The notes under the pieces: generated by a model | Databases searched by the model: none | Told to the model about the DNA's origin: nothing | The model's input: only the letters and a program-made list of their open reading frames with translations | In this document: one piece after another, positions 1 through 64,000 of the stretch | Layout: each line of letters starts with the position of its first letter | Position numbering within the stretch: the stretch's first letter is position 1 | Virus record (IMG/VR): IMGVR_UViG_3300011115_000717 | Coordinates: 1-64,000 of that record | Source of the DNA: a virus | DNA: 64,000 nt | Direction: 5' to 3' (one strand) | Program-made: the position numbers and the translations under genes

Positions 1-1
1 T

Positions 2-271
2 TTAACAAAATATAATTTAGTTGGAGACAAAATAACGTATACAAACGAACAAACAGGTAAATTGTTTAGAGTTTATGAAGAATTAAAATCTACCTGGATG
101 CTTACCGGAGCGACATATGATCCCCCAGCATTTCAGGGTGGTTGGGATTTATCGAGTGGATGTTCAGACTTTGCTATAGATAAGTTCTATGGATTCCTTA
201 AATATGAAAATGGAAATACTGCTATGTATGGAGTTGCTTCAGATTTAACTTGTTTATCAATTACAGATTAA
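2..271 (+). CDS. partial hypothetical protein (5' end outside window)
   Basis: The reading frame is open from the window edge to a TAA at 269-271, so about 89 residues of a C-terminal part are visible. The only early start-like codon is TTG at 62, and the frame stays open upstream of it, so I treat the gene as truncated by the window rather than starting there. The protein is soluble-looking, rich in Tyr, Phe and Trp, with no membrane segment or recognisable motif. It is followed 15 bases later by another plus-strand unknown. Function unknown. Confidence 0.55.
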   Translation, partial: LTKYNLVGDKITYTNEQTGKLFRVYEELKSTWMLTGATYDPPAFQGGWDLSSGCSDFAIDKFYGFLKYENGNTAMYGVASDLTCLSITD

Positions 272-286
272 AAATAGGAAAAATAT

Positions 287-841
287 ATGAATTTTAATAA
301 TAATCATTTTGTGTCAGGAGAATCGTATTCAGGAGATGGTGTAAACACATTTACACGAGATAGTTTAAATACAAATCCGGGATTAGATGTAGGGCTTTAT
401 ACAGAAACTAAAAACGAAACTGCACCATCAGAATATAGTAAATATATTAATTTTAACTTTACTATTAAAAAAGTAATAAAAATACATAAACATTTAATAG
501 GATCCGGAGACATAATAGATTATGTTACGTCTATTACTGGTATTAAAAGATTTATAATTTATATTACAAAAGGTAATTGTGGATGTGAAAATAGAAGAAA
601 AAAATTCAATAAAATTTTAACGATTCCTTATTATACTATATCTATTAATAATTTTTCATATATTGATGAAATTGTAAGCGGCTACAAAAAAGAAACAGTT
701 AAAATTAAATCAAATTCAACTTCTTTTGATCAAATTTCAGCTGAACATATGCAAGGTCATATTGCACTATTTGCACCAAAACAAACATTGGTTACACAAT
801 CAAAAAAATCAGGTTGTGGGTGTGCAAATAAAAAACGTTGA
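287..841 (+). CDS. hypothetical protein with two Cys-Gly-Cys motifs
   Basis: A 184-residue protein starting at ATG 287 behind an AGGAAAAA-type ribosome-binding site. It has no membrane segment. Two short motifs stand out: GNCGCENRRKKFN near residues 102-114, and SGCGCANKKR at the extreme C terminus. Each is a Cys-Gly-Cys followed by basic residues, so the protein could bind a metal or carry an exposed reactive tail; that is speculation. The last codons overlap the -35 element of the next gene's promoter (838-843). No family recognised. Confidence 0.6.
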   Translation: MNFNNNHFVSGESYSGDGVNTFTRDSLNTNPGLDVGLYTETKNETAPSEYSKYINFNFTIKKVIKIHKHLIGSGDIIDYVTSITGIKRFIIYITKGNCGCENRRKKFNKILTIPYYTISINNFSYIDEIVSGYKKETVKIKSNSTSFDQISAEHMQGHIALFAPKQTLVTQSKKSGCGCANKKR

Positions 842-866
842 CAATTCAAATAATATGTGATATAAT
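838..866 (+). promoter_or_regulatory. sigma70-type promoter for the LSm-like gene
   Basis: TTGACA at 838-843 and TATAAT at 861-866 are separated by 17 bases: an exact match to the bacterial housekeeping consensus. The predicted start is near 873, giving a leader of about 15 bases that contains GAAAGG before ATG 888. Confidence 0.8.
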
Positions 867-887
867 ACAATTAACGAAAGGTTACAC

Positions 888-1181
888 ATGGAAATTAAGT
901 ATTTTAAGATGATGAATGGTGAAGAAGTAATTGCAAAAGCCAAAAAGGTAAACTCTGATTGGTACATGGAAGACCCTGCTCAAATTATTCATTTACAGGA
1001 ATATAAGCTAGGGTTAGCAAACTGGCTACCGTACACAACAATCAAAGAAGGTGCATTGATTCCTAGTACCGCAATCATGTTTGCTACTGATGTAGCAGAA
1101 GACATGATTGAATATTATGGTCGGTGGGTTGACCCAAATCTTGTTGTAGAACAAGATGCAGTTACTGAAGTGACTAAGTAA
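888..1181 (+). CDS. LSm-like small phage protein
   Basis: A 97-residue protein. The N-terminal pattern IKYFKMMNGEEVIA, a later DPAQI, and a C-terminal run ending in an aromatic-rich helix resemble the small Sm-like (LSm/Hfq-fold) proteins common in T4-like marine phages. The same pattern (IK..KL.SGEELIS ... NPAKI) recurs in the minus-strand gene at 29228-29866, so the window has two copies of this fold. Driven by a consensus sigma70 promoter, so probably expressed early. A role in RNA binding is inferred from the fold only. The assignment rests on pattern similarity that I could not test by search. Confidence 0.6.
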   Translation: MEIKYFKMMNGEEVIAKAKKVNSDWYMEDPAQIIHLQEYKLGLANWLPYTTIKEGALIPSTAIMFATDVAEDMIEYYGRWVDPNLVVEQDAVTEVTK

Positions 1182-1185
1182 TTTT

Positions 1186-1193
1186 AATAAATA
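1186..1193 (+). promoter_or_regulatory. late-promoter box AATAAATA
   Basis: AATAAATA resembles the T4 late box TATAAATA. With T4 spacing (box at -13 to -6) transcription would begin at 1199, exactly on the GTG start of the next gene. AT-rich context makes a single box weak evidence. Confidence 0.4.
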
Positions 1194-1198
1194 TTTGC

Positions 1199-1480
1199 GT
1201 GTTTAAAGGCAAATATAAAAAGAAACTATCTGATGGTTCTTTGGCTACGTATTCCACAAATGATGTTGTTATGTTTCATGGAAAATTATACGCAGCCAAA
1301 GAACCTATTTCTTTGTCTCCACTAGAAAACACAAATTCATGGACTTTTGTTGGCTCTACTGAAATTTTTAATTCAGACAACCCACCGTTAAATCCAGAGA
1401 TTGGACAAATCTGGGTTAAAGATGGTATATATTATTCTTATTACTACGATGGTAACAACTATGCTTGGGTTGCTATTTAA
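1199..1480 (+). CDS. hypothetical protein, possible fibre/carbohydrate-binding module
   Basis: A 93-residue protein starting with GTG at 1199; there is no Shine-Dalgarno sequence but a late-type box lies just upstream. The sequence has repeated aromatic patterns (FHGKLYAA, NSWTFVGS, IGQIWVKDGIYYS, YAWVAI) like the small beta-rich modules of phage fibres and carbohydrate-binding domains with spaced Trp and Tyr. Its stop codon overlaps the stop codon of the convergent minus-strand gene at 1477. Function is a guess. Confidence 0.5.
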   Translation: MFKGKYKKKLSDGSLATYSTNDVVMFHGKLYAAKEPISLSPLENTNSWTFVGSTEIFNSDNPPLNPEIGQIWVKDGIYYSYYYDGNNYAWVAI

Positions 1481-2805
1481 TTTACTAAAACTATAAGTTC
1501 TAGAATAGAAGTAGTTTCTCGTTCTAATCTAAGAAATATATTTGTATTCAATCTGGTTTCTGTACCAGCAAATACAAACGCAGCACCTTCGGTTCCAGGT
1601 GTACCAAGTAAATAAGACAAACCTGTTAATGGAATTGAACAATTTCTGTCAGCAAAAGCACTAATAAGTGTTCCATAATTTCTAGAATCCGATAAATCAA
1701 TTTTGAAATTAATATCACGAACAAATGAACCAGCTGTAATTGTTAATGTATTTGTTACAATTTCATCAACATAAATTTCATTTATAGTTGTGTTAGATAA
1801 CAGTAACGGTATTTGAAAATCTGTTGAAGGGACAAAATCAGTTACCACAGATTTTCTATAAGTTAAGTGATATAATTTTAACAGTTCTAAAGATATCGGT
1901 GTGGTAATTGGTGTGTTGGTTGATAAATTTAAACTTTTTAAAGTTGTATTCTGGTACCACGATTTTAAAATATCATAAGTTGCAGTAGTCAAATATCGCA
2001 ACTCAAATTGTTTTTTATTCTGATACTCAATAAATCTAGTAAAGACACCCGGGTCAACGTAGTTATATCTAACGACACCGTTGATGGTTTCGTCATAGTT
2101 TAATGCTTCGATACTTGGGATACCGCGCATATACGTAGATACTAAACTATTCTGAAAATATAGATTTTCATTTGTGATCGTAGATGATTGGGATAGTAAT
2201 ACAACTTCTGATCCATCATTTAACACAGTAAAGTTTTTAACCGGAATACGTCCAGTGTTTGAAGTACTCTTTTCGACTTCAACATATTCTTCATAACCAA
2301 AATCACTACCGTATAAACCAAGGTACTTAAGGTTTAATGGGTCATTATTTGGTAACTTAGACAGTAAAATATTTGCTGTAGAACCATTAATGGTTGTAAA
2401 CTGAATTGCATCTGTAAATAAGTTTGCATCATATATGCCAGCTGCTAATCCAGATGTACCAGTTAAACCAGAAAAATATAAAAACTCATTATATGCTCCG
2501 GTTTTTCCCTGCAAAGTAAATTGACCAGACCACGTTGTCTTTGCACCTGTATCGATGTTTACGTAAACACCAGAACTAAACGCACAAGTATTACCAACAG
2601 ACATAGTATCAAAAAAGATTTTTAAGAATTTTAAATCGTTTGAATTTTTACTATGAGAATAATTAAAGAAATAACTATTTCCCGAAGCCAAAATATTTGG
2701 AGTCGATTGAATAATTCCTTTAGTTAAACATGGATTTGCTGTTGCCCCAACAAATTCCAAAGTAAAGGATTGTGTTGATTTTACTACTGTTAGTGGGACA
2801 GCCAT
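1477..2805 (-). CDS. putative virion/tail-associated protein
   Basis: A 442-residue protein rich in Ser, Thr, Asn and beta-prone residues, without membrane segments or Cys-rich motifs. It starts two bases after the stop of the 2808-3728 gene, so the two are co-transcribed on the minus strand. Composition and its pairing with another Ser/Thr/Gly-rich protein suggest a fibre or decoration protein, but no domain is recognised. It converges tail-to-tail with the 1199-1480 gene, sharing TTAA, with no terminator hairpin visible between them. Confidence 0.6.
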   Translation of the reverse strand: MAVPLTVVKSTQSFTLEFVGATANPCLTKGIIQSTPNILASGNSYFFNYSHSKNSNDLKFLKIFFDTMSVGNTCAFSSGVYVNIDTGAKTTWSGQFTLQGKTGAYNEFLYFSGLTGTSGLAAGIYDANLFTDAIQFTTINGSTANILLSKLPNNDPLNLKYLGLYGSDFGYEEYVEVEKSTSNTGRIPVKNFTVLNDGSEVVLLSQSSTITNENLYFQNSLVSTYMRGIPSIEALNYDETINGVVRYNYVDPGVFTRFIEYQNKKQFELRYLTTATYDILKSWYQNTTLKSLNLSTNTPITTPISLELLKLYHLTYRKSVVTDFVPSTDFQIPLLLSNTTINEIYVDEIVTNTLTITAGSFVRDINFKIDLSDSRNYGTLISAFADRNCSIPLTGLSYLLGTPGTEGAAFVFAGTETRLNTNIFLRLERETTSILELIVLVN

Positions 2806-2807
2806 AT

Positions 2808-3728
2808 TTAACTAGCCATGTATGAAATTATTTGTGTGGATGACTTGGCGCGAATATAAATTTTATTCAGGTTGATTACATCCAAGAAAACATTCTGACC
2901 AGGATCAAGTTCATATCCTGTAACTGCAGCACCATCTGAGTGAATATAGATCAAGTCTGTATTCGCAGAGGATGCTTTCAGATTTACGCCACTCCCGGAA
3001 GTATAACCAGAAGCCAACAACCAAGTAACTCCAGTTGTTGCGGTAACTCTGCCAGCAGTAAACACTGATGGTCTTGCCGCACCAGACGCAATCAAGGCTG
3101 CGTTCAGGGTAGTCATCAACCCATAGATGGCAGTCATTCCAGTTAGAATATTTGTATCATTGATACCAGCGGTACCCGTTACAGTAACATTTTGTGATAC
3201 ACCACCAGAGAGACCTTCAACTCTCAGAGCAGAAGTAGATCCATAATTTTGTACGTAGATAACTGGATTAATACTCGCAGTTATATTAATATCTTGGAGA
3301 TAAACTTTAAGAGCATCGCCAGATACACCGATGGCTGTATTGCCTACAGTGACAAGAGCAGAGCGAATAAAAGGGTTACCATCGTAACCATATACCTTAA
3401 TGCTGGAGTTCGTATACGTGAGAGGAATGCCCCCAGTGATCGCTATGGGAGCTCCGCTGACACCAAGGACACTTACGGTCCCCTGAACAGTTACAGGACC
3501 TCCTGCGCTATTTCCTTGTACAATTATAGGCGTAGTAAAATTAACAATGTTTGCAGTGATACCTGCTGATAGGATGACAGGTAGCGGGGTAGTACTACTG
3601 ACAACTGTAGAGCTGGCAGTATTACCATAGGCCATTTTAAAGACCTGGTAATGACTACCGCTTACTTCATTGGTAGCAAGAGAGGCGGTAAGTCCTGATG
3701 CAATATTTACTGTAATATTATTTGCCAT
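2808..3728 (-). CDS. putative structural (fibre-like) protein
   Basis: A 306-residue protein made of repeated Val/Thr/Gly/Ile beta-strand-like stretches (for example VQGTVSVLGVSG, ITANIVNFTTPIIVQG), typical of fibrous phage proteins. No membrane segment. The C terminus (YELDPGQNVFLDVINLNKIYIRA) looks like a compact beta-sandwich. It starts at ATG 3728 after a GGAG ribosome-binding site and a minus-strand late box, supporting late, structural expression. Codon use is richer in G and C than the AT-rich genes around it, as also seen in the capsid and gp32 genes, perhaps reflecting high expression. Confidence 0.6.
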   Translation of the reverse strand: MANNITVNIASGLTASLATNEVSGSHYQVFKMAYGNTASSTVVSSTTPLPVILSAGITANIVNFTTPIIVQGNSAGGPVTVQGTVSVLGVSGAPIAITGGIPLTYTNSSIKVYGYDGNPFIRSALVTVGNTAIGVSGDALKVYLQDINITASINPVIYVQNYGSTSALRVEGLSGGVSQNVTVTGTAGINDTNILTGMTAIYGLMTTLNAALIASGAARPSVFTAGRVTATTGVTWLLASGYTSGSGVNLKASSANTDLIYIHSDGAAVTGYELDPGQNVFLDVINLNKIYIRAKSSTQIISYMAS

Positions 3729-3746
3729 TGATACTCCGAATCACAT

Positions 3747-3754
3747 ATATTTAG
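3747..3754 (-). promoter_or_regulatory. late-promoter box CTAAATAT
   Basis: Reading the minus strand, CTAAATAT ends six bases before a predicted start at about 3741, leaving a 13-base leader with GGAG before ATG 3728. Confidence 0.55.
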
Positions 3755-3767
3755 GGTATTATAAGTA

Positions 3768-3796
3768 TTGATATTTTTTTTAAATTCTGGTATAAT
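3768..3796 (+). promoter_or_regulatory. sigma70-type promoter of gp33, leaderless
   Basis: TTGATA (3768-3773), 17 bases, TATAAT (3791-3796). Six bases separate the -10 from ATG 3803, so transcription should start on the A of the start codon. No ribosome-binding site is present. Confidence 0.75.
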
Positions 3797-3802
3797 ATCT
3801 AC

Positions 3803-4039
3803 ATGTATCTAGACGAAAATATAAAATTAACATTTTCAAGCAAAGTACTTGAAAGAGTACAAAAAACAAAATTATCATATATGGATTGTGTGTTGGAATT
3901 GGCAGAGGAAATGAATATTGAACCAGGTGCTGCTGGGAAACTTTTAACAAAACCTTTAATTGAAAAAATTCAAGAAGAAGCAAAAGAATTGCATCTTATG
4001 AAAGCAGTTAAAGGAAAAAAGTTACCGATTGATGGTTGA
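3803..4039 (+). CDS. gp33: late-transcription coactivator gp33
   Basis: A 78-residue protein. In T4, gp33 binds RNA polymerase and links it to the sliding clamp gp45 so that gp55-directed late promoters fire. The visible pattern is SYMDCVLELAEEMNIE at residues 25-40, then a helix with PLIEKIQEEAKELHL and a C-terminal LPI, which fits the small coactivator family of T4-like phages. It sits immediately upstream of gene 32 and has its own sigma70 promoter with no leader. The presence of gp55 and gp45 in the same window supports the call. It is too short for certainty. Confidence 0.62.
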   Translation: MYLDENIKLTFSSKVLERVQKTKLSYMDCVLELAEEMNIEPGAAGKLLTKPLIEKIQEEAKELHLMKAVKGKKLPIDG

Positions 4040-4063
4040 CATTCACCCTAAATATGATAGAAT
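4036..4063 (+). promoter_or_regulatory. sigma70-type promoter of gene 32
   Basis: TTGACA (4036-4041, overlapping the gp33 stop codon), 16 bases, TAGAAT (4058-4063). The predicted start near 4070 gives a leader of about 60 bases that holds two hairpins. Confidence 0.65.
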
Positions 4064-4070
4064 AAACAAA

Positions 4071-4122
4071 TCAAGGTAGGTCCTTGATAATTTTCATGGT
4101 CTGGGTAGTCCCCAGAGAAAGG
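4071..4122 (+). promoter_or_regulatory. structured gp32 mRNA leader (two hairpins and RBS)
   Basis: Hairpin 1 is TCAAGG (4071-4076) paired with CCTTGA (4082-4087). Hairpin 2 is TCTGGG (4100-4105) paired with CCCAGA (4111-4116). The ribosome-binding site AAAGG (4118-4122) follows at once. T4 gp32 represses its own translation through a structured leader, so an analogous control is likely; the structure differs and I saw no obvious pseudoknot. Confidence 0.55.
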
Positions 4123-4129
4123 TCACTAT

Positions 4130-4993
4130 ATGGGATCGTTTTCAGATTTTAAGAAGCGTAGTAAGAATTCTATCGAGGACTTGAGCAAGAAGCTAGTCAG
4201 CCTGAATAGTAAAGAAAACTATAAGGATGATCGGTTTTGGAAGCCAGGAGTTGATGCATCCAAGAATGGTTACGCTGTAATTCGTTTTCTTCCGTCCATT
4301 GAGACCGAAGAAGTTCCCTTCATTAAACTTTATACTCACGCCTTTAAGGGCAAGGGTGGCTGGTTTATTGAAAATTGTCGCACCACATTTGGCGAAAAGT
4401 GCCCAGTGTGCGAAGCCAATACCGAACTCTGGAACAGTGGATTAGAGGAGGACAAGGACATTGCACGATCACGTAAGCGTAAGCTTAATTACATCAGCAA
4501 TATTTTGGTCATCAGCGATCCATCAAATTCAGAAAATGAAGGTAAGGTATTTCTCTTCAAGTATGGAACAAAGATCTTTGAGAAGGTTCAGGCACTTATG
4601 TCTCCTGAATTCAAGGATGAGACTCCCGTTGATCCCTTTAATTTCTGGGAAGGCGCAGACTTCAAACTCAAGATTCGTAATGTCGGTGGTTATGTAAACT
4701 ACGACAGAAGTGAATTTTCAGCTCCAGCACCATTGTTTGGTGGAGATGACAAGAAGCTTGAGGTTCTGTGGAAGAAGCAATATGCTTTGGCTGAGTTTGT
4801 GAATCCTACTGGCTTTAAGTCATATGACGAAGTCAAGGAGCGATTCAAGAAGACTGTTGGGGATGATATCCGCGAACAGTTTGATGAGGCAAATGAGAAG
4901 ACTGTTGAGGATGACTCAGCAGTAGAACAGATTCCATCGGAAGATACCGATACTCTGGACTACTTCAAGTCTCTAAAGAGTAAACAAGACTAA
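4130..4993 (+). CDS. gp32: single-stranded DNA-binding protein gp32
   Basis: A 287-residue homologue of T4 gp32, which coats single-stranded DNA in replication, recombination and repair. The basic N-terminal region is followed by the core. His70, Cys83, Cys91 and Cys94 (in ENCRTTFGEKCPVCEA) match the T4 zinc site. The core continues through FWEGADFKLKI, and the C-terminal 35 residues are acidic (EDDSAVEQ, SEDTDTLDYF), the part that in T4 contacts partner proteins. It starts at ATG 4130 after AAAGG, and the leader suggests autogenous control. A strong terminator follows. Codon use is more GC-rich than in neighbours, consistent with high expression. Confidence 0.95.
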   Translation: MGSFSDFKKRSKNSIEDLSKKLVSLNSKENYKDDRFWKPGVDASKNGYAVIRFLPSIETEEVPFIKLYTHAFKGKGGWFIENCRTTFGEKCPVCEANTELWNSGLEEDKDIARSRKRKLNYISNILVISDPSNSENEGKVFLFKYGTKIFEKVQALMSPEFKDETPVDPFNFWEGADFKLKIRNVGGYVNYDRSEFSAPAPLFGGDDKKLEVLWKKQYALAEFVNPTGFKSYDEVKERFKKTVGDDIREQFDEANEKTVEDDSAVEQIPSEDTDTLDYFKSLKSKQD

Positions 4994-4995
4994 AG

Positions 4996-5020
4996 AGAGC
5001 CCCTGAAAAGGGGCTCTTCT
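4996..5020 (+). terminator. terminator after gene 32
   Basis: An 8-bp stem AGAGCCCC (4996-5003) / GGGGCTCT (5010-5017), loop TGAAAA, followed by TTCTTATTTT. It begins just after the gp32 stop codon and separates it from the convergent minus-strand gene ending at 5020. Confidence 0.85.
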
Positions 5021-5682
5021 TATTTTACTCTATATGATGGTGTGCTAGAAATTTGATTAGCGGTCATAGTAAATAAAGACTGTGAGTTTTGAATGGTAAC
5101 GTGTTCACTGTCATAATCTTTTGAACCTTTATCTTTATTTGATTGGTTTACTGTTGATGCAATATTTTCAAAGGCAGGTTGTAACATCTTCAATGTATCT
5201 TTTTGAAGTTTTTTTCCTGTCATTTGTTTAATTTTTTTATCCATTTCATCTAACATAGCTTCATTATTTTTTATATTATCTGCTGTTGGCGATTTTGCAT
5301 TTAATTTTCTTGTTTCTGCCTGTATCATAGGAGCTGTTGGTGCTTTTGGAATCAAAGCTTTTATTAACTCTACTCCCTTTGGTCTATTTTTATCAACTTT
5401 TAATTTCTCAATAGTTTCTGCTTGAGGTATTGCAGCCTGTGGAATAATAGCAGATGGTTTAAAAGCAGCTGGTGCAGTTGGATTAAGTAATTTTTGAGAA
5501 CTTAAAATTGCTGGATTTTGTGTATTAAGTAATTTTGGTGCATTTAAAAGTGATGGAATAGTATTAGTTGGTTGTGGTGTAACAGGAAGTGTTGGTGTCG
5601 TTGGTGGTGCAGATAATTTAATTTTATCCATAGCACTTTCTTTACTATCTGTTCCCAACATTGCTTTTTTATTTTTATCCAT
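5020..5682 (-). CDS. Pro/Ala-rich hypothetical protein in the baseplate operon
   Basis: A 220-residue, low-complexity N-terminal half with degenerate repeats (SLLNAPKLLN, SSQKLLNPT, then IIPQAAIPQAE), rich in Pro, Ala, Leu and Lys, followed by a Lys-rich helical region (MDKKIKQMTGKKLQKDTL). No membrane segment. It is the last gene of the minus-strand set 4 - tube-like - 26 - 51-like, starting three bases after the previous stop. That position suggests a baseplate-hub assembly or tail-length role, but the sequence itself is not recognised. Confidence 0.6.
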   Translation of the reverse strand: MDKNKKAMLGTDSKESAMDKIKLSAPPTTPTLPVTPQPTNTIPSLLNAPKLLNTQNPAILSSQKLLNPTAPAAFKPSAIIPQAAIPQAETIEKLKVDKNRPKGVELIKALIPKAPTAPMIQAETRKLNAKSPTADNIKNNEAMLDEMDKKIKQMTGKKLQKDTLKMLQPAFENIASTVNQSNKDKGSKDYDSEHVTIQNSQSLFTMTANQISSTPSYRVK

Positions 5683-5684
5683 AT

Positions 5685-5876
5685 TTATCTCATTAAATCA
5701 GAATTATATTGTTCTTGTTTGTTTTGATTTTCTTCTTCGAGATGACTTTGTAACATGTTTAAATATATTTCATATTCCCATGGATACATATTTTCAATCT
5801 CAGATACTGATAGTCTCTGTGAATTTGTTAGTAAGAAGACCATTTTATAATAGTCAACTAAACTAAAATAATTCAC
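5685..5876 (-). CDS. putative baseplate hub assembly protein (gp51-like)
   Basis: A 63-residue helical protein with the core MYPWEYEIYLNMLQSHLEEE. Short proteins with a MYP(F/W)E.EIY-type motif occur next to gp26 in T4-like phages, where gp51 and gp26 help assemble the baseplate hub. It starts two bases after the gp26-like gene ends, and the next gene follows directly, so it belongs to the same operon. The call depends mainly on position and the short motif. Confidence 0.42.
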   Translation of the reverse strand: MNYFSLVDYYKMVFLLTNSQRLSVSEIENMYPWEYEIYLNMLQSHLEEENQNKQEQYNSDLMR

Positions 5877-5878
5877 GC

Positions 5879-6556
5879 TCAGGTAAAAAAACGCAAAAAG
5901 CCCTCAACAACAATAGTTTCTTCTCCATTAGCAACATCATAAGTTAATTTAGGACCATCTTTTAAGAAGTTTTTTAAGAGTTTAATTTCACTTAAATAAA
6001 TTTCATCTAAGATTTTAGTAATATCACTGGACTTAAATAAACTAATATCATGTCTTTTATTACCAATGGTTATCACTTTTATGATTTTAGTTAATAACTT
6101 ATCGTCATCAATTGATGTTAAATCATAATAATCACATACTTTTGGTTGTGATACTGTTAAAATAATATTTTTGTTAGTTGAAATATCTTTTGTTAAAGCT
6201 CCATTATTAAATTTAATATTGGGGATGTTTAATTCAAAATTAACTGGAATCGGACCATCCAAAGATAATTTAATATTTTCTTCTACACTTTTAGCTCTTA
6301 TCTGTAAGAATAAAAATTCTAAGTCAGCAAGATATAACTGTTCTGGGTTTTTAATATTAGAGCAACTTTTTAAAATATTACAGATATTTTTTAATATGCT
6401 ACCAACATGAGTTTCTTCTGAAATAATAGATATAGTTTTTTGGTCTCTTATTTTGAAAGGGCTATAGAATACATCAGTTCCACTCACAGGTAAAACTGTT
6501 TTGTATTCTGGTTGCGCAGTTTTTATATCATTTAAAATTGTATCAATGTCTGTCAT
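5879..6556 (-). CDS. gp26: baseplate hub subunit gp26
   Basis: A 225-residue protein. T4 gp26 (about 208 residues) is part of the baseplate hub assembly pathway. The family signature of a conserved N-terminal region (TVLPVSGTDVFYSPFKIRDQ), a helix with LYLADLEFLFLQIRAKSV at about residues 94-111 and a beta-rich middle is visible. It lies directly upstream of the 51-like gene and downstream of a tube-like gene on the minus strand. The short acidic linker SIDDDKL and the C-terminal helices match overall family architecture, but I could not run an alignment. Confidence 0.65.
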   Translation of the reverse strand: MTDIDTILNDIKTAQPEYKTVLPVSGTDVFYSPFKIRDQKTISIISEETHVGSILKNICNILKSCSNIKNPEQLYLADLEFLFLQIRAKSVEENIKLSLDGPIPVNFELNIPNIKFNNGALTKDISTNKNIILTVSQPKVCDYYDLTSIDDDKLLTKIIKVITIGNKRHDISLFKSSDITKILDEIYLSEIKLLKNFLKDGPKLTYDVANGEETIVVEGFLRFFT

Positions 6557-6563
6557 AGTGTTA

Positions 6564-7157
6564 TTAATCTGCTTCTAGAGTAAGATCGTAATATCGAAAA
6601 GCAAAACGTACAGTTATTTTTAAATATTCATTGGTGTTTAATGAAGAAAATTGAATAGGTGCAATCTCTACAGGAAAAATTTCATAAAACTTATATGTTG
6701 CTGTAGGTGTACCATTCAAATTAAGAACATCTAATGTCATTTGATTATTTTTTACTGAAACACCATAATATTCACTTATCCAAGCCTTTGATCCTGAGCC
6801 TGGATTTTGGTAATATAAATTTTTCATCCAATTATCAAAAGCCTGTGGTAATCTATAATCACCAAAAACAGGAAACGTGACAAGCACACCGTCTTTATAG
6901 GAAATACCTCTAGGTTGAGATCTCCCTAATCCTGGACCAGCCAAACCATCAGCTTGTGTATTTATTACGACGTCAGGAAGTAATACTGTTTCAGCAATAT
7001 ATGTTTTTGGTGCACCATCCCCTCCTGGGTTTGCAGTAAAGAAACTAGGTAAATACTCCCCAGAAAATTTAATTAAAAATCTGTTTGCTCTTTGTAAACC
7101 ACCAGAAGCCGTAATTTTTTCTTTTAATGCTGAGATTGAGGTATTGATATCAGGCAC
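6564..7157 (-). CDS. tail-tube-fold protein (gp19/gp54-like)
   Basis: A 197-residue protein with the gp19-type pattern: GGLQRANRFLIKF at residues 19-31, a middle strand region (YKDGVLVTFPVFGDYRLPQAFDNWM), and a terminal strand LKITVRFAFRYYDL. Tube-fold proteins stack as rings; T4 has gp19 (tube) and gp54 (tube initiator on the baseplate). Its place beside gp26 and gp4, far from the gp19 gene, suggests a baseplate-proximal ring such as gp54, though gp54 in T4 is larger (about 320 residues). Its 5' end (ATG 7157) lies 8 bases inside the gp4 gene. Confidence 0.6.
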   Translation of the reverse strand: MPDINTSISALKEKITASGGLQRANRFLIKFSGEYLPSFFTANPGGDGAPKTYIAETVLLPDVVINTQADGLAGPGLGRSQPRGISYKDGVLVTFPVFGDYRLPQAFDNWMKNLYYQNPGSGSKAWISEYYGVSVKNNQMTLDVLNLNGTPTATYKFYEIFPVEIAPIQFSSLNTNEYLKITVRFAFRYYDLTLEAD

Positions 7158-7566
7158 AGAATATGTCCTTTTCTGTTAAAATTTGAAATTGCATTTGATG
7201 TTTTTCACAAAATTTTTCTGCTGCATTCCATTTTGCTTTATTGATTTCAAAAATTAATTTGTCTTTACTTGACGCTGATTCTTTTAGGTGAACCTGTTTT
7301 AATGGTTTGACTTCTACTATAATTGATTTGTGTATATTATTTTGTTCAACTTGAATCAAAAAATCAGGAATATATCTATGTACTTGTTTGTCAACAGGAT
7401 GAACATATGGAATTTCAATTTCCTCAAATGACCATTTTTTGATCTTTTCACTTTCATCAAAAAATTTACAAACTCTTCGTTCCCACAAAGATCTACATTT
7501 TATGGAGTTTTTAGATCCTATGTATTTGTTAGGGTTTTTAGGAGTAAATGTAGTTTTATATGCCAT
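7150..7566 (-). CDS. gp4: head completion nuclease-like protein gp4
   Basis: A 138-residue homologue of T4 gp4 (about 150 residues), needed to finish DNA-filled heads. It begins MAYKTTFTPKNPNKYIG, like the T4 start, and shows the nuclease-like pattern RSLWERRVCKFFD, IPDFLIQV (PD), IIVEVKP (E.K), and a C-terminal KWNAAEKFCEKHQMQFQILTE. The PD...(E)xK arrangement suggests an endonuclease-like fold. It starts at ATG 7566 with no ribosome-binding site and a minus-strand late box whose predicted start is three bases upstream. First gene of the minus-strand assembly operon. Confidence 0.8.
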   Translation of the reverse strand: MAYKTTFTPKNPNKYIGSKNSIKCRSLWERRVCKFFDESEKIKKWSFEEIEIPYVHPVDKQVHRYIPDFLIQVEQNNIHKSIIVEVKPLKQVHLKESASSKDKLIFEINKAKWNAAEKFCEKHQMQFQILTEKDIFCA

Positions 7567-7574
7567 GGACTAGA

Positions 7575-7582
7575 ATATTTAG
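7575..7582 (-). promoter_or_regulatory. late-promoter box CTAAATAT for gp4
   Basis: Minus-strand CTAAATAT places the start near 7569, three bases before ATG 7566. It is divergent with the plus-strand box at 7595. Confidence 0.6.
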
Positions 7583-7594
7583 GTTATATTCCTG

Positions 7595-7602
7595 CTAAAT
7601 AA
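7595..7602 (+). promoter_or_regulatory. late-promoter box CTAAATAA for the baseplate operon
   Basis: T4-type spacing predicts a start at 7608, one base before ATG 7609; no ribosome-binding site is present. Confidence 0.6.
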
Positions 7603-7608
7603 TTTTAT

Positions 7609-8412
7609 ATGCCAGTCTATCGCTATCCTCTTGATCCATATGATGTTGAAATACCATTTTGGTGTGCCTTTAAATGTGCTGAATATTCTGTGATTAATGA
7701 AAAAAGAACAAGAGCACATATAAATGCGAATCCAATAGCTACAATTCTGTTACCTTTTACTGGTGAACCTAAGATGACAATGGAACATAAATTTGTAGAA
7801 GGTACTAATCCAGTGGGTCCAGTTTTGAGTCTGGCTGGACTTAAAAATTCAAGTGGTGGTGATGAGGGATTTTTAGAAAGACTTTCTGCACCAGCTGCCG
7901 CTTTTTATGAAACAACATTCACTACGGATACTTATAGAAGATTTAGTAATGTTACGGAAGCTTCAATGACTAGTGAAGCACGCAGAACGTTTACTTTTAA
8001 ATATTTACTTGTTCCAAAAAATGACAATGAAGCAGAAGCTGTTGATAATATAGCAAAAACTTTTCGGAATTTGTCTTATCCTAAAATTGTTCCAGGGTTA
8101 CCTGAAAGAAGTATGCCACAAAATATTTGGACTATATCTGCTATTGGTAATGTTGCTGGCGCAGAAAGTGATCCCAGTATAACTAATAGTTGGTTGGGCG
8201 ATCCGTTACCATGTGTCTTACAACACATGGAAGTTGATAAAGGAGACCCAGCAGATCCAGTTTTAAAGATTCTTCCCAACTCAAAATCTTTAATGACTTT
8301 ATTAACTATTACGTTTTTAGAATTTGAAACAGGAACTTATGCTCCTGACTTTCAGGGTGGTCTATTATTATCAAAATCTGAAGTATCATATTTAGGGGAC
8401 GCAGCAGGATGA
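7609..8412 (+). CDS. gp48: baseplate tail-tube cap protein gp48
   Basis: A 267-residue protein (T4 gp48 is about 364). gp48 caps the hub and lets the tail tube polymerise. The C-terminal half shows the tube-cap pattern: RRTFTFKYLLVPKNDNEAEAVDNI, a following strand region with IPGLPERSMP-like loop, and a last strand TLLTITFLEFETG. It starts the plus-strand baseplate operon under a late box and overlaps the gp53-like gene by four bases (ATGA). Shorter than T4, but several baseplate proteins here are reduced. The identification is by pattern and context. Confidence 0.6.
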   Translation: MPVYRYPLDPYDVEIPFWCAFKCAEYSVINEKRTRAHINANPIATILLPFTGEPKMTMEHKFVEGTNPVGPVLSLAGLKNSSGGDEGFLERLSAPAAAFYETTFTTDTYRRFSNVTEASMTSEARRTFTFKYLLVPKNDNEAEAVDNIAKTFRNLSYPKIVPGLPERSMPQNIWTISAIGNVAGAESDPSITNSWLGDPLPCVLQHMEVDKGDPADPVLKILPNSKSLMTLLTITFLEFETGTYAPDFQGGLLLSKSEVSYLGDAAG

Positions 8413-9317
8413 CATATTTTACAAATTTTCCTAAAATTAAATCTACTATAAACAATAAATCTATAGGTATGATTGATATTTCTTTTGGTCTAGACTATGA
8501 CCCAGAAGAATTTTCTTTTTCTACTACTTCAATGGGTACATTCAAAACTGTTGGTAATTTATCAGCTAGTATTTATGCAAAAAATGCCAATAATTTTTGG
8601 GGTTTAATGTTTGCAAATGAACAAATAAACCCATGGACTTTTTTACAAGAAACTCCTTCAGAGTTTATTAATTCAAATAAAGATTATACAGCTTTTTATT
8701 GCAAATATAATGGAACAAAATTAGACCCGAATGCTTATGTCCAATTACAACCAGATGATATCATTGTAAATGGTGTATATGAGTCTGGAACTACCGCAGC
8801 ACAAAGTATGTTTACAAATTATGATACATATTTTGATAATTATGGCACTAATATAGTTGTAAAAGGATTTGGGGATACAAAAAAAGCTCAAATATCTAAA
8901 ACCATTGGATCGACTGCCTCTTATGATTTAACGAATGTAGATAATCAATCGGGGGCAGTTTATCTTGTTATTTTACGTAAAGGTTCTACCGGATATTATA
9001 TTGCAAATTCGCCTCCTGGTTTCGGTTATGGTACTATAATAAACCTAAAATCATATTCATATCTTGCATCATCAGCTTTCTTTTCTAAGAAAGATATAGC
9101 AAGCATAGTATCACCAGTATCATTAATTGAGGTGAATGATTCTATACAAACAGTAGTAAATGGTGATGCACCATCTGCACTTGCAGAAGAAGTATTGACA
9201 GAACAATATACTCAAATTTCTACAGAACAATCATATGCCAACACATATCAGGCTACTTCTACTGTAAAATATTTAAATAACAGTGATCTTGGTACTATTC
9301 TTAAAAAGTTAATTTAA
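8409..9317 (+). CDS. gp53: baseplate wedge protein gp53-like
   Basis: A 302-residue protein. The N-terminal 80 residues (MTYFTNFPKI, IDISFGLDYD, IYAKNANNFWGLMFANEQINPW) follow the gp53 pattern in which a short strand region leads into a helix and a W-x-L-x-x-x-N segment. T4 gp53 (about 196 residues) bolts wedges to the hub. The rest carries a beta-rich extension and a C-terminal helix (ALAEEVLTEQYTQISTEQ), so the protein is longer than T4. It follows gp48 with a four-base overlap and lies directly before the large hub-like gene. Confidence 0.5.
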   Translation: MTYFTNFPKIKSTINNKSIGMIDISFGLDYDPEEFSFSTTSMGTFKTVGNLSASIYAKNANNFWGLMFANEQINPWTFLQETPSEFINSNKDYTAFYCKYNGTKLDPNAYVQLQPDDIIVNGVYESGTTAAQSMFTNYDTYFDNYGTNIVVKGFGDTKKAQISKTIGSTASYDLTNVDNQSGAVYLVILRKGSTGYYIANSPPGFGYGTIINLKSYSYLASSAFFSKKDIASIVSPVSLIEVNDSIQTVVNGDAPSALAEEVLTEQYTQISTEQSYANTYQATSTVKYLNNSDLGTILKKLI

Positions 9318-9320
9318 ATT

Positions 9321-11777
9321 ATGCAAAATCCTATTTCGACACCATTACAATCGATTATTTTAAAATCACGTTTATCCACAGGTGATTCTGATTTTGATAT
9401 TGAATTGATGAAAAATAATAAATTTTGTCAATTTGAACGTATGGAGTTAGAAGAAAGTATTAACAATATTTTTCCTACGGGTGCTCTTATTGTTAGAGAT
9501 ACTAGTGATATAGTGACTTACATTGCTACAAAGGAAATTAAATCAATTATTGTTTCTATAGGTGATCCTGATGATAGTAGCTCTGAAAAATATGAATGGA
9601 CTATTACATCAATAACGTATGCCAATAATGCTATCTCTGAAATAGATCAAAGTTTTGTAGTTATCTATTTTACAAATAAACTATTCCAAGAATCTCAAGG
9701 AAAATCATTTTATGACGAGATTACTTATGAAACAAATTCTAATGGCGAAGTAACTGCAAATCCACGTTCTTTGTGGTATATATCATATCCATTTGTAACG
9801 ACACCCGAACATATTATCAAAACATATGGATACAGATCAGTTTTTTCAAAACCATTATTTAATCTGAGAGATTCTGAAGGTAACGATATAATATTAAAGG
9901 GTTGTGGTATAAACAATAATATTAAAAATAACTTTGAACCTAAAAATGCTGTTTTGTTTAGACCCAAAGTGGCAGATGCAAATAGAGAAGAACAATACCA
10001 AACGAATATAATTTCATATTTAAATTATATTTTTACATATGCGGTTAGTGCTCCTACTGAAAGTAATCAGTTAAAACCTTATTATATGTTTTGGACTGAT
10101 TTTACAAATTGTTTAAATTATAAATTTTTTGATCTTCGCAGTGATTTAGCTACTGACAAATATAAATTTGATCTCGATCCTACTGATCCATATCATATCC
10201 AACCATATGGTGTGTATGATTCACCTGATGTTCAACGTCTTTTAAAAGATGTTGATGGTGAAGAGATTGAATGTAAAAAAATATATGTACTAGTAACAAA
10301 TCCAGCTACCAGTATTATTAATAAAAATTATTATTATATTCGAAGCACACCAATATACATGGAAATACCAGAATATGGTCTTTCTGGATCAACTACTGAT
10401 CCTGTTAATTTGATGAGCCCATATTTAAGCGACTCTGCAAATACACATTTAACCACAGTCACCAACTATACAGAAAATGTTTCTGGTGGCGTGACCTATA
10501 GTATGAGAACTATGGCTCTAGAAGATGCCAATTTAACATATCTACCAGATCGAGGATTTAATGGGTATGCATCCGATTTTACTCAAAGCAATACAAAAAT
10601 TAACACAACTGATGCTGTTGCGTCATACGAATTTTTATTAAATCATATTCAGGCTACTCCTCTTGGTTTACGTGATTCATATCAACAACCAAATCCACAG
10701 ACACCGTTATATCCATTTAACGATAATCCCTACATGTGGCAATATATGTACGATCTAACTCGAACACATCCAAATTTAGTTAGAGTTGAAGATGGTGATG
10801 TTGTATCTGTGAAAGAAGTTGATTTTTATAAAGACTTGTCAGATTTATTATATACCGATGGTGGAGATATATTTTCTCAAACTGTAATTACTGCATTATT
10901 AGAATCTGTTACTTTAAATAAAGTTTTGCGTGCCAAATATAAAGCAATGGGTGATAAAAATAATTATGATAATTATCGCCGAAAGCAATTAGAACAAACT
11001 GAAAAAGAAAATTTTGTTGCCAATGTCTTATGTTGTATTGGTGAAGATCTCGCAGCAAAAGAAGATTGGTTCTTTGCTAAAATTACAGGATTTATTCCAG
11101 ATAATAGAAAATTACGTGATGGTATTGGGATTGAAGGAAACGATATAAAACTTGGTGCTGTTGCTGATGCTTGGTTATATTCGTGGAAAAAATTAGAACC
11201 TGGACCTCTTTTTGTTGGTTTGACTGCAGGCGTAACTGCTGATATTGAAAGATTTGCATCATATCATAGTATGATGCATGGATGGACAACCAGCCCATGT
11301 ATAGGTTCAACTGGTATGCCAGATCCATATTTTATTAATACAACTTATGATGCCAACGGTATACCCGCCATGAAACATGGTGGTTCGTTTACTGGTATGG
11401 CATCGTGGGCAATAAATCTTAACGAACGGCTAAACGGACAAAATGATAATATGCATACCAGTCCCAGCGCACCTGGAGAAAAGGGTACCGATACTAAAAA
11501 CTACAGAGGACCAGGATATTTTAAAGATAATATCACTACCAATGGTCAATTTGCGTATAAACCAATTGGATTTACTGGAAGTCTTTTTAACCATAGTAAT
11601 GCTTTACCAAATGGTCCTGGTTACGATAAATGGGAATCAGCTTCACATATTGTAAAAATGTACAAAATTAGAGTGAATAAATTAAGAGAGATGGGTTGCA
11701 TACCTCCTGCACCAAATCTAGATAATGAATATATGTATTACTTTATTGCGGAAAACGCAGTTGACGGAATCTGCTAA
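9321..11777 (+). CDS. large baseplate hub-like protein
   Basis: An 818-residue protein without membrane segments. The N terminus has a hub-like start: FERMELEESINNIFPTGALIVRD at about residues 34-56, which recalls the gp27 and tail-hub pattern of an early strand followed by a GTL.(L/I)RDT turn. The middle has a Tyr/Asn-rich region, and the C-terminal 250 residues are Gly-rich (GSTGMPDPYF, PSAPGEKGTDTK). It ends TAATGG, overlapping the next gene by one base. The likely role is the central hub or a tail-tip extension; the family is not certain. Confidence 0.45.
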   Translation: MQNPISTPLQSIILKSRLSTGDSDFDIELMKNNKFCQFERMELEESINNIFPTGALIVRDTSDIVTYIATKEIKSIIVSIGDPDDSSSEKYEWTITSITYANNAISEIDQSFVVIYFTNKLFQESQGKSFYDEITYETNSNGEVTANPRSLWYISYPFVTTPEHIIKTYGYRSVFSKPLFNLRDSEGNDIILKGCGINNNIKNNFEPKNAVLFRPKVADANREEQYQTNIISYLNYIFTYAVSAPTESNQLKPYYMFWTDFTNCLNYKFFDLRSDLATDKYKFDLDPTDPYHIQPYGVYDSPDVQRLLKDVDGEEIECKKIYVLVTNPATSIINKNYYYIRSTPIYMEIPEYGLSGSTTDPVNLMSPYLSDSANTHLTTVTNYTENVSGGVTYSMRTMALEDANLTYLPDRGFNGYASDFTQSNTKINTTDAVASYEFLLNHIQATPLGLRDSYQQPNPQTPLYPFNDNPYMWQYMYDLTRTHPNLVRVEDGDVVSVKEVDFYKDLSDLLYTDGGDIFSQTVITALLESVTLNKVLRAKYKAMGDKNNYDNYRRKQLEQTEKENFVANVLCCIGEDLAAKEDWFFAKITGFIPDNRKLRDGIGIEGNDIKLGAVADAWLYSWKKLEPGPLFVGLTAGVTADIERFASYHSMMHGWTTSPCIGSTGMPDPYFINTTYDANGIPAMKHGGSFTGMASWAINLNERLNGQNDNMHTSPSAPGEKGTDTKNYRGPGYFKDNITTNGQFAYKPIGFTGSLFNHSNALPNGPGYDKWESASHIVKMYKIRVNKLREMGCIPPAPNLDNEYMYYFIAENAVDGIC

Positions 11778-12583
11778 TGGCTAAAAAAATAACAATCCTC
11801 GGAACAAATATATTAAAAATTCAAACAGGTAATGCTGTTGCTAATAGGGATGTATATACTTGTGCAAATCCAAAAATTACCACCGGTCAAGTAGAAGCAC
11901 CATATACTTTAGAAGAATGCTATGATCTTTTTCCAGAAATTAAAAAGATTGCTCTTGCTTTAGGTGTTGGAAATACTTATAGTTTGGAGGCTAGTTTTGG
12001 TTTAAGTGGTTCTACCAGTGGAATTTGTATATGTGGTTTATCTGGTGCATCAGGTTTGGGTATAGCAGGTGGTTCTGGTGGATTTACTTTAATCTTTGGG
12101 GAACCAGATCCAGAATGTGTAAACATTTATAATATATTGGGTAAGGATTGGGCTGGATGTTTTTGGCCTGACCCAATGGCAACCTTTAGTTGTAACTGTC
12201 CATTATACGGTGATATGTATGAAAACTTCTTAAAGTATCGCTTAGGATCTGCAACTTTTTGGGATACACCAATCAATGTACCTATTGAACGTCAAGACTT
12301 TATAGAATCAATCAAAGAATTGATTGAAATCACAATTGCTGGTGATTTGAGTCAACGCCCGGGCGATATTGTATATTTAAAAATGGATGATCCTACGGGG
12401 TTGGCTACTCTTAGTGATGATAATCCATCACAACACGTAAAAACTGGGTACTATTATATTATGCGTGCTAAAAATGTAATAAAAAATGATGGTGGACATA
12501 CTACAATTTTATCTTTGAGTACTATGACAAATTCTAGGTTCTATAAACCATATGCAGAAGACAAACCATATGAGTCAATTTAA
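11777..12583 (+). CDS. putative hub-associated structural protein
   Basis: A 268-residue protein with a Gly/Ser-rich stretch near residues 72-104 (GLSGSTSGICICGLSG, GIAGGSGGFTLIFGE) and a C-terminal domain with RPGDIVYLKMDD and YYYIMRAKNVIKNDGGHTT. Such C-terminal strands resemble tail-hub domains of the gp27/XkdQ type that follow a receptor-like N terminus. The Cys residues in CICG and CNCPLYG are unusual. It directly follows the large hub-like gene and precedes gp25 by 30 bases. Either a second hub protein or a hub-associated plug; no lysozyme domain is visible. Confidence 0.45.
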   Translation: MAKKITILGTNILKIQTGNAVANRDVYTCANPKITTGQVEAPYTLEECYDLFPEIKKIALALGVGNTYSLEASFGLSGSTSGICICGLSGASGLGIAGGSGGFTLIFGEPDPECVNIYNILGKDWAGCFWPDPMATFSCNCPLYGDMYENFLKYRLGSATFWDTPINVPIERQDFIESIKELIEITIAGDLSQRPGDIVYLKMDDPTGLATLSDDNPSQHVKTGYYYIMRAKNVIKNDGGHTTILSLSTMTNSRFYKPYAEDKPYESI

Positions 12584-12597
12584 GTATAGAAATTACC

Positions 12598-12605
12598 CTA
12601 AATAA
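12598..12605 (+). promoter_or_regulatory. late-promoter box CTAAATAA before gp25
   Basis: Predicted start about 12611, three bases before ATG 12614; no ribosome-binding site. Confidence 0.55.
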
Positions 12606-12613
12606 ATGGGTAC

Positions 12614-12997
12614 ATGGAAAAAATAGATTTTGATATTCTTTTAGCTACAATACCTTCTACAAATGACAGGCAAGATGTATCTTTGGTTGAAGGTAGCTAT
12701 ACTATAGCACAACAAATAAAAAATATTGTATTATTAAATAAATCAGAAAATAGTTTTAATCAGGGTTTAGGAACAGATATTCAAAATTTGTTAAGTGGAA
12801 ATCTTGTAGATGTATATCTTGCTGTTGATCAAATCAATACAGCAATAATATATTCAATTCAAAATATATACAATGTTAGAACTAGAATAACTAATAATTT
12901 GGGTATCTTGGATATTAGAGTTAGGTATGATTATCGTACCAAAACATCATCTACCCCAAACCAAGAAGTAACAATAAGAATGGATACAAATATATGA
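12614..12997 (+). CDS. gp25: baseplate wedge protein gp25
   Basis: A 127-residue member of the gp25/GpW family (T4 gp25 is about 132), which joins sheath and wedge in the baseplate. The visible pattern is a short N-terminal strand, DRQDVSLVEGSYTIAQQIKNIVLLN at residues 18-42, SFNQGLGTDIQ, and a final YDYRTKTS-strand region. The gene overlaps the gp6 gene by four bases (ATGA). It has its own late box. Order 25 then 6 is conserved in T4-like phages. Confidence 0.8.
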   Translation: MEKIDFDILLATIPSTNDRQDVSLVEGSYTIAQQIKNIVLLNKSENSFNQGLGTDIQNLLSGNLVDVYLAVDQINTAIIYSIQNIYNVRTRITNNLGILDIRVRYDYRTKTSSTPNQEVTIRMDTNI

Positions 12998-14082
12998 ATT
13001 ATGATTATAGTACACTAAATGTAGGCAAACTTGATTATGATTCTATCAAATCAAGTTTAGTAACATTTTTACAAAAATATCCACAATTTGCAAATTATGA
13101 TTTTGCAAACCAAGCATCAGCCATCAATATGTTCTTGGATATTTTGTCTACAAATACTGCATATAATGGTTATTATTTGCATTCTGTATTAACAAATTCT
13201 TTTCCAACAACAGCTTCAACAAAGCGCACGTTACTTTTAAACGCTGGTTTACATGGTGCGTTTATTTCTGATAGTGTTTCTTCTCGGTGTACGGCAACAA
13301 TACAAAATAAAGAAACTACTGCTATTCCAGCATATAGTGTTTTTAATGGAACACAATCAAATGGATCTCCGTGTTCGTTTTATAATATAACACCTATCCC
13401 AGTGACTGTTGATGATAATACAACGGAGGTTTTGTTAGTTGCGGGAAAGACAATAACCGAATTTAGTAATTATGACCAGACAAAACAGGTAATTTCTATT
13501 CCTCTATCATATGATCCATCTACTGTTTCTTTTGGTTCTTATGCTACTGATGGTAGCGAAGTTTCATGGAGCAGAGTAGATAAATTTTCAAATAATTCTG
13601 GAACTAAAATATTTACTGTTTTAAACGGTCCTAGTGTTTATTATGTTACTAATAATATTTCTGGAGCAGAACTTATTGCAGGTGCAGCAGTTTGTCGAGC
13701 CCTAGAGTCTTCGGGAACTGTAACTGATTCTGCAGTAATTTCAAATGCAAAAAATTATCCTAATGTGACTATAGTAACTCACACAGTTCCAACTGGTGGA
13801 AGAGATGGAACAACCAAAGATTATATTCGAACATATACTCAGTATGCTGTAAATACAAGAGATAGAATTGTAACAGAATATGATTATAAAGATGCAATCT
13901 ATTCGTTTTTGATTGGTAAAGGTATGACAATAGCATATACCGACATTGTTATTAGTAGCCCAGATGTGGGTCAGATTAAATTTTATGTTCCCAATTTGTC
14001 AGTGGACTTACAAAGTGAATTACTTTTAGATTATCTTGCCGTTAGAAAAATTGCTGGTATCATGCTATCATACGGACCATAA
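12994..14082 (+). CDS. gp6: baseplate wedge protein gp6 (short form)
   Basis: A 362-residue homologue of T4 gp6 (about 660), which forms the inner baseplate ring. The N-terminal segment (YPQFANYDFANQASAINMFLDILSTNT near residues 28-54), a following helix-strand unit and the C-terminal tail with NTRDRIVTEYDYKDAIYSF are all family-like. It lacks roughly 300 residues of T4 gp6, so it is a compact version. Its TAA ends one base before the ATG of the next gene. It follows gp25 with a four-base overlap. Confidence 0.78.
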   Translation: MNYDYSTLNVGKLDYDSIKSSLVTFLQKYPQFANYDFANQASAINMFLDILSTNTAYNGYYLHSVLTNSFPTTASTKRTLLLNAGLHGAFISDSVSSRCTATIQNKETTAIPAYSVFNGTQSNGSPCSFYNITPIPVTVDDNTTEVLLVAGKTITEFSNYDQTKQVISIPLSYDPSTVSFGSYATDGSEVSWSRVDKFSNNSGTKIFTVLNGPSVYYVTNNISGAELIAGAAVCRALESSGTVTDSAVISNAKNYPNVTIVTHTVPTGGRDGTTKDYIRTYTQYAVNTRDRIVTEYDYKDAIYSFLIGKGMTIAYTDIVISSPDVGQIKFYVPNLSVDLQSELLLDYLAVRKIAGIMLSYGP

Positions 14083-14083
14083 T

Positions 14084-14686
14084 ATGACATTATTTTATAG
14101 TTTTACAAAAGACTCAGTTCAAACTGGTATTGAAAGAATTGTCAATACTACTTTTAAATTGCTGCGTGAACAGCGTATTTCAGAAAAAGAATGGGATGGT
14201 GATAAGATCCATATTAAGAACCAATTTCCATCCTGGGTACAAAAACAATATGATTCTGATCCAACTACAGCCCCGGTAATTGATTTTTTTACATATTATT
14301 ATAGATGGCTTTTTGATTATTCAGACGGCTATGGAATGGGCTTTTATCTTGAGGATTTAAGAGATATTCATTATGTACCAGATGCATTTTTGCAAGCATA
14401 TGCAGATTTGGTGTTCTCTGGTAATTTAAATTTTGTAGAGTATCCAGGACTTTTTAATAATTTTAGAAGATTTTATATGACATATGATGTCTATACCAGA
14501 ATACGTGGTACACAAGAAGGTATGGCGTATATTTTAAAAAGTTTATTTGGTGTAACAACTGTTAGTATTGTTGTAACATCTGGTGGTAGATACACAATTA
14601 CATCAGATTTGGATTCTTCTTATCAAACACTCTTTAAAACTTTAGCGTGTCCTTTTTCTTTTCAAATAACTTTTGAACCTGCCTAA
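14084..14686 (+). CDS. putative baseplate wedge protein (tail protein I/gp7-like)
   Basis: A 200-residue protein. I chose ATG 14084, one base after the gp6 stop, not the longer frame starting inside gp6. The central pattern (YYYRWLFDY, DIHYVPDAFLQAYADLVF, then NNFRRFYMTYDVYTRIRGTQEGMAYILKSLFGV) resembles the P2 gpI/T4 gp7 core in which a helix leads into a RGT-E motif and an LFG turn. T4 gp7 is over 1000 residues, so this is at most a minimal core. It lies between gp6 and a Cys-rich gene. Baseplate wedge is the most likely role. Confidence 0.5.
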   Translation: MTLFYSFTKDSVQTGIERIVNTTFKLLREQRISEKEWDGDKIHIKNQFPSWVQKQYDSDPTTAPVIDFFTYYYRWLFDYSDGYGMGFYLEDLRDIHYVPDAFLQAYADLVFSGNLNFVEYPGLFNNFRRFYMTYDVYTRIRGTQEGMAYILKSLFGVTTVSIVVTSGGRYTITSDLDSSYQTLFKTLACPFSFQITFEPA

Positions 14687-15153
14687 TGAATTTTTTAAAT
14701 AAATGTATTGCTTTGGCTATGTCTTTGGCTTCCCGTGGGTTTACAAACAAAAAAGCTTTTGTTTGGGAAAAACAATTACGTGTATTGTCGTGCTTTGGTA
14801 ATGAATCAATTTTACCTTGCCCAAATTTAATTAAAAGTGAAAACCACGGAGGTCATTACTGTGGTGCATGTGGGTGTGGTGATACTCCATATACTCAATT
14901 ATTAGTAAATGGTAAAGCTTATTCTAAATTGGATTATCCGTATCTTTCATGTCCAATGAAGATGCCAGGGTTTTCAAATTATGAACCAGCAAACCCTAAA
15001 GAAATTGAAGAAAACAATAGAAAAACTCAAATTGAAATTTATGATATTATGGAACTGGATAAAATTATTGTGTCAAATCCAGACCCATCTGATGTAGAAT
15101 ATCAAGTTTTTGAGAAAATGGCTAAAATTAAAAGTTCTCAAGAGCCTAAATAA
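14686..15153 (+). CDS. Cys-rich protein with possible metal centre
   Basis: A 155-residue protein beginning at a TAATG overlap with the previous gene. The central part has Cys36, Cys45, His54, His57, Cys59, Cys62, Cys64 and Cys89 arranged around HYCGACGCGDTPYTQLL and YPYLSCPMKMPGF. That cluster could bind zinc or an iron-sulfur cluster. The C-terminal third is an acidic Lys/Glu helix. It is encoded between a baseplate gene and neck gp13 and its TAA sits inside the late box of gp13. I do not recognise the family, and a metal is inferred only from spacing. Confidence 0.6.
   Translation: MNFLNKCIALAMSLASRGFTNKKAFVWEKQLRVLSCFGNESILPCPNLIKSENHGGHYCGACGCGDTPYTQLLVNGKAYSKLDYPYLSCPMKMPGFSNYEPANPKEIEENNRKTQIEIYDIMELDKIIVSNPDPSDVEYQVFEKMAKIKSSQEPK
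15146..15153 (+). promoter_or_regulatory. late-promoter box CTAAATAA before gp13
   Basis: The box overlaps the previous stop codon; the predicted start is 15159, three bases before ATG 15162, with no ribosome-binding site. Confidence 0.55.
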
Positions 15154-15161
15154 TTTTTGTA

Positions 15162-15962
15162 ATGGATCCAACAAACAAAGAAGAATTTATTGGTTTTTGT
15201 AAACGAGCTTTAGGCGAACCAGTTGTCACGGTCAATATTGGGGCAACTCAAGCTGATGATCGTTTGGATGACTGTTTAAGCTATCTAATGGAAAAGCATT
15301 TTGACTTTGTTCATAGAGCTCTGTTTGCTTATAAAATTACCGCAACCGATTTATCACGCCAGTATATCAATACTGATAATATGGGTGCTGCACTTGGCTC
15401 TAGTGGTGGATGGCCTAGCGCAGACCATATTTTAACTATCAGTAAAGTTTATCCTATTACTTCTACTGTTGGTGATTACATTTTTGATCTACGTTATCAG
15501 CTATCCATGCAGGATTTCTTTGGTATCTTCTTTAACCAAGGACAAGCATCGTATGGTGCATTATCCAATTACGAGATGGCAAGAAGTTATATTAAAACTA
15601 TTGAAATGGATTTTTCATATCCAGTTGCATATACATTCTCAAAAGCTACATCAAGACTCTTTTTAGATACAGGAACAGATAGACTCAAAGTAGGAAGTTA
15701 TTTGATGTTTGAAGCTTATGTTGCAATTGATGTAGACTTATATCCAAAAATATGGAAAGACCGTATTTTTAAACGATACTATACGGCTACATTGAAAAAA
15801 CAATGGGCACAGAATCTTATGAAGTTTTCTGGTGTTCCGTTGCCCGGTGGTGCACAAATGAATGCACCTGCTCTTATGGCTGATGCATTACGAGAAATCG
15901 AAGAGATTGAAGATAAGATAACCAAGATGTACGAGCCACCACCCGATATGCAGATAGGTTAA
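15162..15962 (+). CDS. gp13: neck protein gp13
   Basis: A 266-residue homologue of T4 gp13 (about 309), which forms the neck ring between portal and tail. The N-terminal FIGFCKRALGEPVVTVNIG and DDRLDDCLSYLMEKHFDF match the family start. The body is helical and strand-mixed, and the C terminus ends in a helical tail (DALREIEEIEDKITKM). It starts the neck-terminase run 13-14-15-16-17, which follows in T4 order. Start at ATG 15162 is set by the family N terminus. Confidence 0.85.
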   Translation: MDPTNKEEFIGFCKRALGEPVVTVNIGATQADDRLDDCLSYLMEKHFDFVHRALFAYKITATDLSRQYINTDNMGAALGSSGGWPSADHILTISKVYPITSTVGDYIFDLRYQLSMQDFFGIFFNQGQASYGALSNYEMARSYIKTIEMDFSYPVAYTFSKATSRLFLDTGTDRLKVGSYLMFEAYVAIDVDLYPKIWKDRIFKRYYTATLKKQWAQNLMKFSGVPLPGGAQMNAPALMADALREIEEIEDKITKMYEPPPDMQIG

Positions 15963-15966
15963 AACT

Positions 15967-16881
15967 ATGACAATCAACCCATATATTCAAGACGATACTG
16001 GACAACAAGATTTGATGGAATCTATCACCATCGAAATTATTCAAGGTACCGGAAGAGATGTGGTATATGTTCCACGTCAATATGCAAATATTGATAAAAT
16101 CTTTGGTGAAGATATGGGTACGTCATTTTCTACATCTTATACGATTGAAGCATACGTTAAAACCAATACTGGGTTTAAAGGTACCGACATCATTAATCAG
16201 TTTGGTATTGAAGTTAAAGATCAACTTACTTTGGTGATTGCAAAGAAAAGATTCAGGGATATAGTAAGTGCAGCAGAACCTGCAATCATTCGTCCACGTG
16301 AAGGCGATTTAATTTATTTTCCTTTATCCAAAAGTATATTTGAAATCAACTTTGTAGAACATGAAAACCCCTTCTACGCATTAGGCAAACTTTATAGTTA
16401 TGAATTGACATGCGAAATGTTCAGTTATAGTATGGAAAAAATTACCACTGGAAATACTGCTATTAATGAGATTTATGACAATGCCTTTAGAACCTTCTAT
16501 AACCTATATGTGTACAATCTTGTAGGTGCTACTTCTTTCTATCCAGGACAATACGTGCAACAAAGTGGTATTTCTGGTAGTTCTGGTGGATTTGGTCAAA
16601 TTGAATCTTGGGGTGGTGAAACTTATAGTCCCGTCCTTATCAATATTATCAGCGGAAGCTTCAGCACGGCTTCTACCTTTAGAGCCCTCGGAGATACGGC
16701 TGGAGTCTACCAAGGGCTCACAGCGTCTATTAGCTCCATTATTCCTGATACTAATAGATACATGTCCTACGGACCAAACAAGACTCTCAAAGGAAATAAT
16801 GAGGATTTTGAACAAGAAAGATTTGCAGATAATGTGGTCCCATTTGATAACACGGATCCATTCTCGGAAGGTAATTATTAA
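15967..16881 (+). CDS. gp14: neck protein gp14
   Basis: A 304-residue protein (T4 gp14 is about 256) that follows gp13 by four bases and overlaps gp15 by one base. Family-like segments are IIQGTGRDVVYVPRQYANIDKI near residues 23-44 and FPLSKSIFEINFVEHENPFYALG near residues 117-139. It forms part of the neck connecting head and tail. The C-terminal Gly/Ser-rich stretch (SGISGSSGGFGQIES) is a linker typical of virion proteins in this genome. Order 13-14-15 supports the call. Confidence 0.85.
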   Translation: MTINPYIQDDTGQQDLMESITIEIIQGTGRDVVYVPRQYANIDKIFGEDMGTSFSTSYTIEAYVKTNTGFKGTDIINQFGIEVKDQLTLVIAKKRFRDIVSAAEPAIIRPREGDLIYFPLSKSIFEINFVEHENPFYALGKLYSYELTCEMFSYSMEKITTGNTAINEIYDNAFRTFYNLYVYNLVGATSFYPGQYVQQSGISGSSGGFGQIESWGGETYSPVLINIISGSFSTASTFRALGDTAGVYQGLTASISSIIPDTNRYMSYGPNKTLKGNNEDFEQERFADNVVPFDNTDPFSEGNY

Positions 16882-17537
16882 TGTTTCAATATTACTACGG
16901 CGCATATCTTCGAAAAGTAGTTATTGCTTTTGGTACTCTATTCAATAATATCTATGTTGCCCATCCAGAAAGTGGAGTTGACAAAAATATTCGTGTCCCG
17001 TTAACCTATGCACCAAAAGAAAAGTTTATTCGTCGATTATTAGAAGAATCATCTATTACGGATGATACCAAATTGGGTGTACGTTTACCGCAGATGAGTT
17101 TTGCAGTTAACCAGATTGCCATTGATCCAAGCCGTAGACGTAACAAAATAAATACGGATGTATATGATGTTGTTGCAAATCAAGGCAAACTAATGTTTGT
17201 TGAAGTTCCTATTAACATAACATTTAATTTGTTTATGTATACACGACATATTACAGATACTTTACAGATATCTGAGCAAATTATTCCATATTTTAATCCA
17301 GAATTTAATTTAAAAATTAACTATGGTGCAAATAGAGATGATACTACGGTACCGTTGGTTATCATGAATGGTATCAATTTAAATGAACGATATGATGGGG
17401 ACTTCGGCAGTCGCCGCCTAAATATGTCTAGTATTGGATTAATTGCTAAAGGTTATATGTTTGGTCCAGCCAATGGTAACCAAGCTGTTGATCTTCTTGA
17501 AGATTATAATCTTGATGTGCAAGCTATGTTAGAATAA
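16881..17537 (+). CDS. gp15: tail sheath stabiliser/terminator gp15
   Basis: A 218-residue homologue of T4 gp15 (about 272), which caps the sheath at the neck. The N-terminal segment MFQYYYGAYLRKVVIAFGTL and the central RVPLTYAPKEKFIRRLLEE and PQMSFAVNQIAIDPSRRRNK are family-like. The gene starts on the last base of the gp14 stop and ends two bases before gp16. It belongs to the neck-terminase operon. No unusual features. Confidence 0.85.
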   Translation: MFQYYYGAYLRKVVIAFGTLFNNIYVAHPESGVDKNIRVPLTYAPKEKFIRRLLEESSITDDTKLGVRLPQMSFAVNQIAIDPSRRRNKINTDVYDVVANQGKLMFVEVPINITFNLFMYTRHITDTLQISEQIIPYFNPEFNLKINYGANRDDTTVPLVIMNGINLNERYDGDFGSRRLNMSSIGLIAKGYMFGPANGNQAVDLLEDYNLDVQAMLE

Positions 17538-17539
17538 AA

Positions 17540-17989
17540 ATGAAAGATGTAAATAAAAATTTAGAACAGTTTTTTCATATAGACTCCACAAACGAAACTA
17601 TCAAACAAGAAATTGTAAAACCTGGTGCTACTGGACCAGCAAGTGAAGATTACGATTTTGCCAGACAGAATTTAAGAAATCTTATTTCTAGTGGGGCAGT
17701 TAGTTTAGAAGGAATAATGAAAGTTGCTATTGAATCTGATAATCCAAGAGCATATGAAGTTCTTGCTACTATGATTAAAACAATAGCCGATATCAACGTA
17801 AATCTAATGGACGTATCTACAAAATTTGCAGAAACAAATAAAGTTACTGTAAAAAATAATACAAATAATTCAATATTTGTTGGTACAACTAAAGATCTAC
17901 AAGCCTTATTAAAAAAAGAAAAAGATTATGTGGAGGCAGAAATAAATGAGTCAACCCAGAACCGGATATCGGTCAAACCCGAATCTTAA
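17540..17989 (+). CDS. gp16: small terminase subunit gp16
   Basis: A 149-residue protein (T4 gp16 is about 164). The small terminase recognises DNA and loads the large subunit for packaging. The central helices (DFARQNLRNLISSGAVSLEGIM near residues 39-60 and PRAYEVLATMIKTIADI) match the coiled core of the family. Gene 17 starts inside its last 44 bases in another frame, as in T4. No Shine-Dalgarno sequence is clear upstream; translational coupling to gp15 is likely. Confidence 0.82.
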   Translation: MKDVNKNLEQFFHIDSTNETIKQEIVKPGATGPASEDYDFARQNLRNLISSGAVSLEGIMKVAIESDNPRAYEVLATMIKTIADINVNLMDVSTKFAETNKVTVKNNTNNSIFVGTTKDLQALLKKEKDYVEAEINESTQNRISVKPES

Positions 17990-19604
17990 AGCCCCTGGTA
18001 TAAATGTCAATTATACTAAAGAACAATTTGACGAATATGTCAAGTGTGCTCGCGACCCAATTCACTTTATTGAAAACCATATTAAAATTGTAACTCTAGA
18101 TAAAGGTTTAAGTCCCTTTATCTTATATGATTATCAAAAAAACTTTATTCAGTCTATTCACGATAACCGATTTGTGGTATCAAAGTTTCCTCGACAGAGT
18201 GGTAAATCCAGTTGTGTACTTGGATATATCAACCATTATGTAAACTTTCATCCAGATGTTAAAGTTGCTATTCTTGCAAATAAACAAAAAACTGCAACTG
18301 AATTATTTAATAGACTTCAGTTAGCCTATGAAAATTTACCACAGTACTTACAACAAGGTGTGCTTGAGTGGAATAAAACTTCACTAAGTCTTGAAAATGG
18401 TTCCTCCGTTATGTGTGCGGCTACTTCGGCTTCAGCTATCCGTGGTGGTTCTTATAATTTTCTATTGTTAGATGAGTTTGCATATCTTCCACAAAATATT
18501 GCAGAAGAGTTTTATGCATCTACGTATCCGACCATTTCGGCGGGTACTACCTCAAAAATTATAATTGTTTCTACTCCTCATGGATTAAACCATTTTCATA
18601 ATACTTGGATTAATGCATGTAGACCCGAAGGACATCCACTCAAGAATAAATTTGTTCCAGTAGAAATTAGCTGGAGACAAGTTCCTCTGTATCCGGGTGG
18701 TCCCAACAGAGATGATGCATGGAAAACCGAAACTATTGCAAATACCAGTGCAGAACAGTTCAATCAAGAATTTGAATGTTCCTTTATTGGATCTTCCAAT
18801 ACACTTGTTTCATCATCTAAGCTGAACATTTTAGCCCCCAATGATCCTATTGAACAAACCCCAGAAGGTTTAAGGATCTTCGAACAGCCAGATCCAAACG
18901 GTATTTATTTTATAATGGCAGACGTTTCTCGTGGACAAGGTCAAGACTATTCTGCTTTTATTGTTATAGAAGGCAGTCAATCACCATATAAAGTTGTTGC
19001 AAGCTTTCAAAATAACACCATTAGCCCGTTCTCTTTTCCAACTACCATTAAAGTGGTAGCCGAAAAATATAATGAAGCTTATGTGCTTATTGAGGTAAAT
19101 GATGTTGGTGGACAAGTTGCGTCAATACTTTATAACGATCTAGGTTATGAAAATTTGCTTATGACTCAAAATAAAGGAATGAAGGGTCAAGTATTGTCTC
19201 AGGGATTTGCTCGCGGTAGAGCTGAATTTGGTCTCAGAACAACCACGCAGACCAAAAAAATTGGTTGTGCAGTACTCAAACGGTTAGTGGAAGAAGACAA
19301 AATCTATTTAAACGACGAACGGATCATGAAAGAACTGATGTCGTTTGTATCAAAAGCAAACAGTTTTCGGGCAGAAGATAACCACAGTGATGATTTGGTT
19401 ATGTGTCTAGTATTTTATTCTTGGTTAACTCGCCAAGAGTATTTTGCTGACTTAATTGAGACTGCTAAGAATAAATATTCTCAGAATGAAACAAACCCGG
19501 AAGATGACAATACATTGTTTATGATGAGTGCAGATGAACGGGATCCAGATGAAGTCACAAAAGATGGTTGGTCGGATGGAAATTTTGTTTGGTTTCCGAC
19601 ATAA
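17946..19604 (+). CDS. gp17: large terminase subunit gp17
   Basis: A 552-residue packaging ATPase and nuclease (T4 gp17 is about 610). The Walker A motif FPRQSGKSS lies near residue 79 and the Walker B LLLDEFAY near residue 175. The ATPase coupling motif is in IIIVSTPHG. The nuclease domain begins with IMADVSRGQGQDYSAF (first catalytic Asp) and includes a later DD pair in NHSDDLVM. It starts at ATG 17946 behind GGAGG, inside gp16. Complete. Confidence 0.95.
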   Translation: MSQPRTGYRSNPNLKAPGINVNYTKEQFDEYVKCARDPIHFIENHIKIVTLDKGLSPFILYDYQKNFIQSIHDNRFVVSKFPRQSGKSSCVLGYINHYVNFHPDVKVAILANKQKTATELFNRLQLAYENLPQYLQQGVLEWNKTSLSLENGSSVMCAATSASAIRGGSYNFLLLDEFAYLPQNIAEEFYASTYPTISAGTTSKIIIVSTPHGLNHFHNTWINACRPEGHPLKNKFVPVEISWRQVPLYPGGPNRDDAWKTETIANTSAEQFNQEFECSFIGSSNTLVSSSKLNILAPNDPIEQTPEGLRIFEQPDPNGIYFIMADVSRGQGQDYSAFIVIEGSQSPYKVVASFQNNTISPFSFPTTIKVVAEKYNEAYVLIEVNDVGGQVASILYNDLGYENLLMTQNKGMKGQVLSQGFARGRAEFGLRTTTQTKKIGCAVLKRLVEEDKIYLNDERIMKELMSFVSKANSFRAEDNHSDDLVMCLVFYSWLTRQEYFADLIETAKNKYSQNETNPEDDNTLFMMSADERDPDEVTKDGWSDGNFVWFPT

Positions 19605-19613
19605 AAAATAGTA

Positions 19614-19621
19614 TATAAATA
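19614..19621 (+). promoter_or_regulatory. late-promoter box TATAAATA before gp18
   Basis: An exact T4-type late box; predicted start about 19627, followed by GAGG and ATG 19637. Confidence 0.75.
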
Positions 19622-19636
19622 CTAACGAGGAACAAT

Positions 19637-21496
19637 ATGGCATTCAAAACAGCACCATCTAATGTAACACCAGTTAATCCATTTAACGATTTTTTGGATC
19701 CAAGTAAGGCAAAATGGGTACGAGAAATACCATTAGACGATGTGACTAAGCGCGCCGTAATAGCATTCTCTGCAGGAAATTATAATACTACAATAGGTGG
19801 CGGACCAGCAAACAGAGGTTTAACTGCTTCTGGTTTATATGGATTATTAAGAATTGCACAAGCTTCTAATGTACCCGAAGTTCAACTATATCCAAATGTA
19901 ACTGGGACTAACCCTTCTGCATACGATATCTCCACTCAATCGTTTGTATACGATAATCCAACTATCTTTGTGAATCATTTAAATAGTATTCATAACAATA
20001 TTAATAATGTTATACGTCAATTCATTCCTCCTAATACATGGGATGCCAAGGATGCAAATGGCGTATCGGAAGCTCCTCTATCAAATATTTCTACAACAAA
20101 TGCATTTAATTTTGTAAATAATATATTTTTACCTGGATCATATACAGGAAATACATTAACTGCACAGTTACCGGCTTTAACCGGTGTTGCTACTACTATA
20201 GAAGGCCAACAAGACTATATTGGAAGAGGAATTACCGGAGCATTTACTAATCTCGATACAGTTAATCGAGAGTATTATTTAAGTAGAACGGGTATGGAAT
20301 TTTATACCGTACTCACAGCTCTTGCATATGGCGCAAAAGTAGTTGTTTGTGGCAATTATAATTCCTTAGCAAGCTTTGCCCCTCCACTTAGTGTAATGAC
20401 TAATATAGATGCATTTATTACTTTAGATATGGGTACTTACCTTGACGGGCAGGGTATTACCTCTGCCACATCAGATTCACGTTTAATATATGGTGGAAGT
20501 GAAAATGCATATGCTCTAGGTAATACATTTAATTTCTGTCACGGTCTTACTGCACAATGGTTAAATAGTATTTACACAGAAATTACGAAACGAAATAATT
20601 TAGTAAATAGTTCATTAGATGATAATGCGCCGGTGGCGACTAAATCAGCTTATATTATTCATGCTGGGTTGTCTGGTGCCGCTATCTCACTGGCACAAAA
20701 CTCAATAAATAATACTTTTAGTGATGTATATCGTTATCCTGGTTTTAACGGACAATCATCATTATATCAAAATGTTCTTAATACTGATGGATTGACCGCA
20801 TATACATTATTAGAAGAGCCATATCTTAATAGATTAATGTGTGTAATGGGAAAGAAAAATCTAGATATCAATAGTTCTAACTTTGGACATCCTTCAACAA
20901 AAATACTTAGAATACAAATTCCTCTAGTTGCAGATGTAGCAGGTTCAATACAACGAGCGAAAGCAAATAATAGTATTTACCAATCTTCTGTGGGTCTTGT
21001 AAATTCTACAGTTTTAAATGTTGATAGTATAACACCAACAATCAATAGTAATAGTAGTCAGGCTAATACTTTACGAGAGAGACGTGTTAATTTCTATATT
21101 CAAGCAAGTAATGGTAAATATATTTTATCTACAGATTTAGTTGGGGCAACATCACCACTAGGACTAATTGGTATAGAAGATAGAGTTGGTGTTACGTCAA
21201 TGAAACGTGTAATTACGAAACTTACACAAGATCTTTTAGATGGGTTTGTGGGAGTACTTAATAATGAAAGTACGCGTACAACAATAGTTAATGCTATTAA
21301 AACTGCAATTGACCTTAATGACGGATTACGTAATTCATTAATTAAACCAACAGAGGTAGTAGTAAACCCTGTTACAAACAATAATACGTTAATATCTGTA
21401 ACAGTAACGTTCTACCCAAGGCAAGCATCATTTGGGACAGAGGGAGATTCAAACATTCTTGGTTATTCTCTAACAGTTACTGCTTCTACTGTATAA
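19637..21496 (+). CDS. gp18: tail sheath protein gp18
   Basis: A 619-residue contractile sheath protein (T4 gp18 is about 659). The N-terminal part has protruding-domain-like Gly/Asn-rich loops; the C-terminal domain has the sheath signature with RERRVNFYIQASNGKY and a final strand pair around ISVTVTFYPRQ. It is preceded by an exact late box and a ribosome-binding site and followed by the tail-tube genes, as in T4 (18 then 19). No signal or membrane segment. Complete. Confidence 0.9.
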   Translation: MAFKTAPSNVTPVNPFNDFLDPSKAKWVREIPLDDVTKRAVIAFSAGNYNTTIGGGPANRGLTASGLYGLLRIAQASNVPEVQLYPNVTGTNPSAYDISTQSFVYDNPTIFVNHLNSIHNNINNVIRQFIPPNTWDAKDANGVSEAPLSNISTTNAFNFVNNIFLPGSYTGNTLTAQLPALTGVATTIEGQQDYIGRGITGAFTNLDTVNREYYLSRTGMEFYTVLTALAYGAKVVVCGNYNSLASFAPPLSVMTNIDAFITLDMGTYLDGQGITSATSDSRLIYGGSENAYALGNTFNFCHGLTAQWLNSIYTEITKRNNLVNSSLDDNAPVATKSAYIIHAGLSGAAISLAQNSINNTFSDVYRYPGFNGQSSLYQNVLNTDGLTAYTLLEEPYLNRLMCVMGKKNLDINSSNFGHPSTKILRIQIPLVADVAGSIQRAKANNSIYQSSVGLVNSTVLNVDSITPTINSNSSQANTLRERRVNFYIQASNGKYILSTDLVGATSPLGLIGIEDRVGVTSMKRVITKLTQDLLDGFVGVLNNESTRTTIVNAIKTAIDLNDGLRNSLIKPTEVVVNPVTNNNTLISVTVTFYPRQASFGTEGDSNILGYSLTVTASTV

Positions 21497-21515
21497 TACT
21501 TCTAAAGGTTCTTAA

Positions 21516-22088
21516 ATGGCTAATAATCAAACAATTTCAGAATTTAAAAATGGATTTAAAGGTGGAACTCGCGCCAATAGATTCAATGTTGTGTTTAATT
21601 GGCCCACTGATATTGAAAATCCACCCACGACTTTAATTTATCATGCAACTGCAGCAAAATTACCAGAATCAGAATTGGGTAGTATTTCAATACCATACCG
21701 TGGGCGGGTAGCACATTATGCTGGTGACCGAGACTATAAACCATGGACTGTTACCTTTATTGATGATACTGGAACTAATGCATCATGGTTAGCGTTTCAC
21801 CAATGGGCTGATTTATTAAGTTCACACACACAAAATACTGTTGCTGATACAACGTATTCTAATGGTGAAAATTTAAAAGAAATTATTTTTAATCAATTAA
21901 GAGATCCTAGTTCTGGTGGCACTGATACAACTACCGGCCATACAACGTTTAGAACAATAAGCTTAAAACATGCGTGGCCATCTGAAGTCGGTCAAATTGG
22001 TTTAGATATGGGTGAAGGTGGTAGTTTAGTTTCATTCAGTGTAACATTTACATATGATTATTATGATATTACTGGGGGTATAAGCTAA
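21516..22088 (+). CDS. gp19: tail tube protein gp19
   Basis: A 190-residue protein (T4 gp19 is about 163). The N-terminal motif FKGGTRANRFNVVFNW, the central SIPYRGRVAHYAGDRDYKPW and the final strand VSFSVTFTYDYYDI match the tube protein, which stacks as hexameric rings inside the sheath. It starts 19 bases after gp18 behind AAAGG. A second gene with the same three landmarks follows two bases downstream. Which of the two is the main tube protein cannot be told by sequence, though this one sits closer to T4 gp19 in position. Confidence 0.85.
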   Translation: MANNQTISEFKNGFKGGTRANRFNVVFNWPTDIENPPTTLIYHATAAKLPESELGSISIPYRGRVAHYAGDRDYKPWTVTFIDDTGTNASWLAFHQWADLLSSHTQNTVADTTYSNGENLKEIIFNQLRDPSSGGTDTTTGHTTFRTISLKHAWPSEVGQIGLDMGEGGSLVSFSVTFTYDYYDITGGIS

Positions 22089-22090
22089 AC

Positions 22091-22669
22091 ATGGATCTAT
22101 CATCATTTAAAAGTGCTTTTTCTGGAGGTACTCGCGCAAACCGATTTTTGGTAAGCGGGAGTATTGGTGTTGGTCCAGTATCCACAGTACTCACAGCTAG
22201 AACATTTCATATAAGATCTACTTTTATTCCACCTATTACAAACATAACATTAGAATTACATGGTTATGGTAGAAAAGTACATATTCCTGGTGATAGACAA
22301 TATGCTCCGTGGCAAATATCTGTATATGATGATATAAATGGTTCTTCTACTTCTGGTTCAGGTACTAGTACTGTAAATTCCAATCTATGGAGAGATTTTT
22401 CAATTTGGCATAATAAAATTAATAATCATGTAAATAATAATAGTGATGCTGTTACTGGAACATCTTTTACTCTTTATAAACAAACTTGGCAAATTCAACA
22501 TTTAGATTTAGATGGTGTTGCCATAAAAACCTTTACTATGAATGGTTGCTGGCCAAAAACTATAAGTGCCATAGATCATAATATGACAAATAGAAATTTT
22601 TTGAATACTTTTTCAGTTGTTATGTTATACGATGATATTGTAATTGATGGTGCTGATACCCAAGCATAA
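22091..22669 (+). CDS. second tail-tube-like protein (gp19 paralogue)
   Basis: A 192-residue protein sharing with its upstream neighbour the pattern FSGGTRANRFLVSG, a Tyr-Gly-Arg-x-Val-His segment with PGDRQYAPW, and a final strand around FSVVMLYDDIVI. It starts two bases after the first tube gene stops, so the pair probably arose by tandem duplication and diverged. It may form a distinct ring at one end of the tail tube, a minor tube component, or a tube-associated chaperone. No second sheath gene is present. Confidence 0.75.
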   Translation: MDLSSFKSAFSGGTRANRFLVSGSIGVGPVSTVLTARTFHIRSTFIPPITNITLELHGYGRKVHIPGDRQYAPWQISVYDDINGSSTSGSGTSTVNSNLWRDFSIWHNKINNHVNNNSDAVTGTSFTLYKQTWQIQHLDLDGVAIKTFTMNGCWPKTISAIDHNMTNRNFLNTFSVVMLYDDIVIDGADTQA

Positions 22670-22693
22670 AAATAAATCTTGATTTAATTGTAC

Positions 22694-22701
22694 CTAAATA
22701 T
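22694..22701 (+). promoter_or_regulatory. late-promoter box CTAAATAT before the portal gene
   Basis: Predicted start about 22707, a nine-base leader before ATG 22716 with no clear Shine-Dalgarno. Confidence 0.55.
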
Positions 22702-22715
22702 TGTGAAAGATCAAC

Positions 22716-24281
22716 ATGGCTATAGAATTTTTTGGATTTGAATTTGGAAAGAAACGCCCGGAAGAGTCCCCAGATGTAATGGTAGGACCGAAGCGATTAG
22801 TTGCTACAGAAGACTTTGACGGTACTGTAGCAGTAGAAGCCGGTGGTGTATTCGGTACATACATCGACTATTCTACTACGCTTAAAGACGAAAATGCGAA
22901 TATCGTTCAATACAGAAATATGTCACTCTACCCTGAAGTAGATGCGGCTGTTGATGAGATTGTAAACGCATCTATTGTCTGGGGTACAGACCGTAAACCT
23001 ATTAAATTGGATCTTACGACTGTTCCATTATCAGATCAAGTAAAACGTAAAGTCCATAATAGCTTTGATCGCATTCTAAAGATGCTTGATTTTAATGCTA
23101 AAGCATATGAAGTTTTTAGACGTTGGTACGTCGATGGTAAATTATTTTATTACATTATTATTGACGAAAAGAATCCAAAAGAAGGTATCAAGGAATTGAT
23201 TCCTCTGGATCCACTCAAAACTAAGAAAATTAAAAATATAGAAAAAGAAGCCGCAAGTGTAGCTTCTGGTACAGTTGCTTTAATTAAAAATATTGAAGAG
23301 TTTTATCTATATTCAAATACAGATAAAGATTCGTACATTACAACTCCAAATCAAGGAATTAAAATTTCCAAAGATGCCATTTCATATGTCCACTCTGGAA
23401 TGGTTGATTTAAACACTAAACGTGTAATTGGTTATTTACACAAAGCCATTCGTCCAGTGAATATGCTTCGACAACTTGAAGATGCCTTGATGGTATACCG
23501 TGTTGCTCGTGCACCTGAACGTAGAGCATTTTACGTCGATGTTGGTCAGTTACCTAAACAAAAAGCCGAACAATATCTTCGTGATATGATGTCACGATTC
23601 AGAAACAAGATTGTATATAATCAGGGTACAGGAGAAATTAAAGATGATAAAAATTTTCTATCGGTTCTTGAAGATTATTGGATTCCACGTAGAGAAGGCT
23701 CCAAAGGAACAGAAATCCAAGTGTTGCCAGGTGGACAAGCCATGTCGCAAATCGAAGACGTTGACTACTTCAAAAAGAAGTTGTTCGCGGCACTAAATGT
23801 TCCGAGTAGTAGACTTGATGCCAGTAGTGGTTTTAATATGGGTCGAGCAGCAGACATCTCAAGAGAAGAACTTAAATTCTATAAGTTCATTGAGCGTCTT
23901 AGACATCAGTTTAGTCAAATCTTTTTACATACATTACGTGTTGAACTATTGTTGACTGGTACATTGACAGAAGAAGATTGGAATTCAGTAAAGTATTATT
24001 TTCAATTTGAATTTAACACTGACAATTATTTCTGGGATCTGAAAGAAGCCGAAATTCTTTCTGAACGATTAAAAATGGTTTCTATAGCTGAAGGTTATGT
24101 TGGAAAATATATCTCAAATAGCTATATCAAGAAAAATGTTTTACGTCTTACAGATGAGCAGATTAAGATTATGGATATGGAAATCCAAGAAGATAACATG
24201 AAACTACAAGCTGAACAAGCTGTTCTTGCTGCACAACAACAAGCAGCAGGAGTCCCACCAGAGGAAGCAGCCGCTACATGA
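22716..24281 (+). CDS. gp20: portal protein gp20
   Basis: A 521-residue portal (T4 gp20 is 524), the dodecameric vertex through which DNA is packaged. Family features include YRNMSLYPEVDAAVDEIVNA near residues 69-88, the YPWD-like region around VYRVARAPERRAFYVDVGQLP near 252-272, and a helical stem with VPSSRLDASSGFNMGR near 363-378. It is followed by an ATGA overlap with the first prohead gene. The start at ATG 22716 fits the family. It begins the portal-prohead-capsid run. Confidence 0.92.
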   Translation: MAIEFFGFEFGKKRPEESPDVMVGPKRLVATEDFDGTVAVEAGGVFGTYIDYSTTLKDENANIVQYRNMSLYPEVDAAVDEIVNASIVWGTDRKPIKLDLTTVPLSDQVKRKVHNSFDRILKMLDFNAKAYEVFRRWYVDGKLFYYIIIDEKNPKEGIKELIPLDPLKTKKIKNIEKEAASVASGTVALIKNIEEFYLYSNTDKDSYITTPNQGIKISKDAISYVHSGMVDLNTKRVIGYLHKAIRPVNMLRQLEDALMVYRVARAPERRAFYVDVGQLPKQKAEQYLRDMMSRFRNKIVYNQGTGEIKDDKNFLSVLEDYWIPRREGSKGTEIQVLPGGQAMSQIEDVDYFKKKLFAALNVPSSRLDASSGFNMGRAADISREELKFYKFIERLRHQFSQIFLHTLRVELLLTGTLTEEDWNSVKYYFQFEFNTDNYFWDLKEAEILSERLKMVSIAEGYVGKYISNSYIKKNVLRLTDEQIKIMDMEIQEDNMKLQAEQAVLAAQQQAAGVPPEEAAAT

Positions 24282-24703
24282 TGAGCTCATTAAGAATTGA
24301 AAAACTTATTGGTGAGCTTTCAGAAGGAAATGAAGATCTGTTTGCTGAAGGTCTCATGCAAGAATTGGAGATTCGAAAGCAAGAAATTTGTAAGAATTTA
24401 TCTATCAAAATTTTTGAATCTATAGTCAAGGAACCCGTAGATAAGACTGTAGATGTGAACAATGACGTTAAACAACTGATAGAAACTATTACCCACACAG
24501 AATCACAAAAAAATATAAAAATGCAATTTAAAAATGCATCTATTCTAAATATTTCTGAAAATGATATTAAACCAATTAAAATGCTTTTTGACCAACTCAG
24601 CCAAGACAATCAAAAACTTATGGCAAAAAATTTATTTGAGAATCAGCAGCACTTTAAACAAACTTTGGAATTTGCTAAAAAAGTAAAAGGACTCACAAAA
24701 TGA
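24278..24703 (+). CDS. prohead core protein (gp68-like)
   Basis: A 141-residue helical protein lying where T4 has genes 67 and 68. The N terminus (LRIEKLIGELSEGNEDLFAE) and C terminus (FDQLSQDNQKLMAKNLF, FKQTLEFAKK) resemble the helical prohead core proteins, which help shape the scaffold around gp22. T4 gp68 is also about 141 residues. It overlaps gp20 by four bases and the acidic gene by four bases (ATGA both sides). The identity rests on size, position and helical repeat patterns. Confidence 0.55.
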   Translation: MMSSLRIEKLIGELSEGNEDLFAEGLMQELEIRKQEICKNLSIKIFESIVKEPVDKTVDVNNDVKQLIETITHTESQKNIKMQFKNASILNISENDIKPIKMLFDQLSQDNQKLMAKNLFENQQHFKQTLEFAKKVKGLTK

Positions 24704-24990
24704 CCGACAAACTAGCCCTGATCGAATCAATCGTTAACGAAAACGCAGTAGATTTTCGTCAAATAGTTAATCAAGTTTTACTTGAAAAATTATCTGTTCG
24801 TCTTGAAGAAGAGTATCAAGATGTTTCTAAGACCATGTTCACCCTTTCTGAAGCAGATGAAACCGAAGAAGAAGCAGAGGGCGAAGAAGAAGCCGATGAA
24901 ACTGATGAAGAAGAGGAAACCGAAGAAGGCGAAGAGCTTCCACAAGATTTCCAGAATGACCGCCAACGTCACAGTTACGGAGCGTACTAA
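24700..24990 (+). CDS. acidic prohead core protein (gp67-like)
   Basis: A 96-residue protein whose second half is an acidic run of Glu and Asp (EADETEEEAEGEE and EEEETEEGEE) before a short polar end. T4 gp67 is a small acidic scaffold protein cleaved during maturation. Here it sits between the helical prohead gene and the protease gene, with tight spacing (two bases to gp21). Its N-terminal 40 residues form a helix. Position and acidity support a core role, but T4 order of 67 and 68 is reversed. Confidence 0.6.
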   Translation: MTDKLALIESIVNENAVDFRQIVNQVLLEKLSVRLEEEYQDVSKTMFTLSEADETEEEAEGEEEADETDEEEETEEGEELPQDFQNDRQRHSYGAY

Positions 24991-24992
24991 AC

Positions 24993-25637
24993 ATGAAACT
25001 TATCACCGAATTAGTAGAAGATGTAAAATACATTGAAGAAAGCAATAAAGACGGTGGTAAGGATTATTACATTGAAGGAGTATTCCTTCAGAGTGAAGTA
25101 CAAAACCGCAATGGTCGCGTATATCCTACCCCAACTTTAATCAAAGAGTGCCGTCGATATATTCGTGAATATGTCGATAAGGGTCGTGCATTGGGTGAGC
25201 TTAATCATCCAACTGGTCCAACGGTAAATCTTGATCGTGTATCACACATGGTCAAATCACTCAATGAGTCTGGTAGAGATATCATTGGTCGTGCAAAAGT
25301 TCTTAAAACTCCAATGGGTGACATTGTTAAAAACCTCATCGCAGAAGGAGCTAAACTTGGTGTTTCTAGCCGTGGTATGGGCTCGCTCAAATCACGTGGC
25401 GGTTACCAAGAAGTTCAAGAAGATTTCATGTTAGCAGCCATTGATATCGTTGCTGACCCTTCTGCCCCAAATGCTTTCGTAAACGGAATCATGGAAGGTA
25501 AGGAGTGGGTATGGGAAAATGGTATTCTTCAACCACAAGTTATTGAGTCCTATCATCAGACAATCAAGAAAAGTTCAAGCCGAAATCTTGAAAAGAATAT
25601 GATTCACGTATTCAAGAAGTTCTTAAAAAGTATATGA
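24993..25637 (+). CDS. gp21: prohead protease gp21
   Basis: A 214-residue protease (T4 gp21 is about 212) that cleaves scaffold and capsid proteins after Glu in an (I/L)-x-E context. The likely catalytic His is in GELNHPTGPTV near residue 72 and the likely catalytic Ser in GVSSRGMGS near residue 124. Other family landmarks are NRNGRVYP and DIVADPSAPNAF. It lies upstream of the scaffold gene, with a four-base overlap to a small gene. Intact. Confidence 0.92.
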   Translation: MKLITELVEDVKYIEESNKDGGKDYYIEGVFLQSEVQNRNGRVYPTPTLIKECRRYIREYVDKGRALGELNHPTGPTVNLDRVSHMVKSLNESGRDIIGRAKVLKTPMGDIVKNLIAEGAKLGVSSRGMGSLKSRGGYQEVQEDFMLAAIDIVADPSAPNAFVNGIMEGKEWVWENGILQPQVIESYHQTIKKSSSRNLEKNMIHVFKKFLKSI

Positions 25638-26137
25638 GAAATTCATCTTTAAAACTTTTGTTTTATATTTCTGAAGCATCTGGCTTTAGTCGTTCTTCTA
25701 GGTCTGTTGGTCCATCGCCATCAGTGGAAGCCTTAACTAAAACAAAGCCTGGTATTCCAATGCCCAAATCAAGTGGAACAAAGAAAATTTATCCGGGAGT
25801 AGATCCAAGAGTTTTGGGGAAGAATAACAAAGCAGGACAATTAGCAGCAGAAGCTGGAGAGTTTGCTAATAATTTACGCTTAATCCCAGGTAAAGATCTA
25901 CCGGGTGCTGGAACTACTGCAATCACTACTGGTGAGATGGCACTCGAACTTTCTAGATCATTTAATGCTCCTGCTATATTACAAGCAGAAGTAGATGCAC
26001 AACAAGAAGGTGTACGTAGTATGTCAAATGTTAGTAATTTTTATAAAAATCTTGGTAATGCCCCGGTATCTCCATTACGACCAAAATCTTCGTTAATCCA
26101 AAGTATTACAGATTTGCTAAAAATACCAAAACCATAA
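25634..26137 (+). CDS. hypothetical protein between protease and scaffold genes
   Basis: A 167-residue protein that overlaps gp21 by four bases (ATGA). It starts with a short hydrophobic segment (LKLLFYIS) followed by Ser/Pro/Lys-rich sequence and a helical middle (QLAAEAGEFANNLRL, EMALELSRSFNAP). No family is recognised, and T4 has no counterpart between 21 and 22. Its place suggests an internal head or prohead protein, perhaps processed by gp21. It contains Leu/Ile-x-Glu triplets but none that I can defend as a site. Confidence 0.55.
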   Translation: MRNSSLKLLFYISEASGFSRSSRSVGPSPSVEALTKTKPGIPMPKSSGTKKIYPGVDPRVLGKNNKAGQLAAEAGEFANNLRLIPGKDLPGAGTTAITTGEMALELSRSFNAPAILQAEVDAQQEGVRSMSNVSNFYKNLGNAPVSPLRPKSSLIQSITDLLKIPKP

Positions 26138-26176
26138 TTTTTATAGTATTGAAAAATACTGAACTCACATAATTAA

Positions 26177-26184
26177 CTAAATAA
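26177..26184 (+). promoter_or_regulatory. late-promoter box CTAAATAA before gp22
   Basis: Predicted start about 26190; a 14-base leader carries AAAGG before ATG 26204. Confidence 0.6.
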
Positions 26185-26203
26185 TAAAGTATAAAGGATC
26201 AAC

Positions 26204-27184
26204 ATGAGCAAACAATCAAATAACGACTATTTAATGAGTATTATCAAGGAAAACGTAGGCGCACAACAAGACTTTACCTATGATGCAAATGGTAAAGGTG
26301 GCTATGCCTCAAACGGTGCTACTAGTTTTATTGCCCAACCTGTTGCCCCAATGGGGATTGCACAGATGAATCAGGCTTCCCGTAATCCAAAGGCACCTGT
26401 TGATAATGATCAATACGCAATGGAACAAGAAGAAGAAGACGAAGAAGAAATGCAAGAGGCAATTGATTTTGAGAATAGCCTCCGTTCACTTTTGGCCGAA
26501 GTAAATGTATCTGAAAATTTCTTCATCCAAGCCAAGACAATTTTTGAGTCAGCAGTTGACCAAAAGTTAAAGGCTATTGCTAATGAGATTGCACCAGCTC
26601 TTCAAGAAAACTTTGAATCTAAGCTTGGTGAAATCACCGTAAACCTTACCGAAAAAATTGATGACTATCTAGATTACGTAGTCGAAGAGTGGATGCAAGA
26701 TAACCAATTAGCAGTCGAAGGTGGTATCAAATCTACCTTGGCTGAGAACTTCATCTTGGGTCTCAAGAAACTCTTTGAAATGCATTACGTTGATGTTCCT
26801 GCCGAGAAGTACAATGTCATTGATGGTCTCTATGAGCAGACCTCACATCTTCAAGGCGACCTCAACCATGTTCTGAATGAGAACATTGCCCTCAAGAAAC
26901 AACTTCTTATCTCTGAATGCGCTGGTATCTTTGTAAATGAAACCAAGGATCTTGCTGACACTCAGATTGAAAAGCTTGCTTCACTCATTGAAAATATTGA
27001 GTTTAGCACCCTAGAAGAATACAAAACTAAACTTTCTACTCTCAAGGAACACTACCTTGGAAGCAGAGTTGCCATCCCAGAACAGTATGTTCCGGAAATG
27101 ACATTTAGCAAGGCTGCAAGTGTACCAACCACTCTAATCGAGAATTACACTCACACCTTAGACCGTTTGGCTAAGAAACTTTAA
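26204..27184 (+). CDS. gp22: prohead scaffold core protein gp22
   Basis: A 326-residue mostly helical protein (T4 gp22 is about 269), the main scaffold removed by gp21. It has an acidic segment (QEEEDEEEMQEAIDFEN near residues 75-91), then long amphipathic helices and a conserved-type end with LIENYTHTLDRLAKKL. The acidic, Gln-rich and helical make-up plus its place between gp21 and gp23 fit the scaffold role. It has its own late box and a good ribosome-binding site. Confidence 0.85.
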   Translation: MSKQSNNDYLMSIIKENVGAQQDFTYDANGKGGYASNGATSFIAQPVAPMGIAQMNQASRNPKAPVDNDQYAMEQEEEDEEEMQEAIDFENSLRSLLAEVNVSENFFIQAKTIFESAVDQKLKAIANEIAPALQENFESKLGEITVNLTEKIDDYLDYVVEEWMQDNQLAVEGGIKSTLAENFILGLKKLFEMHYVDVPAEKYNVIDGLYEQTSHLQGDLNHVLNENIALKKQLLISECAGIFVNETKDLADTQIEKLASLIENIEFSTLEEYKTKLSTLKEHYLGSRVAIPEQYVPEMTFSKAASVPTTLIENYTHTLDRLAKKL

Positions 27185-27189
27185 ATTTA

Positions 27190-27197
27190 CTAAATAA
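27190..27197 (+). promoter_or_regulatory. late-promoter box CTAAATAA before gp23
   Basis: Predicted start about 27203; a 22-base leader carries CAGGAG before ATG 27225. Confidence 0.65.
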
Positions 27198-27224
27198 TTT
27201 TAATCCACAGGAGATACTAATAAA

Positions 27225-28670
27225 ATGAGTTACCGAGATGAAACCCCGTATGATATTTTAACTGAAAAATGGAATCCCGTGCTTAAGCACGAGGCACTTC
27301 CTTCAATTGGCAATGAATGGAAAACTAAAGTTACTGCAGTTCTACTTGAGAATCAAGAGCAGAACATGCGTGACCAATATCTAACTGAAATATCAACAGG
27401 AAATGATATTGGTGGTGTAGTTTCTGCTACCGCCCAAGGTGGTGTCCGTGGCTACGATCCGATTCTTATCAGTCTTGTTCGTCGTGCTATGCCGAATTTG
27501 ATGGCATATGACATTTGCGGCGTACAACCGATGACCGCCCCAACTGGACTCATCTTTGCGATGCGTGCCAAGTACGGCGATAGTTCAAGTGTATCTACAA
27601 ACTTAAACAATGAAGCCCAATTCCAGGAACCAGATCCTCGTTTCTCTGGTATTTCTGGTCCGTCTGGTGGTTTCGTTGCACAGGGTGGTATTACTGGAAG
27701 TGGTGTTAACCCAACTGGTACTGCAGCTGGATCATATCCTACTGTTGGTAACTTTAATAATGCAAAAAATCAAGCTAACTTTGACTCAATGAGAGCAATG
27801 TTAACTTCATCTGGCGAAAATTTAGATTATGCTGCTTCAACTTCTGCAACAAATGTTATGAATAAGATGTCCTTTACGATTGACCGTGTTGCTGTAGCAG
27901 CAGGTAGCCGTGCACTGAGTGCAGGTTACACAGTCGAATTGGCACAAGATCTTAAGGCTGTTCACGGTCTTGACGCAGAAGCCGAACTCGCAAATCTTCT
28001 CAGCACTGAAATTCTTGCTGAAATTAATCGCGAAATCGTTCGTTCTATCTACTGGGTTGCAAAGCCTGGTACACAGCAATCTGATATTACTACTGTTGGT
28101 ACCTACAATCTGGATCTAGATTCAGATGGTCGTTGGTCTGCTGAACGTTTCCGTGGTCTGGTCTTCCAGATTGAACGTGAATGCAATGCCATCGCTAAGG
28201 AAACCCGTCGTGGTAAGGGTAACTTCGTCATCGTATCTTCCGATGTCGCAAGTGCACTCGCTATGTCAGGCTTCTTGAATCTCTCACCAGCCATCAATAC
28301 CCAACTCGCAGTTGATGATACCGGCAGCACTTTTGCTGGTCTACTCAATGGTAAGCTGAAAGTCTACATTGATCCGTATTCACAGCTTGGTGTTAACTTC
28401 TTCTGCGTTGGTTATAAGGGTGAGTCTCCGTATGATGCAGGTGTATTCTACTGCCCATACGTTCCACTCCAAATGATGAGAGCTATTGATCCGGGTACCT
28501 TCCAACCTCGTATCGCGTTTAAGACACGTTACGGTATGGTTGCTAACCCATACGTTCTCAAGGGAGACGGTACACCATATGGTTCAGATTTTAGCAATCA
28601 AAATGGTGCTAATCAGTACTACCGCCTCACTCGCGTCACTGGTCTGCATGGTAACACCTACGGTACTTAA
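27225..28670 (+). CDS. gp23: major capsid protein gp23
   Basis: A 481-residue HK97-fold capsid protein (T4 gp23 is 521). Characteristic stretches include GVRGYDPILISLVRRAMPNL near residues 73-92, TAPTGLIFAMRAKYGD near residues 104-119, and SPAINTQLAVDDTGSTFAGLLNG near residues 350-372. A candidate protease site is Leu53-Thr54-Glu55, near where T4 gp23 is cut (after residue 65). The gene has a late box, a strong ribosome-binding site and GC-richer codons than neighbours, consistent with high output. A bidirectional terminator follows. Confidence 0.95.
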   Translation: MSYRDETPYDILTEKWNPVLKHEALPSIGNEWKTKVTAVLLENQEQNMRDQYLTEISTGNDIGGVVSATAQGGVRGYDPILISLVRRAMPNLMAYDICGVQPMTAPTGLIFAMRAKYGDSSSVSTNLNNEAQFQEPDPRFSGISGPSGGFVAQGGITGSGVNPTGTAAGSYPTVGNFNNAKNQANFDSMRAMLTSSGENLDYAASTSATNVMNKMSFTIDRVAVAAGSRALSAGYTVELAQDLKAVHGLDAEAELANLLSTEILAEINREIVRSIYWVAKPGTQQSDITTVGTYNLDLDSDGRWSAERFRGLVFQIERECNAIAKETRRGKGNFVIVSSDVASALAMSGFLNLSPAINTQLAVDDTGSTFAGLLNGKLKVYIDPYSQLGVNFFCVGYKGESPYDAGVFYCPYVPLQMMRAIDPGTFQPRIAFKTRYGMVANPYVLKGDGTPYGSDFSNQNGANQYYRLTRVTGLHGNTYGT

Positions 28671-28693
28671 TACGTAGGATAGAGTTTATAAAC

Positions 28694-28726
28694 AAAAACC
28701 CTCGGGCTAAACACCCGAGGGTTTTT
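28694..28726. terminator. bidirectional terminator between gp23 and the minus-strand genes
   Basis: AAAAACCCTCGGG (28694-28706), loop CTAAACA, CCCGAGGGTTTTT (28714-28726). The arms are fully complementary and include the A and T tracts, so transcripts from both sides end here. Confidence 0.92.
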
Positions 28727-28751
28727 CATTGGTTTATATGTTTTTTAAAAA

Positions 28752-29231
28752 TTAATCAAAATCGTAATATGAATAGGTAAATGTAACTCTTGCTTTCATT
28801 GGTGTACTGTCACCAAGATCAGACCTAAAAGTAAGCGCACTTAAAGCAGTTGGAATTACATAATGAAACACTGCAGTTTTGTTGATTGGATAATAATTAG
28901 ATCCAAGAACTTGTAAATATGCAGTGGTTGCCCATGTTCTATACATTTCATTGTCTTTATCGTTAGAAATATTACCGATAGATGACATCCAATCATATAT
29001 GCTTTTCCAGTTTTCGATATTTTCATCTACAATAAATTCGAGAGCAAGTGCTTCAAATGTAAATGTATTTGTAGCAACCGGAATCTGTACACCAAGAGTA
29101 GTAGGCTGTGGGCTTACACTTAATTGAATACCAGGTAACGAAACTGTTTGACCAAACAATTCAAGTTTACTGTCTCCTCGGTCTATAATAAATTTATAAC
29201 AATTTGATAATAATGGATTGATGTTTGTCAT
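28752..29231 (-). CDS. tail-tube-fold protein (gp19 family, minor)
   Basis: A 159-residue minus-strand protein with gp19-family landmarks: NCYKFIIDRG near the start, LFGQTVSLPGIQL, and a final strand RVTFTYSYYDFD like the tube proteins. It overlaps the LSm-like gene upstream by four bases. Its distance from the main tube genes and its strand suggest a specialised ring, a tube terminator, or an independent structural role. It is the fourth tube-fold gene in the window (with 6564, 21516 and 22091). Confidence 0.6.
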   Translation of the reverse strand: MTNINPLLSNCYKFIIDRGDSKLELFGQTVSLPGIQLSVSPQPTTLGVQIPVATNTFTFEALALEFIVDENIENWKSIYDWMSSIGNISNDKDNEMYRTWATTAYLQVLGSNYYPINKTAVFHYVIPTALSALTFRSDLGDSTPMKARVTFTYSYYDFD

Positions 29232-29866
29232 AGTAAATAATCTTCTGGATTATCAGACCAACTCTGTGGATCTGATGCTTCGTTGTCGGGAATATAAGGT
29301 AGTTTTAACTCTTCCTTTTTGTATTTTCTTTTCTTTCTATTTTCATTAATTGCCTTTTCCCATTCAGCATTTAATGAGTCAAATAATTCTTCGGATGGTT
29401 CTTCTCTATCTTCTTCTTCATCAATTTCTGAATCCTGAAGATGTTCTTCATAAATTTCTTGTACAAAATCAATAAATTGTGGATCGGAGAACAATGCCCA
29501 TGCAACATCCATGTTATCGTGATCTGATTCTATTTCTGCTAATATAACATCATCCTTTAAACCATTCATGAATTCCAAATACGAATTGTACATATTGAGA
29601 ATATCATCAGATGGTTCTGCCAGATAGATAACATGTTTCATTAAAATAGTAATCGAAGTTTCTTTAATATTAGCCAAATAAGAAGTCACACGCAAACATT
29701 CAATTACCTCACCATCTGGAGTTGATGTTGTATAAAAGACAATCTTAGCCGGGTTTGAGAGAACGACTTCGTCTGGTGATTCATCCACCATTGATATTAA
29801 CTCTTCACCACTAGAGAGTTTAATAACTTTTATAGACGATGAAGCTTTGGGATCTGTTTCTACCAT
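29228..29866 (-). CDS. LSm-like protein with acidic C-terminal extension
   Basis: A 212-residue protein. Residues 10-100 carry the same small Sm-like pattern as the 888 gene: IKVIKLSSGEELIS, a Val-rich strand, SNPAKIVFY and a late helix with MYNSYLEFM. The C-terminal 90 residues are acidic then basic (SEIDEEEDREEPSEE, ENRKKRKYKKEELK), perhaps a protein-binding tail. It starts at ATG 29866 behind GGAGG, under a minus-strand GATAAATA box. Function unknown beyond the fold guess. Confidence 0.58.
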   Translation of the reverse strand: MVETDPKASSSIKVIKLSSGEELISMVDESPDEVVLSNPAKIVFYTTSTPDGEVIECLRVTSYLANIKETSITILMKHVIYLAEPSDDILNMYNSYLEFMNGLKDDVILAEIESDHDNMDVAWALFSDPQFIDFVQEIYEEHLQDSEIDEEEDREEPSEELFDSLNAEWEKAINENRKKRKYKKEELKLPYIPDNEASDPQSWSDNPEDYLL

Positions 29867-29882
29867 GCTTCCTCCTCAATAC

Positions 29883-29890
29883 TATTTATC
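29883..29890 (-). promoter_or_regulatory. late-promoter box GATAAATA (minus strand)
   Basis: Reads GATAAATA on the minus strand; predicted start about 29877, then a GAGGAGG ribosome-binding site before ATG 29866. Confidence 0.55.
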
Positions 29891-29901
29891 CAAAACAAGT
29901 T

Positions 29902-31398
29902 TTATATTTTGATCTTAAAAACTTTATGATCAAACTTTTCTTTTTTGTATATTTTAATACGTTGTTCAAAATGTTTCAGCACATGATTTTTATAACTTTT
30001 CCATGACATATCATCAACGATATCAAACACCTTTAGTGTTTGTTTAATTGCAGACGTTCTTAATCCACGCCCAATGCTCTGTAATAAGCGTATTACTGAT
30101 TTTGTCGGTGATGCAAAGATAATATTGTCGAGATGTACAATATTAATACCTGTGCTGGTAGTACCAAAAGAGGCAACAAGAATGGCATTTTTTTCTTTGT
30201 CGATTATCTTTCGAATAAATTCTCTATTTTCTGCATCAACTTTACCTGAAATGAAGTATACTTTCTTTTCTGGATATTGTTTTTGAATCAACTCATAAAG
30301 TGGTTTACCATGCTTTTCAACATAGTTAAAAAGAACCAATGTATTACCTTGGGTTTCACCACACAATTTTACAATAAAATCATTGCGTTTTGAATTTTCA
30401 ACCAAATAAGCCATTTCGTCTTGATATTTTAATTTTTTGACTCTATGCCTAGTTTGCTCATCATAATCCAAAACAATACAGTCTATCCCAAGCTTTGCCA
30501 GTACTCCTTTACTGATCAGCCCCCTTGTTGTTATAAACTGTACAGATGGCCCTAGCGTGCCCTCTATTGAGAGTTTATGCGCCAAGGTCTGATCCAGCGT
30601 ACCTGTAGTCCCGAGCCTAAACCAAGCCTTTGTCAGTTTTTTACCAATATTGACCAAAGAGTCTGCTTTTACAAGATGACACTCATCAAAAATTACAGCC
30701 TCGAACTGATCAAACCATTCTTTAGGAAGTTTGTACACAGACTGCCACGTAGATACGACAACTGGCTTATCTGTTAATTTTTCCTTGCCAGCACTGATTT
30801 TATGTACAAATTTTGTTACAGACCAAGATTTATCATTTTTTGAATAATCAAAGAAGTCTGCTTCCATCTGCTGAACTAACCCAACAGTGGGGACTAATAA
30901 TAGAATTTTCTTGGGAGCCTTTAGGCAGTACCGTAATAAGTATCGAATTATTAGATAAATTATAAGCGACTTACCACTACCCGTTGGTGATACTACAACA
31001 GATCGGGCATGTGTTAATGCGTGTAAGACAGCATTTTTTTGATGTGGATGTGGGATTACAGGTTCTTTTTTAACAGTGACATTTAAAGTTTTATAAAATT
31101 CATCAAATGATTCAGAATTTATGTCAATTGGATCTACAGTTTTATCATCAAAAATAACATTGTAATGTCGTTCATCACAGAATCGTTTAAGATATGACTT
31201 GAGTCCGCATGGAAGTGTAGAACTATTAATCTCATATAATTTAATTTTTCCATCCCATATACGAGATTTGTATAAGGGCATGTATTCTGCACCTGGAACC
31301 TTAAATGAAAAATAAGAACGAAGTTCTCTTTTTACAGAATCTTCGCAATCAATTTTATATTTTGTATGGTCTTCTGCTGATGCAATGATATTATACAC
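29902..31398 (-). CDS. uvsW: UvsW-type recombination helicase
   Basis: A 498-residue superfamily 2 helicase (T4 UvsW is about 503), which unwinds R-loops and branched DNA and moves replication to the recombination-dependent mode. Walker A is VSPTGSGKSLI near residue 137, the DEAH-type box is IFDECHLV near residue 235, and the helicase C-terminal motif VI is LLQSIGRGLR near residue 441. The minus-strand CATAAATA box just upstream predicts a start one base before ATG 31398. T4 uvsW is a late gene, which fits. Follows uvsY. Confidence 0.92.
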   Translation of the reverse strand: MYNIIASAEDHTKYKIDCEDSVKRELRSYFSFKVPGAEYMPLYKSRIWDGKIKLYEINSSTLPCGLKSYLKRFCDERHYNVIFDDKTVDPIDINSESFDEFYKTLNVTVKKEPVIPHPHQKNAVLHALTHARSVVVSPTGSGKSLIIYLIIRYLLRYCLKAPKKILLLVPTVGLVQQMEADFFDYSKNDKSWSVTKFVHKISAGKEKLTDKPVVVSTWQSVYKLPKEWFDQFEAVIFDECHLVKADSLVNIGKKLTKAWFRLGTTGTLDQTLAHKLSIEGTLGPSVQFITTRGLISKGVLAKLGIDCIVLDYDEQTRHRVKKLKYQDEMAYLVENSKRNDFIVKLCGETQGNTLVLFNYVEKHGKPLYELIQKQYPEKKVYFISGKVDAENREFIRKIIDKEKNAILVASFGTTSTGINIVHLDNIIFASPTKSVIRLLQSIGRGLRTSAIKQTLKVFDIVDDMSWKSYKNHVLKHFEQRIKIYKKEKFDHKVFKIKI

Positions 31399-31404
31399 TG
31401 CAAT

Positions 31405-31412
31405 TATTTATG
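31405..31412 (-). promoter_or_regulatory. late-promoter box CATAAATA for uvsW
   Basis: Minus-strand CATAAATA with predicted start 31399, one base before the uvsW ATG; no ribosome-binding site. Confidence 0.6.
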
Positions 31413-31415
31413 CCA

Positions 31416-31853
31416 TCATGAGATACCGTTAACAAGCTTATTCCAATCAATCGCAGACTTAATAGAGAAATTTCTATTAGTTAAAACCTTTAAAAAATCT
31501 TCTACCATTTTAACTTTAATTTCAAGAATATTTAAATCGGTTACAATTTTTAATAAGATAGGATCTGCTTCTAAAAATTTATCTAGATCAGTTTTTAATA
31601 ATTTCATTTGAAATGGATCTTCACCCCATTCTATCAACTCATCTTGAGTTGCGTGACCAGTGTAAATCTTCCATTTTCTCAATCGCATGATTAAAAATGC
31701 ATTATTTAATTTTTGTAATTCTATCTTAAGGTCTGCGTGTATATTTAAGTACTTACCATGTATAGCAGGAGTTCTTATAGCTTCTTTACCTAACTCTGTA
31801 GAGTCTATTAAAGAATCTTTTTTAATGTTATCTTTAAGGGTTTCTAAATTCAT
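31416..31853 (-). CDS. uvsY: recombination mediator UvsY
   Basis: A 145-residue protein (T4 UvsY is 137) that loads UvsX recombinase on gp32-covered single-stranded DNA. Matching pattern: SLIDSTELGKEAIRTPAIHGKYLNIH near residues 14-39, LRKWKIYTGHATQDE near residues 58-72, FQMKLLKTDLDKFLEADP, and a closing AIDWNKLVNGIS. It starts at ATG 31853, leaderless under a sigma70-like promoter, and runs into uvsW. UvsX is not in the window. Confidence 0.87.
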   Translation of the reverse strand: MNLETLKDNIKKDSLIDSTELGKEAIRTPAIHGKYLNIHADLKIELQKLNNAFLIMRLRKWKIYTGHATQDELIEWGEDPFQMKLLKTDLDKFLEADPILLKIVTDLNILEIKVKMVEDFLKVLTNRNFSIKSAIDWNKLVNGIS

Positions 31854-31862
31854 TATAAGTAT

Positions 31863-31891
31863 ACTATAGAGTATCCTTTAAGAAAAGTCAA
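31863..31891 (-). promoter_or_regulatory. sigma70-type promoter of uvsY (minus strand)
   Basis: Minus strand: TTGACT (31891-31886), 17 bases, TATAGT (31868-31863). The predicted start is two to three bases before ATG 31853. Confidence 0.7.
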
Positions 31892-31903
31892 GATATATCT
31901 TGA
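31888..31903. promoter_or_regulatory. 16-bp palindrome joining two divergent -35 elements
   Basis: TCAAGATATATCTTGA is a perfect inverted repeat. Its two ends form the TTGA part of the minus-strand and plus-strand -35 hexamers, so a bound dimer could control both promoters. It may also be chance in AT-rich DNA. Confidence 0.5.
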
Positions 31904-31928
31904 TTATTTATTAAAAATATGTTATAAT
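31900..31928 (+). promoter_or_regulatory. sigma70-type promoter of the sugar cluster
   Basis: TTGATT (31900-31905), 17 bases, TATAAT (31923-31928); predicted start near 31935. GTATCCTTTAA occurs at 31871-31881 and again at 31940-31950. Confidence 0.72.
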
Positions 31929-31962
31929 ATTGTTTATAAGTATCCTTTAAATTAAATTGAAT

Positions 31963-32640
31963 ATGATTATAGATCTAAGACAAATACCTACCGTATGGAT
32001 TAATCTTGATAGTGCTACTGGCAACGCATCAATCATGAACGAAAGATTTCGTGAGCACAGATTTTCCAACACCCATCGCAAATCAGCCTTACAAATAGCC
32101 CCACCACACGGGACACCAGATACAATCAAACATTATGTTGGTTGCGCTCAATCACATATTGATATTTTAGAGGATATGCGATATGATTGTCCTCTTCTAA
32201 TTTTAGAAGACGATGCTGAATTTACACCAGATTTTCATCCTCAAATCGAAGTAAAAGATGATACGGATGCTGTGTATCTTGGAGTTTCTTCTGGTAACCA
32301 ACATTATATTACTAAACGTATAGATAAACATTATATGCGTATTGGTAAAATTTTAGCAACACACGCAATTTTATATCTGAATAAAGATTATAGAAAAACT
32401 GTTGCTGACATAGCTAAAATTTTTGCTTATAGATTAAAGATTCCATTTGATAATGGATGTGCATTAGTACAAGAAAGATTTAATGTTATTACTCCAAATA
32501 AACCTTTTTTTGTTCAAGCTAATGCAAGACAAAGTGCTAATCAATGGGAAGTAGTAACCTCTAAACCATTGGTAGACAAGAATAGCGAGTTTCCTATTCG
32601 AGACCAAAATGTTAAATTAGAAATACAGGTGCCAGCATGA
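31963..32640 (+). CDS. glycosyltransferase family 25-like protein
   Basis: A 225-residue protein from ATG 31963 (a TTG six bases earlier is less likely). The central pattern VGCAQSHIDILEDM followed by LLILEDDAEF near residues 80-90 matches the GT25 (LPS galactosyltransferase type) signature, in which SH and an EDDA metal-binding motif are conserved. It transfers a sugar to a surface glycan in known family members. First gene of the sugar cluster; overlaps the next by four bases. No ribosome-binding site is evident in its short leader. Confidence 0.7.
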   Translation: MIIDLRQIPTVWINLDSATGNASIMNERFREHRFSNTHRKSALQIAPPHGTPDTIKHYVGCAQSHIDILEDMRYDCPLLILEDDAEFTPDFHPQIEVKDDTDAVYLGVSSGNQHYITKRIDKHYMRIGKILATHAILYLNKDYRKTVADIAKIFAYRLKIPFDNGCALVQERFNVITPNKPFFVQANARQSANQWEVVTSKPLVDKNSEFPIRDQNVKLEIQVPA

Positions 32641-33425
32641 TATCATGTCAAACTATAGGAACTAATGGTAGATTTGGTAACCAAATGTTTCAATATGCTA
32701 CTCTTTATGCTTTAGGTAAAGAATTAAATTATAAGATTGGTGTACCATATAAACAACGTAGTCCAAACGATAAATTAGATTTTTGTTTGTCAGATGCGTT
32801 TGACCTGTCGGCATCAGATTCATCTCAAAATTTTATGAGTTCTATGTATATAGAACCTCACTTTAATTATGATGCAAATATCCATAATATTCCAGACAAT
32901 TGTGATATTAGAGGCTATTTTCAAACAGAAAAATATTTTAAAAAGTATAAAAAAGATTTAATTAATAAAGAATTTAAATTTAAACAATCTATAGAAACTC
33001 AAGCAAATGAATTATTTGCAGGAAAAAATTCTGAATTAGTTTCTTTGCATATGCGATTAGGTGATTATTTAAATGTACCAGAATGTCACCCCGTATGTTC
33101 TATTGAATATTACAAAGAATCTCTTAAATTAATACCTGCTGATGTACAAATAATATTGTTCAGTGATGATTACGGTGTTGCAAATAATATTATTAAACAT
33201 TTAGGTAGACATGTAATGATGTATGGCAGCAATGATAAATTTTTAGATATGTGTTTAATGACAAAATGTGAATATCATATTATTGCAAACAGTTCATTTA
33301 GTTGGTGGGGATCTTGGTTATCGAATAGTAAAAAAACCATTGCACCAAAACAATGGTTTGGCTCTTCACCAAATATGCCAAAAAATTGGGATAGTATTTA
33401 TTCTGACGGCTGGGATATTGTATGA
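32637..33425 (+). CDS. alpha-1,2-fucosyltransferase-like (GT11)
   Basis: A 262-residue protein with the GT11 pattern: GRFGNQMFQYATLYALGKEL at residues 10-29, HMRLGDYL (the HxRxGDY nucleotide-sugar site) near residue 138, and ANSSFSWWGSWL near residue 218. The family transfers fucose or a related 6-deoxyhexose from a GDP-sugar. It overlaps both neighbours by four bases. With the GDP-mannose dehydratase at the end of this cluster it fits a GDP-deoxyhexose pathway. Complete, AT-rich coding. Confidence 0.82.
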   Translation: MISCQTIGTNGRFGNQMFQYATLYALGKELNYKIGVPYKQRSPNDKLDFCLSDAFDLSASDSSQNFMSSMYIEPHFNYDANIHNIPDNCDIRGYFQTEKYFKKYKKDLINKEFKFKQSIETQANELFAGKNSELVSLHMRLGDYLNVPECHPVCSIEYYKESLKLIPADVQIILFSDDYGVANNIIKHLGRHVMMYGSNDKFLDMCLMTKCEYHIIANSSFSWWGSWLSNSKKTIAPKQWFGSSPNMPKNWDSIYSDGWDIV

Positions 33426-34219
33426 AAAATTATTCAGATATTACTTTTATAATACCATTGCGATGTGAATCTAAGTCTCGTTTATTAAATTTAGATATTA
33501 TACTTCATTGGATTAAATCTAAATTTAATTCTCCTGTTATTGTAAAAGAAAATAATACTGACCCTATTGGTCAAAATATTTGTTCTAAGTATGATAATGT
33601 ACAATATATATTTGAAAAATCTGACAATACTATTTTTCATCGTACTAAATTATTAAATGATATGATCCTAGAATGTAAAACAAAATATATTTCTAATTTT
33701 GATTGTGATGTAATATTACCAGTAGAAAATTTAAATTTGGCTTTACAGTTATTAAAACACAAATACGATTTTGTATACCCATATACTTATGGTCATGGAT
33801 TTCAAAAAAGAATACATCATTCAAATTGGGAAAAATTTAAAAAATCTTTAAATTTAGATGATTTAAATACAGATTTATGGATAGCTGGGGTCGGACATTG
33901 TTTTATTGCAAAAACTGATAGTTACATTAAAGCATATGGAGAAAATGAAAATTTTATAGGATGGGGACCAGAAGATTTGGAACGATTTAAAAGATTTAAA
34001 AAATTAAATTTTAATACAACACATCTTCCTAATAGTTATTTTATATATCATATTGAACATCTAAGAACACAAAATTCTTGTAATTTGCATTCTGATTTTG
34101 ACAATAATAATAAATTAGAAAAAAAATTAAATTTAATGGATAAAGAAAATATAATTAACTATTATAAAAATTTAGATTATGTTAAAAATCGAAAATTTAA
34201 TAGTGAAATTTCTGTGTAA
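33422..34219 (+). CDS. GT-A fold glycosyltransferase
   Basis: A 265-residue protein. ITFIIPLRCESKSRLLNLDI at residues 7-26 starts a Rossmann-like domain, NFDCDVILP near residues 93-101 holds the DxD metal motif, and GWGPEDLERFKRFKKL near residues 180-195 resembles the C-terminal family 7 motif (GWGxEDxD). Transferred sugar and acceptor unknown. Start at ATG 33422 overlaps the previous stop by four bases; 21 bases separate it from the next gene. Confidence 0.68.
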   Translation: MKNYSDITFIIPLRCESKSRLLNLDIILHWIKSKFNSPVIVKENNTDPIGQNICSKYDNVQYIFEKSDNTIFHRTKLLNDMILECKTKYISNFDCDVILPVENLNLALQLLKHKYDFVYPYTYGHGFQKRIHHSNWEKFKKSLNLDDLNTDLWIAGVGHCFIAKTDSYIKAYGENENFIGWGPEDLERFKRFKKLNFNTTHLPNSYFIYHIEHLRTQNSCNLHSDFDNNNKLEKKLNLMDKENIINYYKNLDYVKNRKFNSEISV

Positions 34220-34240
34220 TATTTATTATATTATATAAAA

Positions 34241-35233
34241 ATGAACAGAAAAAAAATTAAATATAAAAAAATAATAATTTGGGGTCACCCATTATATTCT
34301 CATACACATTCTTATATTCATGAAGCATATTATAAAGCTTTTAAATATTTGGGATATGATGTTTACTGGTTTGATGATAAAAATTACCCTATTGATTTTG
34401 ATTACAATAATTGTTTATTTATTGGAGAAGGCTTTGCTGCTGATAATTTACCTTTAAATAATACAAGTTGTTATATGATAATGTATTGTCCATCACCGGC
34501 AAAATATATTGAAGCTGGAGTTGGTCGGTATATTGATATAAGAATGGCTGCAACAGATTTTAAAGATCATATACAAGAATATTCTTTAGATAAATCTTTG
34601 GTAACAAATATAGGTCCCTCGTGTTATTATGAGCCAAAGACAAATAACAATATAATAATTAAAAATAATTATGTAAATTATTCAATTAAAGATTTTGATA
34701 AAATTTATATATCTTGGGCTACAAATTTATTACCTTGTGAAATAAATTTTGATGATATGCATCTACCACGAGAAAATAATATATATTATTGTGGAACTAT
34801 ATCATATTCCGGTGAATGTGAAACTGTCTCAAATTTAAATCCATTTATAGAATCATGTAAAGAATATAAAATAAATTTTATACACAATGATTGTTGGCAT
34901 AACCCATTAACAAGTGCACAAGTTATTGAATTATCAAAAAAATCTATTTTGGGTATTGATATTCGTGGGAAAAAACACATAAAAGAAAATTTAGTAACAT
35001 GTAGAGTATTTAAAAATATAAGTTACGGTCATCTGGGGTTAACAAATTCACTTGCAATATACGAATCAATGGATGGTAATTGTATTTACAATATAGATAC
35101 CAAACAACTCTTTCATGATGGTATAAATAATAAAAACAATTATAAATTAATAAAAAAAGGTATGAATTATGTTAAAAATAATCATACGTACCTTAATAGA
35201 ATAAATTCTTTGTTAGAAGTAGTCAATATATGA
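34241..35233 (+). CDS. putative GT-B fold glycosyltransferase
   Basis: A 330-residue protein beginning KIIIWGHPLYSHTHSYIHEAYYKAF, a GT-B style N-terminal Rossmann start, and ending with a C-terminal donor-site-like segment (TCRVFKNISYGHLGLTNS near residues 260-277, then YESMDG). The CgeB-like families show a similar VFE..GCG-type region. Very high Asn, Lys, Ile and Tyr content. It overlaps the following gene by four bases. Family membership is tentative, but its place among glycosyltransferases supports it. Confidence 0.5.
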   Translation: MNRKKIKYKKIIIWGHPLYSHTHSYIHEAYYKAFKYLGYDVYWFDDKNYPIDFDYNNCLFIGEGFAADNLPLNNTSCYMIMYCPSPAKYIEAGVGRYIDIRMAATDFKDHIQEYSLDKSLVTNIGPSCYYEPKTNNNIIIKNNYVNYSIKDFDKIYISWATNLLPCEINFDDMHLPRENNIYYCGTISYSGECETVSNLNPFIESCKEYKINFIHNDCWHNPLTSAQVIELSKKSILGIDIRGKKHIKENLVTCRVFKNISYGHLGLTNSLAIYESMDGNCIYNIDTKQLFHDGINNKNNYKLIKKGMNYVKNNHTYLNRINSLLEVVNI

Positions 35234-36168
35234 ATATATTAGTTATAAATCATTCTGTAGAAAATTGTGGCGTATATCAATACGGTAAACGTGTTGGTCA
35301 CATTCTAAAGAAATCAAAAAAATATAAATTTATTTATTTAGAACAAAATTCTCAAGAAGAACTAGATCAAAATATTGAAATATATAAACCAAAAATTATA
35401 ATATATAATTATTTAGGTGGAACAATGCCTTGGGTAAATCCATATACCGTGGCTAACATAAGATCTAAAAATATTAAACAATTTTTAATTGTACATAATG
35501 GTGGATATGCGCAGTTTTTTGATTATTATTTACACCAAGACCCTTATTACAACTCGTCTGATAATATAAATTTTGCTTTAATGCGGCCTTTATTTGATTA
35601 TAAGCCCAAAACAGCAAAACATAATACCAATATTATTAAAATAGGGTCTTTTGGGTTTGGGTTGAGGTGTAAATATATACATGATATATGTAATATAGTA
35701 AAACAACAAATGTCCAATAAAAATGTTGAAATTAATTTACATTTAACAAATGCTCATTTTTCAAATGGAAATGATATAGATGGTATTAAAACAGATTGTT
35801 TAAATATTTTATCTGGTACTAATATAAAATTAAATGTCACAACTGATTTTCTATCCGATAAACAAATTTTAGATTTTTTATATAATAATAATTTAAATAT
35901 ATTTTTCTATGAAAAGTATAATTTTTATAATGGGATATCATCCACTATTGATTATGCTCTTTCGGTAAAAAAACCACTTGCCATATGTCAAAGTAATATG
36001 TTTAGTCATATATGGGATGTTACCCCATCAATTTGTGTAGAAAATAATTCTCTAGAAAATATTATTAATAATAAATTTACTCCGTTATTAGAAAAAGCTA
36101 CTAGTTGGAACAATAAAAATTTTATTACTCATATGGAATCAATTATAGAAAAAGTTTTAAATGTTTAA
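35230..36168 (+). CDS. putative glycosyltransferase (GT-B like)
   Basis: A 312-residue protein starting MNILVINHSVENCGVYQYGK, typical of GT-B enzymes (Rossmann strand followed by a Gly-rich turn). The second half, with KIGSFGFGLRCKYIHDICN and ISSTIDYALSVKKPLAIC near residues 235-252, resembles the nucleotide-sugar half of GT4 enzymes, where a late ExxAxG(K/L)P-type loop binds the donor. It overlaps the next gene by eight bases. No confirmed catalytic residue. Confidence 0.52.
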   Translation: MNILVINHSVENCGVYQYGKRVGHILKKSKKYKFIYLEQNSQEELDQNIEIYKPKIIIYNYLGGTMPWVNPYTVANIRSKNIKQFLIVHNGGYAQFFDYYLHQDPYYNSSDNINFALMRPLFDYKPKTAKHNTNIIKIGSFGFGLRCKYIHDICNIVKQQMSNKNVEINLHLTNAHFSNGNDIDGIKTDCLNILSGTNIKLNVTTDFLSDKQILDFLYNNNLNIFFYEKYNFYNGISSTIDYALSVKKPLAICQSNMFSHIWDVTPSICVENNSLENIINNKFTPLLEKATSWNNKNFITHMESIIEKVLNV

Positions 36169-36775
36169 TTCATTAGCTAAACAAGATCAATTTGTAGTAA
36201 ATTTTTTAAATTTTAAAGAATACGGATTTTATGTTGATATAGGTAGTCATTTTTCACAAAAAAATAATAATAGTTATTTTTTTCAAACTTTAAATTGGAA
36301 AGGTTTGACCGTTGAAATAGATAGTATCTATAACGAAAGTTATCTTACACGTAAAGATAATACACATATAAACCAAGATGCATGTCTAATTAACTATAAG
36401 TTACTTTTTAAACAATGTAATTTTCCAAAAACTATTGATTATCTTTCATTAGATGTAGATGAATTGAGTTTGTCTGTTTTACAAATATTACCTTTTGATG
36501 AATATAGTTTTTCTATTATTACTATAGAACATGATGCTTATTTACATGGTGATACGTATAGATTACCACAACGAAATTTGTTAAAAGACCATGGATATGA
36601 TTTAATTTGCTCAAATGTTTTTGTCGAACAAACTGGTTATAATATTAAAAATTCTCCTTTTGAAGATTGGTATATTAAACCAGAATATTTTGATAAAACT
36701 TTGATAGAAACAATTCGTAGTGAATCAGAGTACCCGTCCCAAATATTAAACAAATTTAAAAATATTAAAAGATAA
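36161..36775 (+). CDS. FkbM-type methyltransferase-like protein
   Basis: A 204-residue protein. FYVDIGSHFSQKNNNSYFF at residues 23-41 is a SAM-binding motif I, GLTVEIDS follows, and IDYLSLDVDELSLSVLQ near residues 93-109 matches the FkbM motif I-D-x-L-S-x-D-V-(E/D). These enzymes methylate hydroxyls of sugars or related compounds. It lacks part of the usual C-terminal region. It overlaps the previous gene by eight bases. A second member lies at 37551. Confidence 0.65.
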   Translation: MFNSLAKQDQFVVNFLNFKEYGFYVDIGSHFSQKNNNSYFFQTLNWKGLTVEIDSIYNESYLTRKDNTHINQDACLINYKLLFKQCNFPKTIDYLSLDVDELSLSVLQILPFDEYSFSIITIEHDAYLHGDTYRLPQRNLLKDHGYDLICSNVFVEQTGYNIKNSPFEDWYIKPEYFDKTLIETIRSESEYPSQILNKFKNIKR

Positions 36776-36781
36776 ATTTTT

Positions 36782-37549
36782 ATGAAACCACAATTGGGTG
36801 TCATGTTAACATGTTATGACGAAATTGAAGCTGTAAAATATGCTGTTGAACAATTTAGAATATATTATCCAGATACAAAAATTTATTTAGTTACTGAAAG
36901 TAAAGAACAACAATATATTAAAATTTTTAAAAATGATAAAAATATTAAAGTTAATTATGTAGAAGATAGTATGAGTTTTTATTATAATACTCCAAATTTA
37001 CCTATAATATACCAAACAGCTGATATCCAACTTAAAATTAAAAAAGCAGTTTTATGTTTTTTAACACGATTAAATGATGCAATAAAATATTGTGATTCTG
37101 ATTATATGCTTTTAATGGACCCAGATGTATTAATACGAGGTCAGCTTACTATTTCCAATGAAAAAAAATTATTAGGATCTCTTGCTAATTCTGGTGTCCC
37201 TAATAATATTAAAAATATTCTATCTAACATAGAAGGTGCTATACCTATAGATCGATGGGGAGCCACTCCAGGTATATTTCATACAGAAACATTCAAAAAA
37301 GCTTATTTAAAATTTTTAAGTATAGAAAATTTATTAACTCAATTAACAATGAATTGGTATGCTATGTATGCTCATGATATTATTATACCAATAATGTTTT
37401 CTTTAATTGGAGAAAGAGAATATTACAATAATGATTTTATTGAATGTAATACTGACCCAAATTGGAAAAATACAGATAAAAAATTAGTGCATCATTTTAA
37501 AAAATATTATAAAAACGCAACATATAAATTTCCTTGGTGGAGAGATTAA
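36782..37549 (+). CDS. GT-A type glycosyltransferase
   Basis: A 255-residue protein starting MKPQLGVMLTCYDEIEAVKYAVEQFR, a GT2-like opening. SDYMLLMDPDVLIRG near residues 104-118 contains a D-x-D (DPD) metal motif, and WGATPGIFHTETF near residues 160-172 is a likely acceptor loop. The closing helix contains HHFKKYYK. Donor and acceptor unknown. Spaced by six bases from the methyltransferase gene before it and by one base from the one after. Confidence 0.6.
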   Translation: MKPQLGVMLTCYDEIEAVKYAVEQFRIYYPDTKIYLVTESKEQQYIKIFKNDKNIKVNYVEDSMSFYYNTPNLPIIYQTADIQLKIKKAVLCFLTRLNDAIKYCDSDYMLLMDPDVLIRGQLTISNEKKLLGSLANSGVPNNIKNILSNIEGAIPIDRWGATPGIFHTETFKKAYLKFLSIENLLTQLTMNWYAMYAHDIIIPIMFSLIGEREYYNNDFIECNTDPNWKNTDKKLVHHFKKYYKNATYKFPWWRD

Positions 37550-37550
37550 T

Positions 37551-38177
37551 ATGAATATACATGAATTTTTTGCAGAAAACAATTTAGATGAAAGAATAAG
37601 AAATACATATTTTCCAGATTATACCTATAAAGGAACTGTCATAGAAGTTGGTGCTGCAACGCCTTCATTTCTTTCATTTTCAAAACATTTTGCCTTAAAT
37701 GGTTGGAGGGCTATTTTAATTGAACCCAATCCATATTTTGTTGAACAACATAAAAAATTATCAAATGAAATTTATGAATATGCTTGTTCTTATGAAGATG
37801 CAGATAATGTAGATTTTACTATCTACCATCAAAATATCGGTGATATAACAGACCATTCGTTTTCTTCTTTTTATTTAAAAGAAGAATATCAACTAATGTC
37901 TAATAATATTGCTCAAACTTTAAACACTACTTCTATAAAAGTAAAAACTAGAACTTTAGATACTATTATAAAAGAAACAAATATAACTAATATTGATATT
38001 TTATCTATTGATGTTGAAGGTTGGGAATTAGAGGTACTACGGGGTTTAACCATTATGAAACCTAAAATTATAATTTTAGAAAATTTATTTAATTGGCCAA
38101 GCTACAGAGAATATGTATGTAGTTTAGGTTATACCTTTGTAAAACATGATACCTTTGATGATATCTATAGTTTATGA
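37551..38177 (+). CDS. FkbM-family methyltransferase
   Basis: A 208-residue SAM-dependent methyltransferase. GTVIEVGAATPSFLSFSKHFALNG at residues 24-46 region contains motif I, RAILIEPNPYFVEQ follows with the acidic end of strand 2, and NIDILSIDVEGWELEVLRGL near residues 145-164 is the characteristic FkbM core. Likely O-methylates a sugar made or transferred by its neighbours. It overlaps the next gene by four bases. Clear family match. Confidence 0.82.
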   Translation: MNIHEFFAENNLDERIRNTYFPDYTYKGTVIEVGAATPSFLSFSKHFALNGWRAILIEPNPYFVEQHKKLSNEIYEYACSYEDADNVDFTIYHQNIGDITDHSFSSFYLKEEYQLMSNNIAQTLNTTSIKVKTRTLDTIIKETNITNIDILSIDVEGWELEVLRGLTIMKPKIIILENLFNWPSYREYVCSLGYTFVKHDTFDDIYSL

Positions 38178-39100
38178 ATAACATAGCATTTATTACAGGA
38201 ATTTTAGGACAAGATGGAACCTATTTACGTAAGATTCTTTTACAAAAAGGATTTACTGTTATTGGGTTTGACAGAAATATAACAGCCAAAAATAATATTG
38301 ATGATGGTGCAATAATTTTAGAAATAAATTTAACAGACCGAACAAATGTTTTAAATTTATTTAAAAAATATTATCCCTCACATGTTTACAATTTAGCAGG
38401 TGTTTCTAATGTATTTGACCCTTGGAAAAATACAAATGAAATGATTCAACATACAATACAAATACCTCAAAATTTTATGGATTGTATAATGACGGTTTCA
38501 CCTAATACAGTATTTTGTCAAGCTTCTTCGTGTTTAGTTTTTGGTAATACAGATACAAAACGACAAAATGAAAAAACTTCTCGTTCTCCTTTATATCCTT
38601 ATGGATTATGCAAAAATTTTATTGATGAATTAATAAAAAGTTATAGAGAAGAAAAGGGAATGCATTTTTGTTCTGCTATTTTATATAATCATGACTCACC
38701 ATATAGAGGAAATAAGTTTTTTATAAAAAAACTAATAAATTTTGCAAAATCATTAAAAAACAATAGAAATCAAAAAATAGATTTTTTTAGTTTAAATGTT
38801 TTAAAAGATTTAGGTTTTGCTGGAGATTATATGGAAGCGTTTTATTTAATGTCTCAAGCAAAGATTAAAGATGATTATATTATTTCGAGTGGAAAACTTA
38901 CAAATTTATTAACTGTAGTTGAACAAGTTTCCCAGTTAGCTGAATTAAATATACTTGATTATATCAATATAAATAATAATGTAAAACACAGTGAAGCATT
39001 ATTATTTGGCGATAATTCTAAAATTACAAATGAATTAAATTGGCAACCCTTGGTACAATATAATGAAATTGTTGATTTGATTTGGAATACTAATCTTTGA
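38174..39100 (+). CDS. SDR nucleotide-sugar enzyme related to GDP-mannose dehydratase
   Basis: A 308-residue short-chain dehydrogenase. The NAD(P) motif is GILGQDGTYLRK at residues 9-20. The active-site region reads ASSCLVFG near residue 116 where GDP-mannose 4,6-dehydratase has a Ser/Thr-x-Glu (SSSEMFG), so the catalytic Glu is replaced by Leu. YPYGLCK retains the Tyr-x-x-x-Lys pair. It resembles the 43780 gene in length, order of motifs and FAGDY segment. It could be a reductase or epimerase in a GDP-deoxyhexose pathway, or a degenerate copy. Overlaps the methyltransferase by four bases. Confidence 0.68.
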   Translation: MNNIAFITGILGQDGTYLRKILLQKGFTVIGFDRNITAKNNIDDGAIILEINLTDRTNVLNLFKKYYPSHVYNLAGVSNVFDPWKNTNEMIQHTIQIPQNFMDCIMTVSPNTVFCQASSCLVFGNTDTKRQNEKTSRSPLYPYGLCKNFIDELIKSYREEKGMHFCSAILYNHDSPYRGNKFFIKKLINFAKSLKNNRNQKIDFFSLNVLKDLGFAGDYMEAFYLMSQAKIKDDYIISSGKLTNLLTVVEQVSQLAELNILDYININNNVKHSEALLFGDNSKITNELNWQPLVQYNEIVDLIWNTNL

Positions 39101-39147
39101 GTGTTTATTGTATATTACTATGTATTTTTTTATAAAAAAGGATCGAT

Positions 39148-40374
39148 ATGAATAAAATGTCTTTATTGTCAATGGGAAATTTATATGTTTCAGATTTTTT
39201 AGCAGAAGGTGAAAAACCGCGTGGTGGAAAATATCCGTTAGAAATGGTTTTAGACCCACAACTTAATGCCCCAAGATTATCTACAGTTGCCCCCAGTGGA
39301 GTAATGTATGGTAAATATTGGTATAGATCGGGTATTAATCTATCTATGAAACACGAATTAAAAAATATTGTAGATACAGTTATATCACGATATGATCTTG
39401 TAGAAAATGATATTTGGTTGGATATTGCTTGTAATGATGGTACTTTATTATCATATGTCCCTAAAACTTGTATTAGAGTTGGAATTGATCCAGCTGATGA
39501 TACTTATGTTGCTGAATCAAAACAACATGCAAATGTAATTATTCAAGATTATTTTTCAGTTAATTCATGGAAAAAAACAGTTTTTGGTGATAAAAAAGCA
39601 AAAATTATTACTTCTATTGCAGTATTTTATGATTTGGATGATCCTACATCTTTTGTTAAAGATATTAAAAATGTACTTGATATAAATGGTATGTGGGTAT
39701 TACAATTAAGTTATACTCCCCTCATGATTAAACAAAAGGCATTTGATAATATATGTCATGAACATGTTTACTATTATTCTCTTGAAAATTTAAAAATCTT
39801 ATTTGATTCGTGTGGTATGAAAATTGTTGATGTAGAATTAAATGATGTTAATGGCGGATCATTTAGAGTTTTTGTTATGAACAAAGATGCAAATCAAACT
39901 TCTTATGGAACTGCACCATTACGGGATGTAGCAGATTATCGTGTTGAATCTATGTTGGCTTATGAAAAATCTTTAAATCTATCCAGTAAAAAAACCTGGG
40001 ATGATTTTATGGTAGAAATTTCTAATTTAAAAACACAAGTTGTTGAATTTATTAAACAAGCTAAAAAAGATGGTAAGCGAGTATGGGGATATGGAGCATC
40101 TACCAAAGGAAATACTTTACTTCAGTATTTTGGTTTAGATCATACTATGATTGATGCAATAGCAGAACGAAGTTCCTATAAATGGGGTCTAAAAACTGTT
40201 GGAACTAATATTCCTATTAAATCTGAAGCAGAAATGCGAGAAGAACAACCAGATTATTTACTTGTACTTCCTTGGCATTTTATTTCTGAATTTATTGAGC
40301 GTGAAAAAAATTATTTGGGTAAAGGTGGTAAATTTATTGTTCCGTGCCCAAATTTTCAAATTATTGGTATATAA
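39148..40374 (+). CDS. sugar C-methyltransferase-like protein
   Basis: A 408-residue protein with the three-part architecture of TylCIII/NovU-type sugar C-methyltransferases: a short N-terminal region, a SAM-binding domain (DIACNDGTLLSYVPK near residues 92-106, IGIDPADD-like segment), a CHEHVYYYSLENLK motif (the HEH of the active site) near residues 208-221, and a C-terminal domain with RVWGYGASTKGNTLLQYF. The usual Cys-rich zinc motif at the N terminus is absent. It starts at ATG 39148 behind AAAAAAGGA. Substrate unknown; family members act on nucleotide-4-keto sugars. Confidence 0.72.
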   Translation: MNKMSLLSMGNLYVSDFLAEGEKPRGGKYPLEMVLDPQLNAPRLSTVAPSGVMYGKYWYRSGINLSMKHELKNIVDTVISRYDLVENDIWLDIACNDGTLLSYVPKTCIRVGIDPADDTYVAESKQHANVIIQDYFSVNSWKKTVFGDKKAKIITSIAVFYDLDDPTSFVKDIKNVLDINGMWVLQLSYTPLMIKQKAFDNICHEHVYYYSLENLKILFDSCGMKIVDVELNDVNGGSFRVFVMNKDANQTSYGTAPLRDVADYRVESMLAYEKSLNLSSKKTWDDFMVEISNLKTQVVEFIKQAKKDGKRVWGYGASTKGNTLLQYFGLDHTMIDAIAERSSYKWGLKTVGTNIPIKSEAEMREEQPDYLLVLPWHFISEFIEREKNYLGKGGKFIVPCPNFQIIGI

Positions 40375-41331
40375 ATGAAAATTGCTTTAGTTGGTCCGGG
40401 TATTATGGAAATCCCCCCTCCCCGTTGGGGGGCAGTAGAAATGGTTATATGGGACTGTGCAACCATTTTACGTAATGCTGGGCATTCGGTTTCCATTATT
40501 AATACACCAAATACACAAAATATTATTGATGAAATAAATAATGATACTTTTGATATTGTACATCTTCATTATGATGTATTTGCTTATATTATGCCTTTTT
40601 TAAAAGCAAAAGTTAAAATTATATCAAGTCATTATCCCTTTATAAATAATATTGCTCAATATAAATCTGATGGATATGATAAAGTTATAGGTCATATTAT
40701 TAATAATAAAGATTTTTATATTTTTGCTTCATCGCAAAAAGATATTAATACATTTATAAGTTATGGTGCTGATATAAATAAAACATTTTTGTGTAAATTG
40801 GGAGTAGAAAGCAATTCATATAATTTTGAAACCACACCAACATATAATAAAACTTTATGTTTTTCTCAGATTGTAGATAGGAAAAGACAACACCTAATTC
40901 AAAGTATTGATTCTATAGATTTTATTGGAAGATATGATAATTCAAACTTTACTAATATGAAAGCATATAAAGGTGAATTTGAAAGAAAAACCTTAAACAA
41001 TGAAATAACAAAATATTCTAATTTTATTTTACTAAGTAAAGAAGAAAATACTACACCATTGGTAGTTAAAGAAGCTCTTATATGTGGACTAGGGGTTGTT
41101 GTAAGTGAAGCTGTTGCTTATGAATTAGATACCAGTTTAGATTTTATTTCAGTTATAGAAGAAAATAAAATACATGACTTGGATTATATTCAATTAGTTC
41201 TAGAACAAAATAAAAAAATATCAATTTTATCCAGAGACAGAATTCGATCTTATGGTATAAATAACTTTGATATATCAAATATTATATTAAATGAATATCT
41301 TGTTAAATTAGAAAGTTTATTCAATGTGTGA
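40375..41331 (+). CDS. GT4-like glycosyltransferase
   Basis: A 318-residue GT-B enzyme starting MKIALVGPGIMEIPPPRWG, an N-terminal motif repeated almost exactly in the 42124 gene. The C-terminal half has KEENTTPLVVKEALICGLGVVVSE near residues 222-245, the donor-binding E-x7-E-like region of GT4. It starts directly at the stop of the methyltransferase gene and overlaps the next gene by eight bases. The two GT4 genes flank a GT-A gene and may act in sequence on one glycan. Confidence 0.75.
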   Translation: MKIALVGPGIMEIPPPRWGAVEMVIWDCATILRNAGHSVSIINTPNTQNIIDEINNDTFDIVHLHYDVFAYIMPFLKAKVKIISSHYPFINNIAQYKSDGYDKVIGHIINNKDFYIFASSQKDINTFISYGADINKTFLCKLGVESNSYNFETTPTYNKTLCFSQIVDRKRQHLIQSIDSIDFIGRYDNSNFTNMKAYKGEFERKTLNNEITKYSNFILLSKEENTTPLVVKEALICGLGVVVSEAVAYELDTSLDFISVIEENKIHDLDYIQLVLEQNKKISILSRDRIRSYGINNFDISNIILNEYLVKLESLFNV

Positions 41332-42127
41332 TTATACTTTTTTTTATGTAGTAGGTGGAAAAGATTTATATTACGAACAATTAAAGCTATCTCTTCAAAG
41401 TTTAAAACGACTCAATAAAAAATATAAAGTTAAAATTTTAGATATTGGAAGAAAAATGACTTCATATGAAAATATAGAAGTTATTTATATAGATAAACAT
41501 ATAACAGAAGCACATGTTTTTTGGCAACACAAATATTATTTGTGTCAAATGTTGGATACAAAATATGGTATATATCTTGACTGTGATACTATTATATGCT
41601 ATGATAAGTTAGAAGAACTTTTTTTACAACTTAATGAATCTATTGGTGTTATTCCTCATTTTTATATTCAAAATTTTAATGATGTTTTAAAATATTTTAA
41701 TAATAATAAAGTTCAAGAATATTATATAAATAACCATCATACACCAAATGATTGTTTTTATACAGGTGGCGTGTTTATGTTTTCTAATAATAAAATATGT
41801 AAATCCTTTTTAAAAGCTGTTTATGATTTACATGACAATATCTATGGCAAAACCGGTGCATATATAAATGGGCTTACTGATGAAACATTTATATCTACAC
41901 TTTTAAGAAAATACTCTCATATTAAATTAAATGGTTCAAACAATCATTGTTCTGCAAACATGATGCCGTTAACTTTGTATAATGATATATTAATTGGAAA
42001 AAATCCTTTTGATGAAACCTATGAGCCTATTTTTGTATTACATGGATCTTCAGAGCGACAAAAACAAGGCCAAGATTATGATGGCTTATTAAAAGAAAAA
42101 ATTACAGAAATGTGGAATATATTATGA
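41324..42127 (+). CDS. GT-A glycosyltransferase (GT8-like)
   Basis: A 267-residue protein. YGIYLDCDTIICYDKLEEL near residues 82-100 holds the DCD metal motif and a GT8-like neighbourhood, FYTGGVFMFSNN near residues 146-157 is a likely donor-site loop, and a late YEPIFVLHGSSERQKQ includes the second metal-binding-type His. It lies between two related GT4 genes, overlapping the first by eight bases and the next by four. Sugar specificity unknown. Confidence 0.65.
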   Translation: MCDYTFFYVVGGKDLYYEQLKLSLQSLKRLNKKYKVKILDIGRKMTSYENIEVIYIDKHITEAHVFWQHKYYLCQMLDTKYGIYLDCDTIICYDKLEELFLQLNESIGVIPHFYIQNFNDVLKYFNNNKVQEYYINNHHTPNDCFYTGGVFMFSNNKICKSFLKAVYDLHDNIYGKTGAYINGLTDETFISTLLRKYSHIKLNGSNNHCSANMMPLTLYNDILIGKNPFDETYEPIFVLHGSSERQKQGQDYDGLLKEKITEMWNIL

Positions 42128-43098
42128 AAATTGCTTTAGTTGGTCCTGGTATTATGGAAATTCCACCCAAAAATTGGGGTGCAGTTGAATCATTGATTTG
42201 GGATTATTCAGAATATTTAAAAGAAAAAAATATTGAAGTAGATATCATTAATAATCCAGATCTTCATTTAGTAGCAAATCATTTAAATAGAACACATTAT
42301 GATTTTATACATGTACAATATGATGACCACGCAGGTCCTCTAAGCAAATTATTAACCAAACCATTTTGTAGTACTGCGCATTATGGTTACATTAAAGAGC
42401 ATCATTCTAATTATGGTAATTGGGATTATGTCTATCAAGGTTTTTTAAAAAGCCCAGGTATCATATCATTATCTCCAGAAATAACTAAACTCATTAAAGA
42501 ATCAGGTTATAAAGGATTTATACGTACTTTACGAAATGGGTCAAGAACTAAAGATTTTAAATTTTCTGATAATCCAACCAAAGAAGCAGTATGTTTAGGT
42601 AAAATTGAAACCAGAAAAAGACAAGCTGATCTTGCTAATGTGTGCCAAAATAAATGTATGGTGGATTTTATCGGTCCTATTGCTGATAATAGATTTAAAG
42701 AAAATAATACATGTAAATATGGTGGTGTGTGGACTAAAGCTGAGTTGTATGAAAATTTAACTAATTATCGATGTTTGGTATTATTAAGTAATGGGGAAGC
42801 TGCGCCACTGGCAGTAACGGAAGCTTTAGCTGCCGGGTTAAGTATTGTTGTTTCCGAAACCGCTGCAGGTAATCTTGATAGAACTTTACCCTTTATCTAT
42901 GTTATACCTGATGGCTGTTTAAATGATTCTGTAGTACCTATTGTACAAAAAGCTATTTGGAACAACGATAAATATAGAACAGATATTAGACAATATGCTG
43001 TAGAATATTTTGATTGGTCTGTGATCTGTGATGAATATATTAATATAGCCAAGGATTTTATAAATGAAAATTGCGTTTCTGACAATAGCCACATATAA
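42124..43098 (+). CDS. GT4-like glycosyltransferase, paralogue of 40375
   Basis: A 324-residue protein, start chosen at ATG 42124 because it overlaps the previous stop (ATGA) and gives MKIALVGPGIMEIPPKNWG, matching the other GT4 enzyme. Later landmarks: CLGKIETRKRQADL near residue 158 and NGEAAPLAVTEALAAGLSIVVSE near residues 222-244. The pair probably arose by duplication within the cluster. It overlaps the following GT6 gene by 35 bases. Confidence 0.75.
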   Translation: MKIALVGPGIMEIPPKNWGAVESLIWDYSEYLKEKNIEVDIINNPDLHLVANHLNRTHYDFIHVQYDDHAGPLSKLLTKPFCSTAHYGYIKEHHSNYGNWDYVYQGFLKSPGIISLSPEITKLIKESGYKGFIRTLRNGSRTKDFKFSDNPTKEAVCLGKIETRKRQADLANVCQNKCMVDFIGPIADNRFKENNTCKYGGVWTKAELYENLTNYRCLVLLSNGEAAPLAVTEALAAGLSIVVSETAAGNLDRTLPFIYVIPDGCLNDSVVPIVQKAIWNNDKYRTDIRQYAVEYFDWSVICDEYINIAKDFINENCVSDNSHI

Positions 43099-43771
43099 AT
43101 ATGCTGCGTATGCTTTTAATTTGATTGAGAGTTTAAATAAATATGCATTTACTGATACCACAAATGATATATCTTTAATAGTTTGTAGTGATCATAACAT
43201 TGTGTTTGACAATAATAAAAGGGTAAAAGGATATGTTCAACATATTACACATATACCATTTCCGTTAATTTCTTTAATGAGGTATCATTATTACTCAAAT
43301 CTAGAATTAATATTACAAGAATATGATTATGTATATCATATTGATTGTGATATGCAGTTAAATGATGTAGTATCAAATGAAATTTTAAGTAATACTGTAT
43401 GTGTTGAACATCCTGGGTTTCTTGGTGATATATCACACGAACAACTTCCCTTTGATAGAACAAACAACAGCAATGCATATGTTTCATTTACTTCTGGAAA
43501 AAAATATTACCAAAATTGTTTTCAAGGCGGTAAAACTTCTTTATTTTTAAAAATGTGCACAGAATTAAAACATAAAATTGAAGAAGATCTTCGTAACAAT
43601 TATATTGCTTTGTGGCACGATGAAAGTTATATGAATAGATATATGGTAGATAATCCACCAGATTTAGTATTACCATTTGTATATGCATATCCAGAATTAT
43701 ATGATCTAGGACCTATTAAAAAAATTATTCATTTGCATAAAAATCATTTAGAAATTAGAAAAACAAATTAA
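43064..43771 (+). CDS. family 6 glycosyltransferase (GT6-like)
   Basis: A 235-residue protein with the pattern of the ABO/alpha-galactosyltransferase family GT6: LMRYHYYSNLELILQEYDY, then HIDCDMQL near residues 92-99 (DxD motif), FQGGKTSLFLKMCTEL near residues 146-161, and ALWHDESYMNRYM near residues 184-196. Vertebrate GT6 enzymes carry DxD; many bacterial members have NxN. This one keeps DCD, so it should use a metal ion. Only a few phage copies are known to me. Start ATG 43064 overlaps the GT4 gene. Confidence 0.78.
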   Translation: MKIAFLTIATYKYAAYAFNLIESLNKYAFTDTTNDISLIVCSDHNIVFDNNKRVKGYVQHITHIPFPLISLMRYHYYSNLELILQEYDYVYHIDCDMQLNDVVSNEILSNTVCVEHPGFLGDISHEQLPFDRTNNSNAYVSFTSGKKYYQNCFQGGKTSLFLKMCTELKHKIEEDLRNNYIALWHDESYMNRYMVDNPPDLVLPFVYAYPELYDLGPIKKIIHLHKNHLEIRKTN

Positions 43772-43779
43772 TAAATTAT

Positions 43780-44760
43780 ATGAAACAAAAAATTGCAATT
43801 ATAAGTGGTGTCAACGGTCAAGATGGTTCTTATTTATCAGAACATCTTTTAAGTTTGGATTATCTAGTTATAGGACTCAAACGAAGAACAAGTACTATTA
43901 CCACTGAAAGAATTGATAATATCTATAATAATCCAAACTTTAAATTGGAATATTATGATTTAAACGATGCATCTGCTTGTTACAAATATATAAATCAATA
44001 CCAACCCAACGAAATTTATAACCTTGCAGCTCAGTCTCATGTAAAGGTTTCTTTTGATATCCCAACTAACACAGTAGATGGAATTGTTCATGGTACATTA
44101 AATTGGCTTGAAGCAATAAGAAATACCAATACTTCTATTAAATTTTATCAAGCATCTTCTTCTGAAATGTTTGGTGATAGTCCAATTACAGAAGATACAG
44201 GATATAATGAAGATTCACCTTTAGTCCCTGTCTCTCCATATGCGGCTGCAAAAGTATGTGCACATAACTTGGTGAATATTTACAGAAGATCATACGGATT
44301 ACACGCCTGTTCGGGTATTTTGTTTAACCATGAATCCCCAAGGCGTGGTGAGACATTTGTTACCAGAAAGATTACTCTTGCTGCAGCCAAGATAAAACTT
44401 GGTTTACAAAACAAACTATATTTGGGTAATCTAACAGCAAAAAGAGATTGGGGATTTGCTGGTGATTATGTAAAAGCCATGCATCTTATGTTACAACATC
44501 ATATTCCAGCTGATTATATAATTGCAACGGGAAAAACACATTCTATTCAAGAATTTGTAAAAGAAGTATTTGATTATGCTTCGTTAGACTATAATGAATA
44601 TGTTGTGGTTGATTCAAAACTTTTTAGACCAATTGAAGTCCCTTATTTGCTTGGAAATTCAAGTAAAGCTCAAACCGATTTAGGGTGGAAACCTGTGATT
44701 GATATGAAACAATTAGCGCACATGATGTATGATGCAGATTTAAAATTATTACAGACTTGA
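43780..44760 (+). CDS. gmd: GDP-mannose 4,6-dehydratase
   Basis: A 326-residue short-chain dehydrogenase that converts GDP-mannose to GDP-4-keto-6-deoxymannose. Motifs: SGVNGQDGSYLSEHLLSLDY (NADP-binding) at residues 9-28, LAAQSHVKVSF near residue 86, ASSSEMFGD with the catalytic Ser/Glu near residue 128, SPYAAAKV with Tyr-x-x-x-Lys near residue 152, and NHESPRRGETFVTRKI near residues 184-199. All key residues are present, unlike in the 38174 gene. Its product can feed GDP-fucose or GDP-rhamnose routes. It closes the sugar cluster; its stop lies in the gp55 promoter. Confidence 0.93.
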   Translation: MKQKIAIISGVNGQDGSYLSEHLLSLDYLVIGLKRRTSTITTERIDNIYNNPNFKLEYYDLNDASACYKYINQYQPNEIYNLAAQSHVKVSFDIPTNTVDGIVHGTLNWLEAIRNTNTSIKFYQASSSEMFGDSPITEDTGYNEDSPLVPVSPYAAAKVCAHNLVNIYRRSYGLHACSGILFNHESPRRGETFVTRKITLAAAKIKLGLQNKLYLGNLTAKRDWGFAGDYVKAMHLMLQHHIPADYIIATGKTHSIQEFVKEVFDYASLDYNEYVVVDSKLFRPIEVPYLLGNSSKAQTDLGWKPVIDMKQLAHMMYDADLKLLQT

Positions 44761-44784
44761 CATTTACACCATTTGTGGTATAAT
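44757..44784 (+). promoter_or_regulatory. sigma70-type promoter of gp55, leaderless
   Basis: TTGACA (44757-44762, overlapping the gmd stop), 16 bases, TATAAT (44779-44784), then six bases to ATG 44791. The start should fall on the initiation codon. Confidence 0.8.
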
Positions 44785-44790
44785 TGACTA

Positions 44791-45369
44791 ATGGCAAAGG
44801 ACAAAATAAAAAAATCAAAGAAACCAAAAAGCAAAGATGGAGATTACGTTGATAACTCTGTCTTGTATCAAGAGTTAGTTGAATATAAAAAGAAAAAGAA
44901 TGATGCAGAAAACTCTGGTAAAAAGAAACCAAAGTTACCTGATTATGTTGGTGACGCAATTTTAAAAATTGCAAACCGATTATCTTTTCGCCCAAACTTT
45001 GCCAATTATACCTACCGGGAAGAAATGGTATCGGATGCAGTTTTAAACTGTGTTACCTATATTGATAATTTTGATCCAGATATTTCTAAATCCCCATTCG
45101 GATATTTGACCCAGATATGCTGGTTCTCGTTTGTTCGTATAATCAACAAAGAGAAAAAAGAAAAGTATATTCAATTTAAAGTTGCTCAAAACCAAAATAA
45201 CCCAGAGTTTCATAGATGGTTTAATGAAACTTTTTCTGGAGTCGAAAATGGGTTTAAGGATGCATTTGGTATTGGTGAACCAGAAGTAGAAAAAATGGAT
45301 AAACTGCTTGAAGGTAAAAGAAAAGGTCGAAAGAAGAAGACCCAAGATGGAGGTTCCTTGAATGTGTAA
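44791..45369 (+). CDS. gp55: late sigma factor gp55
   Basis: A 192-residue protein (T4 gp55 is 185). It recognises the late box with host core RNA polymerase. The central helices YREEMVSDAVLNCVTYIDNFDP near residues 73-94 and SPFGYLTQICWFSFVRIINKEKKE are sigma region-2-like. A Lys-rich N terminus and basic C terminus flank them. It has a consensus sigma70 promoter with no leader and overlaps the gp47 gene by eight bases. The late boxes across the window are its expected targets. Confidence 0.92.
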   Translation: MAKDKIKKSKKPKSKDGDYVDNSVLYQELVEYKKKKNDAENSGKKKPKLPDYVGDAILKIANRLSFRPNFANYTYREEMVSDAVLNCVTYIDNFDPDISKSPFGYLTQICWFSFVRIINKEKKEKYIQFKVAQNQNNPEFHRWFNETFSGVENGFKDAFGIGEPEVEKMDKLLEGKRKGRKKKTQDGGSLNV

Positions 45370-46420
45370 AGCGATTATCTTGAATGATAGTCACTTTGGA
45401 TTCAAAGGTGATTCCACTGTTGTAAACGAATACTTTATTCGGTTCTTTGAGGAACAACTGTTTCCTTATATCGAAGAACATAAAATTCAATATGTATTTC
45501 ATTTGGGCGATTTGTTTGATCGCCGAAAGTATATTAATTTTAGAACTCTAAATCAAGTTCGAGAAAGAGTATTTGATGTCTTTGAAAAGTTGGGTACAGA
45601 GAACCACATTATCTGTGGAAATCATGATACCTTTTTCAGAAATAATAATTCATTAAATTCATTAACTGAAATGTTGTCCAAGTATAAAAACTGGACGGTA
45701 TATTCGGAACCAACAGACTTACAGTTTGGTCCAAACAAAGAATATTCAGTAGCATTGCTTCCGTGGATCAATTCTGAGAATGAAGATCGATCAGGTACTT
45801 TTATCAAAGAAAGCAATTCTACGATCTTATTGGGTCACCTTGAGTTAGCTGGCTTTCAAAGTATTCGTGGTGTCTTTATTGATGCGGGTTACGATCCCAC
45901 ATACTTTAGTCGTTATGAGTATGTGTTAACCGGACATTATCATGTATCTTCTCGTAGAGATAATATTCATTATCTTGGTACACAATATCAAATGGCTTTC
46001 TCAGATGTATGGGAGAAAAAAGGATTCCATGTATTTGATTTTGCAACCCGAGAACTTGAGTTCATTGAGAACCCAATGAAACTTTTTTATACCATAGACT
46101 ATAACGAAGATGAGAAACTAAAATTAGACTATGAAACATACAAAGATTCATATGTTAAAATCTTTGTAAAGAAGAAGACTAAACCACTTCCTTTTGAAAA
46201 GTTTATAGATAAATTTTATGAAGCCGGAGTTGCTGACTTATCTATCTCAGAAGAAGTTCCACAAACAACAGAAGCTCTTGATATTGATATAGAAAAAGAT
46301 ACTCTACAGTTGTTGTATGAAGAGATCAACAACATAGAAGAGAAACTTGACAAAAACTTCTTACATGATATTATCACTACAACATATCAAACTGCACTCG
46401 TAGGTGACATAGATGATTGA
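45362..46420 (+). CDS. gp47: recombination endonuclease subunit gp47 (Mre11-like)
   Basis: A 352-residue metallophosphatase nuclease (T4 gp47 is 339), partner of gp46, resecting ends for recombination. Motifs in order: NDSHFGFKG near residues 8-16, HLGDLFDRRKYI near residues 47-58, IICGNHDTFF near residues 81-90, LLGHLEL near residue 157, GHYHVSSR near residue 193. The C-terminal part is helical and acidic. It overlaps gp55 and gp46 by eight bases on both sides. Complete. Confidence 0.93.
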   Translation: MCKAIILNDSHFGFKGDSTVVNEYFIRFFEEQLFPYIEEHKIQYVFHLGDLFDRRKYINFRTLNQVRERVFDVFEKLGTENHIICGNHDTFFRNNNSLNSLTEMLSKYKNWTVYSEPTDLQFGPNKEYSVALLPWINSENEDRSGTFIKESNSTILLGHLELAGFQSIRGVFIDAGYDPTYFSRYEYVLTGHYHVSSRRDNIHYLGTQYQMAFSDVWEKKGFHVFDFATRELEFIENPMKLFYTIDYNEDEKLKLDYETYKDSYVKIFVKKKTKPLPFEKFIDKFYEAGVADLSISEEVPQTTEALDIDIEKDTLQLLYEEINNIEEKLDKNFLHDIITTTYQTALVGDIDD

Positions 46421-48134
46421 ATTCAAAAAAATACGTATTAAAAACTTTGGATCATTTGGTAACTCGTTTTCCGAGATTGAGTTGGATAACTATAAGTTAA
46501 CTCTTGTAACAGGTACCAATGGACACGGTAAGTCATTTGCGTTTTTAGATTCAATAACCTTTGCACTCTTTGGTAAGCCATTTCGTCCTGTAAATATTCC
46601 TCAACTAATCAATAGTATCAATAATAAAAATTGTGTTGTTGAGATTGACTTTTTCAAGGGTAAGACCAAATATATGGTCAGACGGGGATTAGCCCCTAAA
46701 ATTTTTGAAATCTATAAGGATGACATTTTATTAGACCAAAATGCCAAATCTAAAGATTATCAGGAGATGTTAGAGCAAAATATTTTAAGTTTTGGTTATG
46801 CTGCTTTTAAGCAGGTAGTTATTCTGGGGAAAAGCTCTTTTACGCCCTTCATGCAATTAACCCCCGCAGAGCGCAGAAAGATCATAGAAGGGCTCCTGGA
46901 CCTCGATATCCTTGCTGAAATGGCAACGGTGGTGAAGGGCAAACTCTCAGATCTTAAAGGACACATTCAAACTACTCAAAGTTTGATGACCATTACGAAT
47001 GAAAAATTAAAGTCCCAAAAAGAGATACAAAAGCAGGTTAAACAAAATTACGATGATTTGATAGATCGAAATAATAATAAAATTGCAGAACTTCATGCAA
47101 AAGATAGTGTTCTGGTAGCCGCATATAATACAGCAACCAGTACTTTAAATGATTTAAAGACTAAAAGTACGGAATTAGACAAAAAGATCTTTAAATTTAA
47201 GAATTTTGTTTCTATAGAAAGTAAATTGTCTGTACAATATGAGACGTTATGTGCAGAAATATTAACAACTGAATCACAACAGTCATGTAGTTGCTGTGGT
47301 CAAGATTTGACCGAAGCAGTTAAATGTGAAATTTTGAGTTCTAAGTATAGTAGACGAGACGAGTATAAAACGGCACTGGAAGAGGTTTCTGTAAAACTCA
47401 AAGAACTTACCGAATTGGAGGAAACAAAAGAGGAATTACAGACAGTGTTGAAGAAGGCAGTAATGGACCAGACCATGGCTACTAGGGAAAAGCAAATTCT
47501 CCAAAACCGTATTGAAGAATTAACGGAAGAAAATGCTGATCTTGAAACGAAGCATCTGGACAACAACGAAATTTATGATACAATCAAAACTACCGAGCAA
47601 GAGATTAAGAGTCAAACGAAAATTTATCAAACGGCAATCAAAGAGCAGATTCATTATGATGTTGTGTATGATCTTCTGCGTGATGGCGGCTTAAAAAGTA
47701 AGATCATTCGACACTATGTTCCGGTCATCAATAATTTTGTTAATAAATATCTAGAGAAACTGAATCTATATGTTGATTTTAATTTGAACCAAGAATTCAA
47801 AGAAACAATCAAATCAAGATATAGAGATGAGTTTTCCTATCTGTCCTTCTCAGAAGGAGAGAAGCAAAGAATTGATTTAGCAATTTTGATGACTTGGCGA
47901 GAGATAGCAAAGATGAAGAATAGTTTAAACTGCAACCTATTGATATTTGATGAAATACTTGATTCATCATTAGATGCAACGGGAACTGAAAACTTCTTAA
48001 AGATACTGACCAAAATGAAAAACAAATGCTCAGTTTTTATCATCTCACACAAGAGTGATCAACTCATTGATAAATTTGATCAAGGAATACAGATAGAGAA
48101 GAAAAATAATTTCTCTAGAATAAAAACAACGTAA
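46413..48134 (+). CDS. gp46: recombination endonuclease subunit gp46 (Rad50-like)
   Basis: A 573-residue SMC-type ATPase (T4 gp46 is 560). Walker A is TGTNGHGKSF near residue 36, the long coiled coil spans about residues 180-400 with the zinc hook CSCCGQDL near residues 293-300, the ABC signature is LSFSEGEKQRID near residues 477-488, and Walker B is LLIFDEILDSSLD near residue 511. It forms a complex with gp47. The hook reads Cys-Ser-Cys-Cys, within the CxxC rule. Overlaps gp47 by eight bases. Confidence 0.95.
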   Translation: MIEFKKIRIKNFGSFGNSFSEIELDNYKLTLVTGTNGHGKSFAFLDSITFALFGKPFRPVNIPQLINSINNKNCVVEIDFFKGKTKYMVRRGLAPKIFEIYKDDILLDQNAKSKDYQEMLEQNILSFGYAAFKQVVILGKSSFTPFMQLTPAERRKIIEGLLDLDILAEMATVVKGKLSDLKGHIQTTQSLMTITNEKLKSQKEIQKQVKQNYDDLIDRNNNKIAELHAKDSVLVAAYNTATSTLNDLKTKSTELDKKIFKFKNFVSIESKLSVQYETLCAEILTTESQQSCSCCGQDLTEAVKCEILSSKYSRRDEYKTALEEVSVKLKELTELEETKEELQTVLKKAVMDQTMATREKQILQNRIEELTEENADLETKHLDNNEIYDTIKTTEQEIKSQTKIYQTAIKEQIHYDVVYDLLRDGGLKSKIIRHYVPVINNFVNKYLEKLNLYVDFNLNQEFKETIKSRYRDEFSYLSFSEGEKQRIDLAILMTWREIAKMKNSLNCNLLIFDEILDSSLDATGTENFLKILTKMKNKCSVFIISHKSDQLIDKFDQGIQIEKKNNFSRIKTT

Positions 48135-48139
48135 CCGTC

Positions 48140-48328
48140 ATGAACCCAGAAAATTTTGAAAAATTTAATAACCGTCCGAATCAGAAGATGTTTAAGTCAC
48201 AAAACGGAAAGAAGCGCAATCAGCGTGAACGCCGTAATAATCGGTATCAAGTAAAAAATATAATAAATGACTTGATTGTTAATGTGGATCCAGTGTATAA
48301 TAAGCCTAATCATAATGACGAAAACTAA
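48140..48328 (+). CDS. small basic hypothetical protein between gp46 and gp45
   Basis: A 62-residue Arg/Lys/Asn-rich protein (KMFKSQNGKKRNQRERRNNR) with a short hydrophobic-mixed helix (NIINDLIVNVDP). In T4, this interval holds rpbA and two small genes, but I see no match to them. Its end overlaps the gp45 start by 14 bases, so the two are translationally linked. It may bind nucleic acid or RNA polymerase; that is only inferred from charge. Confidence 0.55.
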   Translation: MNPENFEKFNNRPNQKMFKSQNGKKRNQRERRNNRYQVKNIINDLIVNVDPVYNKPNHNDEN

Positions 48329-48977
48329 ATTAAAACTATCGCGTACCACACTCAGTATTTTAAAAAATCTAGCCGGAATCAATTCTAACTTATTGATTAA
48401 GCCGGGTAATGTAATCAAGACGGTTTCACCAAGCAAGACTTTGTTTGTTGAAGCCCAAGTCGAAGAAGACTTTCCGGTTGAGGTTGCTATCTGGGATCTT
48501 GGACAGTTCCTTGGAGTAGTTAGCCTGTTTCAAGATCCAGAGTTTGAGTTTGATGACAATTGTGTAACAGTTCAATCAAATAACTCTGCAGTAAAGTATT
48601 TCTATTCTGCTCCTGCCCTACTAACTGTTCCTACAAAGAACTTGATCATGCCTGCAGTATTGTATGAGTTTCCACTCACACAGGCTACTTTTTCTGAACT
48701 AAGCAAGGCATCTGCAGTGCTACAAGTCAGTGATCTTGAAATGCGTGGAGAAGATGGTGTAGTCTCTCTTACCGTATCTAAGAAGAATGATCCTAGTTCC
48801 AACTCATATACAGTAAATGTAGGCAAAACCGACGGTGATTTTTCTTATACTCTTGATATGTCAAATCTAAAGTTACTTCAGGGTGATTACACTGTATCTC
48901 TAACCGATACTGTTGTAAGTCGTTTTGCCCATGATACTATGAGTCTGAATTATTATATCGCCGTCGAAAAGAACTGA
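48315..48977 (+). CDS. gp45: sliding clamp gp45
   Basis: A 220-residue clamp (T4 gp45 is 228) that tethers DNA polymerase and activates late transcription. I set the start at ATG 48315, giving MTKTKLKLSRTTLSILKNLA, because the longer frame (GTG or ATG upstream) lies in the preceding gene and has no family match. Clamp-like strands include IKTVSPSKTLFVEAQVEE near residues 34-51 and VAIWDLGQFLGVVSLFQDPEF near residues 55-75. Followed within eight bases by gp44. Expected partner of gp33 and gp55. Confidence 0.9.
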   Translation: MTKTKLKLSRTTLSILKNLAGINSNLLIKPGNVIKTVSPSKTLFVEAQVEEDFPVEVAIWDLGQFLGVVSLFQDPEFEFDDNCVTVQSNNSAVKYFYSAPALLTVPTKNLIMPAVLYEFPLTQATFSELSKASAVLQVSDLEMRGEDGVVSLTVSKKNDPSSNSYTVNVGKTDGDFSYTLDMSNLKLLQGDYTVSLTDTVVSRFAHDTMSLNYYIAVEKN

Positions 48978-48984
48978 GGTAACT

Positions 48985-49938
48985 GTGAGTAATGTTTCCG
49001 ATATTTCGGATTTGATTTGGGTCGAAAAGTATCGTCCAAAATCAATAAATGATTGTATTCTTCCCCATAGCCTGAAAAGCACATTTGAAGGCATTGTAAA
49101 AAACAAGAAGATGCCCAATTTGATGCTATGTGGTAAACCCGGTACAGGGAAAACCACAGTAGCACGGGCTTTGTGTAATGAATTGGATATTGACTATATT
49201 ATCATCAACTGCTCCGAGCAGAATGGTATTGATACCCTACGAACAACAATTCGTTCGTATGCATCAACCAAAGCATTGAATGGTAACAAAAAGGTTATTA
49301 TTCTTGATGAGTTTGACTATGCAAATCCTCAGTCTATGCAGCCAGCACTACGCGGTGCAATGGAAGAGTTTGCAGTCAATTGTAATTTTATTTTGACATG
49401 TAATTACAAAAGTAGAATTATTGATCCGATTCACAGTCGCTGTACTGTTATTGATTTTGTATTCCCACCCAATGACCGATCTGTAATTGCATTAAAAATG
49501 CTTGGTAGATGTCAGCATATACTAAAGTCTGAAAAGATCAAGGGTGAACCAGAAGTTTTGGCGAGTCTCATTGTCAAACATTTTCCCGATTTTAGACGGG
49601 TTATCAATGAGATGCAAAGATATTCGGCACATGGTGAGATTGATATCGGTATTCTTACCAATACAGAAGACAGCGATATTAAAGAATTGATTGCGTTCAT
49701 GCGCAAGAAAGACTTTGGTTCTTGTCGTAAGTGGGTTGCTACGAGTTCAGAAACAGGCTCTCCTGATTTTTATAGAAAGATCTATGATATCCTGTATAAC
49801 TGTCTCAAAAAGCCTTCTATCCCATCAATGATTCTGATTATCTCGGATTATCAATACAAATCTGCATTTGTGGCTGATCAAGAAATCAATAACATGGCAA
49901 TGATTTGTCAGTTAATGATGGAATGTGAGTTTGAATAA
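48985..49938 (+). CDS. gp44: clamp loader large subunit gp44
   Basis: A 317-residue AAA+ ATPase (T4 gp44 is 319). It starts with GTG 48985 after GAGG. Motifs: WVEKYRPKSINDCILP near residues 12-27, Walker A CGKPGTGKTTVARAL near residues 49-63, Walker B VIILDEFDYA near residues 102-111, and SRCTVIDF near residue 152 (the SRC arginine finger). It loads the gp45 clamp with gp62. Its stop overlaps the ATG of gp62 by one base. Confidence 0.95.
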   Translation: MSNVSDISDLIWVEKYRPKSINDCILPHSLKSTFEGIVKNKKMPNLMLCGKPGTGKTTVARALCNELDIDYIIINCSEQNGIDTLRTTIRSYASTKALNGNKKVIILDEFDYANPQSMQPALRGAMEEFAVNCNFILTCNYKSRIIDPIHSRCTVIDFVFPPNDRSVIALKMLGRCQHILKSEKIKGEPEVLASLIVKHFPDFRRVINEMQRYSAHGEIDIGILTNTEDSDIKELIAFMRKKDFGSCRKWVATSSETGSPDFYRKIYDILYNCLKKPSIPSMILIISDYQYKSAFVADQEINNMAMICQLMMECEFE

Positions 49939-50318
49939 TGCAATTAAAAGACTTTCTGAATAGTATCAATTCATCTAAAGAAAACCTATTAGATGCAGAT
50001 GTCAAATCAGAAAAATTGTATTTACCGTTTATTGTAAATAAATGTCTATCATATTTTCCAGATACATTATTTACAGTAAATCAGATTAATCAGGTACCTC
50101 ATATTGATAAAAAAATGCAATATGATTATTTGTTATACTCTGTTCGAGCCAAGAAGCGATTTGCTCCTTGGATTAAAAAGGTAGAAGATTCTAAAATTGA
50201 GTTATTAAAACAAGCCTATCATATTTCTGAAAAGAAAGCCTTAGAGATAGCAGATTTGATTAATGAAGATCAATTAGCTGAAATCCTACAATCGCAGTAT
50301 ACTGGCGGACATAAATAA
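49938..50318 (+). CDS. gp62: clamp loader small subunit gp62
   Basis: A 126-residue protein (T4 gp62 is 187), shorter than T4. The matching pattern is YLPFIVNKCLSYFPDTLFTVNQIN near residues 28-51, DKKMQYDYLLYSVRAKKRFAPWIKK near residues 57-81, then a C-terminal EKKALEIADLI helix. Such shorter forms occur in T4 relatives outside the enterobacteria. It begins on the last base of gp44. Its TAA at 50316-50318 is part of the 5' arm of a hairpin that hides the regA ribosome-binding site. Confidence 0.82.
   Translation: MQLKDFLNSINSSKENLLDADVKSEKLYLPFIVNKCLSYFPDTLFTVNQINQVPHIDKKMQYDYLLYSVRAKKRFAPWIKKVEDSKIELLKQAYHISEKKALEIADLINEDQLAEILQSQYTGGHK
50310..50317 (+). promoter_or_regulatory. possible late box CATAAATA in the gp62 end
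   Basis: CATAAATA matches the box before uvsW. A transcript starting near 50323 would lack the 5' arm of the regA hairpin. Could be coincidental coding sequence. Confidence 0.3.
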
Positions 50319-50339
50319 CTCTGTTACTGAGGAGTTATT
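50314..50339 (+). promoter_or_regulatory. hairpin sequestering the regA ribosome-binding site
   Basis: AATAACTC (50314-50321) pairs perfectly with GAGTTATT (50332-50339). The Shine-Dalgarno GAGGAG (50329-50334) is partly inside the 3' arm, and the gp62 stop codon (50316-50318) is inside the 5' arm. A ribosome ending gp62 would open the stem and free the regA site. Confidence 0.65.
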
Positions 50340-50762
50340 ATGTCGATTAATAATGATATATTTAAAGGGGTAGGTGTCCCTGTCAAACTTTTAAAACCAG
50401 ATAATTATTTGGTAATCAAAGAAACACTTGAACGTATTGGGGTTAGCCCCAAAAATAAAAAGGTTCTTTATCAATCATGTCACATTCTTCATAAAAATGA
50501 TAATTATATAATTGCGCATTTTAAAGAATTATTTAAATTAGATAATTTAAAATCAGAAGTATCAGAAGAAGATATATCCCGTCGTAATGCTATTATTAAT
50601 TTATTAGAAGAATGGGATCTGATTGAAGTTCTTGATGAAAGTTTGATGGAAAATATCATGCCAATTAATGGACTAAAAATTCTTCAGTATAGTGAAAGAG
50701 ATACCTGGGATCTTATCCCAAAATTTAATACAGGAACCCTTAGAAAATTTTTCTCGGAGTGA
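50340..50762 (+). CDS. regA: translational repressor RegA
   Basis: A 140-residue protein (T4 RegA is 122) that binds early phage mRNAs near their start codons and represses translation. Matching segments: LKPDNYLVIKETLERIGV near residues 18-35, KKVLYQSCHILHKNDNYIIA near residues 40-59, ISRRNAIINLLEEWDLIEV near residues 79-97, and DLIPKFNTGTL. It has about 14 extra N-terminal residues. It lies directly after gp62 as in T4, but gp43 is not next: 10 kb of other genes intervene. Upstream hairpin suggests coupling or self-control. Confidence 0.88.
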   Translation: MSINNDIFKGVGVPVKLLKPDNYLVIKETLERIGVSPKNKKVLYQSCHILHKNDNYIIAHFKELFKLDNLKSEVSEEDISRRNAIINLLEEWDLIEVLDESLMENIMPINGLKILQYSERDTWDLIPKFNTGTLRKFFSE

Positions 50763-50765
50763 ACA

Positions 50766-52046
50766 ATGCATAAAATTACACTGTGTATGATCGTAAAAAA
50801 CGAATCGCATATTATTAAAGAATGTTTGGAGTCAGTTGCAAAGTACATTGATTATTACGTAATCTGTGATACGGGATCAACCGATGCAACCAAGACTATT
50901 ATTAAAGAGTATTTTGATTCAGTCAATATTCCCGGTGAAATCCATGACCACGAATGGGTTGATTTCGGATTTAATAGAACAAAAGCATTTGACCAATGTC
51001 GTGGAAAGACAAAATGGGTCTTGATGATTGATGCTGATGATTATATTGAAGGTAATATGCCTACAAACTTTGATGATACTATTGATGGTTATTCCGTTAA
51101 TATCATGAGAGGTAATTTTCAGTGGAAGCGTGTTCAGATTTTTAATCTTGATAACAAGCACTGGAAATACGAAGAACCAATTCACGAGTATCCAATTGCT
51201 GAACTGCCAATGAATGTACATCACTTGAATGGTGAATATGCATTCCAAGTTCGTACAGCAGGATATCGTACAATTTCTTGTGCAACTCAACAAGAAAAAT
51301 ATTGGAAAGATTATCTTCTATTAGAAGCAGCCTTACTTAAAGATCCAACCTCTTTACGTAAACAATTCTACCTAGCACAATCTGCATTTGATTGCCAGAA
51401 GTTTGATTTAGCTGAACAAGCTTATCAGAAGCGTGTTGATATGGGTGGGTGGAATGAAGAAGTTTTCTTTTCTCAACTTCGTGTAGCCTTTTGCAGAGAA
51501 CTGCAAGGTAAACCTGTTGAAGAAGTTGCAGATGCTTTTCTGAAGTCATGGGAAATTCGACCATCAAGAGCAGAACCTCTTTATCATCTATCTTGTGTCT
51601 ATCGCAAACACGGAAGACCAGCCCCAGCGTTTATGGCTGCTGTTCAAGCGTTATCGATTCCAAAACCAGAAAATGATATTTTGTTTGTAGATTCAGATCC
51701 ATATATTTGGGGAATTTTAGATGAAATTACTTCTACTGCACACAGTGTAGGTAAATTCCATTTAGGGTTACAGGCTGCAGATAGACTATTAAATGAAAGT
51801 TTGATTCCACCGGATCAAATTGAAAGAGTTCAAAAGAATCGGCAAGCATACTACAATAAAGTTATTGAGATTCAGGCACACATTGCTGAACAAAATAAAG
51901 CTAAAGTAGAAGCACAAGCTAAAGTAGATACTAAAGTAATTCCATCTACTACATTAAGTTTGACAAAACCAACTGTAAGTATGTCACCTCCAACAAAAGT
52001 ATATGGGCAGGAACATAAATTCAAGAAAAAGAAAGTAAAAAAATAG
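50766..52046 (+). CDS. family 2 glycosyltransferase with helical-repeat region
   Basis: A 426-residue protein. The N-terminal GT-A domain has ITLCMIVKNESHIIKECLESV at residues 3-23, DTGSTDATKTI near residues 38-48, and MIDADDYIEGN near residues 88-98 (DxD). Residues 170-360 are helical with TPR-like units (FYLAQSAFDCQKFDLAEQAY and EPLYHLSCVYRKHGRPAPAF). The C-terminal 50 residues are basic and low complexity. GT2-TPR enzymes often glycosylate surface or fibre proteins. It sits between regA and the fibre genes, starting four bases after regA. Confidence 0.78.
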   Translation: MHKITLCMIVKNESHIIKECLESVAKYIDYYVICDTGSTDATKTIIKEYFDSVNIPGEIHDHEWVDFGFNRTKAFDQCRGKTKWVLMIDADDYIEGNMPTNFDDTIDGYSVNIMRGNFQWKRVQIFNLDNKHWKYEEPIHEYPIAELPMNVHHLNGEYAFQVRTAGYRTISCATQQEKYWKDYLLLEAALLKDPTSLRKQFYLAQSAFDCQKFDLAEQAYQKRVDMGGWNEEVFFSQLRVAFCRELQGKPVEEVADAFLKSWEIRPSRAEPLYHLSCVYRKHGRPAPAFMAAVQALSIPKPENDILFVDSDPYIWGILDEITSTAHSVGKFHLGLQAADRLLNESLIPPDQIERVQKNRQAYYNKVIEIQAHIAEQNKAKVEAQAKVDTKVIPSTTLSLTKPTVSMSPPTKVYGQEHKFKKKKVKK

Positions 52047-52059
52047 TATCTAGTACGAT

Positions 52060-52067
52060 CTAAATAT
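52060..52067 (+). promoter_or_regulatory. late-promoter box CTAAATAT before the collagen-like fibre
   Basis: Predicted start about 52073, two bases before a hairpin that covers the start codon at 52091. Confidence 0.6.
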
Positions 52068-52074
52068 TATACTA

Positions 52075-52096
52075 AGCCATACATTTATGTATGGCT
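52075..52096 (+). promoter_or_regulatory. 5'-terminal hairpin covering a start codon
   Basis: AGCCATACA (52075-52083), loop TTTA, TGTATGGCT (52088-52096): a 9-bp perfect stem. The start codon ATG 52091-52093 lies in the 3' arm, and the predicted transcript begins about two bases before the stem. It could instead be a weak terminator for the gene upstream (followed by TAGTTCTTTT). Confidence 0.55.
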
Positions 52097-54277
52097 AGTT
52101 CTTTTAATACCATGAATGATATATCTAAATCTATTAAACTAATTAAAGAGTGCCAATATTTAACTATTGGTTCTGATTATTTTATAGTAGATCATGTCTC
52201 CAATCCAACTACAATTAAAATAGGACATGGATTCGGTGAGATCAAATTAAAAGATACCAAAAATAATGAATTTATTTTAAATGGTAATTTAAATAAAATT
52301 GGACAATTATTTAAACCAAATAATCTCTTTGAGGTTGTTGGTGGTTCGTCCTATATTTTAAAAACTAATATTGATACTTTTCAATTAAATAGCGAATGGA
52401 AAGAATTTCCTACAGCCACTTTGGTTGAACAATTCATTGATGTTGGTGTTGGTGTTTCAAGTAAAATATTTGTTGAAAAGTCTTCAAATAAAGTTGTTAA
52501 ATTTGTTGGTAATTTAAATAAAATAAACAGTTTATTTGAAGAAATTCTTATTGCTCCTGTTACACCACATCCTGTTTTAATCGTAGAACAACAAAGATCC
52601 GTAAGAACTAAAACAATTCCCGGACCAATTGGTCCAGTTGGTTTAGCTGGCGTTCAGGGTGAGATGGGTCCAACTGGTATTATTGGTACACCAGGTACCA
52701 AAGGAGATACTGGAGAAAAAGGAGACAAAGGTGACCAAGGAGACAAAGGCGATCAAGGAGAAATTGGACCCGTTGGTGAAATTGGTCCACCTGGTATACA
52801 GGGCATACAAGGAATACAAGGTCCACCTGGACAAGATGGTAGTGTCGGTCCTCAAGGTGATGTTGGACCTCAAGGATTGGTTGGTCCGCAAGGTATCCAA
52901 GGTAAACCAGGATCGAATGGACAGAATGGCAAAGATGGAATCCAGGGCGCGATTGGACCTCAAGGTCCGATGGGCGAAAAAGGAGATCGCGGCGAGAAAG
53001 GCGAAAAGGGAGATCGAGGCCAAAATGGTCTACAAGGAATCCCAGGAGTTGCCGGTACAGTTGGACAAAAAGGCGATAAAGGTGACAAAGGAGAGATAGG
53101 TCCTATAGGAATATCTCCTGTCATAACAGCCGAATATCCTGTTATATTAAAAGAAGGAAAAATTTCTTTTGATGCTCAAAAAATAACAGCACTACTTGAT
53201 CAATTTAAAAATCAAGATATACAAAAAGCAATTGATAGTTTTGCAAAAACTGCTACACCAGGTGGTGGTGGTTTAGGTATTTTATTCCTAGGATCCAGAG
53301 TTTTAAAATCAGTTAATGATATTAATTTTACTGGTAGCGGTGTTACAGTTATACAACGTGGTAAAGGTGTAGAAGTAAATATTCCTGGTGGATCTGGTGG
53401 AGGTGGTGCAGTAAATAAAATTATTGCTGGTAGTGGAATTTTAGTTTCTCCTTCTGGTGGTACTGGTGATGTAACTATAACAAATCTGATATCTGTAAAG
53501 GCTACTGAAGGAACTATTCAAGTTGCTAATGGTAGTGATTTATTTGGAGACTCGGGATTTAGATATAATTATTCGACAGATGGTTCGTTACAGACACCAA
53601 AATCTTTTAAATTGGGAACCCTAGATCCAGATAGTTTTTTACAGTTTCATGATGGATCACAACAATTTACAGCTGCCAACACCTTTACATATGGAACAAC
53701 TGCATCACCTGGATTTACTCATGGTGATCGGTGGATGTCTTCCGATACCGGTATTGAATATGTTTATGTCAATGATGGTAATACTCCGCAGTGGGTTCAG
53801 CCTACTAATACAAGTGGTGGGCAAGCATATTCTCCAGTATATGGTTCATTCTATGACACCACAACTCAAGGTGCTACTTTAGGTAATACTGGATATGCAA
53901 TGACGTTTAATTCAACAGATTACTCAAATGGGGTATCTATTGTAAGTAATAGTCGTATAACATTAGATTATACTGGAATATATAATGTTCAATTTTCTGC
54001 ACAGTTGAATAAATCAACTGCTTCAAAGTCCCATATTGATATTTGGCTAAGAAAAAATGGAACAGATATATCAAATACAAATACTTCAATGTCTTTAGCC
54101 GGATCAGATGCTAAAACAGTAGCGGCATGGAACTTTTTTGTAGGAGTGACTGCAGGAGATTATCTTCAACTTATGTGGGCTACAGATGATACAAATAGTA
54201 ATATTTTATATCAGACCGCAACTTCTGTGCACCCAGCCACACCTTCCATCATTTTAACCGTAAATAAAACAAATTAA
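52091..54277 (+). CDS. collagen-like tail fibre protein
   Basis: A 728-residue protein. Residues 1-170 contain a duplicated unit (LNGNLNKIGQLF and FVGNLNKINSLF). Residues about 178-340 are Gly-x-y collagen repeats with a uniform GPQG/GEKG/GDKG pattern (roughly 50 triplets), expected to trimerise. A Gly-rich segment (GGGGLGILF, GGSGGGGA) links to the C-terminal domain, which has TGIYNVQFSAQLNKS and a last strand PSIILTVNKTN, like a C1q-type head for receptor binding. Late box and 5' hairpin precede it. It is the first of five fibre-like genes. Confidence 0.8.
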   Translation: MASSFNTMNDISKSIKLIKECQYLTIGSDYFIVDHVSNPTTIKIGHGFGEIKLKDTKNNEFILNGNLNKIGQLFKPNNLFEVVGGSSYILKTNIDTFQLNSEWKEFPTATLVEQFIDVGVGVSSKIFVEKSSNKVVKFVGNLNKINSLFEEILIAPVTPHPVLIVEQQRSVRTKTIPGPIGPVGLAGVQGEMGPTGIIGTPGTKGDTGEKGDKGDQGDKGDQGEIGPVGEIGPPGIQGIQGIQGPPGQDGSVGPQGDVGPQGLVGPQGIQGKPGSNGQNGKDGIQGAIGPQGPMGEKGDRGEKGEKGDRGQNGLQGIPGVAGTVGQKGDKGDKGEIGPIGISPVITAEYPVILKEGKISFDAQKITALLDQFKNQDIQKAIDSFAKTATPGGGGLGILFLGSRVLKSVNDINFTGSGVTVIQRGKGVEVNIPGGSGGGGAVNKIIAGSGILVSPSGGTGDVTITNLISVKATEGTIQVANGSDLFGDSGFRYNYSTDGSLQTPKSFKLGTLDPDSFLQFHDGSQQFTAANTFTYGTTASPGFTHGDRWMSSDTGIEYVYVNDGNTPQWVQPTNTSGGQAYSPVYGSFYDTTTQGATLGNTGYAMTFNSTDYSNGVSIVSNSRITLDYTGIYNVQFSAQLNKSTASKSHIDIWLRKNGTDISNTNTSMSLAGSDAKTVAAWNFFVGVTAGDYLQLMWATDDTNSNILYQTATSVHPATPSIILTVNKTN
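52624..53100 (+). repeat. collagen-like Gly-x-y coding repeat
   Basis: A continuous run of about 50 Gly-x-y triplets with G/A-rich imperfect DNA repeats (GG-A-GA-AA-GG type). It codes for the collagen-like shaft of the fibre gene. Confidence 0.85.
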
Positions 54278-54281
54278 TAAA

Positions 54282-54289
54282 GATAAATA
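54282..54289 (+). promoter_or_regulatory. late-promoter box GATAAATA
   Basis: Predicted start about 54295, two bases before ATG 54297; no ribosome-binding site. Confidence 0.55.
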
Positions 54290-54296
54290 TTAACAC

Positions 54297-55928
54297 ATGG
54301 CACTAGATTTCCCTACATCACCAGCACTGAATGAAATTTACACATATGGTGGTCGTTCCTGGAAGTGGAACGGAACTGCATGGGATGTTTATAGTACCGT
54401 AAGTGGTGATGTTGTAACAAAACTTAATGGTTTGACTGGTGGTGTAACTCTTGCTGCTGGGTCAAATATTACTCTAACTCCAGTTGGTAATACCATTACT
54501 ATTGCGTCTTCTGGTGGTGGTGGTACTGGTAGTGGTGCGACTGGTGCAACTGGAGCAACGGGTCCACAAGGAAACACAGGTCCAGTTGGAGATTATGTAA
54601 GCACATTCAATGGACTCACAGGTGCTGTAACTGGTGTAACTCTTGGTGGTGCAGCCTTTACAGGACTCGTATCTTCTACAGTTGGATTCTCTGGTCCTGG
54701 AACAAATCTCATAGGTAACGCATCTGGATTGACTGCTGGTAGTGCTTCTAAAGTTCAAATTTCTGAAGCAGCAACAAGTACCGTGCATTATCTGGCTCTT
54801 GCAACTGGTACTGGTAACACTGGAATTTATATTGATACATCTGCTCCAAGATGGACATATACTCCGAGTACAGGATTACTGACTACCCCAACAGGAATTT
54901 TAACAGCACCGACTATAAATTCTAGTGGCACTGTTTATACAAATAATATTAACACTTATGTTTATGGTAATCCAATTACTATTTCTAGTGATGGTGGAAT
55001 TAATATAAATGAAACAAGTGGTACGGGTCTTGATGTGAATACCATTGGGACTATTCGTATGGGTGATATTTCTGGATTTGATAATGGTTATATTTTTGCT
55101 ATAAATGAGAGTGCTGGAGAAGTAGACTTTAGTGGTATGAGCATAATAAATGCTGGAGGAGTAGTTACAACATTCAATGGACTATATGGTGCAGTTACTG
55201 GTGTCAGTAAATTGAATGGTCTTTCAGGTGGCGTAACTCTCGCAGCCGGTACAAATATCACACTGACTCCCGTAGGAAATACAATTACCATTGCGTCTTC
55301 TGGTGGCGGTGGTGGAAGTTCTGTATATGGAGTTACTGCAAGTCTTGACTTCTCTGAAAATATTAATGGAATTCGATTGACGATTGGAGGAACTGGTAGC
55401 AATGGAACTGATCTTTCAGTAATAAATAAAGCAATTTCAATAGTTCCAACAATTTCTACATCGGGTGCAACATATTCATGTGTTTTTGTTTCTGCAACAC
55501 CTTCATATTCCACCGCCACATCGCAGTGGGCTGCAAAATTAATTTTGAAACCACCATTTGGAACAGGTGTTACATCTGCCAGTACTATTATTGCTGCCCC
55601 AATAACACAAATTTCTTTATATGTTACAGGATTAACTGGAAATACATATACAGATAATTGGACAAATATTTCAGGATCTGATTTGTATCATCAAGACGCA
55701 ACCTATGTAACTAAAACTCTCACAGGAATTACATGGGTTTCAGATAGTATGTTCTTAAACTGCAAAGTTTTAGGACTCACATCAGCAGATCACACTCCAG
55801 AGGATGCAATTCTAGAGGGTGTTAATTTCGAGATAAATAATATACTGGGAGGCACAGGGTTCGACATAATCGGACATGCTCCCGAAGGCACATACGGTAA
55901 GTACACAATTAAATGTTTAGGTCAATAA
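54297..55928 (+). CDS. tail fibre protein with internal duplications
   Basis: A 543-residue protein. It starts FPTSPALNEIYTYGGRSWKW, an N-terminal module common in fibre proteins of T4-like marine phages. A short collagen-like stretch (GATGATGATGPQGNTGPVG) lies near residues 81-99. A unit with LNGLTGGVTLAAG and ITIASSGGGG is repeated near residues 43-76 and 306-339, and another, TFNGLTGAVTGV, near 103 and 293. The C-terminal part is Ser/Thr-rich beta structure. Likely a fibre or fibre-adhesin subunit. Confidence 0.72.
   Translation: MALDFPTSPALNEIYTYGGRSWKWNGTAWDVYSTVSGDVVTKLNGLTGGVTLAAGSNITLTPVGNTITIASSGGGGTGSGATGATGATGPQGNTGPVGDYVSTFNGLTGAVTGVTLGGAAFTGLVSSTVGFSGPGTNLIGNASGLTAGSASKVQISEAATSTVHYLALATGTGNTGIYIDTSAPRWTYTPSTGLLTTPTGILTAPTINSSGTVYTNNINTYVYGNPITISSDGGININETSGTGLDVNTIGTIRMGDISGFDNGYIFAINESAGEVDFSGMSIINAGGVVTTFNGLYGAVTGVSKLNGLSGGVTLAAGTNITLTPVGNTITIASSGGGGGSSVYGVTASLDFSENINGIRLTIGGTGSNGTDLSVINKAISIVPTISTSGATYSCVFVSATPSYSTATSQWAAKLILKPPFGTGVTSASTIIAAPITQISLYVTGLTGNTYTDNWTNISGSDLYHQDATYVTKTLTGITWVSDSMFLNCKVLGLTSADHTPEDAILEGVNFEINNILGGTGFDIIGHAPEGTYGKYTIKCLGQ
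54420..54523 (+). repeat. fibre repeat unit, copy 1
   Basis: Encodes KLNGLTGGVTLAAG...ASSGGGG. The same length unit occurs at 55209-55312 with scattered base changes, mostly silent. Confidence 0.7.
55209..55312 (+). repeat. fibre repeat unit, copy 2
   Basis: Second copy of the unit at 54420-54523, encoding KLNGLSGGVTLAAG...ASSGGGG. Differences are mostly at third codon positions, showing selection on the protein. Confidence 0.7.
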
Positions 55929-55938
55929 GGAGACTCTA

Positions 55939-57435
55939 ATGGGCGTTAATATCAAGGGCGGTAATAATTCAGCGGGTTTAGCAAATGTGAGTTCCACATA
56001 CGAACTACAGGTGGTGACTCCTATAACTGAAGTCGATGCAGGTTTCGTACAGTTGAGTACGGAAATTGACGCGGGAGATGTCACAGGAACGCGTTCCGTG
56101 GTTGCACTTGAAGCCTCTGACGACTATCGCCTCCGTGTGGGTATTGACCAGACTGTGTTCAATGCTTCCTTTGAAGGCACAACACTCCTGACTACTACCT
56201 GGAGTCAGTTGCTAACTACAGCAACCACTGCCCAAGCCAACGGATTTATGTCGCTTAACTCTACTCCAAGCACAGCCAGTGGTGCAGCAGCGTATGTGCG
56301 TACTCATCGACACTTTCCTACATTCGGAACTTATCCCACCTACTGTGATATGTGGATTCGTGAAGCCAATACAGCGGCTACAAACTCCATCAGCGAATGG
56401 GGATTTCTGTATCTCACTGCACAGGCTACACAACAACCCATTGACGGTATTTATTTCCGCCGCATTTCAGGCGGACAGTTGTACGCAGTAGTCACGAACA
56501 ACTCCACAGATATTGCGTCAGCCGCCATCACCACCACCAATGTGCCGCCCCGTGATGGTGTGGGTGCATTTGACGCAACAGAATCCAATCACTATATGCT
56601 TACCTACCACAATGATGTGGCTCGGTTCTGGATCAACGATGTCATCGTTGCAGAATTGGCTTGCCCTGCTGCTCAGGCACAGTTGACTTCTTCGTCCAAT
56701 AATCCTGTTGGTTTCCGTGTTCTTAATACGGGTGTTGCATCAGTTGGACGGCAACTTACTGTTGGATTTGTAAATGTAGGATTGGGTGATCAAAATGTCA
56801 ATAAGCCGTGGTCTCATGCTCTCTGTGGTATGGGTAATGGTGCGTATCAGTTTGCAAACGGTAACACACCTGGTCCAACCGTGAAACGAACCGCTGGTAC
56901 AAGCGGACACCCTGCAAGCGGAACTGTTCGTATTGCAGGTACATGGACTGCAACATCAGCACCCGCACTAAACGAACTTGGTGGATTGTGGACAACTCCT
57001 GCTATGTCAACACTAGCATCAGATGCTGACTATCCTGTGTTTGCATTTCAGAATCCAACAGGTACGGCTGTACTGCCAGGTAAGACTCTGTATGTTACAG
57101 GTGTTCGTGTGGGTGAGGCGTTCGTCTCGGCTGCGGCTTCCACCAATGCCATGTTCCTGTCCTACATTATTGCGGTTGGAAACAGCGCATCGGGTACTGG
57201 CACAGCAGATGCAGCAACAACGGTTTCGGGTAAGTCTGTTACTATTGGTGGTCACGGATTCATTGCAACCGAAGTAGTAGGTAACTATAAACCAGGATTT
57301 GAAATGCGTTTTGATTCTCCACTAATGGTTCCTGCGGGTCAGTATTTTACATTCATTGTTCGTCCGTTTGGTACAGTAGCATCAAATACTCTTGTGATTA
57401 CATGCAGTCTTGCAGTGAACGGATACTTTGAATAA
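55939..57435 (+). CDS. fibre/virion protein, paralogue A
   Basis: A 498-residue protein, paralogous to the 57741 gene: both share the N-terminal GGN(N/D)S...L.V.TPLT-type region, EASDDYRLR near residues 53-61, a middle stretch (FPTFGTYPTYCDMWIRE near residues 132-148), GLGDQNVNKPWSHAL near residues 282-296, and the ending NTLVITCSLAVNGYFE. Expected to be a capsid decoration or tail-associated protein. Its codons are notably more GC-rich than its paralogue. A strong AAGGAG ribosome-binding site precedes ATG 55939. Confidence 0.7.
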   Translation: MGVNIKGGNNSAGLANVSSTYELQVVTPITEVDAGFVQLSTEIDAGDVTGTRSVVALEASDDYRLRVGIDQTVFNASFEGTTLLTTTWSQLLTTATTAQANGFMSLNSTPSTASGAAAYVRTHRHFPTFGTYPTYCDMWIREANTAATNSISEWGFLYLTAQATQQPIDGIYFRRISGGQLYAVVTNNSTDIASAAITTTNVPPRDGVGAFDATESNHYMLTYHNDVARFWINDVIVAELACPAAQAQLTSSSNNPVGFRVLNTGVASVGRQLTVGFVNVGLGDQNVNKPWSHALCGMGNGAYQFANGNTPGPTVKRTAGTSGHPASGTVRIAGTWTATSAPALNELGGLWTTPAMSTLASDADYPVFAFQNPTGTAVLPGKTLYVTGVRVGEAFVSAAASTNAMFLSYIIAVGNSASGTGTADAATTVSGKSVTIGGHGFIATEVVGNYKPGFEMRFDSPLMVPAGQYFTFIVRPFGTVASNTLVITCSLAVNGYFE

Positions 57436-57716
57436 TGGCACTTCTTCAAATAATACAATCTCAAAATGGTGTTCCTGCCAATTATTGGAAAATTACATCT
57501 GTAGTTTTCAATTTGAGTGGATCGTGCACCATAAGAGTTGATGGGTATTTTGATGAGACTGCTCGGAGAGATAATTATGATGCTATGAAGTATTTTTCCT
57601 ACACAGTGGATTCTGCAAATATGGCAACTGTATTTCCAACAGGATTCAATCTTATGGCTGCGTATGATTATGTGAAAACACAAGTAGAGTTTTCGTTTGG
57701 TTCTGTTGATGTGTGA
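57435..57716 (+). CDS. small hypothetical protein between fibre paralogues
   Basis: A 93-residue soluble protein (for example SVVFNLSGSCTIRVDGYFDE, NMATVFPTGFNLMAAYDYV). It starts on the last base of the upstream fibre gene. It may be a small accessory subunit for the flanking virion proteins. No family recognised; the strand-rich pattern suggests a compact beta domain. Confidence 0.6.
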   Translation: MALLQIIQSQNGVPANYWKITSVVFNLSGSCTIRVDGYFDETARRDNYDAMKYFSYTVDSANMATVFPTGFNLMAAYDYVKTQVEFSFGSVDV

Positions 57717-57740
57717 TTATTTAATTGAGAAAGAATATAA

Positions 57741-59243
57741 ATGGGTATTAAACTTCAAGGTGGAAACGATTCAACTAATCTGACAAGTGTGGATGCTCTG
57801 AATCAACTCAGAGTAACTACACCATTAACAGGAGTGTGTGCAGGATTTGTACAAGCCAGTGTTGAGAATGATGTGGGTGATGTGCTTGGATCTCGTGAAG
57901 TACTTGTACTTGAAGCCTCCGATGACTATCGTCTTCGCAGTGGTCTAGATCAGACGGTATTTAATACTACCTTTGAAGGTACCGTTCTACACACTTCGAT
58001 ATGGTTTCAATCTTTGTCTGTTATGACTACGGGAGTAGTCAATGGTTTTTTAACATTGAATGCTGGACTTAATACTGCTGCTGCTTCTGTTGCATATGTT
58101 CGTACCTACAGACAGTTTCCAGTCTTTGGAACTTATCCCACCTATGTTGATATGTGGGTTCGTGAATCTTTACCCGATACTACCAATTGTATTAGTGAAT
58201 GGGGTCTGATCTATACAGTCGCATCTGCTACACAACAATTAACTGATGCTATATGTTTTCGCCGTACTTCAAGTGGTCAGTTACGAGTGGCTATTGTAAA
58301 TAATAATATTGATGTAGAAGAAGAGGCTGTCAATGTGACAGGAGTTCCTTCTCGACATGGTGTTGGTATGTATGATCCATCACAATCTAATCATTATTTG
58401 ATAACAGTCATGAATGATATAGTTCGGTTTTGGATTAATGATACACTCGTTGCAGAAATAAAATGCCCTTCTGCACAGGCAAATTTTTCATCTGCTTCTG
58501 CTCTGCCTGTTGGGTTTCGTGTCCTAAATCTTGCTGCTACATCCACATCACGACAAATTTCAATAGGTTATGTGAATGTAGGCTTGGGAGATCAGAATAC
58601 CAACAAACCGTGGAGTCATGTATTAAGTGGTATGGGTCAAGGCTCATATCAAGTACAACAGGGATCCGCAACAATTCTAGGAACAGTTACTCGCTCTGGT
58701 GCAGGATTAGCAGGACATCCAAATAGTGCAACTGTTCGTGCTGCTGGCACATTTACACAAAGTTCAGGTCCATCAACAGGTAGTCTTGGTGGACTGTGGA
58801 CATCACCCGCAATGTCTACACTCACAACAGAATTTGAGTATCCAATATTTTCTTATATAAATCCTGTGGGTACTGCTGCTATTCCAGGTAAGACTCTATA
58901 TGTTACTGGAATTCGTATTGGTGAGACCAGTGCAACTGTGGCAGCAGCAGCGGGTGGTATGTTTCTATCTTACATTGTTATGCCTGAGTCATCAGGATCA
59001 AGTATGGCAACTACAGACTCAGTAACAAACACATCGGGTAAATCTATAGTTATGGGTGGACAAGGATTTGCTTCAACTGATGTGGCGGGAACCATGAAGC
59101 CAGGATTCGATATGTCTTTTCCTTCTCCTCTTGTTATTCCTGCTGGTAAATATTTAATTATTGGAGTCCGTTTATCAGGAACTACAGCATTAAATACTCT
59201 TGTAGTAACGGGAAGCGTTGCAGTCAATGGATACTTTGAATAA
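57741..59243 (+). CDS. fibre/virion protein, paralogue B
   Basis: A 500-residue paralogue of the 55939 product with the same landmarks (VLEASDDYRLRSGLDQTVFN, FPVFGTYPTYVDMWVRES, GLGDQNTNKPWSHVLSGMG) and the same C-terminal end NTLVVTGSVAVNGYFE. Its codons are AT-rich like the rest of the genome. Two diverged copies might display different binding surfaces or assemble together. Its stop is directly followed by the dUTPase promoter. Confidence 0.7.
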   Translation: MGIKLQGGNDSTNLTSVDALNQLRVTTPLTGVCAGFVQASVENDVGDVLGSREVLVLEASDDYRLRSGLDQTVFNTTFEGTVLHTSIWFQSLSVMTTGVVNGFLTLNAGLNTAAASVAYVRTYRQFPVFGTYPTYVDMWVRESLPDTTNCISEWGLIYTVASATQQLTDAICFRRTSSGQLRVAIVNNNIDVEEEAVNVTGVPSRHGVGMYDPSQSNHYLITVMNDIVRFWINDTLVAEIKCPSAQANFSSASALPVGFRVLNLAATSTSRQISIGYVNVGLGDQNTNKPWSHVLSGMGQGSYQVQQGSATILGTVTRSGAGLAGHPNSATVRAAGTFTQSSGPSTGSLGGLWTSPAMSTLTTEFEYPIFSYINPVGTAAIPGKTLYVTGIRIGETSATVAAAAGGMFLSYIVMPESSGSSMATTDSVTNTSGKSIVMGGQGFASTDVAGTMKPGFDMSFPSPLVIPAGKYLIIGVRLSGTTALNTLVVTGSVAVNGYFE

Positions 59244-59244
59244 C

Positions 59245-59272
59245 TTGACTTTAATTTTCTTTATGCTATAAT
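59245..59272 (+). promoter_or_regulatory. sigma70-type promoter of the dUTPase gene, leaderless
   Basis: TTGACT (59245-59250), 16 bases, TATAAT (59267-59272) with an extended TG two bases before, then six bases to ATG 59279. Confidence 0.78.
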
Positions 59273-59278
59273 AGTCAC

Positions 59279-59797
59279 ATGTTCTTAGACTACTTTAAAG
59301 TTTCTCCAAATATTCCAGATCCAAACTTTCAGACCAAAATGTCTGCCTGCTTTGATCTAGCCGCATATATTCCATCTACTGAAAAAGTAAAAATTTATGA
59401 TGGAAAAAAGGAAAATTCCTTTCTTCCAGATCATGATGGAGAAAAAGGTCAAGATTACATCACCCTAATGCCTTCTGAAAGGGCTCTAATTCGCACAGGC
59501 TTGACTTTTAACGTGCCCCAAGGATATTCTGTCCGAATACACCCTAGATCAGGAATGGCTCTTAAATACGGTCTTACGCTTGCAAATTGCGAAGGCGTAG
59601 TCGATGAAGATTACACCTATGAGACCAAAATTATCATGATCAATACTAGCACAGATCCTGTCAGAATCTATAATAGAGATAGAATTGCACAGGCTGAACT
59701 CGTAAAGTATGAACAGCCAACGCTAATGGAAATTTATACAGAACCGAGTCTCAAGTCAGACCGTATCGGTGGGTTCGGTAGTACTGGAATCAGTTGA
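59279..59797 (+). CDS. dut: trimeric dUTPase
   Basis: A 172-residue dUTP diphosphatase that removes dUTP and supplies dUMP for dTTP synthesis. Family motifs in order: motif 1 ACFDLAA near residues 23-29; motif 2 PRSGMALKYGL near residues 90-100; motif 3 LANCEGVVDEDY near residues 102-113 (catalytic Asp and Tyr); motif 4 RDRIAQAEL near residues 136-144; motif 5 RIGGFGSTG near residues 162-170. An insert of about 25 residues sits between motifs 1 and 2. Its last 42 bases overlap the convergent lipoprotein gene. Confidence 0.9.
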   Translation: MFLDYFKVSPNIPDPNFQTKMSACFDLAAYIPSTEKVKIYDGKKENSFLPDHDGEKGQDYITLMPSERALIRTGLTFNVPQGYSVRIHPRSGMALKYGLTLANCEGVVDEDYTYETKIIMINTSTDPVRIYNRDRIAQAELVKYEQPTLMEIYTEPSLKSDRIGGFGSTGIS

Positions 59798-60025
59798 TTT
59801 CTTTTTAGAAAATTTAATTGATTTAAATTCTTTCCAGACTAACCAAACTACGAATACGACAACTGGAAAATACCAGAATGCCCATTCGGATGCTTTGTCT
59901 GGAGTATTGAAAAAAGAATTTTCAGAGACTGTGTGAATATGTTCACCAGTCTTTGTCTTTAATGTGACAAATTCAGGACTAGTACATGAGGCGAGAAAGA
60001 GAATGATTGGAAGTAAATATTTCAT
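59756..60025 (-). CDS. small lipoprotein with transmembrane segment (possible spanin)
   Basis: An 89-residue protein. Residues 1-15 form a lipoprotein signal (LLPIILFLASC) ending at a lipobox Cys near residue 14; residues 48-66 (WAFWYFPVVVFVVWLVWKEF region) form a transmembrane helix, followed by a basic and Ser/Thr-rich tail. One lipid anchor plus one transmembrane segment is the topology of single-gene spanins that fuse the two membranes at lysis, but the linker of about 33 residues is short. It overlaps the 60022 gene by four bases and the dUTPase gene antisense by 42 bases. Confidence 0.55.
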   Translation of the reverse strand: MKYLLPIILFLASCTSPEFVTLKTKTGEHIHTVSENSFFNTPDKASEWAFWYFPVVVFVVWLVWKEFKSIKFSKKKSTDSSTTEPTDTV

Positions 60026-60453
60026 TTGTTGCTCCCTGCTGCTGAACCAAAGTAGAACCCAACAACGGCAAGTAGAACTTGACGATTTTCTTCTGCTAAG
60101 AAATATCCTGGAATTTCAATAAAGTATTTACGAGTTGTTTCTGGAATGAATCCAAAGATAGCATCTGGTTGTTTCTGTGAAATTTCTACAAAGGTAGGAA
60201 TACCAAAGAACGGTAAGACGAATGGAGCAGCCACAACTGCAAATAGGCAAGCAAGTACAATAAGACGACGAACATTCTTACCTACATCTATTGGAACTCG
60301 TTGAACAGCCTTATCTTGATTTTCAGTAGTTTGAGTATTTGCTTTGAGCATTTGCTCAAACATCTCTTTTTGATCCTGAGCCCGTTGAGCCCAGTACTTG
60401 AAAAGAAACCCAGTAGCAGTTCCACCAATTAATGATATGAGTTGTTCAGACAT
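60022..60453 (-). CDS. membrane protein, holin-like
   Basis: A 143-residue protein with three hydrophobic stretches: residues 5-20 (LISLIGGTATGFLFKYW), 66-92 (LIVLACLFAVVAAPFVLPFFG), and 124-140 (LLAVVGFYFGSAAG), separated by a charged helix (RAQDQKEMFEQML). Three-helix holins that open the inner membrane for lysis have this layout. It is followed by the lipoprotein gene and preceded by a membrane GAF-like gene, all minus strand. No endolysin is adjacent, so the lysis role is inferred. Confidence 0.55.
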   Translation of the reverse strand: MSEQLISLIGGTATGFLFKYWAQRAQDQKEMFEQMLKANTQTTENQDKAVQRVPIDVGKNVRRLIVLACLFAVVAAPFVLPFFGIPTFVEISQKQPDAIFGFIPETTRKYFIEIPGYFLAEENRQVLLAVVGFYFGSAAGSNK

Positions 60454-60461
60454 AATATACC

Positions 60462-61088
60462 TCAGTTCTTTTGATGTGAAAGTTGAATCTCAATCGACTC
60501 TTTGATAGCCTTAAAATGTTTCATTAAAATTTCTTCTTCTAGTTGTGGCTCAAAGTCTTCATGCCATTGAAGTAAAATAAATCCAATATTAATACCTTTA
60601 TTTTTTAAAGGAAGACATGCATAATCTGATACATTTTCATCTTCAAAGAACCCTTTGGTGTAACTTTCAGGTAATGACCGAAGAGGATAAATTAAATTTT
60701 TATTATCTAAAACATGGACCAATAAGGGAATAAACATAGAACATAAACTTGCTTTTAATTTTATTACCTGTGAGTTGTATCCTTTATGAGAGGATTCATG
60801 TGTTACAGAAAATTTACGCATGGAAATTCCATCCATAAAATAATCTCCATTATGAAACTGTAAAATGCTTGCTCTCATGCACTTTGTGGTAACTCTAAGT
60901 TCTGTTAATAATTCGTGTATTTCTGTATGAATTTCAATAAAATTATCTGTTTTTATTCTAGACTTTACAAATTTCATAATTCCATATACACCCCCGATCA
61001 CACCTACCATAATAAGAGAAATAATGTCTATAAATTTGGTATAATCGATGAGAGATAACAGCATATATTGAAACTCCATTGGGCGCAT
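60462..61088 (-). CDS. membrane-anchored GAF-like domain protein
   Basis: A 208-residue protein (or 205 from the second Met at 61079, which fits the late box better). A hydrophobic segment (IDIISLIMVGVIGGVYGIM) lies near residues 20-38, then a soluble domain with TTKCMRASILQFHNGDYFMD and DGISMRKFSVTHESS, and a strand pair ACLPLKNKGINIGFILLQW. The ...R.S...QFHNG... pattern is found in GAF-like domain proteins of large phages, whose roles are unknown. It leads the minus-strand membrane operon. Confidence 0.6.
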   Translation of the reverse strand: MRPMEFQYMLLSLIDYTKFIDIISLIMVGVIGGVYGIMKFVKSRIKTDNFIEIHTEIHELLTELRVTTKCMRASILQFHNGDYFMDGISMRKFSVTHESSHKGYNSQVIKLKASLCSMFIPLLVHVLDNKNLIYPLRSLPESYTKGFFEDENVSDYACLPLKNKGINIGFILLQWHEDFEPQLEEEILMKHFKAIKESIEIQLSHQKN

Positions 61089-61091
61089 TAA

Positions 61092-61099
61092 TATTTATA
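61092..61099 (-). promoter_or_regulatory. late-promoter box TATAAATA (minus strand)
   Basis: Exact late box on the minus strand; predicted start about 61086, which would favour ATG 61079 for the GAF-like gene. It sits just beside the plus-strand sigma70 promoter at 61103. Confidence 0.65.
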
Positions 61100-61102
61100 T
61101 TC

Positions 61103-61130
61103 TTGACTATGGGGTGTAATGTGGTATAAT
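61103..61130 (+). promoter_or_regulatory. sigma70-type promoter before the small gene and gp43
   Basis: TTGACT (61103-61108), 16 bases, TATAAT (61125-61130), then seven bases to ATG 61138. Confidence 0.78.
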
Positions 61131-61137
61131 ATACACC

Positions 61138-61458
61138 ATGAATAAAGATGAATTGTTCCACCTACACGAAGACATTTGCCGTCGTGCCTTAGTTATAATG
61201 CGGGCAAAATCCGCCGATTACTCCTCTGGATCAGACCCTTTTGCTAACTTTAAGCGAGGAGAGATACTGGGGTTTGCGAGTGCCGAAGAGGGGTTAATGT
61301 TGCGAGTAGTCGATAAAATCTCACGTATTTCCACTTTTCTTAAGAAGGGTGAACTAAAAGTGGGAAATGAGAGTGTTCAAGACAGTATTCTTGATGTTAT
61401 TAATTATATGATTTTACTTCAGGGGTTGTTGACAGATAAAGAAACCAAATCATTATGA
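61138..61458 (+). CDS. small all-alpha NTP-pyrophosphatase-like protein (DUF1599 type)
   Basis: A 106-residue helical protein. AKSADYSSGSDPFANFKRG near residues 23-41, VVDKISRISTFLKKGE near residues 57-72 and QDSILDVINYMILLQGL near residues 81-97 match the small MazG-like/DUF1599 proteins that hydrolyse nucleoside triphosphates. It likely acts in nucleotide metabolism together with the nearby dUTPase. It starts leaderless under a sigma70 promoter and overlaps the polymerase gene by four bases. Confidence 0.72.
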   Translation: MNKDELFHLHEDICRRALVIMRAKSADYSSGSDPFANFKRGEILGFASAEEGLMLRVVDKISRISTFLKKGELKVGNESVQDSILDVINYMILLQGLLTDKETKSL

Positions 61459-63962
61459 AATTTTATACAGCATGTGCTCTTAAAGGGAACAAGGTTCTTG
61501 TTCGTGGATATCGTAATGGTGCCCGTTTTACGGACACTGTTTCATTTAAGCCCTCGCTGTACGTTCGTACCGACAAACCAACCAAGTATACCACTTTGAC
61601 AGGTGTCAAGGTTGGTCGTATTGAGTTTGAGACATTATACGAATGTCGTAAATTTCTTGACCAATACAGAGAACTAGATGATTGCCCGATTTATGGAAAC
61701 ACTGATTTCATTACTCAATATATCATGGAGACTTATGCGTCTGAGGTGGAATACGATCTTTCCAAGATCAAAGTAGCCTACTTGGACCTTGAATGTGAGA
61801 CGGAAGGTGGATTCCCTAATCTTGATGCGCCTAATGAACGCATCAACTTGGTGACGATTCGTATCTCTGGTGTTAATTATGTTATCACCATGAAGCCCGT
61901 CAAACTTCCGGACTGTAAAGTTATTTTAGTTGCTTCTGAAAAAGAATTGATTAAAAAGATTTTTGATATTTTGAAACACTGCGACCCAGATATTTTGACT
62001 GGGTGGAATATCAAACTGTTTGACATGCCTTATATCATTGGTCGTGCAAAACTATTCTTTGATGAAAAAGAAATTCAAGGATGGATGCCATTTGGGCTGA
62101 TGAAAATGCGTATTACTAATATTGGTGGTAAAGATTATACACTATATGAGTTTCCAGGATATACTATTCTCGATTACATGGATTTGTATAAGAAGTTTTC
62201 CGGAACTAACCAAGAGAGTTATGCCCTAAATAATATAGCAAAGGTAGAACTAGATGAACAAAAACTGGACTATACCGAGTATGGGTCATTGCGTGAGTTT
62301 TATACGCAAAACTTTCAAAAGTTTGCTGAGTACAATATCCAAGACGTGGTCTTGGTTGAGCGACTTGAGGATAAATTAAAGTTAATTGATCTTGCTGTTT
62401 CGATTGCATATGAAGCCAAGATCACCTTTGATACAGTCTTCTTTGCTACACGTATTTGGGAAACCATTTGTTGTGACTATCTTGCCAAACAAAACATTGT
62501 TCCACCACTAAAGACTAAGTACGCCAAGGACGAGCAGTTCATTGGTGCATATGTCAAGGATGTTATTCCGGGTCTGTATAAAAATGTTGTGAGTTTCGAT
62601 GCAACATCTCTATATCCATCTATTATCATTGGTTGGAACATTTCACCCGAGACATGTATTGTCAAGAATTCATCATTGAATGCGGATGACTTTTTGCGTA
62701 GCAAGCGCAAAGAGATTCCAGACATGATTCAAGATGCTGTTGATCAGAATGCATGTTTGGCATGTAATGGTTCAGTCTTCTCAAATACTGTTAAGGGATT
62801 CATTCCTACTTTGATTGAGATTACTTTTAATCAGCGTCAGGAAGCCAAGAAGAAGATGATCAAGTTGGAGAAGGAATACGAGATCTCGAAAGATAAGAAT
62901 CTTATTCCATTGATTGCTGCGCTTAAGATTCGCCAATCTGTGAAGAAGATTTTGGCTAACAGTCTTTATGGTTGTCTCGGTAATCCTGCCTTCACATACT
63001 CATCACCAGAACTTGCAACAGCAGTGACTGTTACGGGTCAGGTTATCATTCGCTCTGCTGAAGAACAAATGAATGCTTATATCAATAAGGTGATGAAAAA
63101 TAAAATTACAAAGGATTATGTCATTGCCGTTGATACGGATTCTGTTTATCTAAATCTTGAAGATATTATTTTTAGAGTCTCAGAAGGTAGTCCTATTAAA
63201 GATGTCACTTCCTTCATCGATAATATTTGTGAAAACAATATTCAAAAAGAATTAAGTGGGAGTATGAGCCTACTTACAACTAAATTGAATTGTCTCTCTA
63301 ATAAAATTGTATTTAAGCGCGAAGCAATTGCATCAGTTGGACTGTTTGTTGCCAAAAAGAAATATGCATTGCTGTTAAATGATCTTGAAGGTATTCGTTT
63401 TAGTGAACCTAAGCTAAAGATCATGGGTCTTGAATCTGTTCGCAGTAGTACCCCGGGTATCGTTAGAGCAAAACTCAAAGAGTGTATCATGATTATTATG
63501 ACACAGAATGAGGACAAGTTACGTAAGTATGTGAATACATTTTACGATGAATTTATCAAGTTACCTATTGAGGATATTGCATCACCAAGAGGAGTTAAAG
63601 GTATTTCAAAGTACACGAGTAATGCTGATATATATAAAGGTGGTACACCAATAGCAACAAAGGCAGCACTGTTACATAATGCATATGTCAAAAAAATGCA
63701 TATCGATAAAACAGTTCCGTCTATCAAAGAAAATGATAAAATTAAATTTGTCTTTGTAAAGGTCCCAAACCCATATGGAACCAATGGCAAAGATGGTGTG
63801 ATGGGATTCATCAATAAATGCCCACCAGAATTTGAATTGAAAAAATATATTGATTTAGAGAAACAGTTTGAAAAAACCTTTTATGAACCTCTTGACAATA
63901 TTTTACAAGTTATTAAATGGTCGATCAGTAACAAAATTACACTTGAATCTTTTTTTGGATAA
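61455..63962 (+). CDS. gp43: family B DNA polymerase gp43
   Basis: An 835-residue replicative polymerase (T4 gp43 is 898). Exonuclease motifs: AYLDLECETEGG near residues 109-120, LTGWNIKLFDMPYI near residues 181-194, and YNIQDVVLVERL near residues 293-304. Polymerase motifs: SFDATSLYPSIIIGW near residues 380-394, KKILANSLYGCLGNP near residues 497-511, and AVDTDSVYLNL near residues 558-568. The C-terminal end has a Phe-rich tail (LESFFG) that, in T4, contacts the clamp. It overlaps the upstream gene by four bases. T4 has regA directly upstream; here they are 10.7 kb apart. Confidence 0.97.
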   Translation: MKFYTACALKGNKVLVRGYRNGARFTDTVSFKPSLYVRTDKPTKYTTLTGVKVGRIEFETLYECRKFLDQYRELDDCPIYGNTDFITQYIMETYASEVEYDLSKIKVAYLDLECETEGGFPNLDAPNERINLVTIRISGVNYVITMKPVKLPDCKVILVASEKELIKKIFDILKHCDPDILTGWNIKLFDMPYIIGRAKLFFDEKEIQGWMPFGLMKMRITNIGGKDYTLYEFPGYTILDYMDLYKKFSGTNQESYALNNIAKVELDEQKLDYTEYGSLREFYTQNFQKFAEYNIQDVVLVERLEDKLKLIDLAVSIAYEAKITFDTVFFATRIWETICCDYLAKQNIVPPLKTKYAKDEQFIGAYVKDVIPGLYKNVVSFDATSLYPSIIIGWNISPETCIVKNSSLNADDFLRSKRKEIPDMIQDAVDQNACLACNGSVFSNTVKGFIPTLIEITFNQRQEAKKKMIKLEKEYEISKDKNLIPLIAALKIRQSVKKILANSLYGCLGNPAFTYSSPELATAVTVTGQVIIRSAEEQMNAYINKVMKNKITKDYVIAVDTDSVYLNLEDIIFRVSEGSPIKDVTSFIDNICENNIQKELSGSMSLLTTKLNCLSNKIVFKREAIASVGLFVAKKKYALLLNDLEGIRFSEPKLKIMGLESVRSSTPGIVRAKLKECIMIIMTQNEDKLRKYVNTFYDEFIKLPIEDIASPRGVKGISKYTSNADIYKGGTPIATKAALLHNAYVKKMHIDKTVPSIKENDKIKFVFVKVPNPYGTNGKDGVMGFINKCPPEFELKKYIDLEKQFEKTFYEPLDNILQVIKWSISNKITLESFFG

Positions 63963-64000
63963 TACATCAGAACGGAATGTTAAGAAATGGTAAAGACCTT

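Follow-up and report, generated by a model that had tools for sequence, protein, structure and literature searches.

T4-like cyanophages are believed to rely on the unmodified host RNA polymerase for transcription of their early genes; in S-PM2 and Syn9 these genes have promoters of the TTGACA/TATAAT type, and the structural genes have late promoters that resemble NATAAATA (excerpts of PMC2984593). S-PM2 carries gp23, gp3, uvsY, uvsW, a 'methylamine utilization' gene, gp55 and gp47 in this order, all on one strand, with uvsY overlapping gp3. In T4 itself uvsY is a middle gene, and an origin is marked there in the T4 record, in the region of oriF. Two promoter designs described outside this group also bear on the locus. 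Bidirectional promoters in E. coli use a single near-symmetric -10 for both strands, with room for one polymerase at a time, and the two starts lie mostly 10-23 bp apart (excerpts of PMC12825309). Leaderless genes are recognised by a TANNNT signal ~12 bp upstream of the start codon (excerpts of PMC3160421). Phage transcripts are called often leaderless in the excerpted text of PMC5312081, which means that leaderless genes in phages are not in themselves new.

How does the present locus compare? The window, which is the whole stretch of DNA analysed, comprises 64,000 bases (G+C 36%) of a 107,928-base record that is possibly a fragment. Protein searches identify an uncultured T4-like phage: among the best matches listed, its gp23 is 52-54% identical to cyanophage gp23 and its UvsW 44-46% identical to those of Methylophilales phage Melnitz and cyanophages. 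Pfam searches of ten other genes returned gp32, a baseplate protein and a phosphoesterase, with no clue to the host.

Gene content and layout

The first-pass annotation had named the genes on either side of a 109-base gap (31854-31962) as uvsY and a sugar cluster, and profile matches for UvsY, UvsW and glycosyltransferase-like genes bear these names out. On the minus strand, uvsY (31416..31853; PF11056, E 1e-23; phrog_231, E 5.6e-36) encodes a recombination mediator of 145 aa, and the next gene is that of the DNA helicase UvsW (29902..31398; phrog_16, E 3e-90; PF21241). On the plus strand, the sugar cluster runs from 31963 and shows glycosyltransferase-like matches to phrog_24091, GT11 and GT7C/GT2. 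Its first gene (31963..32640; phrog_24091, E 4.4e-36; PF01755 below the cut-off) starts at the ATG at 31963, where the ORF list places the start at a TTG at 31957, and this start region is kept in relatives. All 15 contigs that carry the first sugar gene were also recovered by the UvsY search. Since the sugar gene is found only beside uvsY, the pair is a fixed arrangement in the group.

Compared with S-PM2, the uvsY-uvsW block (28752-31853) is inverted, and a gene matching the 'methylamine utilization' family (29228-29866) has been inverted together with uvsW and uvsY. The sugar cluster (31963-44760) lies between this block and gp55 (44791). Because the gene order differs from that of S-PM2 in these respects, we infer that the divergent gap probably marks a border where an inversion and an insertion meet the older gene order. 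A likely bidirectional terminator, with a 13-bp stem followed by a T run (28694..28726), separates gp23 from the point where the uvsY-side genes end.

Divergent promoters and the palindrome at their -35 boxes

On both strands of the gap, a scan combined with conservation in relatives identifies a sigma70-type -35 hexamer and its -10, with a spacing inside the 16-18 range of such promoters. The uvsY promoter (minus strand) consists of a -35 TTGACT (31886..31891; TTGACA in other lineages) and, at spacing 17, a -10 TATAGT (31863..31868) that lies 9 nt before the ATG. The sugar-cluster promoter (plus strand) consists of a -35 TTGATT (31900..31905; again TTGACA in other lineages) and a -10 TATAAT (31923..31928) at spacing 17 (16 in other lineages), 34 nt before the ATG. 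The loose promoter scan, with 73 sites against 72 expected, is no evidence by itself; conservation is.

Homologs for this comparison came from a UvsY protein search that yielded 34 loci; upstream sequence was taken for 33, the exception being L035, which has a partial gene. The 16 close loci (L002-L017), with UvsY 71-100% identical, form with the window five lineages: the window with L002-L009 and L017; L010-L013; L014; L015; and L016, the last two being close to each other. A scan with the 23-base uvsY start returned 18 stretches, 16 on known contigs and two new ones, L100 and L101, which make up a sixth lineage and, having been found by DNA pattern, are biased toward the uvsY-start block. 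All six lineages keep the uvsY promoter as TTGAC[AT]-N17-TATAGT and the sugar-side promoter as TTGA..-N16/17-TA[TC]AAT, with TACAAT as the -10 of L014. The divergent promoters that the first-pass annotation had proposed for uvsY and the sugar cluster are thus supported, both being conserved in every close lineage examined, and direct reading and the scan agree with it that in the window the -35 hexamers are 8 bases apart (31892-31899).

Could one polymerase at a time serve both directions, as in the E. coli class? Here too, two divergent starts come from one short intergenic region. However, each promoter has its own -10 and -35 boxes, the -10s are 54 bp apart (52 in relatives), and the predicted starts, at ~31856 on the minus strand and ~31935 on the plus strand, are ~79 bp apart rather than 10-23 bp. 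A shared bidirectional promoter of this kind is therefore extremely improbable.

Spanning the two TTGA tetramers is a perfect 16-bp palindrome, TCAAGATATATCTTGA (31888..31903), seen by direct reading and by scan. It does lie at the -35 boxes, as first described, but what had been called the inner half of both hexamers is in fact four of the six bases (TTGA) of each. The window contains three perfect palindromes of at least 16 bp, where first-order Markov copies predict 2.7 +- 1.7; by our own arithmetic, the chance of one falling within the given 109-base gap is about 0.005. Most of the palindrome is fixed by the -35 boxes themselves. With the TTGA tetramers of both in place at an even spacing, the four inner pairs would arise by chance at 0.005; once the TC that usually precedes TTGA is also taken as present, the two pairs left at the centre would do so at 0.07. 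A C precedes TTGA at several other promoters of the record as well, so the TCTTGA arms need no repressor to account for them.

The palindrome had been read as the operator of a dimeric repressor that switches off the recombination genes and the sugar cluster together. A more tolerant version of this proposal has the dimer bind the inverted repeat and shut off both sides in spite of a changed centre and spacing. The perfect 16-bp symmetry over both -35s fits such a binder, the 8-base arms persist in L010-L016 and L101, and an operator that controls one locus could well be present in a single copy. Two outward positions, moreover, look alike on the two sides within a lineage (the sixth base is T/T in the window; the base after the hexamer is T/T in L101 and A/A in L010-L016), as a dimeric binder predicts, although only two such events are seen. 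Against this, perfect symmetry is found only in the window's own lineage, where UvsY is 99-100% identical, and is gone in all others: L010-L013, L014, L015, L016 and L100/L101 keep the promoters without it, including the relatives in which UvsY is 71-78% identical. This is the outcome that the first-pass annotation had named as refuting its proposal. In these five other lineages the hexamers are 7 apart, as TGTCAA-N7-TTGACA, a pattern that occurs once each in G003, G006, G007, G008 and L101 and is expected 0.07 times per 108 kb. The six bases of the hexamers are conserved while the N7 centre varies (GTATCTC, GTAATTC, GTATTTC, GTACTTC, GTATCTA). What the relatives retain is an imperfect inverted repeat with 8-base arms and a 5- or 7-base centre, which reads TTGTCAAG-N5-CTTGACAA or AATGTCAA-N7-TTGACATT.

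For a dimer, the change in half-site spacing from 8 to 7 means that a fixed symmetric spacing is not conserved, and a shift of one base would turn the half-sites by ~34 degrees relative to each other. The inner base of one arm is lost in L101, and the arm bases that are conserved are those of the -35 region. The 107,928-base record holds a single site even with two mismatches allowed, by which we also reject a repeated operator; with up to three mismatches, the 64,000-base window has 3 sites against 0.99 expected. Given the shifted spacing, the varying centre and the lack of a second copy, the operator as first proposed is not supported, and the tolerant version is unlikely.

We consider it probable that uvsY-uvsW and the sugar cluster each have a sigma70-type early promoter of their own in the gap, the two standing back to back, and that the palindrome is no conserved operator. 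The palindrome would then be two inverted -35 regions (consensus tcTTGACa) set 8 bases apart around a centre that is self-complementary by chance in the window's lineage. Host RNA polymerase most likely reads both promoters early, before the gp55/gp33/gp45 late system acts; their consensus character fits the early reading by unmodified host polymerase described for T4-like cyanophages in the excerpts of PMC2984593, and, as in S-PM2 and Syn9, promoters of TTGACA/TATAAT type would here stand beside a separate late class. Any coupling of the two sides might come from competition between two polymerases, which is possible because upstream polymerase contacts reaching to ~-55 would overlap by ~30 bp (our own arithmetic from the predicted starts 31856 and 31935). 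The proposed shared operator thus gives way to a simple layout of two early promoters back to back.

This layout differs from that of the T4 middle gene: uvsY has a consensus -35 here, and neither TGCTT nor AAGCA, the MotA-type core, occurs in 31854-31962 by direct reading. Searches for MotA and AsiA gave no match, and their controls were silent too. The late promoter motif of the phage is likely CTAAATA-like, [CT]TAAATA, which is frequent ahead of late genes. It stands upstream of several structural genes, such as gp23 (27225) and the gene at 22716, and also at 26204, 52091 and other places, and does not form part of the conserved promoter elements of the gap. The window does contain a late-promoter-like AATAAATA pointing toward uvsY (31912-31905, minus) and a TATAAGTA pointing toward the sugar gene (31936-31943, plus). 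Both are absent from the other lineages, and a late promoter for either gene was rejected.

An 11-base repeat, GTATCCTTTAA, had been put forward as a second candidate element. Both exact copies are where they had been placed, one in the uvsY -35/-10 spacer (31871..31881, plus) and one in the sugar-gene leader (31940..31950, plus), but the pair is not conserved. The first copy is altered in other lineages. The second is exact only in the window and the near-identical L002, which are also the only sequences with the exact pair; it reads TTAAAGGAGAC (minus sense) in the rest of the window's lineage and is unrecognisable elsewhere. With at most one mismatch, the 11-mer occurs 7 times against 2.5 expected.

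The invariant block upstream of uvsY

Where, then, is the gap most constrained? The strongest constraint is at the uvsY start region. The 20 nt directly upstream of the uvsY ATG, TACTCTATAGTATACTTATA (31854..31873, minus), show no difference in any of the 16 close loci. Mean pairwise identity is 1.00 in this block, 0.94 in the -35, 0.54 in the intervening spacer and 0.76 at third codon positions, averaged over six representatives that leave out L003, a near-copy of the window, and include L101 in spite of its bias. Were the transcript to start 7 nt beyond TATAGT, the uvsY mRNA would begin 5'-AUAAUG, with a leader of ~3 nt, and would be almost leaderless.

The block is more conserved than a -10 needs, and a further factor may act there. 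An unnamed regulator could bind it, or it could mark a replication origin at the start of uvsY like T4 oriF. Invariance at 20 of 20 positions in all 16 loci, far above the spacer and the third codon positions, speaks for an added function, as does the origin annotated at uvsY in T4 for that part of the proposal. On the other hand, the -10, the discriminator, the start site and a near-leaderless 5' end may between them need most of these bases; the record holds no other copy of the 12-base core within one mismatch, and the 8-bp palindrome inside the block, AGTATACT, is weak when taken alone. We regard a regulator site or an origin here as improbable.

The more distant uvsY loci differ among themselves. 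In L021, L022, L025, L026, L031-L033 and L018, the ATG follows the end of a TANNNT box by 6-7 nt; L024, L030, L027-L029 and L034 are leadered, with a Shine-Dalgarno-like sequence; a promoter is not clearly recognisable in L019 and L020, and the L023 sequence breaks off where the gene begins.

Promoters with leaderless spacing

In our view, the leaderless spacing is a more interesting feature of this sequence than the palindrome. Defining a promoter-like site as TTGA.., a spacer of 15-19 and TATA[AGC]T, and counting an ATG for ORFs of at least 40 aa, we detected 29 sites in the 107,928 bases, 8 of which have an ATG 6-7 nt after the -10. In the window, on the plus strand, the ATG follows TATAAT by 6 nt for a gp33-like late-promoter regulator (3768..3805; phrog_254), a gp55-like late sigma factor (44757..44793; phrog_234) and a dUTPase (59245..59281; phrog_135), and by 7 nt for a phrog_1485-like protein (61103..61140). 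Outside the window, on the minus strand, it follows TATAAT by 6-7 nt at 98584-98547, 87715-87678, 86120-86083 and 85288-85251; the promoter at 86120 serves an ORF of only 59 aa, and that at 85288 overlaps the end of a predicted tmRNA. The remaining 21 of the 29 sites lack an ATG at this distance, and some are inside genes. Leadered promoters are found at 838 (21 nt, with GAAAGG before the ATG) and 48272 (13 nt), in addition to the sugar promoter with its 34 nt. Of 111 called genes, each assigned its first ATG as the start by rule, 31 have a Shine-Dalgarno-like tetramer ahead of it; random 13-mers contain one in 7.6% of cases.

Searched for as an exact pattern, TTGA-N18-20-TATAAT-N6-7-ATG has 8 matches in the record and is present in 13 of 15 records (the source record and 14 chosen from the UvsY-search loci); the reversed control gave 0. 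Five records (G000, G003, G006, G007 and G008) hold 46 promoter-like sites, 16 of them with an ORF ATG at 6 or 7 nt, although these 16 are not all independent, as some of the five records have near-identical stretches in common. Markov copies of the same five records average 12.2 sites, 0.2 with such an ATG. At gp55, assigned in relatives by its shared protein start only, the distance of 6 is constant while the six bases change (TGACTA, TAACAC, CATCAC, TAGCAC), which points to selection on distance. For the gp45 clamp (phrog_223), the distance to the ATG is 13 nt in the source record, and distances of 7 and 10 nt are seen in G006, G007 and G008. Eight named phages (1.39 Mb) have the pattern at six places in three of them (Melnitz-2 1, S-PM2 3, S-SSM7 2) and not in Mosig, P-SSM4, pf16, T4 or syn9; per base, it is ~17 times rarer in the eight than in the source record.

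The spacing is the same as in the leaderless genes described in the excerpts of PMC3160421, the first T of TATAAT being 12-13 bp before the ATG at the eight record promoters. Those genes are bacterial and archaeal, whereas the present ones belong to a T4-like phage and have a -35 box as well. At uvsY, the first T is at 15 bp, against the ~12 bp of the leaderless mark, which would make this gene near-leaderless. Many early messages of the phage seem to begin at the start codon. It is possible, though we would not presume it, that this group of T4-like phages uses leaderless mRNAs as a class, made from host-read early promoters, for dUTPase and for the genes that set up late transcription (gp33-like and gp55, with gp45 in relatives), that uvsY is almost leaderless, and that the structural genes combine late promoters with leadered mRNAs. 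Among the titles and abstract openings of the literature searched, none describes leaderless promoters as a class in T4-like phages. If transcripts confirm the pattern, a whole class of phage promoters would make leaderless messages, including those for the factors of the late-gene switch. Translation of leaderless mRNA would then be a testable control step in T4-like infection, and a change in how ribosomes behave during infection could time early versus late proteins.

The predicted tmRNA is permuted, has the tag ANKQLQTMIANQLAMAA and adjoins a tRNA-Tyr (L045:5263-5643 and L045:5614-5696); tRNAs for Asn, Glu, Ile, Arg, Leu and Lys lie elsewhere in the record, outside the window. Also outside the window, two strong promoters (104570-104597 and 107855-107882), with no ORF start nearby, are each followed by a similar CCTATCGGCGTTGCT and possibly produce small RNAs.

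Follow-up and report, generated by a model that had tools for sequence, protein, structure and literature searches.

RegA is the general repressor of early translation in the T4 family, and in T4 it represses the translation of replication genes. How the level of RegA is set outside T4 has been little studied. Masked translation starts are known from T4, where the starts of genes e, soc, 49 and I-TevI are masked on early RNA and exposed on late RNA, and where the late promoters of gene e sit in the DNA encoding the 5' strand (PMC3014915). Precedents for translational coupling by RNA unfolding are the VII/IX genes of phage f1, the coat/lysis genes of MS2 and rpmI-rplT of E. coli; coupling of this type may be limited by refolding once the ribosome leaves (PMC12548453).

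The locus described here lies in a window of 64,000 nucleotides, the whole stretch of viral DNA that was analysed, which belongs to an uncultured T4-like phage. The window carries the same genes in the same order as the 44-62-regA cluster of T4. The upstream neighbour of gp62 is the clamp-loader ATPase gp44, recognized by its lid domain in Pfam. The stop codon of gene 44 and the start codon of gene 62 overlap in TAATG (49936-49940), an arrangement typical of coupled genes, shortly before the regA hairpin. The names gp62 and regA, proposed from the letters alone, are borne out by both Pfam and PHROGs, and the RegA protein belongs to the RegA family by its PF01818 domain and by the place of its gene directly after gene 62. 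Behind regA, where T4 has DNA polymerase gene 43, a glycosyltransferase gene is followed by collagen-like genes (50766-52046), a cell-surface or fibre module behind the replication cluster. In T4 the regA ATG lies 1 nt after the gp62 stop codon and there is no masking structure (cost of opening the site, 3.7 kcal/mol), and the other cultured T4-like relatives that were checked have gp62-regA gaps of -4 to +4 nt; in the clade of the window the gap is 21 nt. At gaps of -4 to +4 nt, termination beside the start could give coupling without a hairpin. The features of the region, including two alternative hairpins called A and B, are the following.

49938..50318, + strand: gene 62, clamp-loader small subunit, 126 aa (PF16790, E 5.2e-16; phrog_225, E 1e-40)
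50340..50762, + strand: regA, translational repressor, 140 aa (PF01818, E 4.3e-32; phrog_242, E 1e-44)
50316..50318, + strand: gp62 stop codon TAA, within the 5' arm of hairpin A (sequence)
50329..50334, + strand: Shine-Dalgarno sequence GAGGAG of regA, of which 50331-50334 is paired in hairpin A (sequence, pairing probabilities)
50340..50342, + strand: regA start codon, unpaired probability about 0.01 or less (RNA folding)
50308..50322, + strand: 5' arm of hairpin A, the gp62 end Gly-His-Lys-stop plus CTCT, with A50315 bulged (RNA folding; 14/14 pairs in five variants)
50331..50344, + strand: 3' arm of hairpin A, Shine-Dalgarno GGAG, spacer, AUG and UC (RNA folding; 14/14 pairs in five variants)
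50302..50331, + strand: region forming hairpin B in sister phages (folding, pair comparison)
50310..50317, + strand: candidate late-promoter box CATAAATA, predicted first base G50323 (motif, -13 to -6 spacing)
44791..45369, + strand: gp55-like late sigma factor gene (phrog_234, E 6e-49)

The sequence-only reading had placed a perfect 8-bp stem between gp62 and regA (50300-50344 reads TACTGGCGGACATAAATAACTCTGTTACTGAGGAGTTATTATGTC), with the gp62 stop codon in one arm and part of GAGGAG in the other. This stem is present: AATAACTC (50314-50321) pairs with GAGTTATT (50332-50339) around a 10-nt loop, and the TAA at 50316-50318, GAGGAG at 50329-50334, the ATG at 50340 and CATAAATA at 50310-50317 all lie where they had been placed. 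The size of the structure, however, was understated. The predicted RNA fold has 14 pairs between 50308-50322 and 50331-50344; A50315 is bulged, the last pair is U-G, and the regA AUG is included. The AUG is fully buried because CAUAA (50310-50314) pairs with UUAUG, which makes CATAAATA largely the strand opposite UUAUG. GGAG and AUG are paired with a probability of about 0.99, and the predicted hairpin A covers the regA site as a structure that would block the downstream start.

As in T4 e, soc, 49 and I-TevI, the Shine-Dalgarno sequence and/or the AUG is predicted to lie in a helix whose 5' strand belongs to the read-through part of the RNA, and, as with the late promoters of gene e, the candidate box CATAAATA sits in the DNA of the 5' strand. 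The gene concerned is a different one, regA, and unlike in those T4 genes the 5' arm holds the stop codon of a translated upstream gene, so that ribosomes could open the arm. Unlike that of gene e, the late promoter here is only a candidate and departs from the perfect consensus. The likeness to f1 VII/IX, MS2 coat/lysis and rpmI-rplT is that translation of the upstream gene would break a structure blocking the downstream start, and also that the 21-nt gap keeps the downstream Shine-Dalgarno sequence outside the assumed ribosome footprint. The window differs from these systems in that the stop codon itself lies in the helix, in that the pair is the T4-like gp62/regA, and in that the sister phages have two alternative hairpins that exclude each other.

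The regA site costs 13.2 kcal/mol to open, which ranks second of 131 starts (mean 4.5, s.d. 2.6), the starts being simple gene calls made for this analysis on the 108-kb record (107,928 bases). With a larger context the cost is 13.8 and the rank third, the genome median being 4.35. The 36-nt fold at the regA start has a z of -3.2. A null was built by resampling the gp62 codons synonymously and drawing the intergenic bases at random, with AGGAG, AUG and the regA residues held fixed; 9 of its 4000 draws were at least as costly to open as regA. The same null applied to single lineages gave 0 to 25 of 3000 draws for seven of eight variants and 78 of 3000 for the remaining one (L011). Fold energy alone is not unique, since 0.5% of all 37-nt windows of the genome are equally stable. 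The distinctive features of the hairpin are its position on the start site and its conservation, rather than its fold energy.

Conservation was followed in 80 RegA relatives from IMG/VR, to which a pattern scan added L109, another copy of the window's own variant; a second RegA query of IMG/VR returned the same close relatives and no further close variants. The close clade consists of nine distinct variants including the window, with gp62 DNA about 65-75% identical between lineages, and all nine mask the regA site, five by hairpin A, the type of the window, and four by hairpin B. In the five, all 14 pairs of hairpin A are kept at a gp62 DNA identity of about 66-70% between the main lineages, while the third positions of conserved codons are only about 0.53-0.66 identical and the loop bases vary. 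Much of helix A is already fixed by coding, Shine-Dalgarno sequence and AUG. There is one wobble change and no double compensatory change in helix A among the five variants; the case for its conservation therefore relies on the null, on the variability of the loop and on the replacement of A by hairpin B in sister phages.

Hairpin A is unformable in four variants (L002, L006, L004 and L013), and hairpin B forms there. It joins 50302-50312 with 50321-50331, CAAU also pairs with some of GGAGUUG, and the stop codon stays in the loop; as the two hairpins share bases, they are mutually exclusive. All pairs of hairpin B are kept in the four variants, with five one-sided changes and one double change from A-U to G-C, in which a synonymous gp62 change (GGA to GGG) is matched by an intergenic one. 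In the window, the sequence allows 7 of the 10 hairpin B pairs examined between 50302-50311 and 50322-50331, and hairpin B is not predicted. All of this conservation evidence comes from a single clade, that of the nine variants, and their tree does not order A and B or fix the deeper branching.

Opening costs are 10.9-18.5 kcal/mol in all the close variants and 0.6-10.0 in the more distant relatives; strong masking is confined to the close clade and absent from the distant relatives and from T4. In cultured phages, searched by DNA and protein, every regA falls below 60% protein identity, so the clade has no cultured member. A pattern scan of bacterial genomes for close relatives gave no regA match by a simple RegA-motif check of the downstream protein.

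The best reading of these data is that the masking hairpin probably couples regA output to gp62 translation. On a read-through mRNA from gene 62, the last gp62 codons, the stop codon and CTCT would fold onto the Shine-Dalgarno sequence, spacer and AUG of regA, and 30S subunits are predicted to be unable to load on the folded site. A ribosome at the gp62 stop codon would cover the whole 5' arm and free the regA site, where either a newly loaded or a scanning ribosome would initiate. As the site would be freed by the ribosome that terminates gp62, regA output would follow gp62 translation, an RNA-unfolding form of translational coupling. In the geometric model the gp62 stop codon lies inside the 5' arm, so that an upstream ribosome would disrupt the structure. 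The shield was modelled with the gp62 stop in the A site and with its end at -16, -12 or -10 from the AUG, a footprint assumed from general knowledge of ribosomes; the remaining opening cost is 2.3-6.4 in all nine variants, near the genome median of 4.35. Because accessibility comes near this median once the 5' arm is removed, we infer coupling with good support. The earlier proposal that terminating ribosomes open the stem and that regA follows gp62 stands to this extent, backed by the energetics, the null and the conservation across five lineages. In the clade with the 21-nt gap, the hairpin would then replace gene proximity.

A further proposal was that CATAAATA allows a second regime of regA translation. 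This would resemble T4 gene e: the main effect of the hairpin would be to keep regA silent on early read-through RNA, and CATAAATA would be a genuine late promoter read with gp55; its transcript, begun at about 50323 and devoid of the 5' arm, would yield late, uncoupled RegA. We regard this regime as the weaker part of the model; it is possible, compatible with the layout and not exclusive of coupling, and as an account of the locus in its own right it is somewhat doubtful. What held of the proposal is the position of the box, the presence of a gp55 gene, by which a T4-type late transcription system is part of the gene content, and the predicted loss of masking from 50323. T4 late promoters cover -13 to -6 (PMC1524935), and with this spacing the +1 of CATAAATA is G50323, just past the 5' arm. 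This G is invariant in all nine variants, and a transcript beginning with it lacks the 5' arm of either hairpin type, its regA site costing 3.5-6.5 to open. In T4 gene e, too, the late promoters lie in the DNA of the 5' strand (PMC3014915).

The motif itself fits less well. The clearest late motif of the genome is CTAAATA, found upstream of 11 starts against 1.2 expected, among them those of head closure, baseplate wedge, scaffold and major capsid genes, and it matches the late promoter of phage Aeh1 (PMC1524935). TATAAATA was rejected as a window-wide late motif since it is not enriched (10 against 12.8), and CTAAATA was found in its place. CATAAATA occurs upstream of a start only once, at regA, and its C at -13 is a deviation, of a kind tolerated at some T4 late-promoter sites (PMC2988020). 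It does fit NATAAATA, the form used by cyanophages (PMC2984593), and among the 7-mers enriched ahead of starts ATAAATA takes second place (11 found, 2.4 expected, the CATAAATA site counted). The box is moreover coding sequence (HK*) and part of the arm complementary to the AUG, so its conservation is not creditable to a promoter alone. CATAAATA is not proven as a promoter, since CATAAATAA has two other roles here: it encodes His-Lys-stop at the end of gp62, and it is complementary to the regA start.

Among relatives whose gp62-regA gap is 15 nt or longer, 7 of 12 clusters carry NATAAATA in the 100 nt before regA; where the gap is shorter or the genes overlap, 1 of 21 does (Fisher p 0.0012 with the clade of the window, clusters not fully independent); 0.9 are expected by shuffling, and without the clade the count is 6 of 11. 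On this pattern of sequences, a late regA promoter is a credible recurring feature among the relatives. Long-gap relatives with TATAAATA upstream of regA are L133-L150, L158, L161-L169, L176, L179, L187, L196 and L198; their box is often 1-3 nt past the gp62 stop codon, and it is almost never seen in relatives with overlapping or close genes. In relatives with TATAAATA, however, the promoter is placed 44 to 77 nt ahead of the start codon, and the opening costs are low to moderate, so that the layout differs from that of the window.

Two observations concern CTAAATA elsewhere. At window positions 7566 (-), 12614 (+) and 15162 (+), and at L115:14666 (+) and L116:2756 (-), it stands 15-16 nt before an ATG for which a simple scan finds no Shine-Dalgarno sequence. 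If +1 falls some 12 nt past the C, the late mRNAs of such genes, including head closure and baseplate wedge, would be almost leaderless. The largest opening cost of all starts belongs to a collagen-like gene at 52091, with a hairpin AGCCATACA/TGTATGGCT (window 52060-52115) and CTAAATA at -31. The predicted first base of its transcript precedes the hairpin, which would therefore stay in the late RNA; the start codon of this gene may be miscalled.

Taken with coupling, the 9-base CATAAATAA might serve three roles at once, as the end of gp62, as part of the arm that buries regA and as a late promoter, with RegA tied to the clamp loader early and freed late and the clade swapping hairpins; this combined picture is offered tentatively.

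Less likely again is an autogenous operator, in which RegA would bind its own mRNA at the AU-rich UUAUUAUGU around the start, with the hairpin adjusting when this site is unpaired. RegA operators overlap the AUG and are AU-rich; the T4 sites do so, and the site in the window has UUAUGU-like letters in common with the SELEX consensus AAAAUUGUUAUGUAA, while RB69 RegA favours UAA repeats, and the loop of the sister hairpin B is AAAUAAUA (PMC3014915). The known sites are, however, without structure (PMC3014915), whereas that of the window is buried; the window RegA is distant, about 38% identical to the T4-group protein, and the operator match is short and AU-rich. Around the AUG, UUAUUAUGU is similar to the SELEX consensus of T4 RegA, so autoregulation by RegA may act in addition to coupling.

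The hairpin could also be a by-product, with stop codon, Shine-Dalgarno sequence, AUG and AT-rich spacers complementary by composition and of no regulatory effect, but this is improbable. It would accord with the want of compensatory change in helix A and with an almost identical core hairpin (ATAACTCT-N8-RGAGTTATTATG) that precedes unrelated genes on other phage contigs (L273-L277). Those genes, however, encode HNH and SegE-like GIY-YIG endonucleases, a class already known for masked starts (PMC3014915). The 9 in 4000 of the null, the recurrence of low values in other lineages, and the keeping of masking by two different hairpins in one clade when it is absent outside likewise speak against chance.

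Hairpin A, a stable intergenic stem-loop, is very unlikely to serve gp62 and regA as an intrinsic terminator or as a signal for RNA processing: the end of the stem lies inside the regA coding region, the stem is not followed by a U run (AUGUCGAUUAAU), and the terminator scan lists none here. An Rfam search of the hairpin gave no family match.

The proposed control resembles known T4 controls and is new at regA; a literature search that reached few subscription papers found no published hairpin or coupling at gp62-regA. In T4, RegA represses the translation of replication genes, so the supply of the repressor would here be tied to the translation of one clamp-loader gene. If true, translation of the clamp loader and the RegA repressor would be linked mechanically, with a possible late switch in addition. 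In the T4-like phages regA would then be wired in at least two ways: in some it lies close after gp62 or overlaps it, in others a gap parts the two genes and a late-type box often stands near the regA start.
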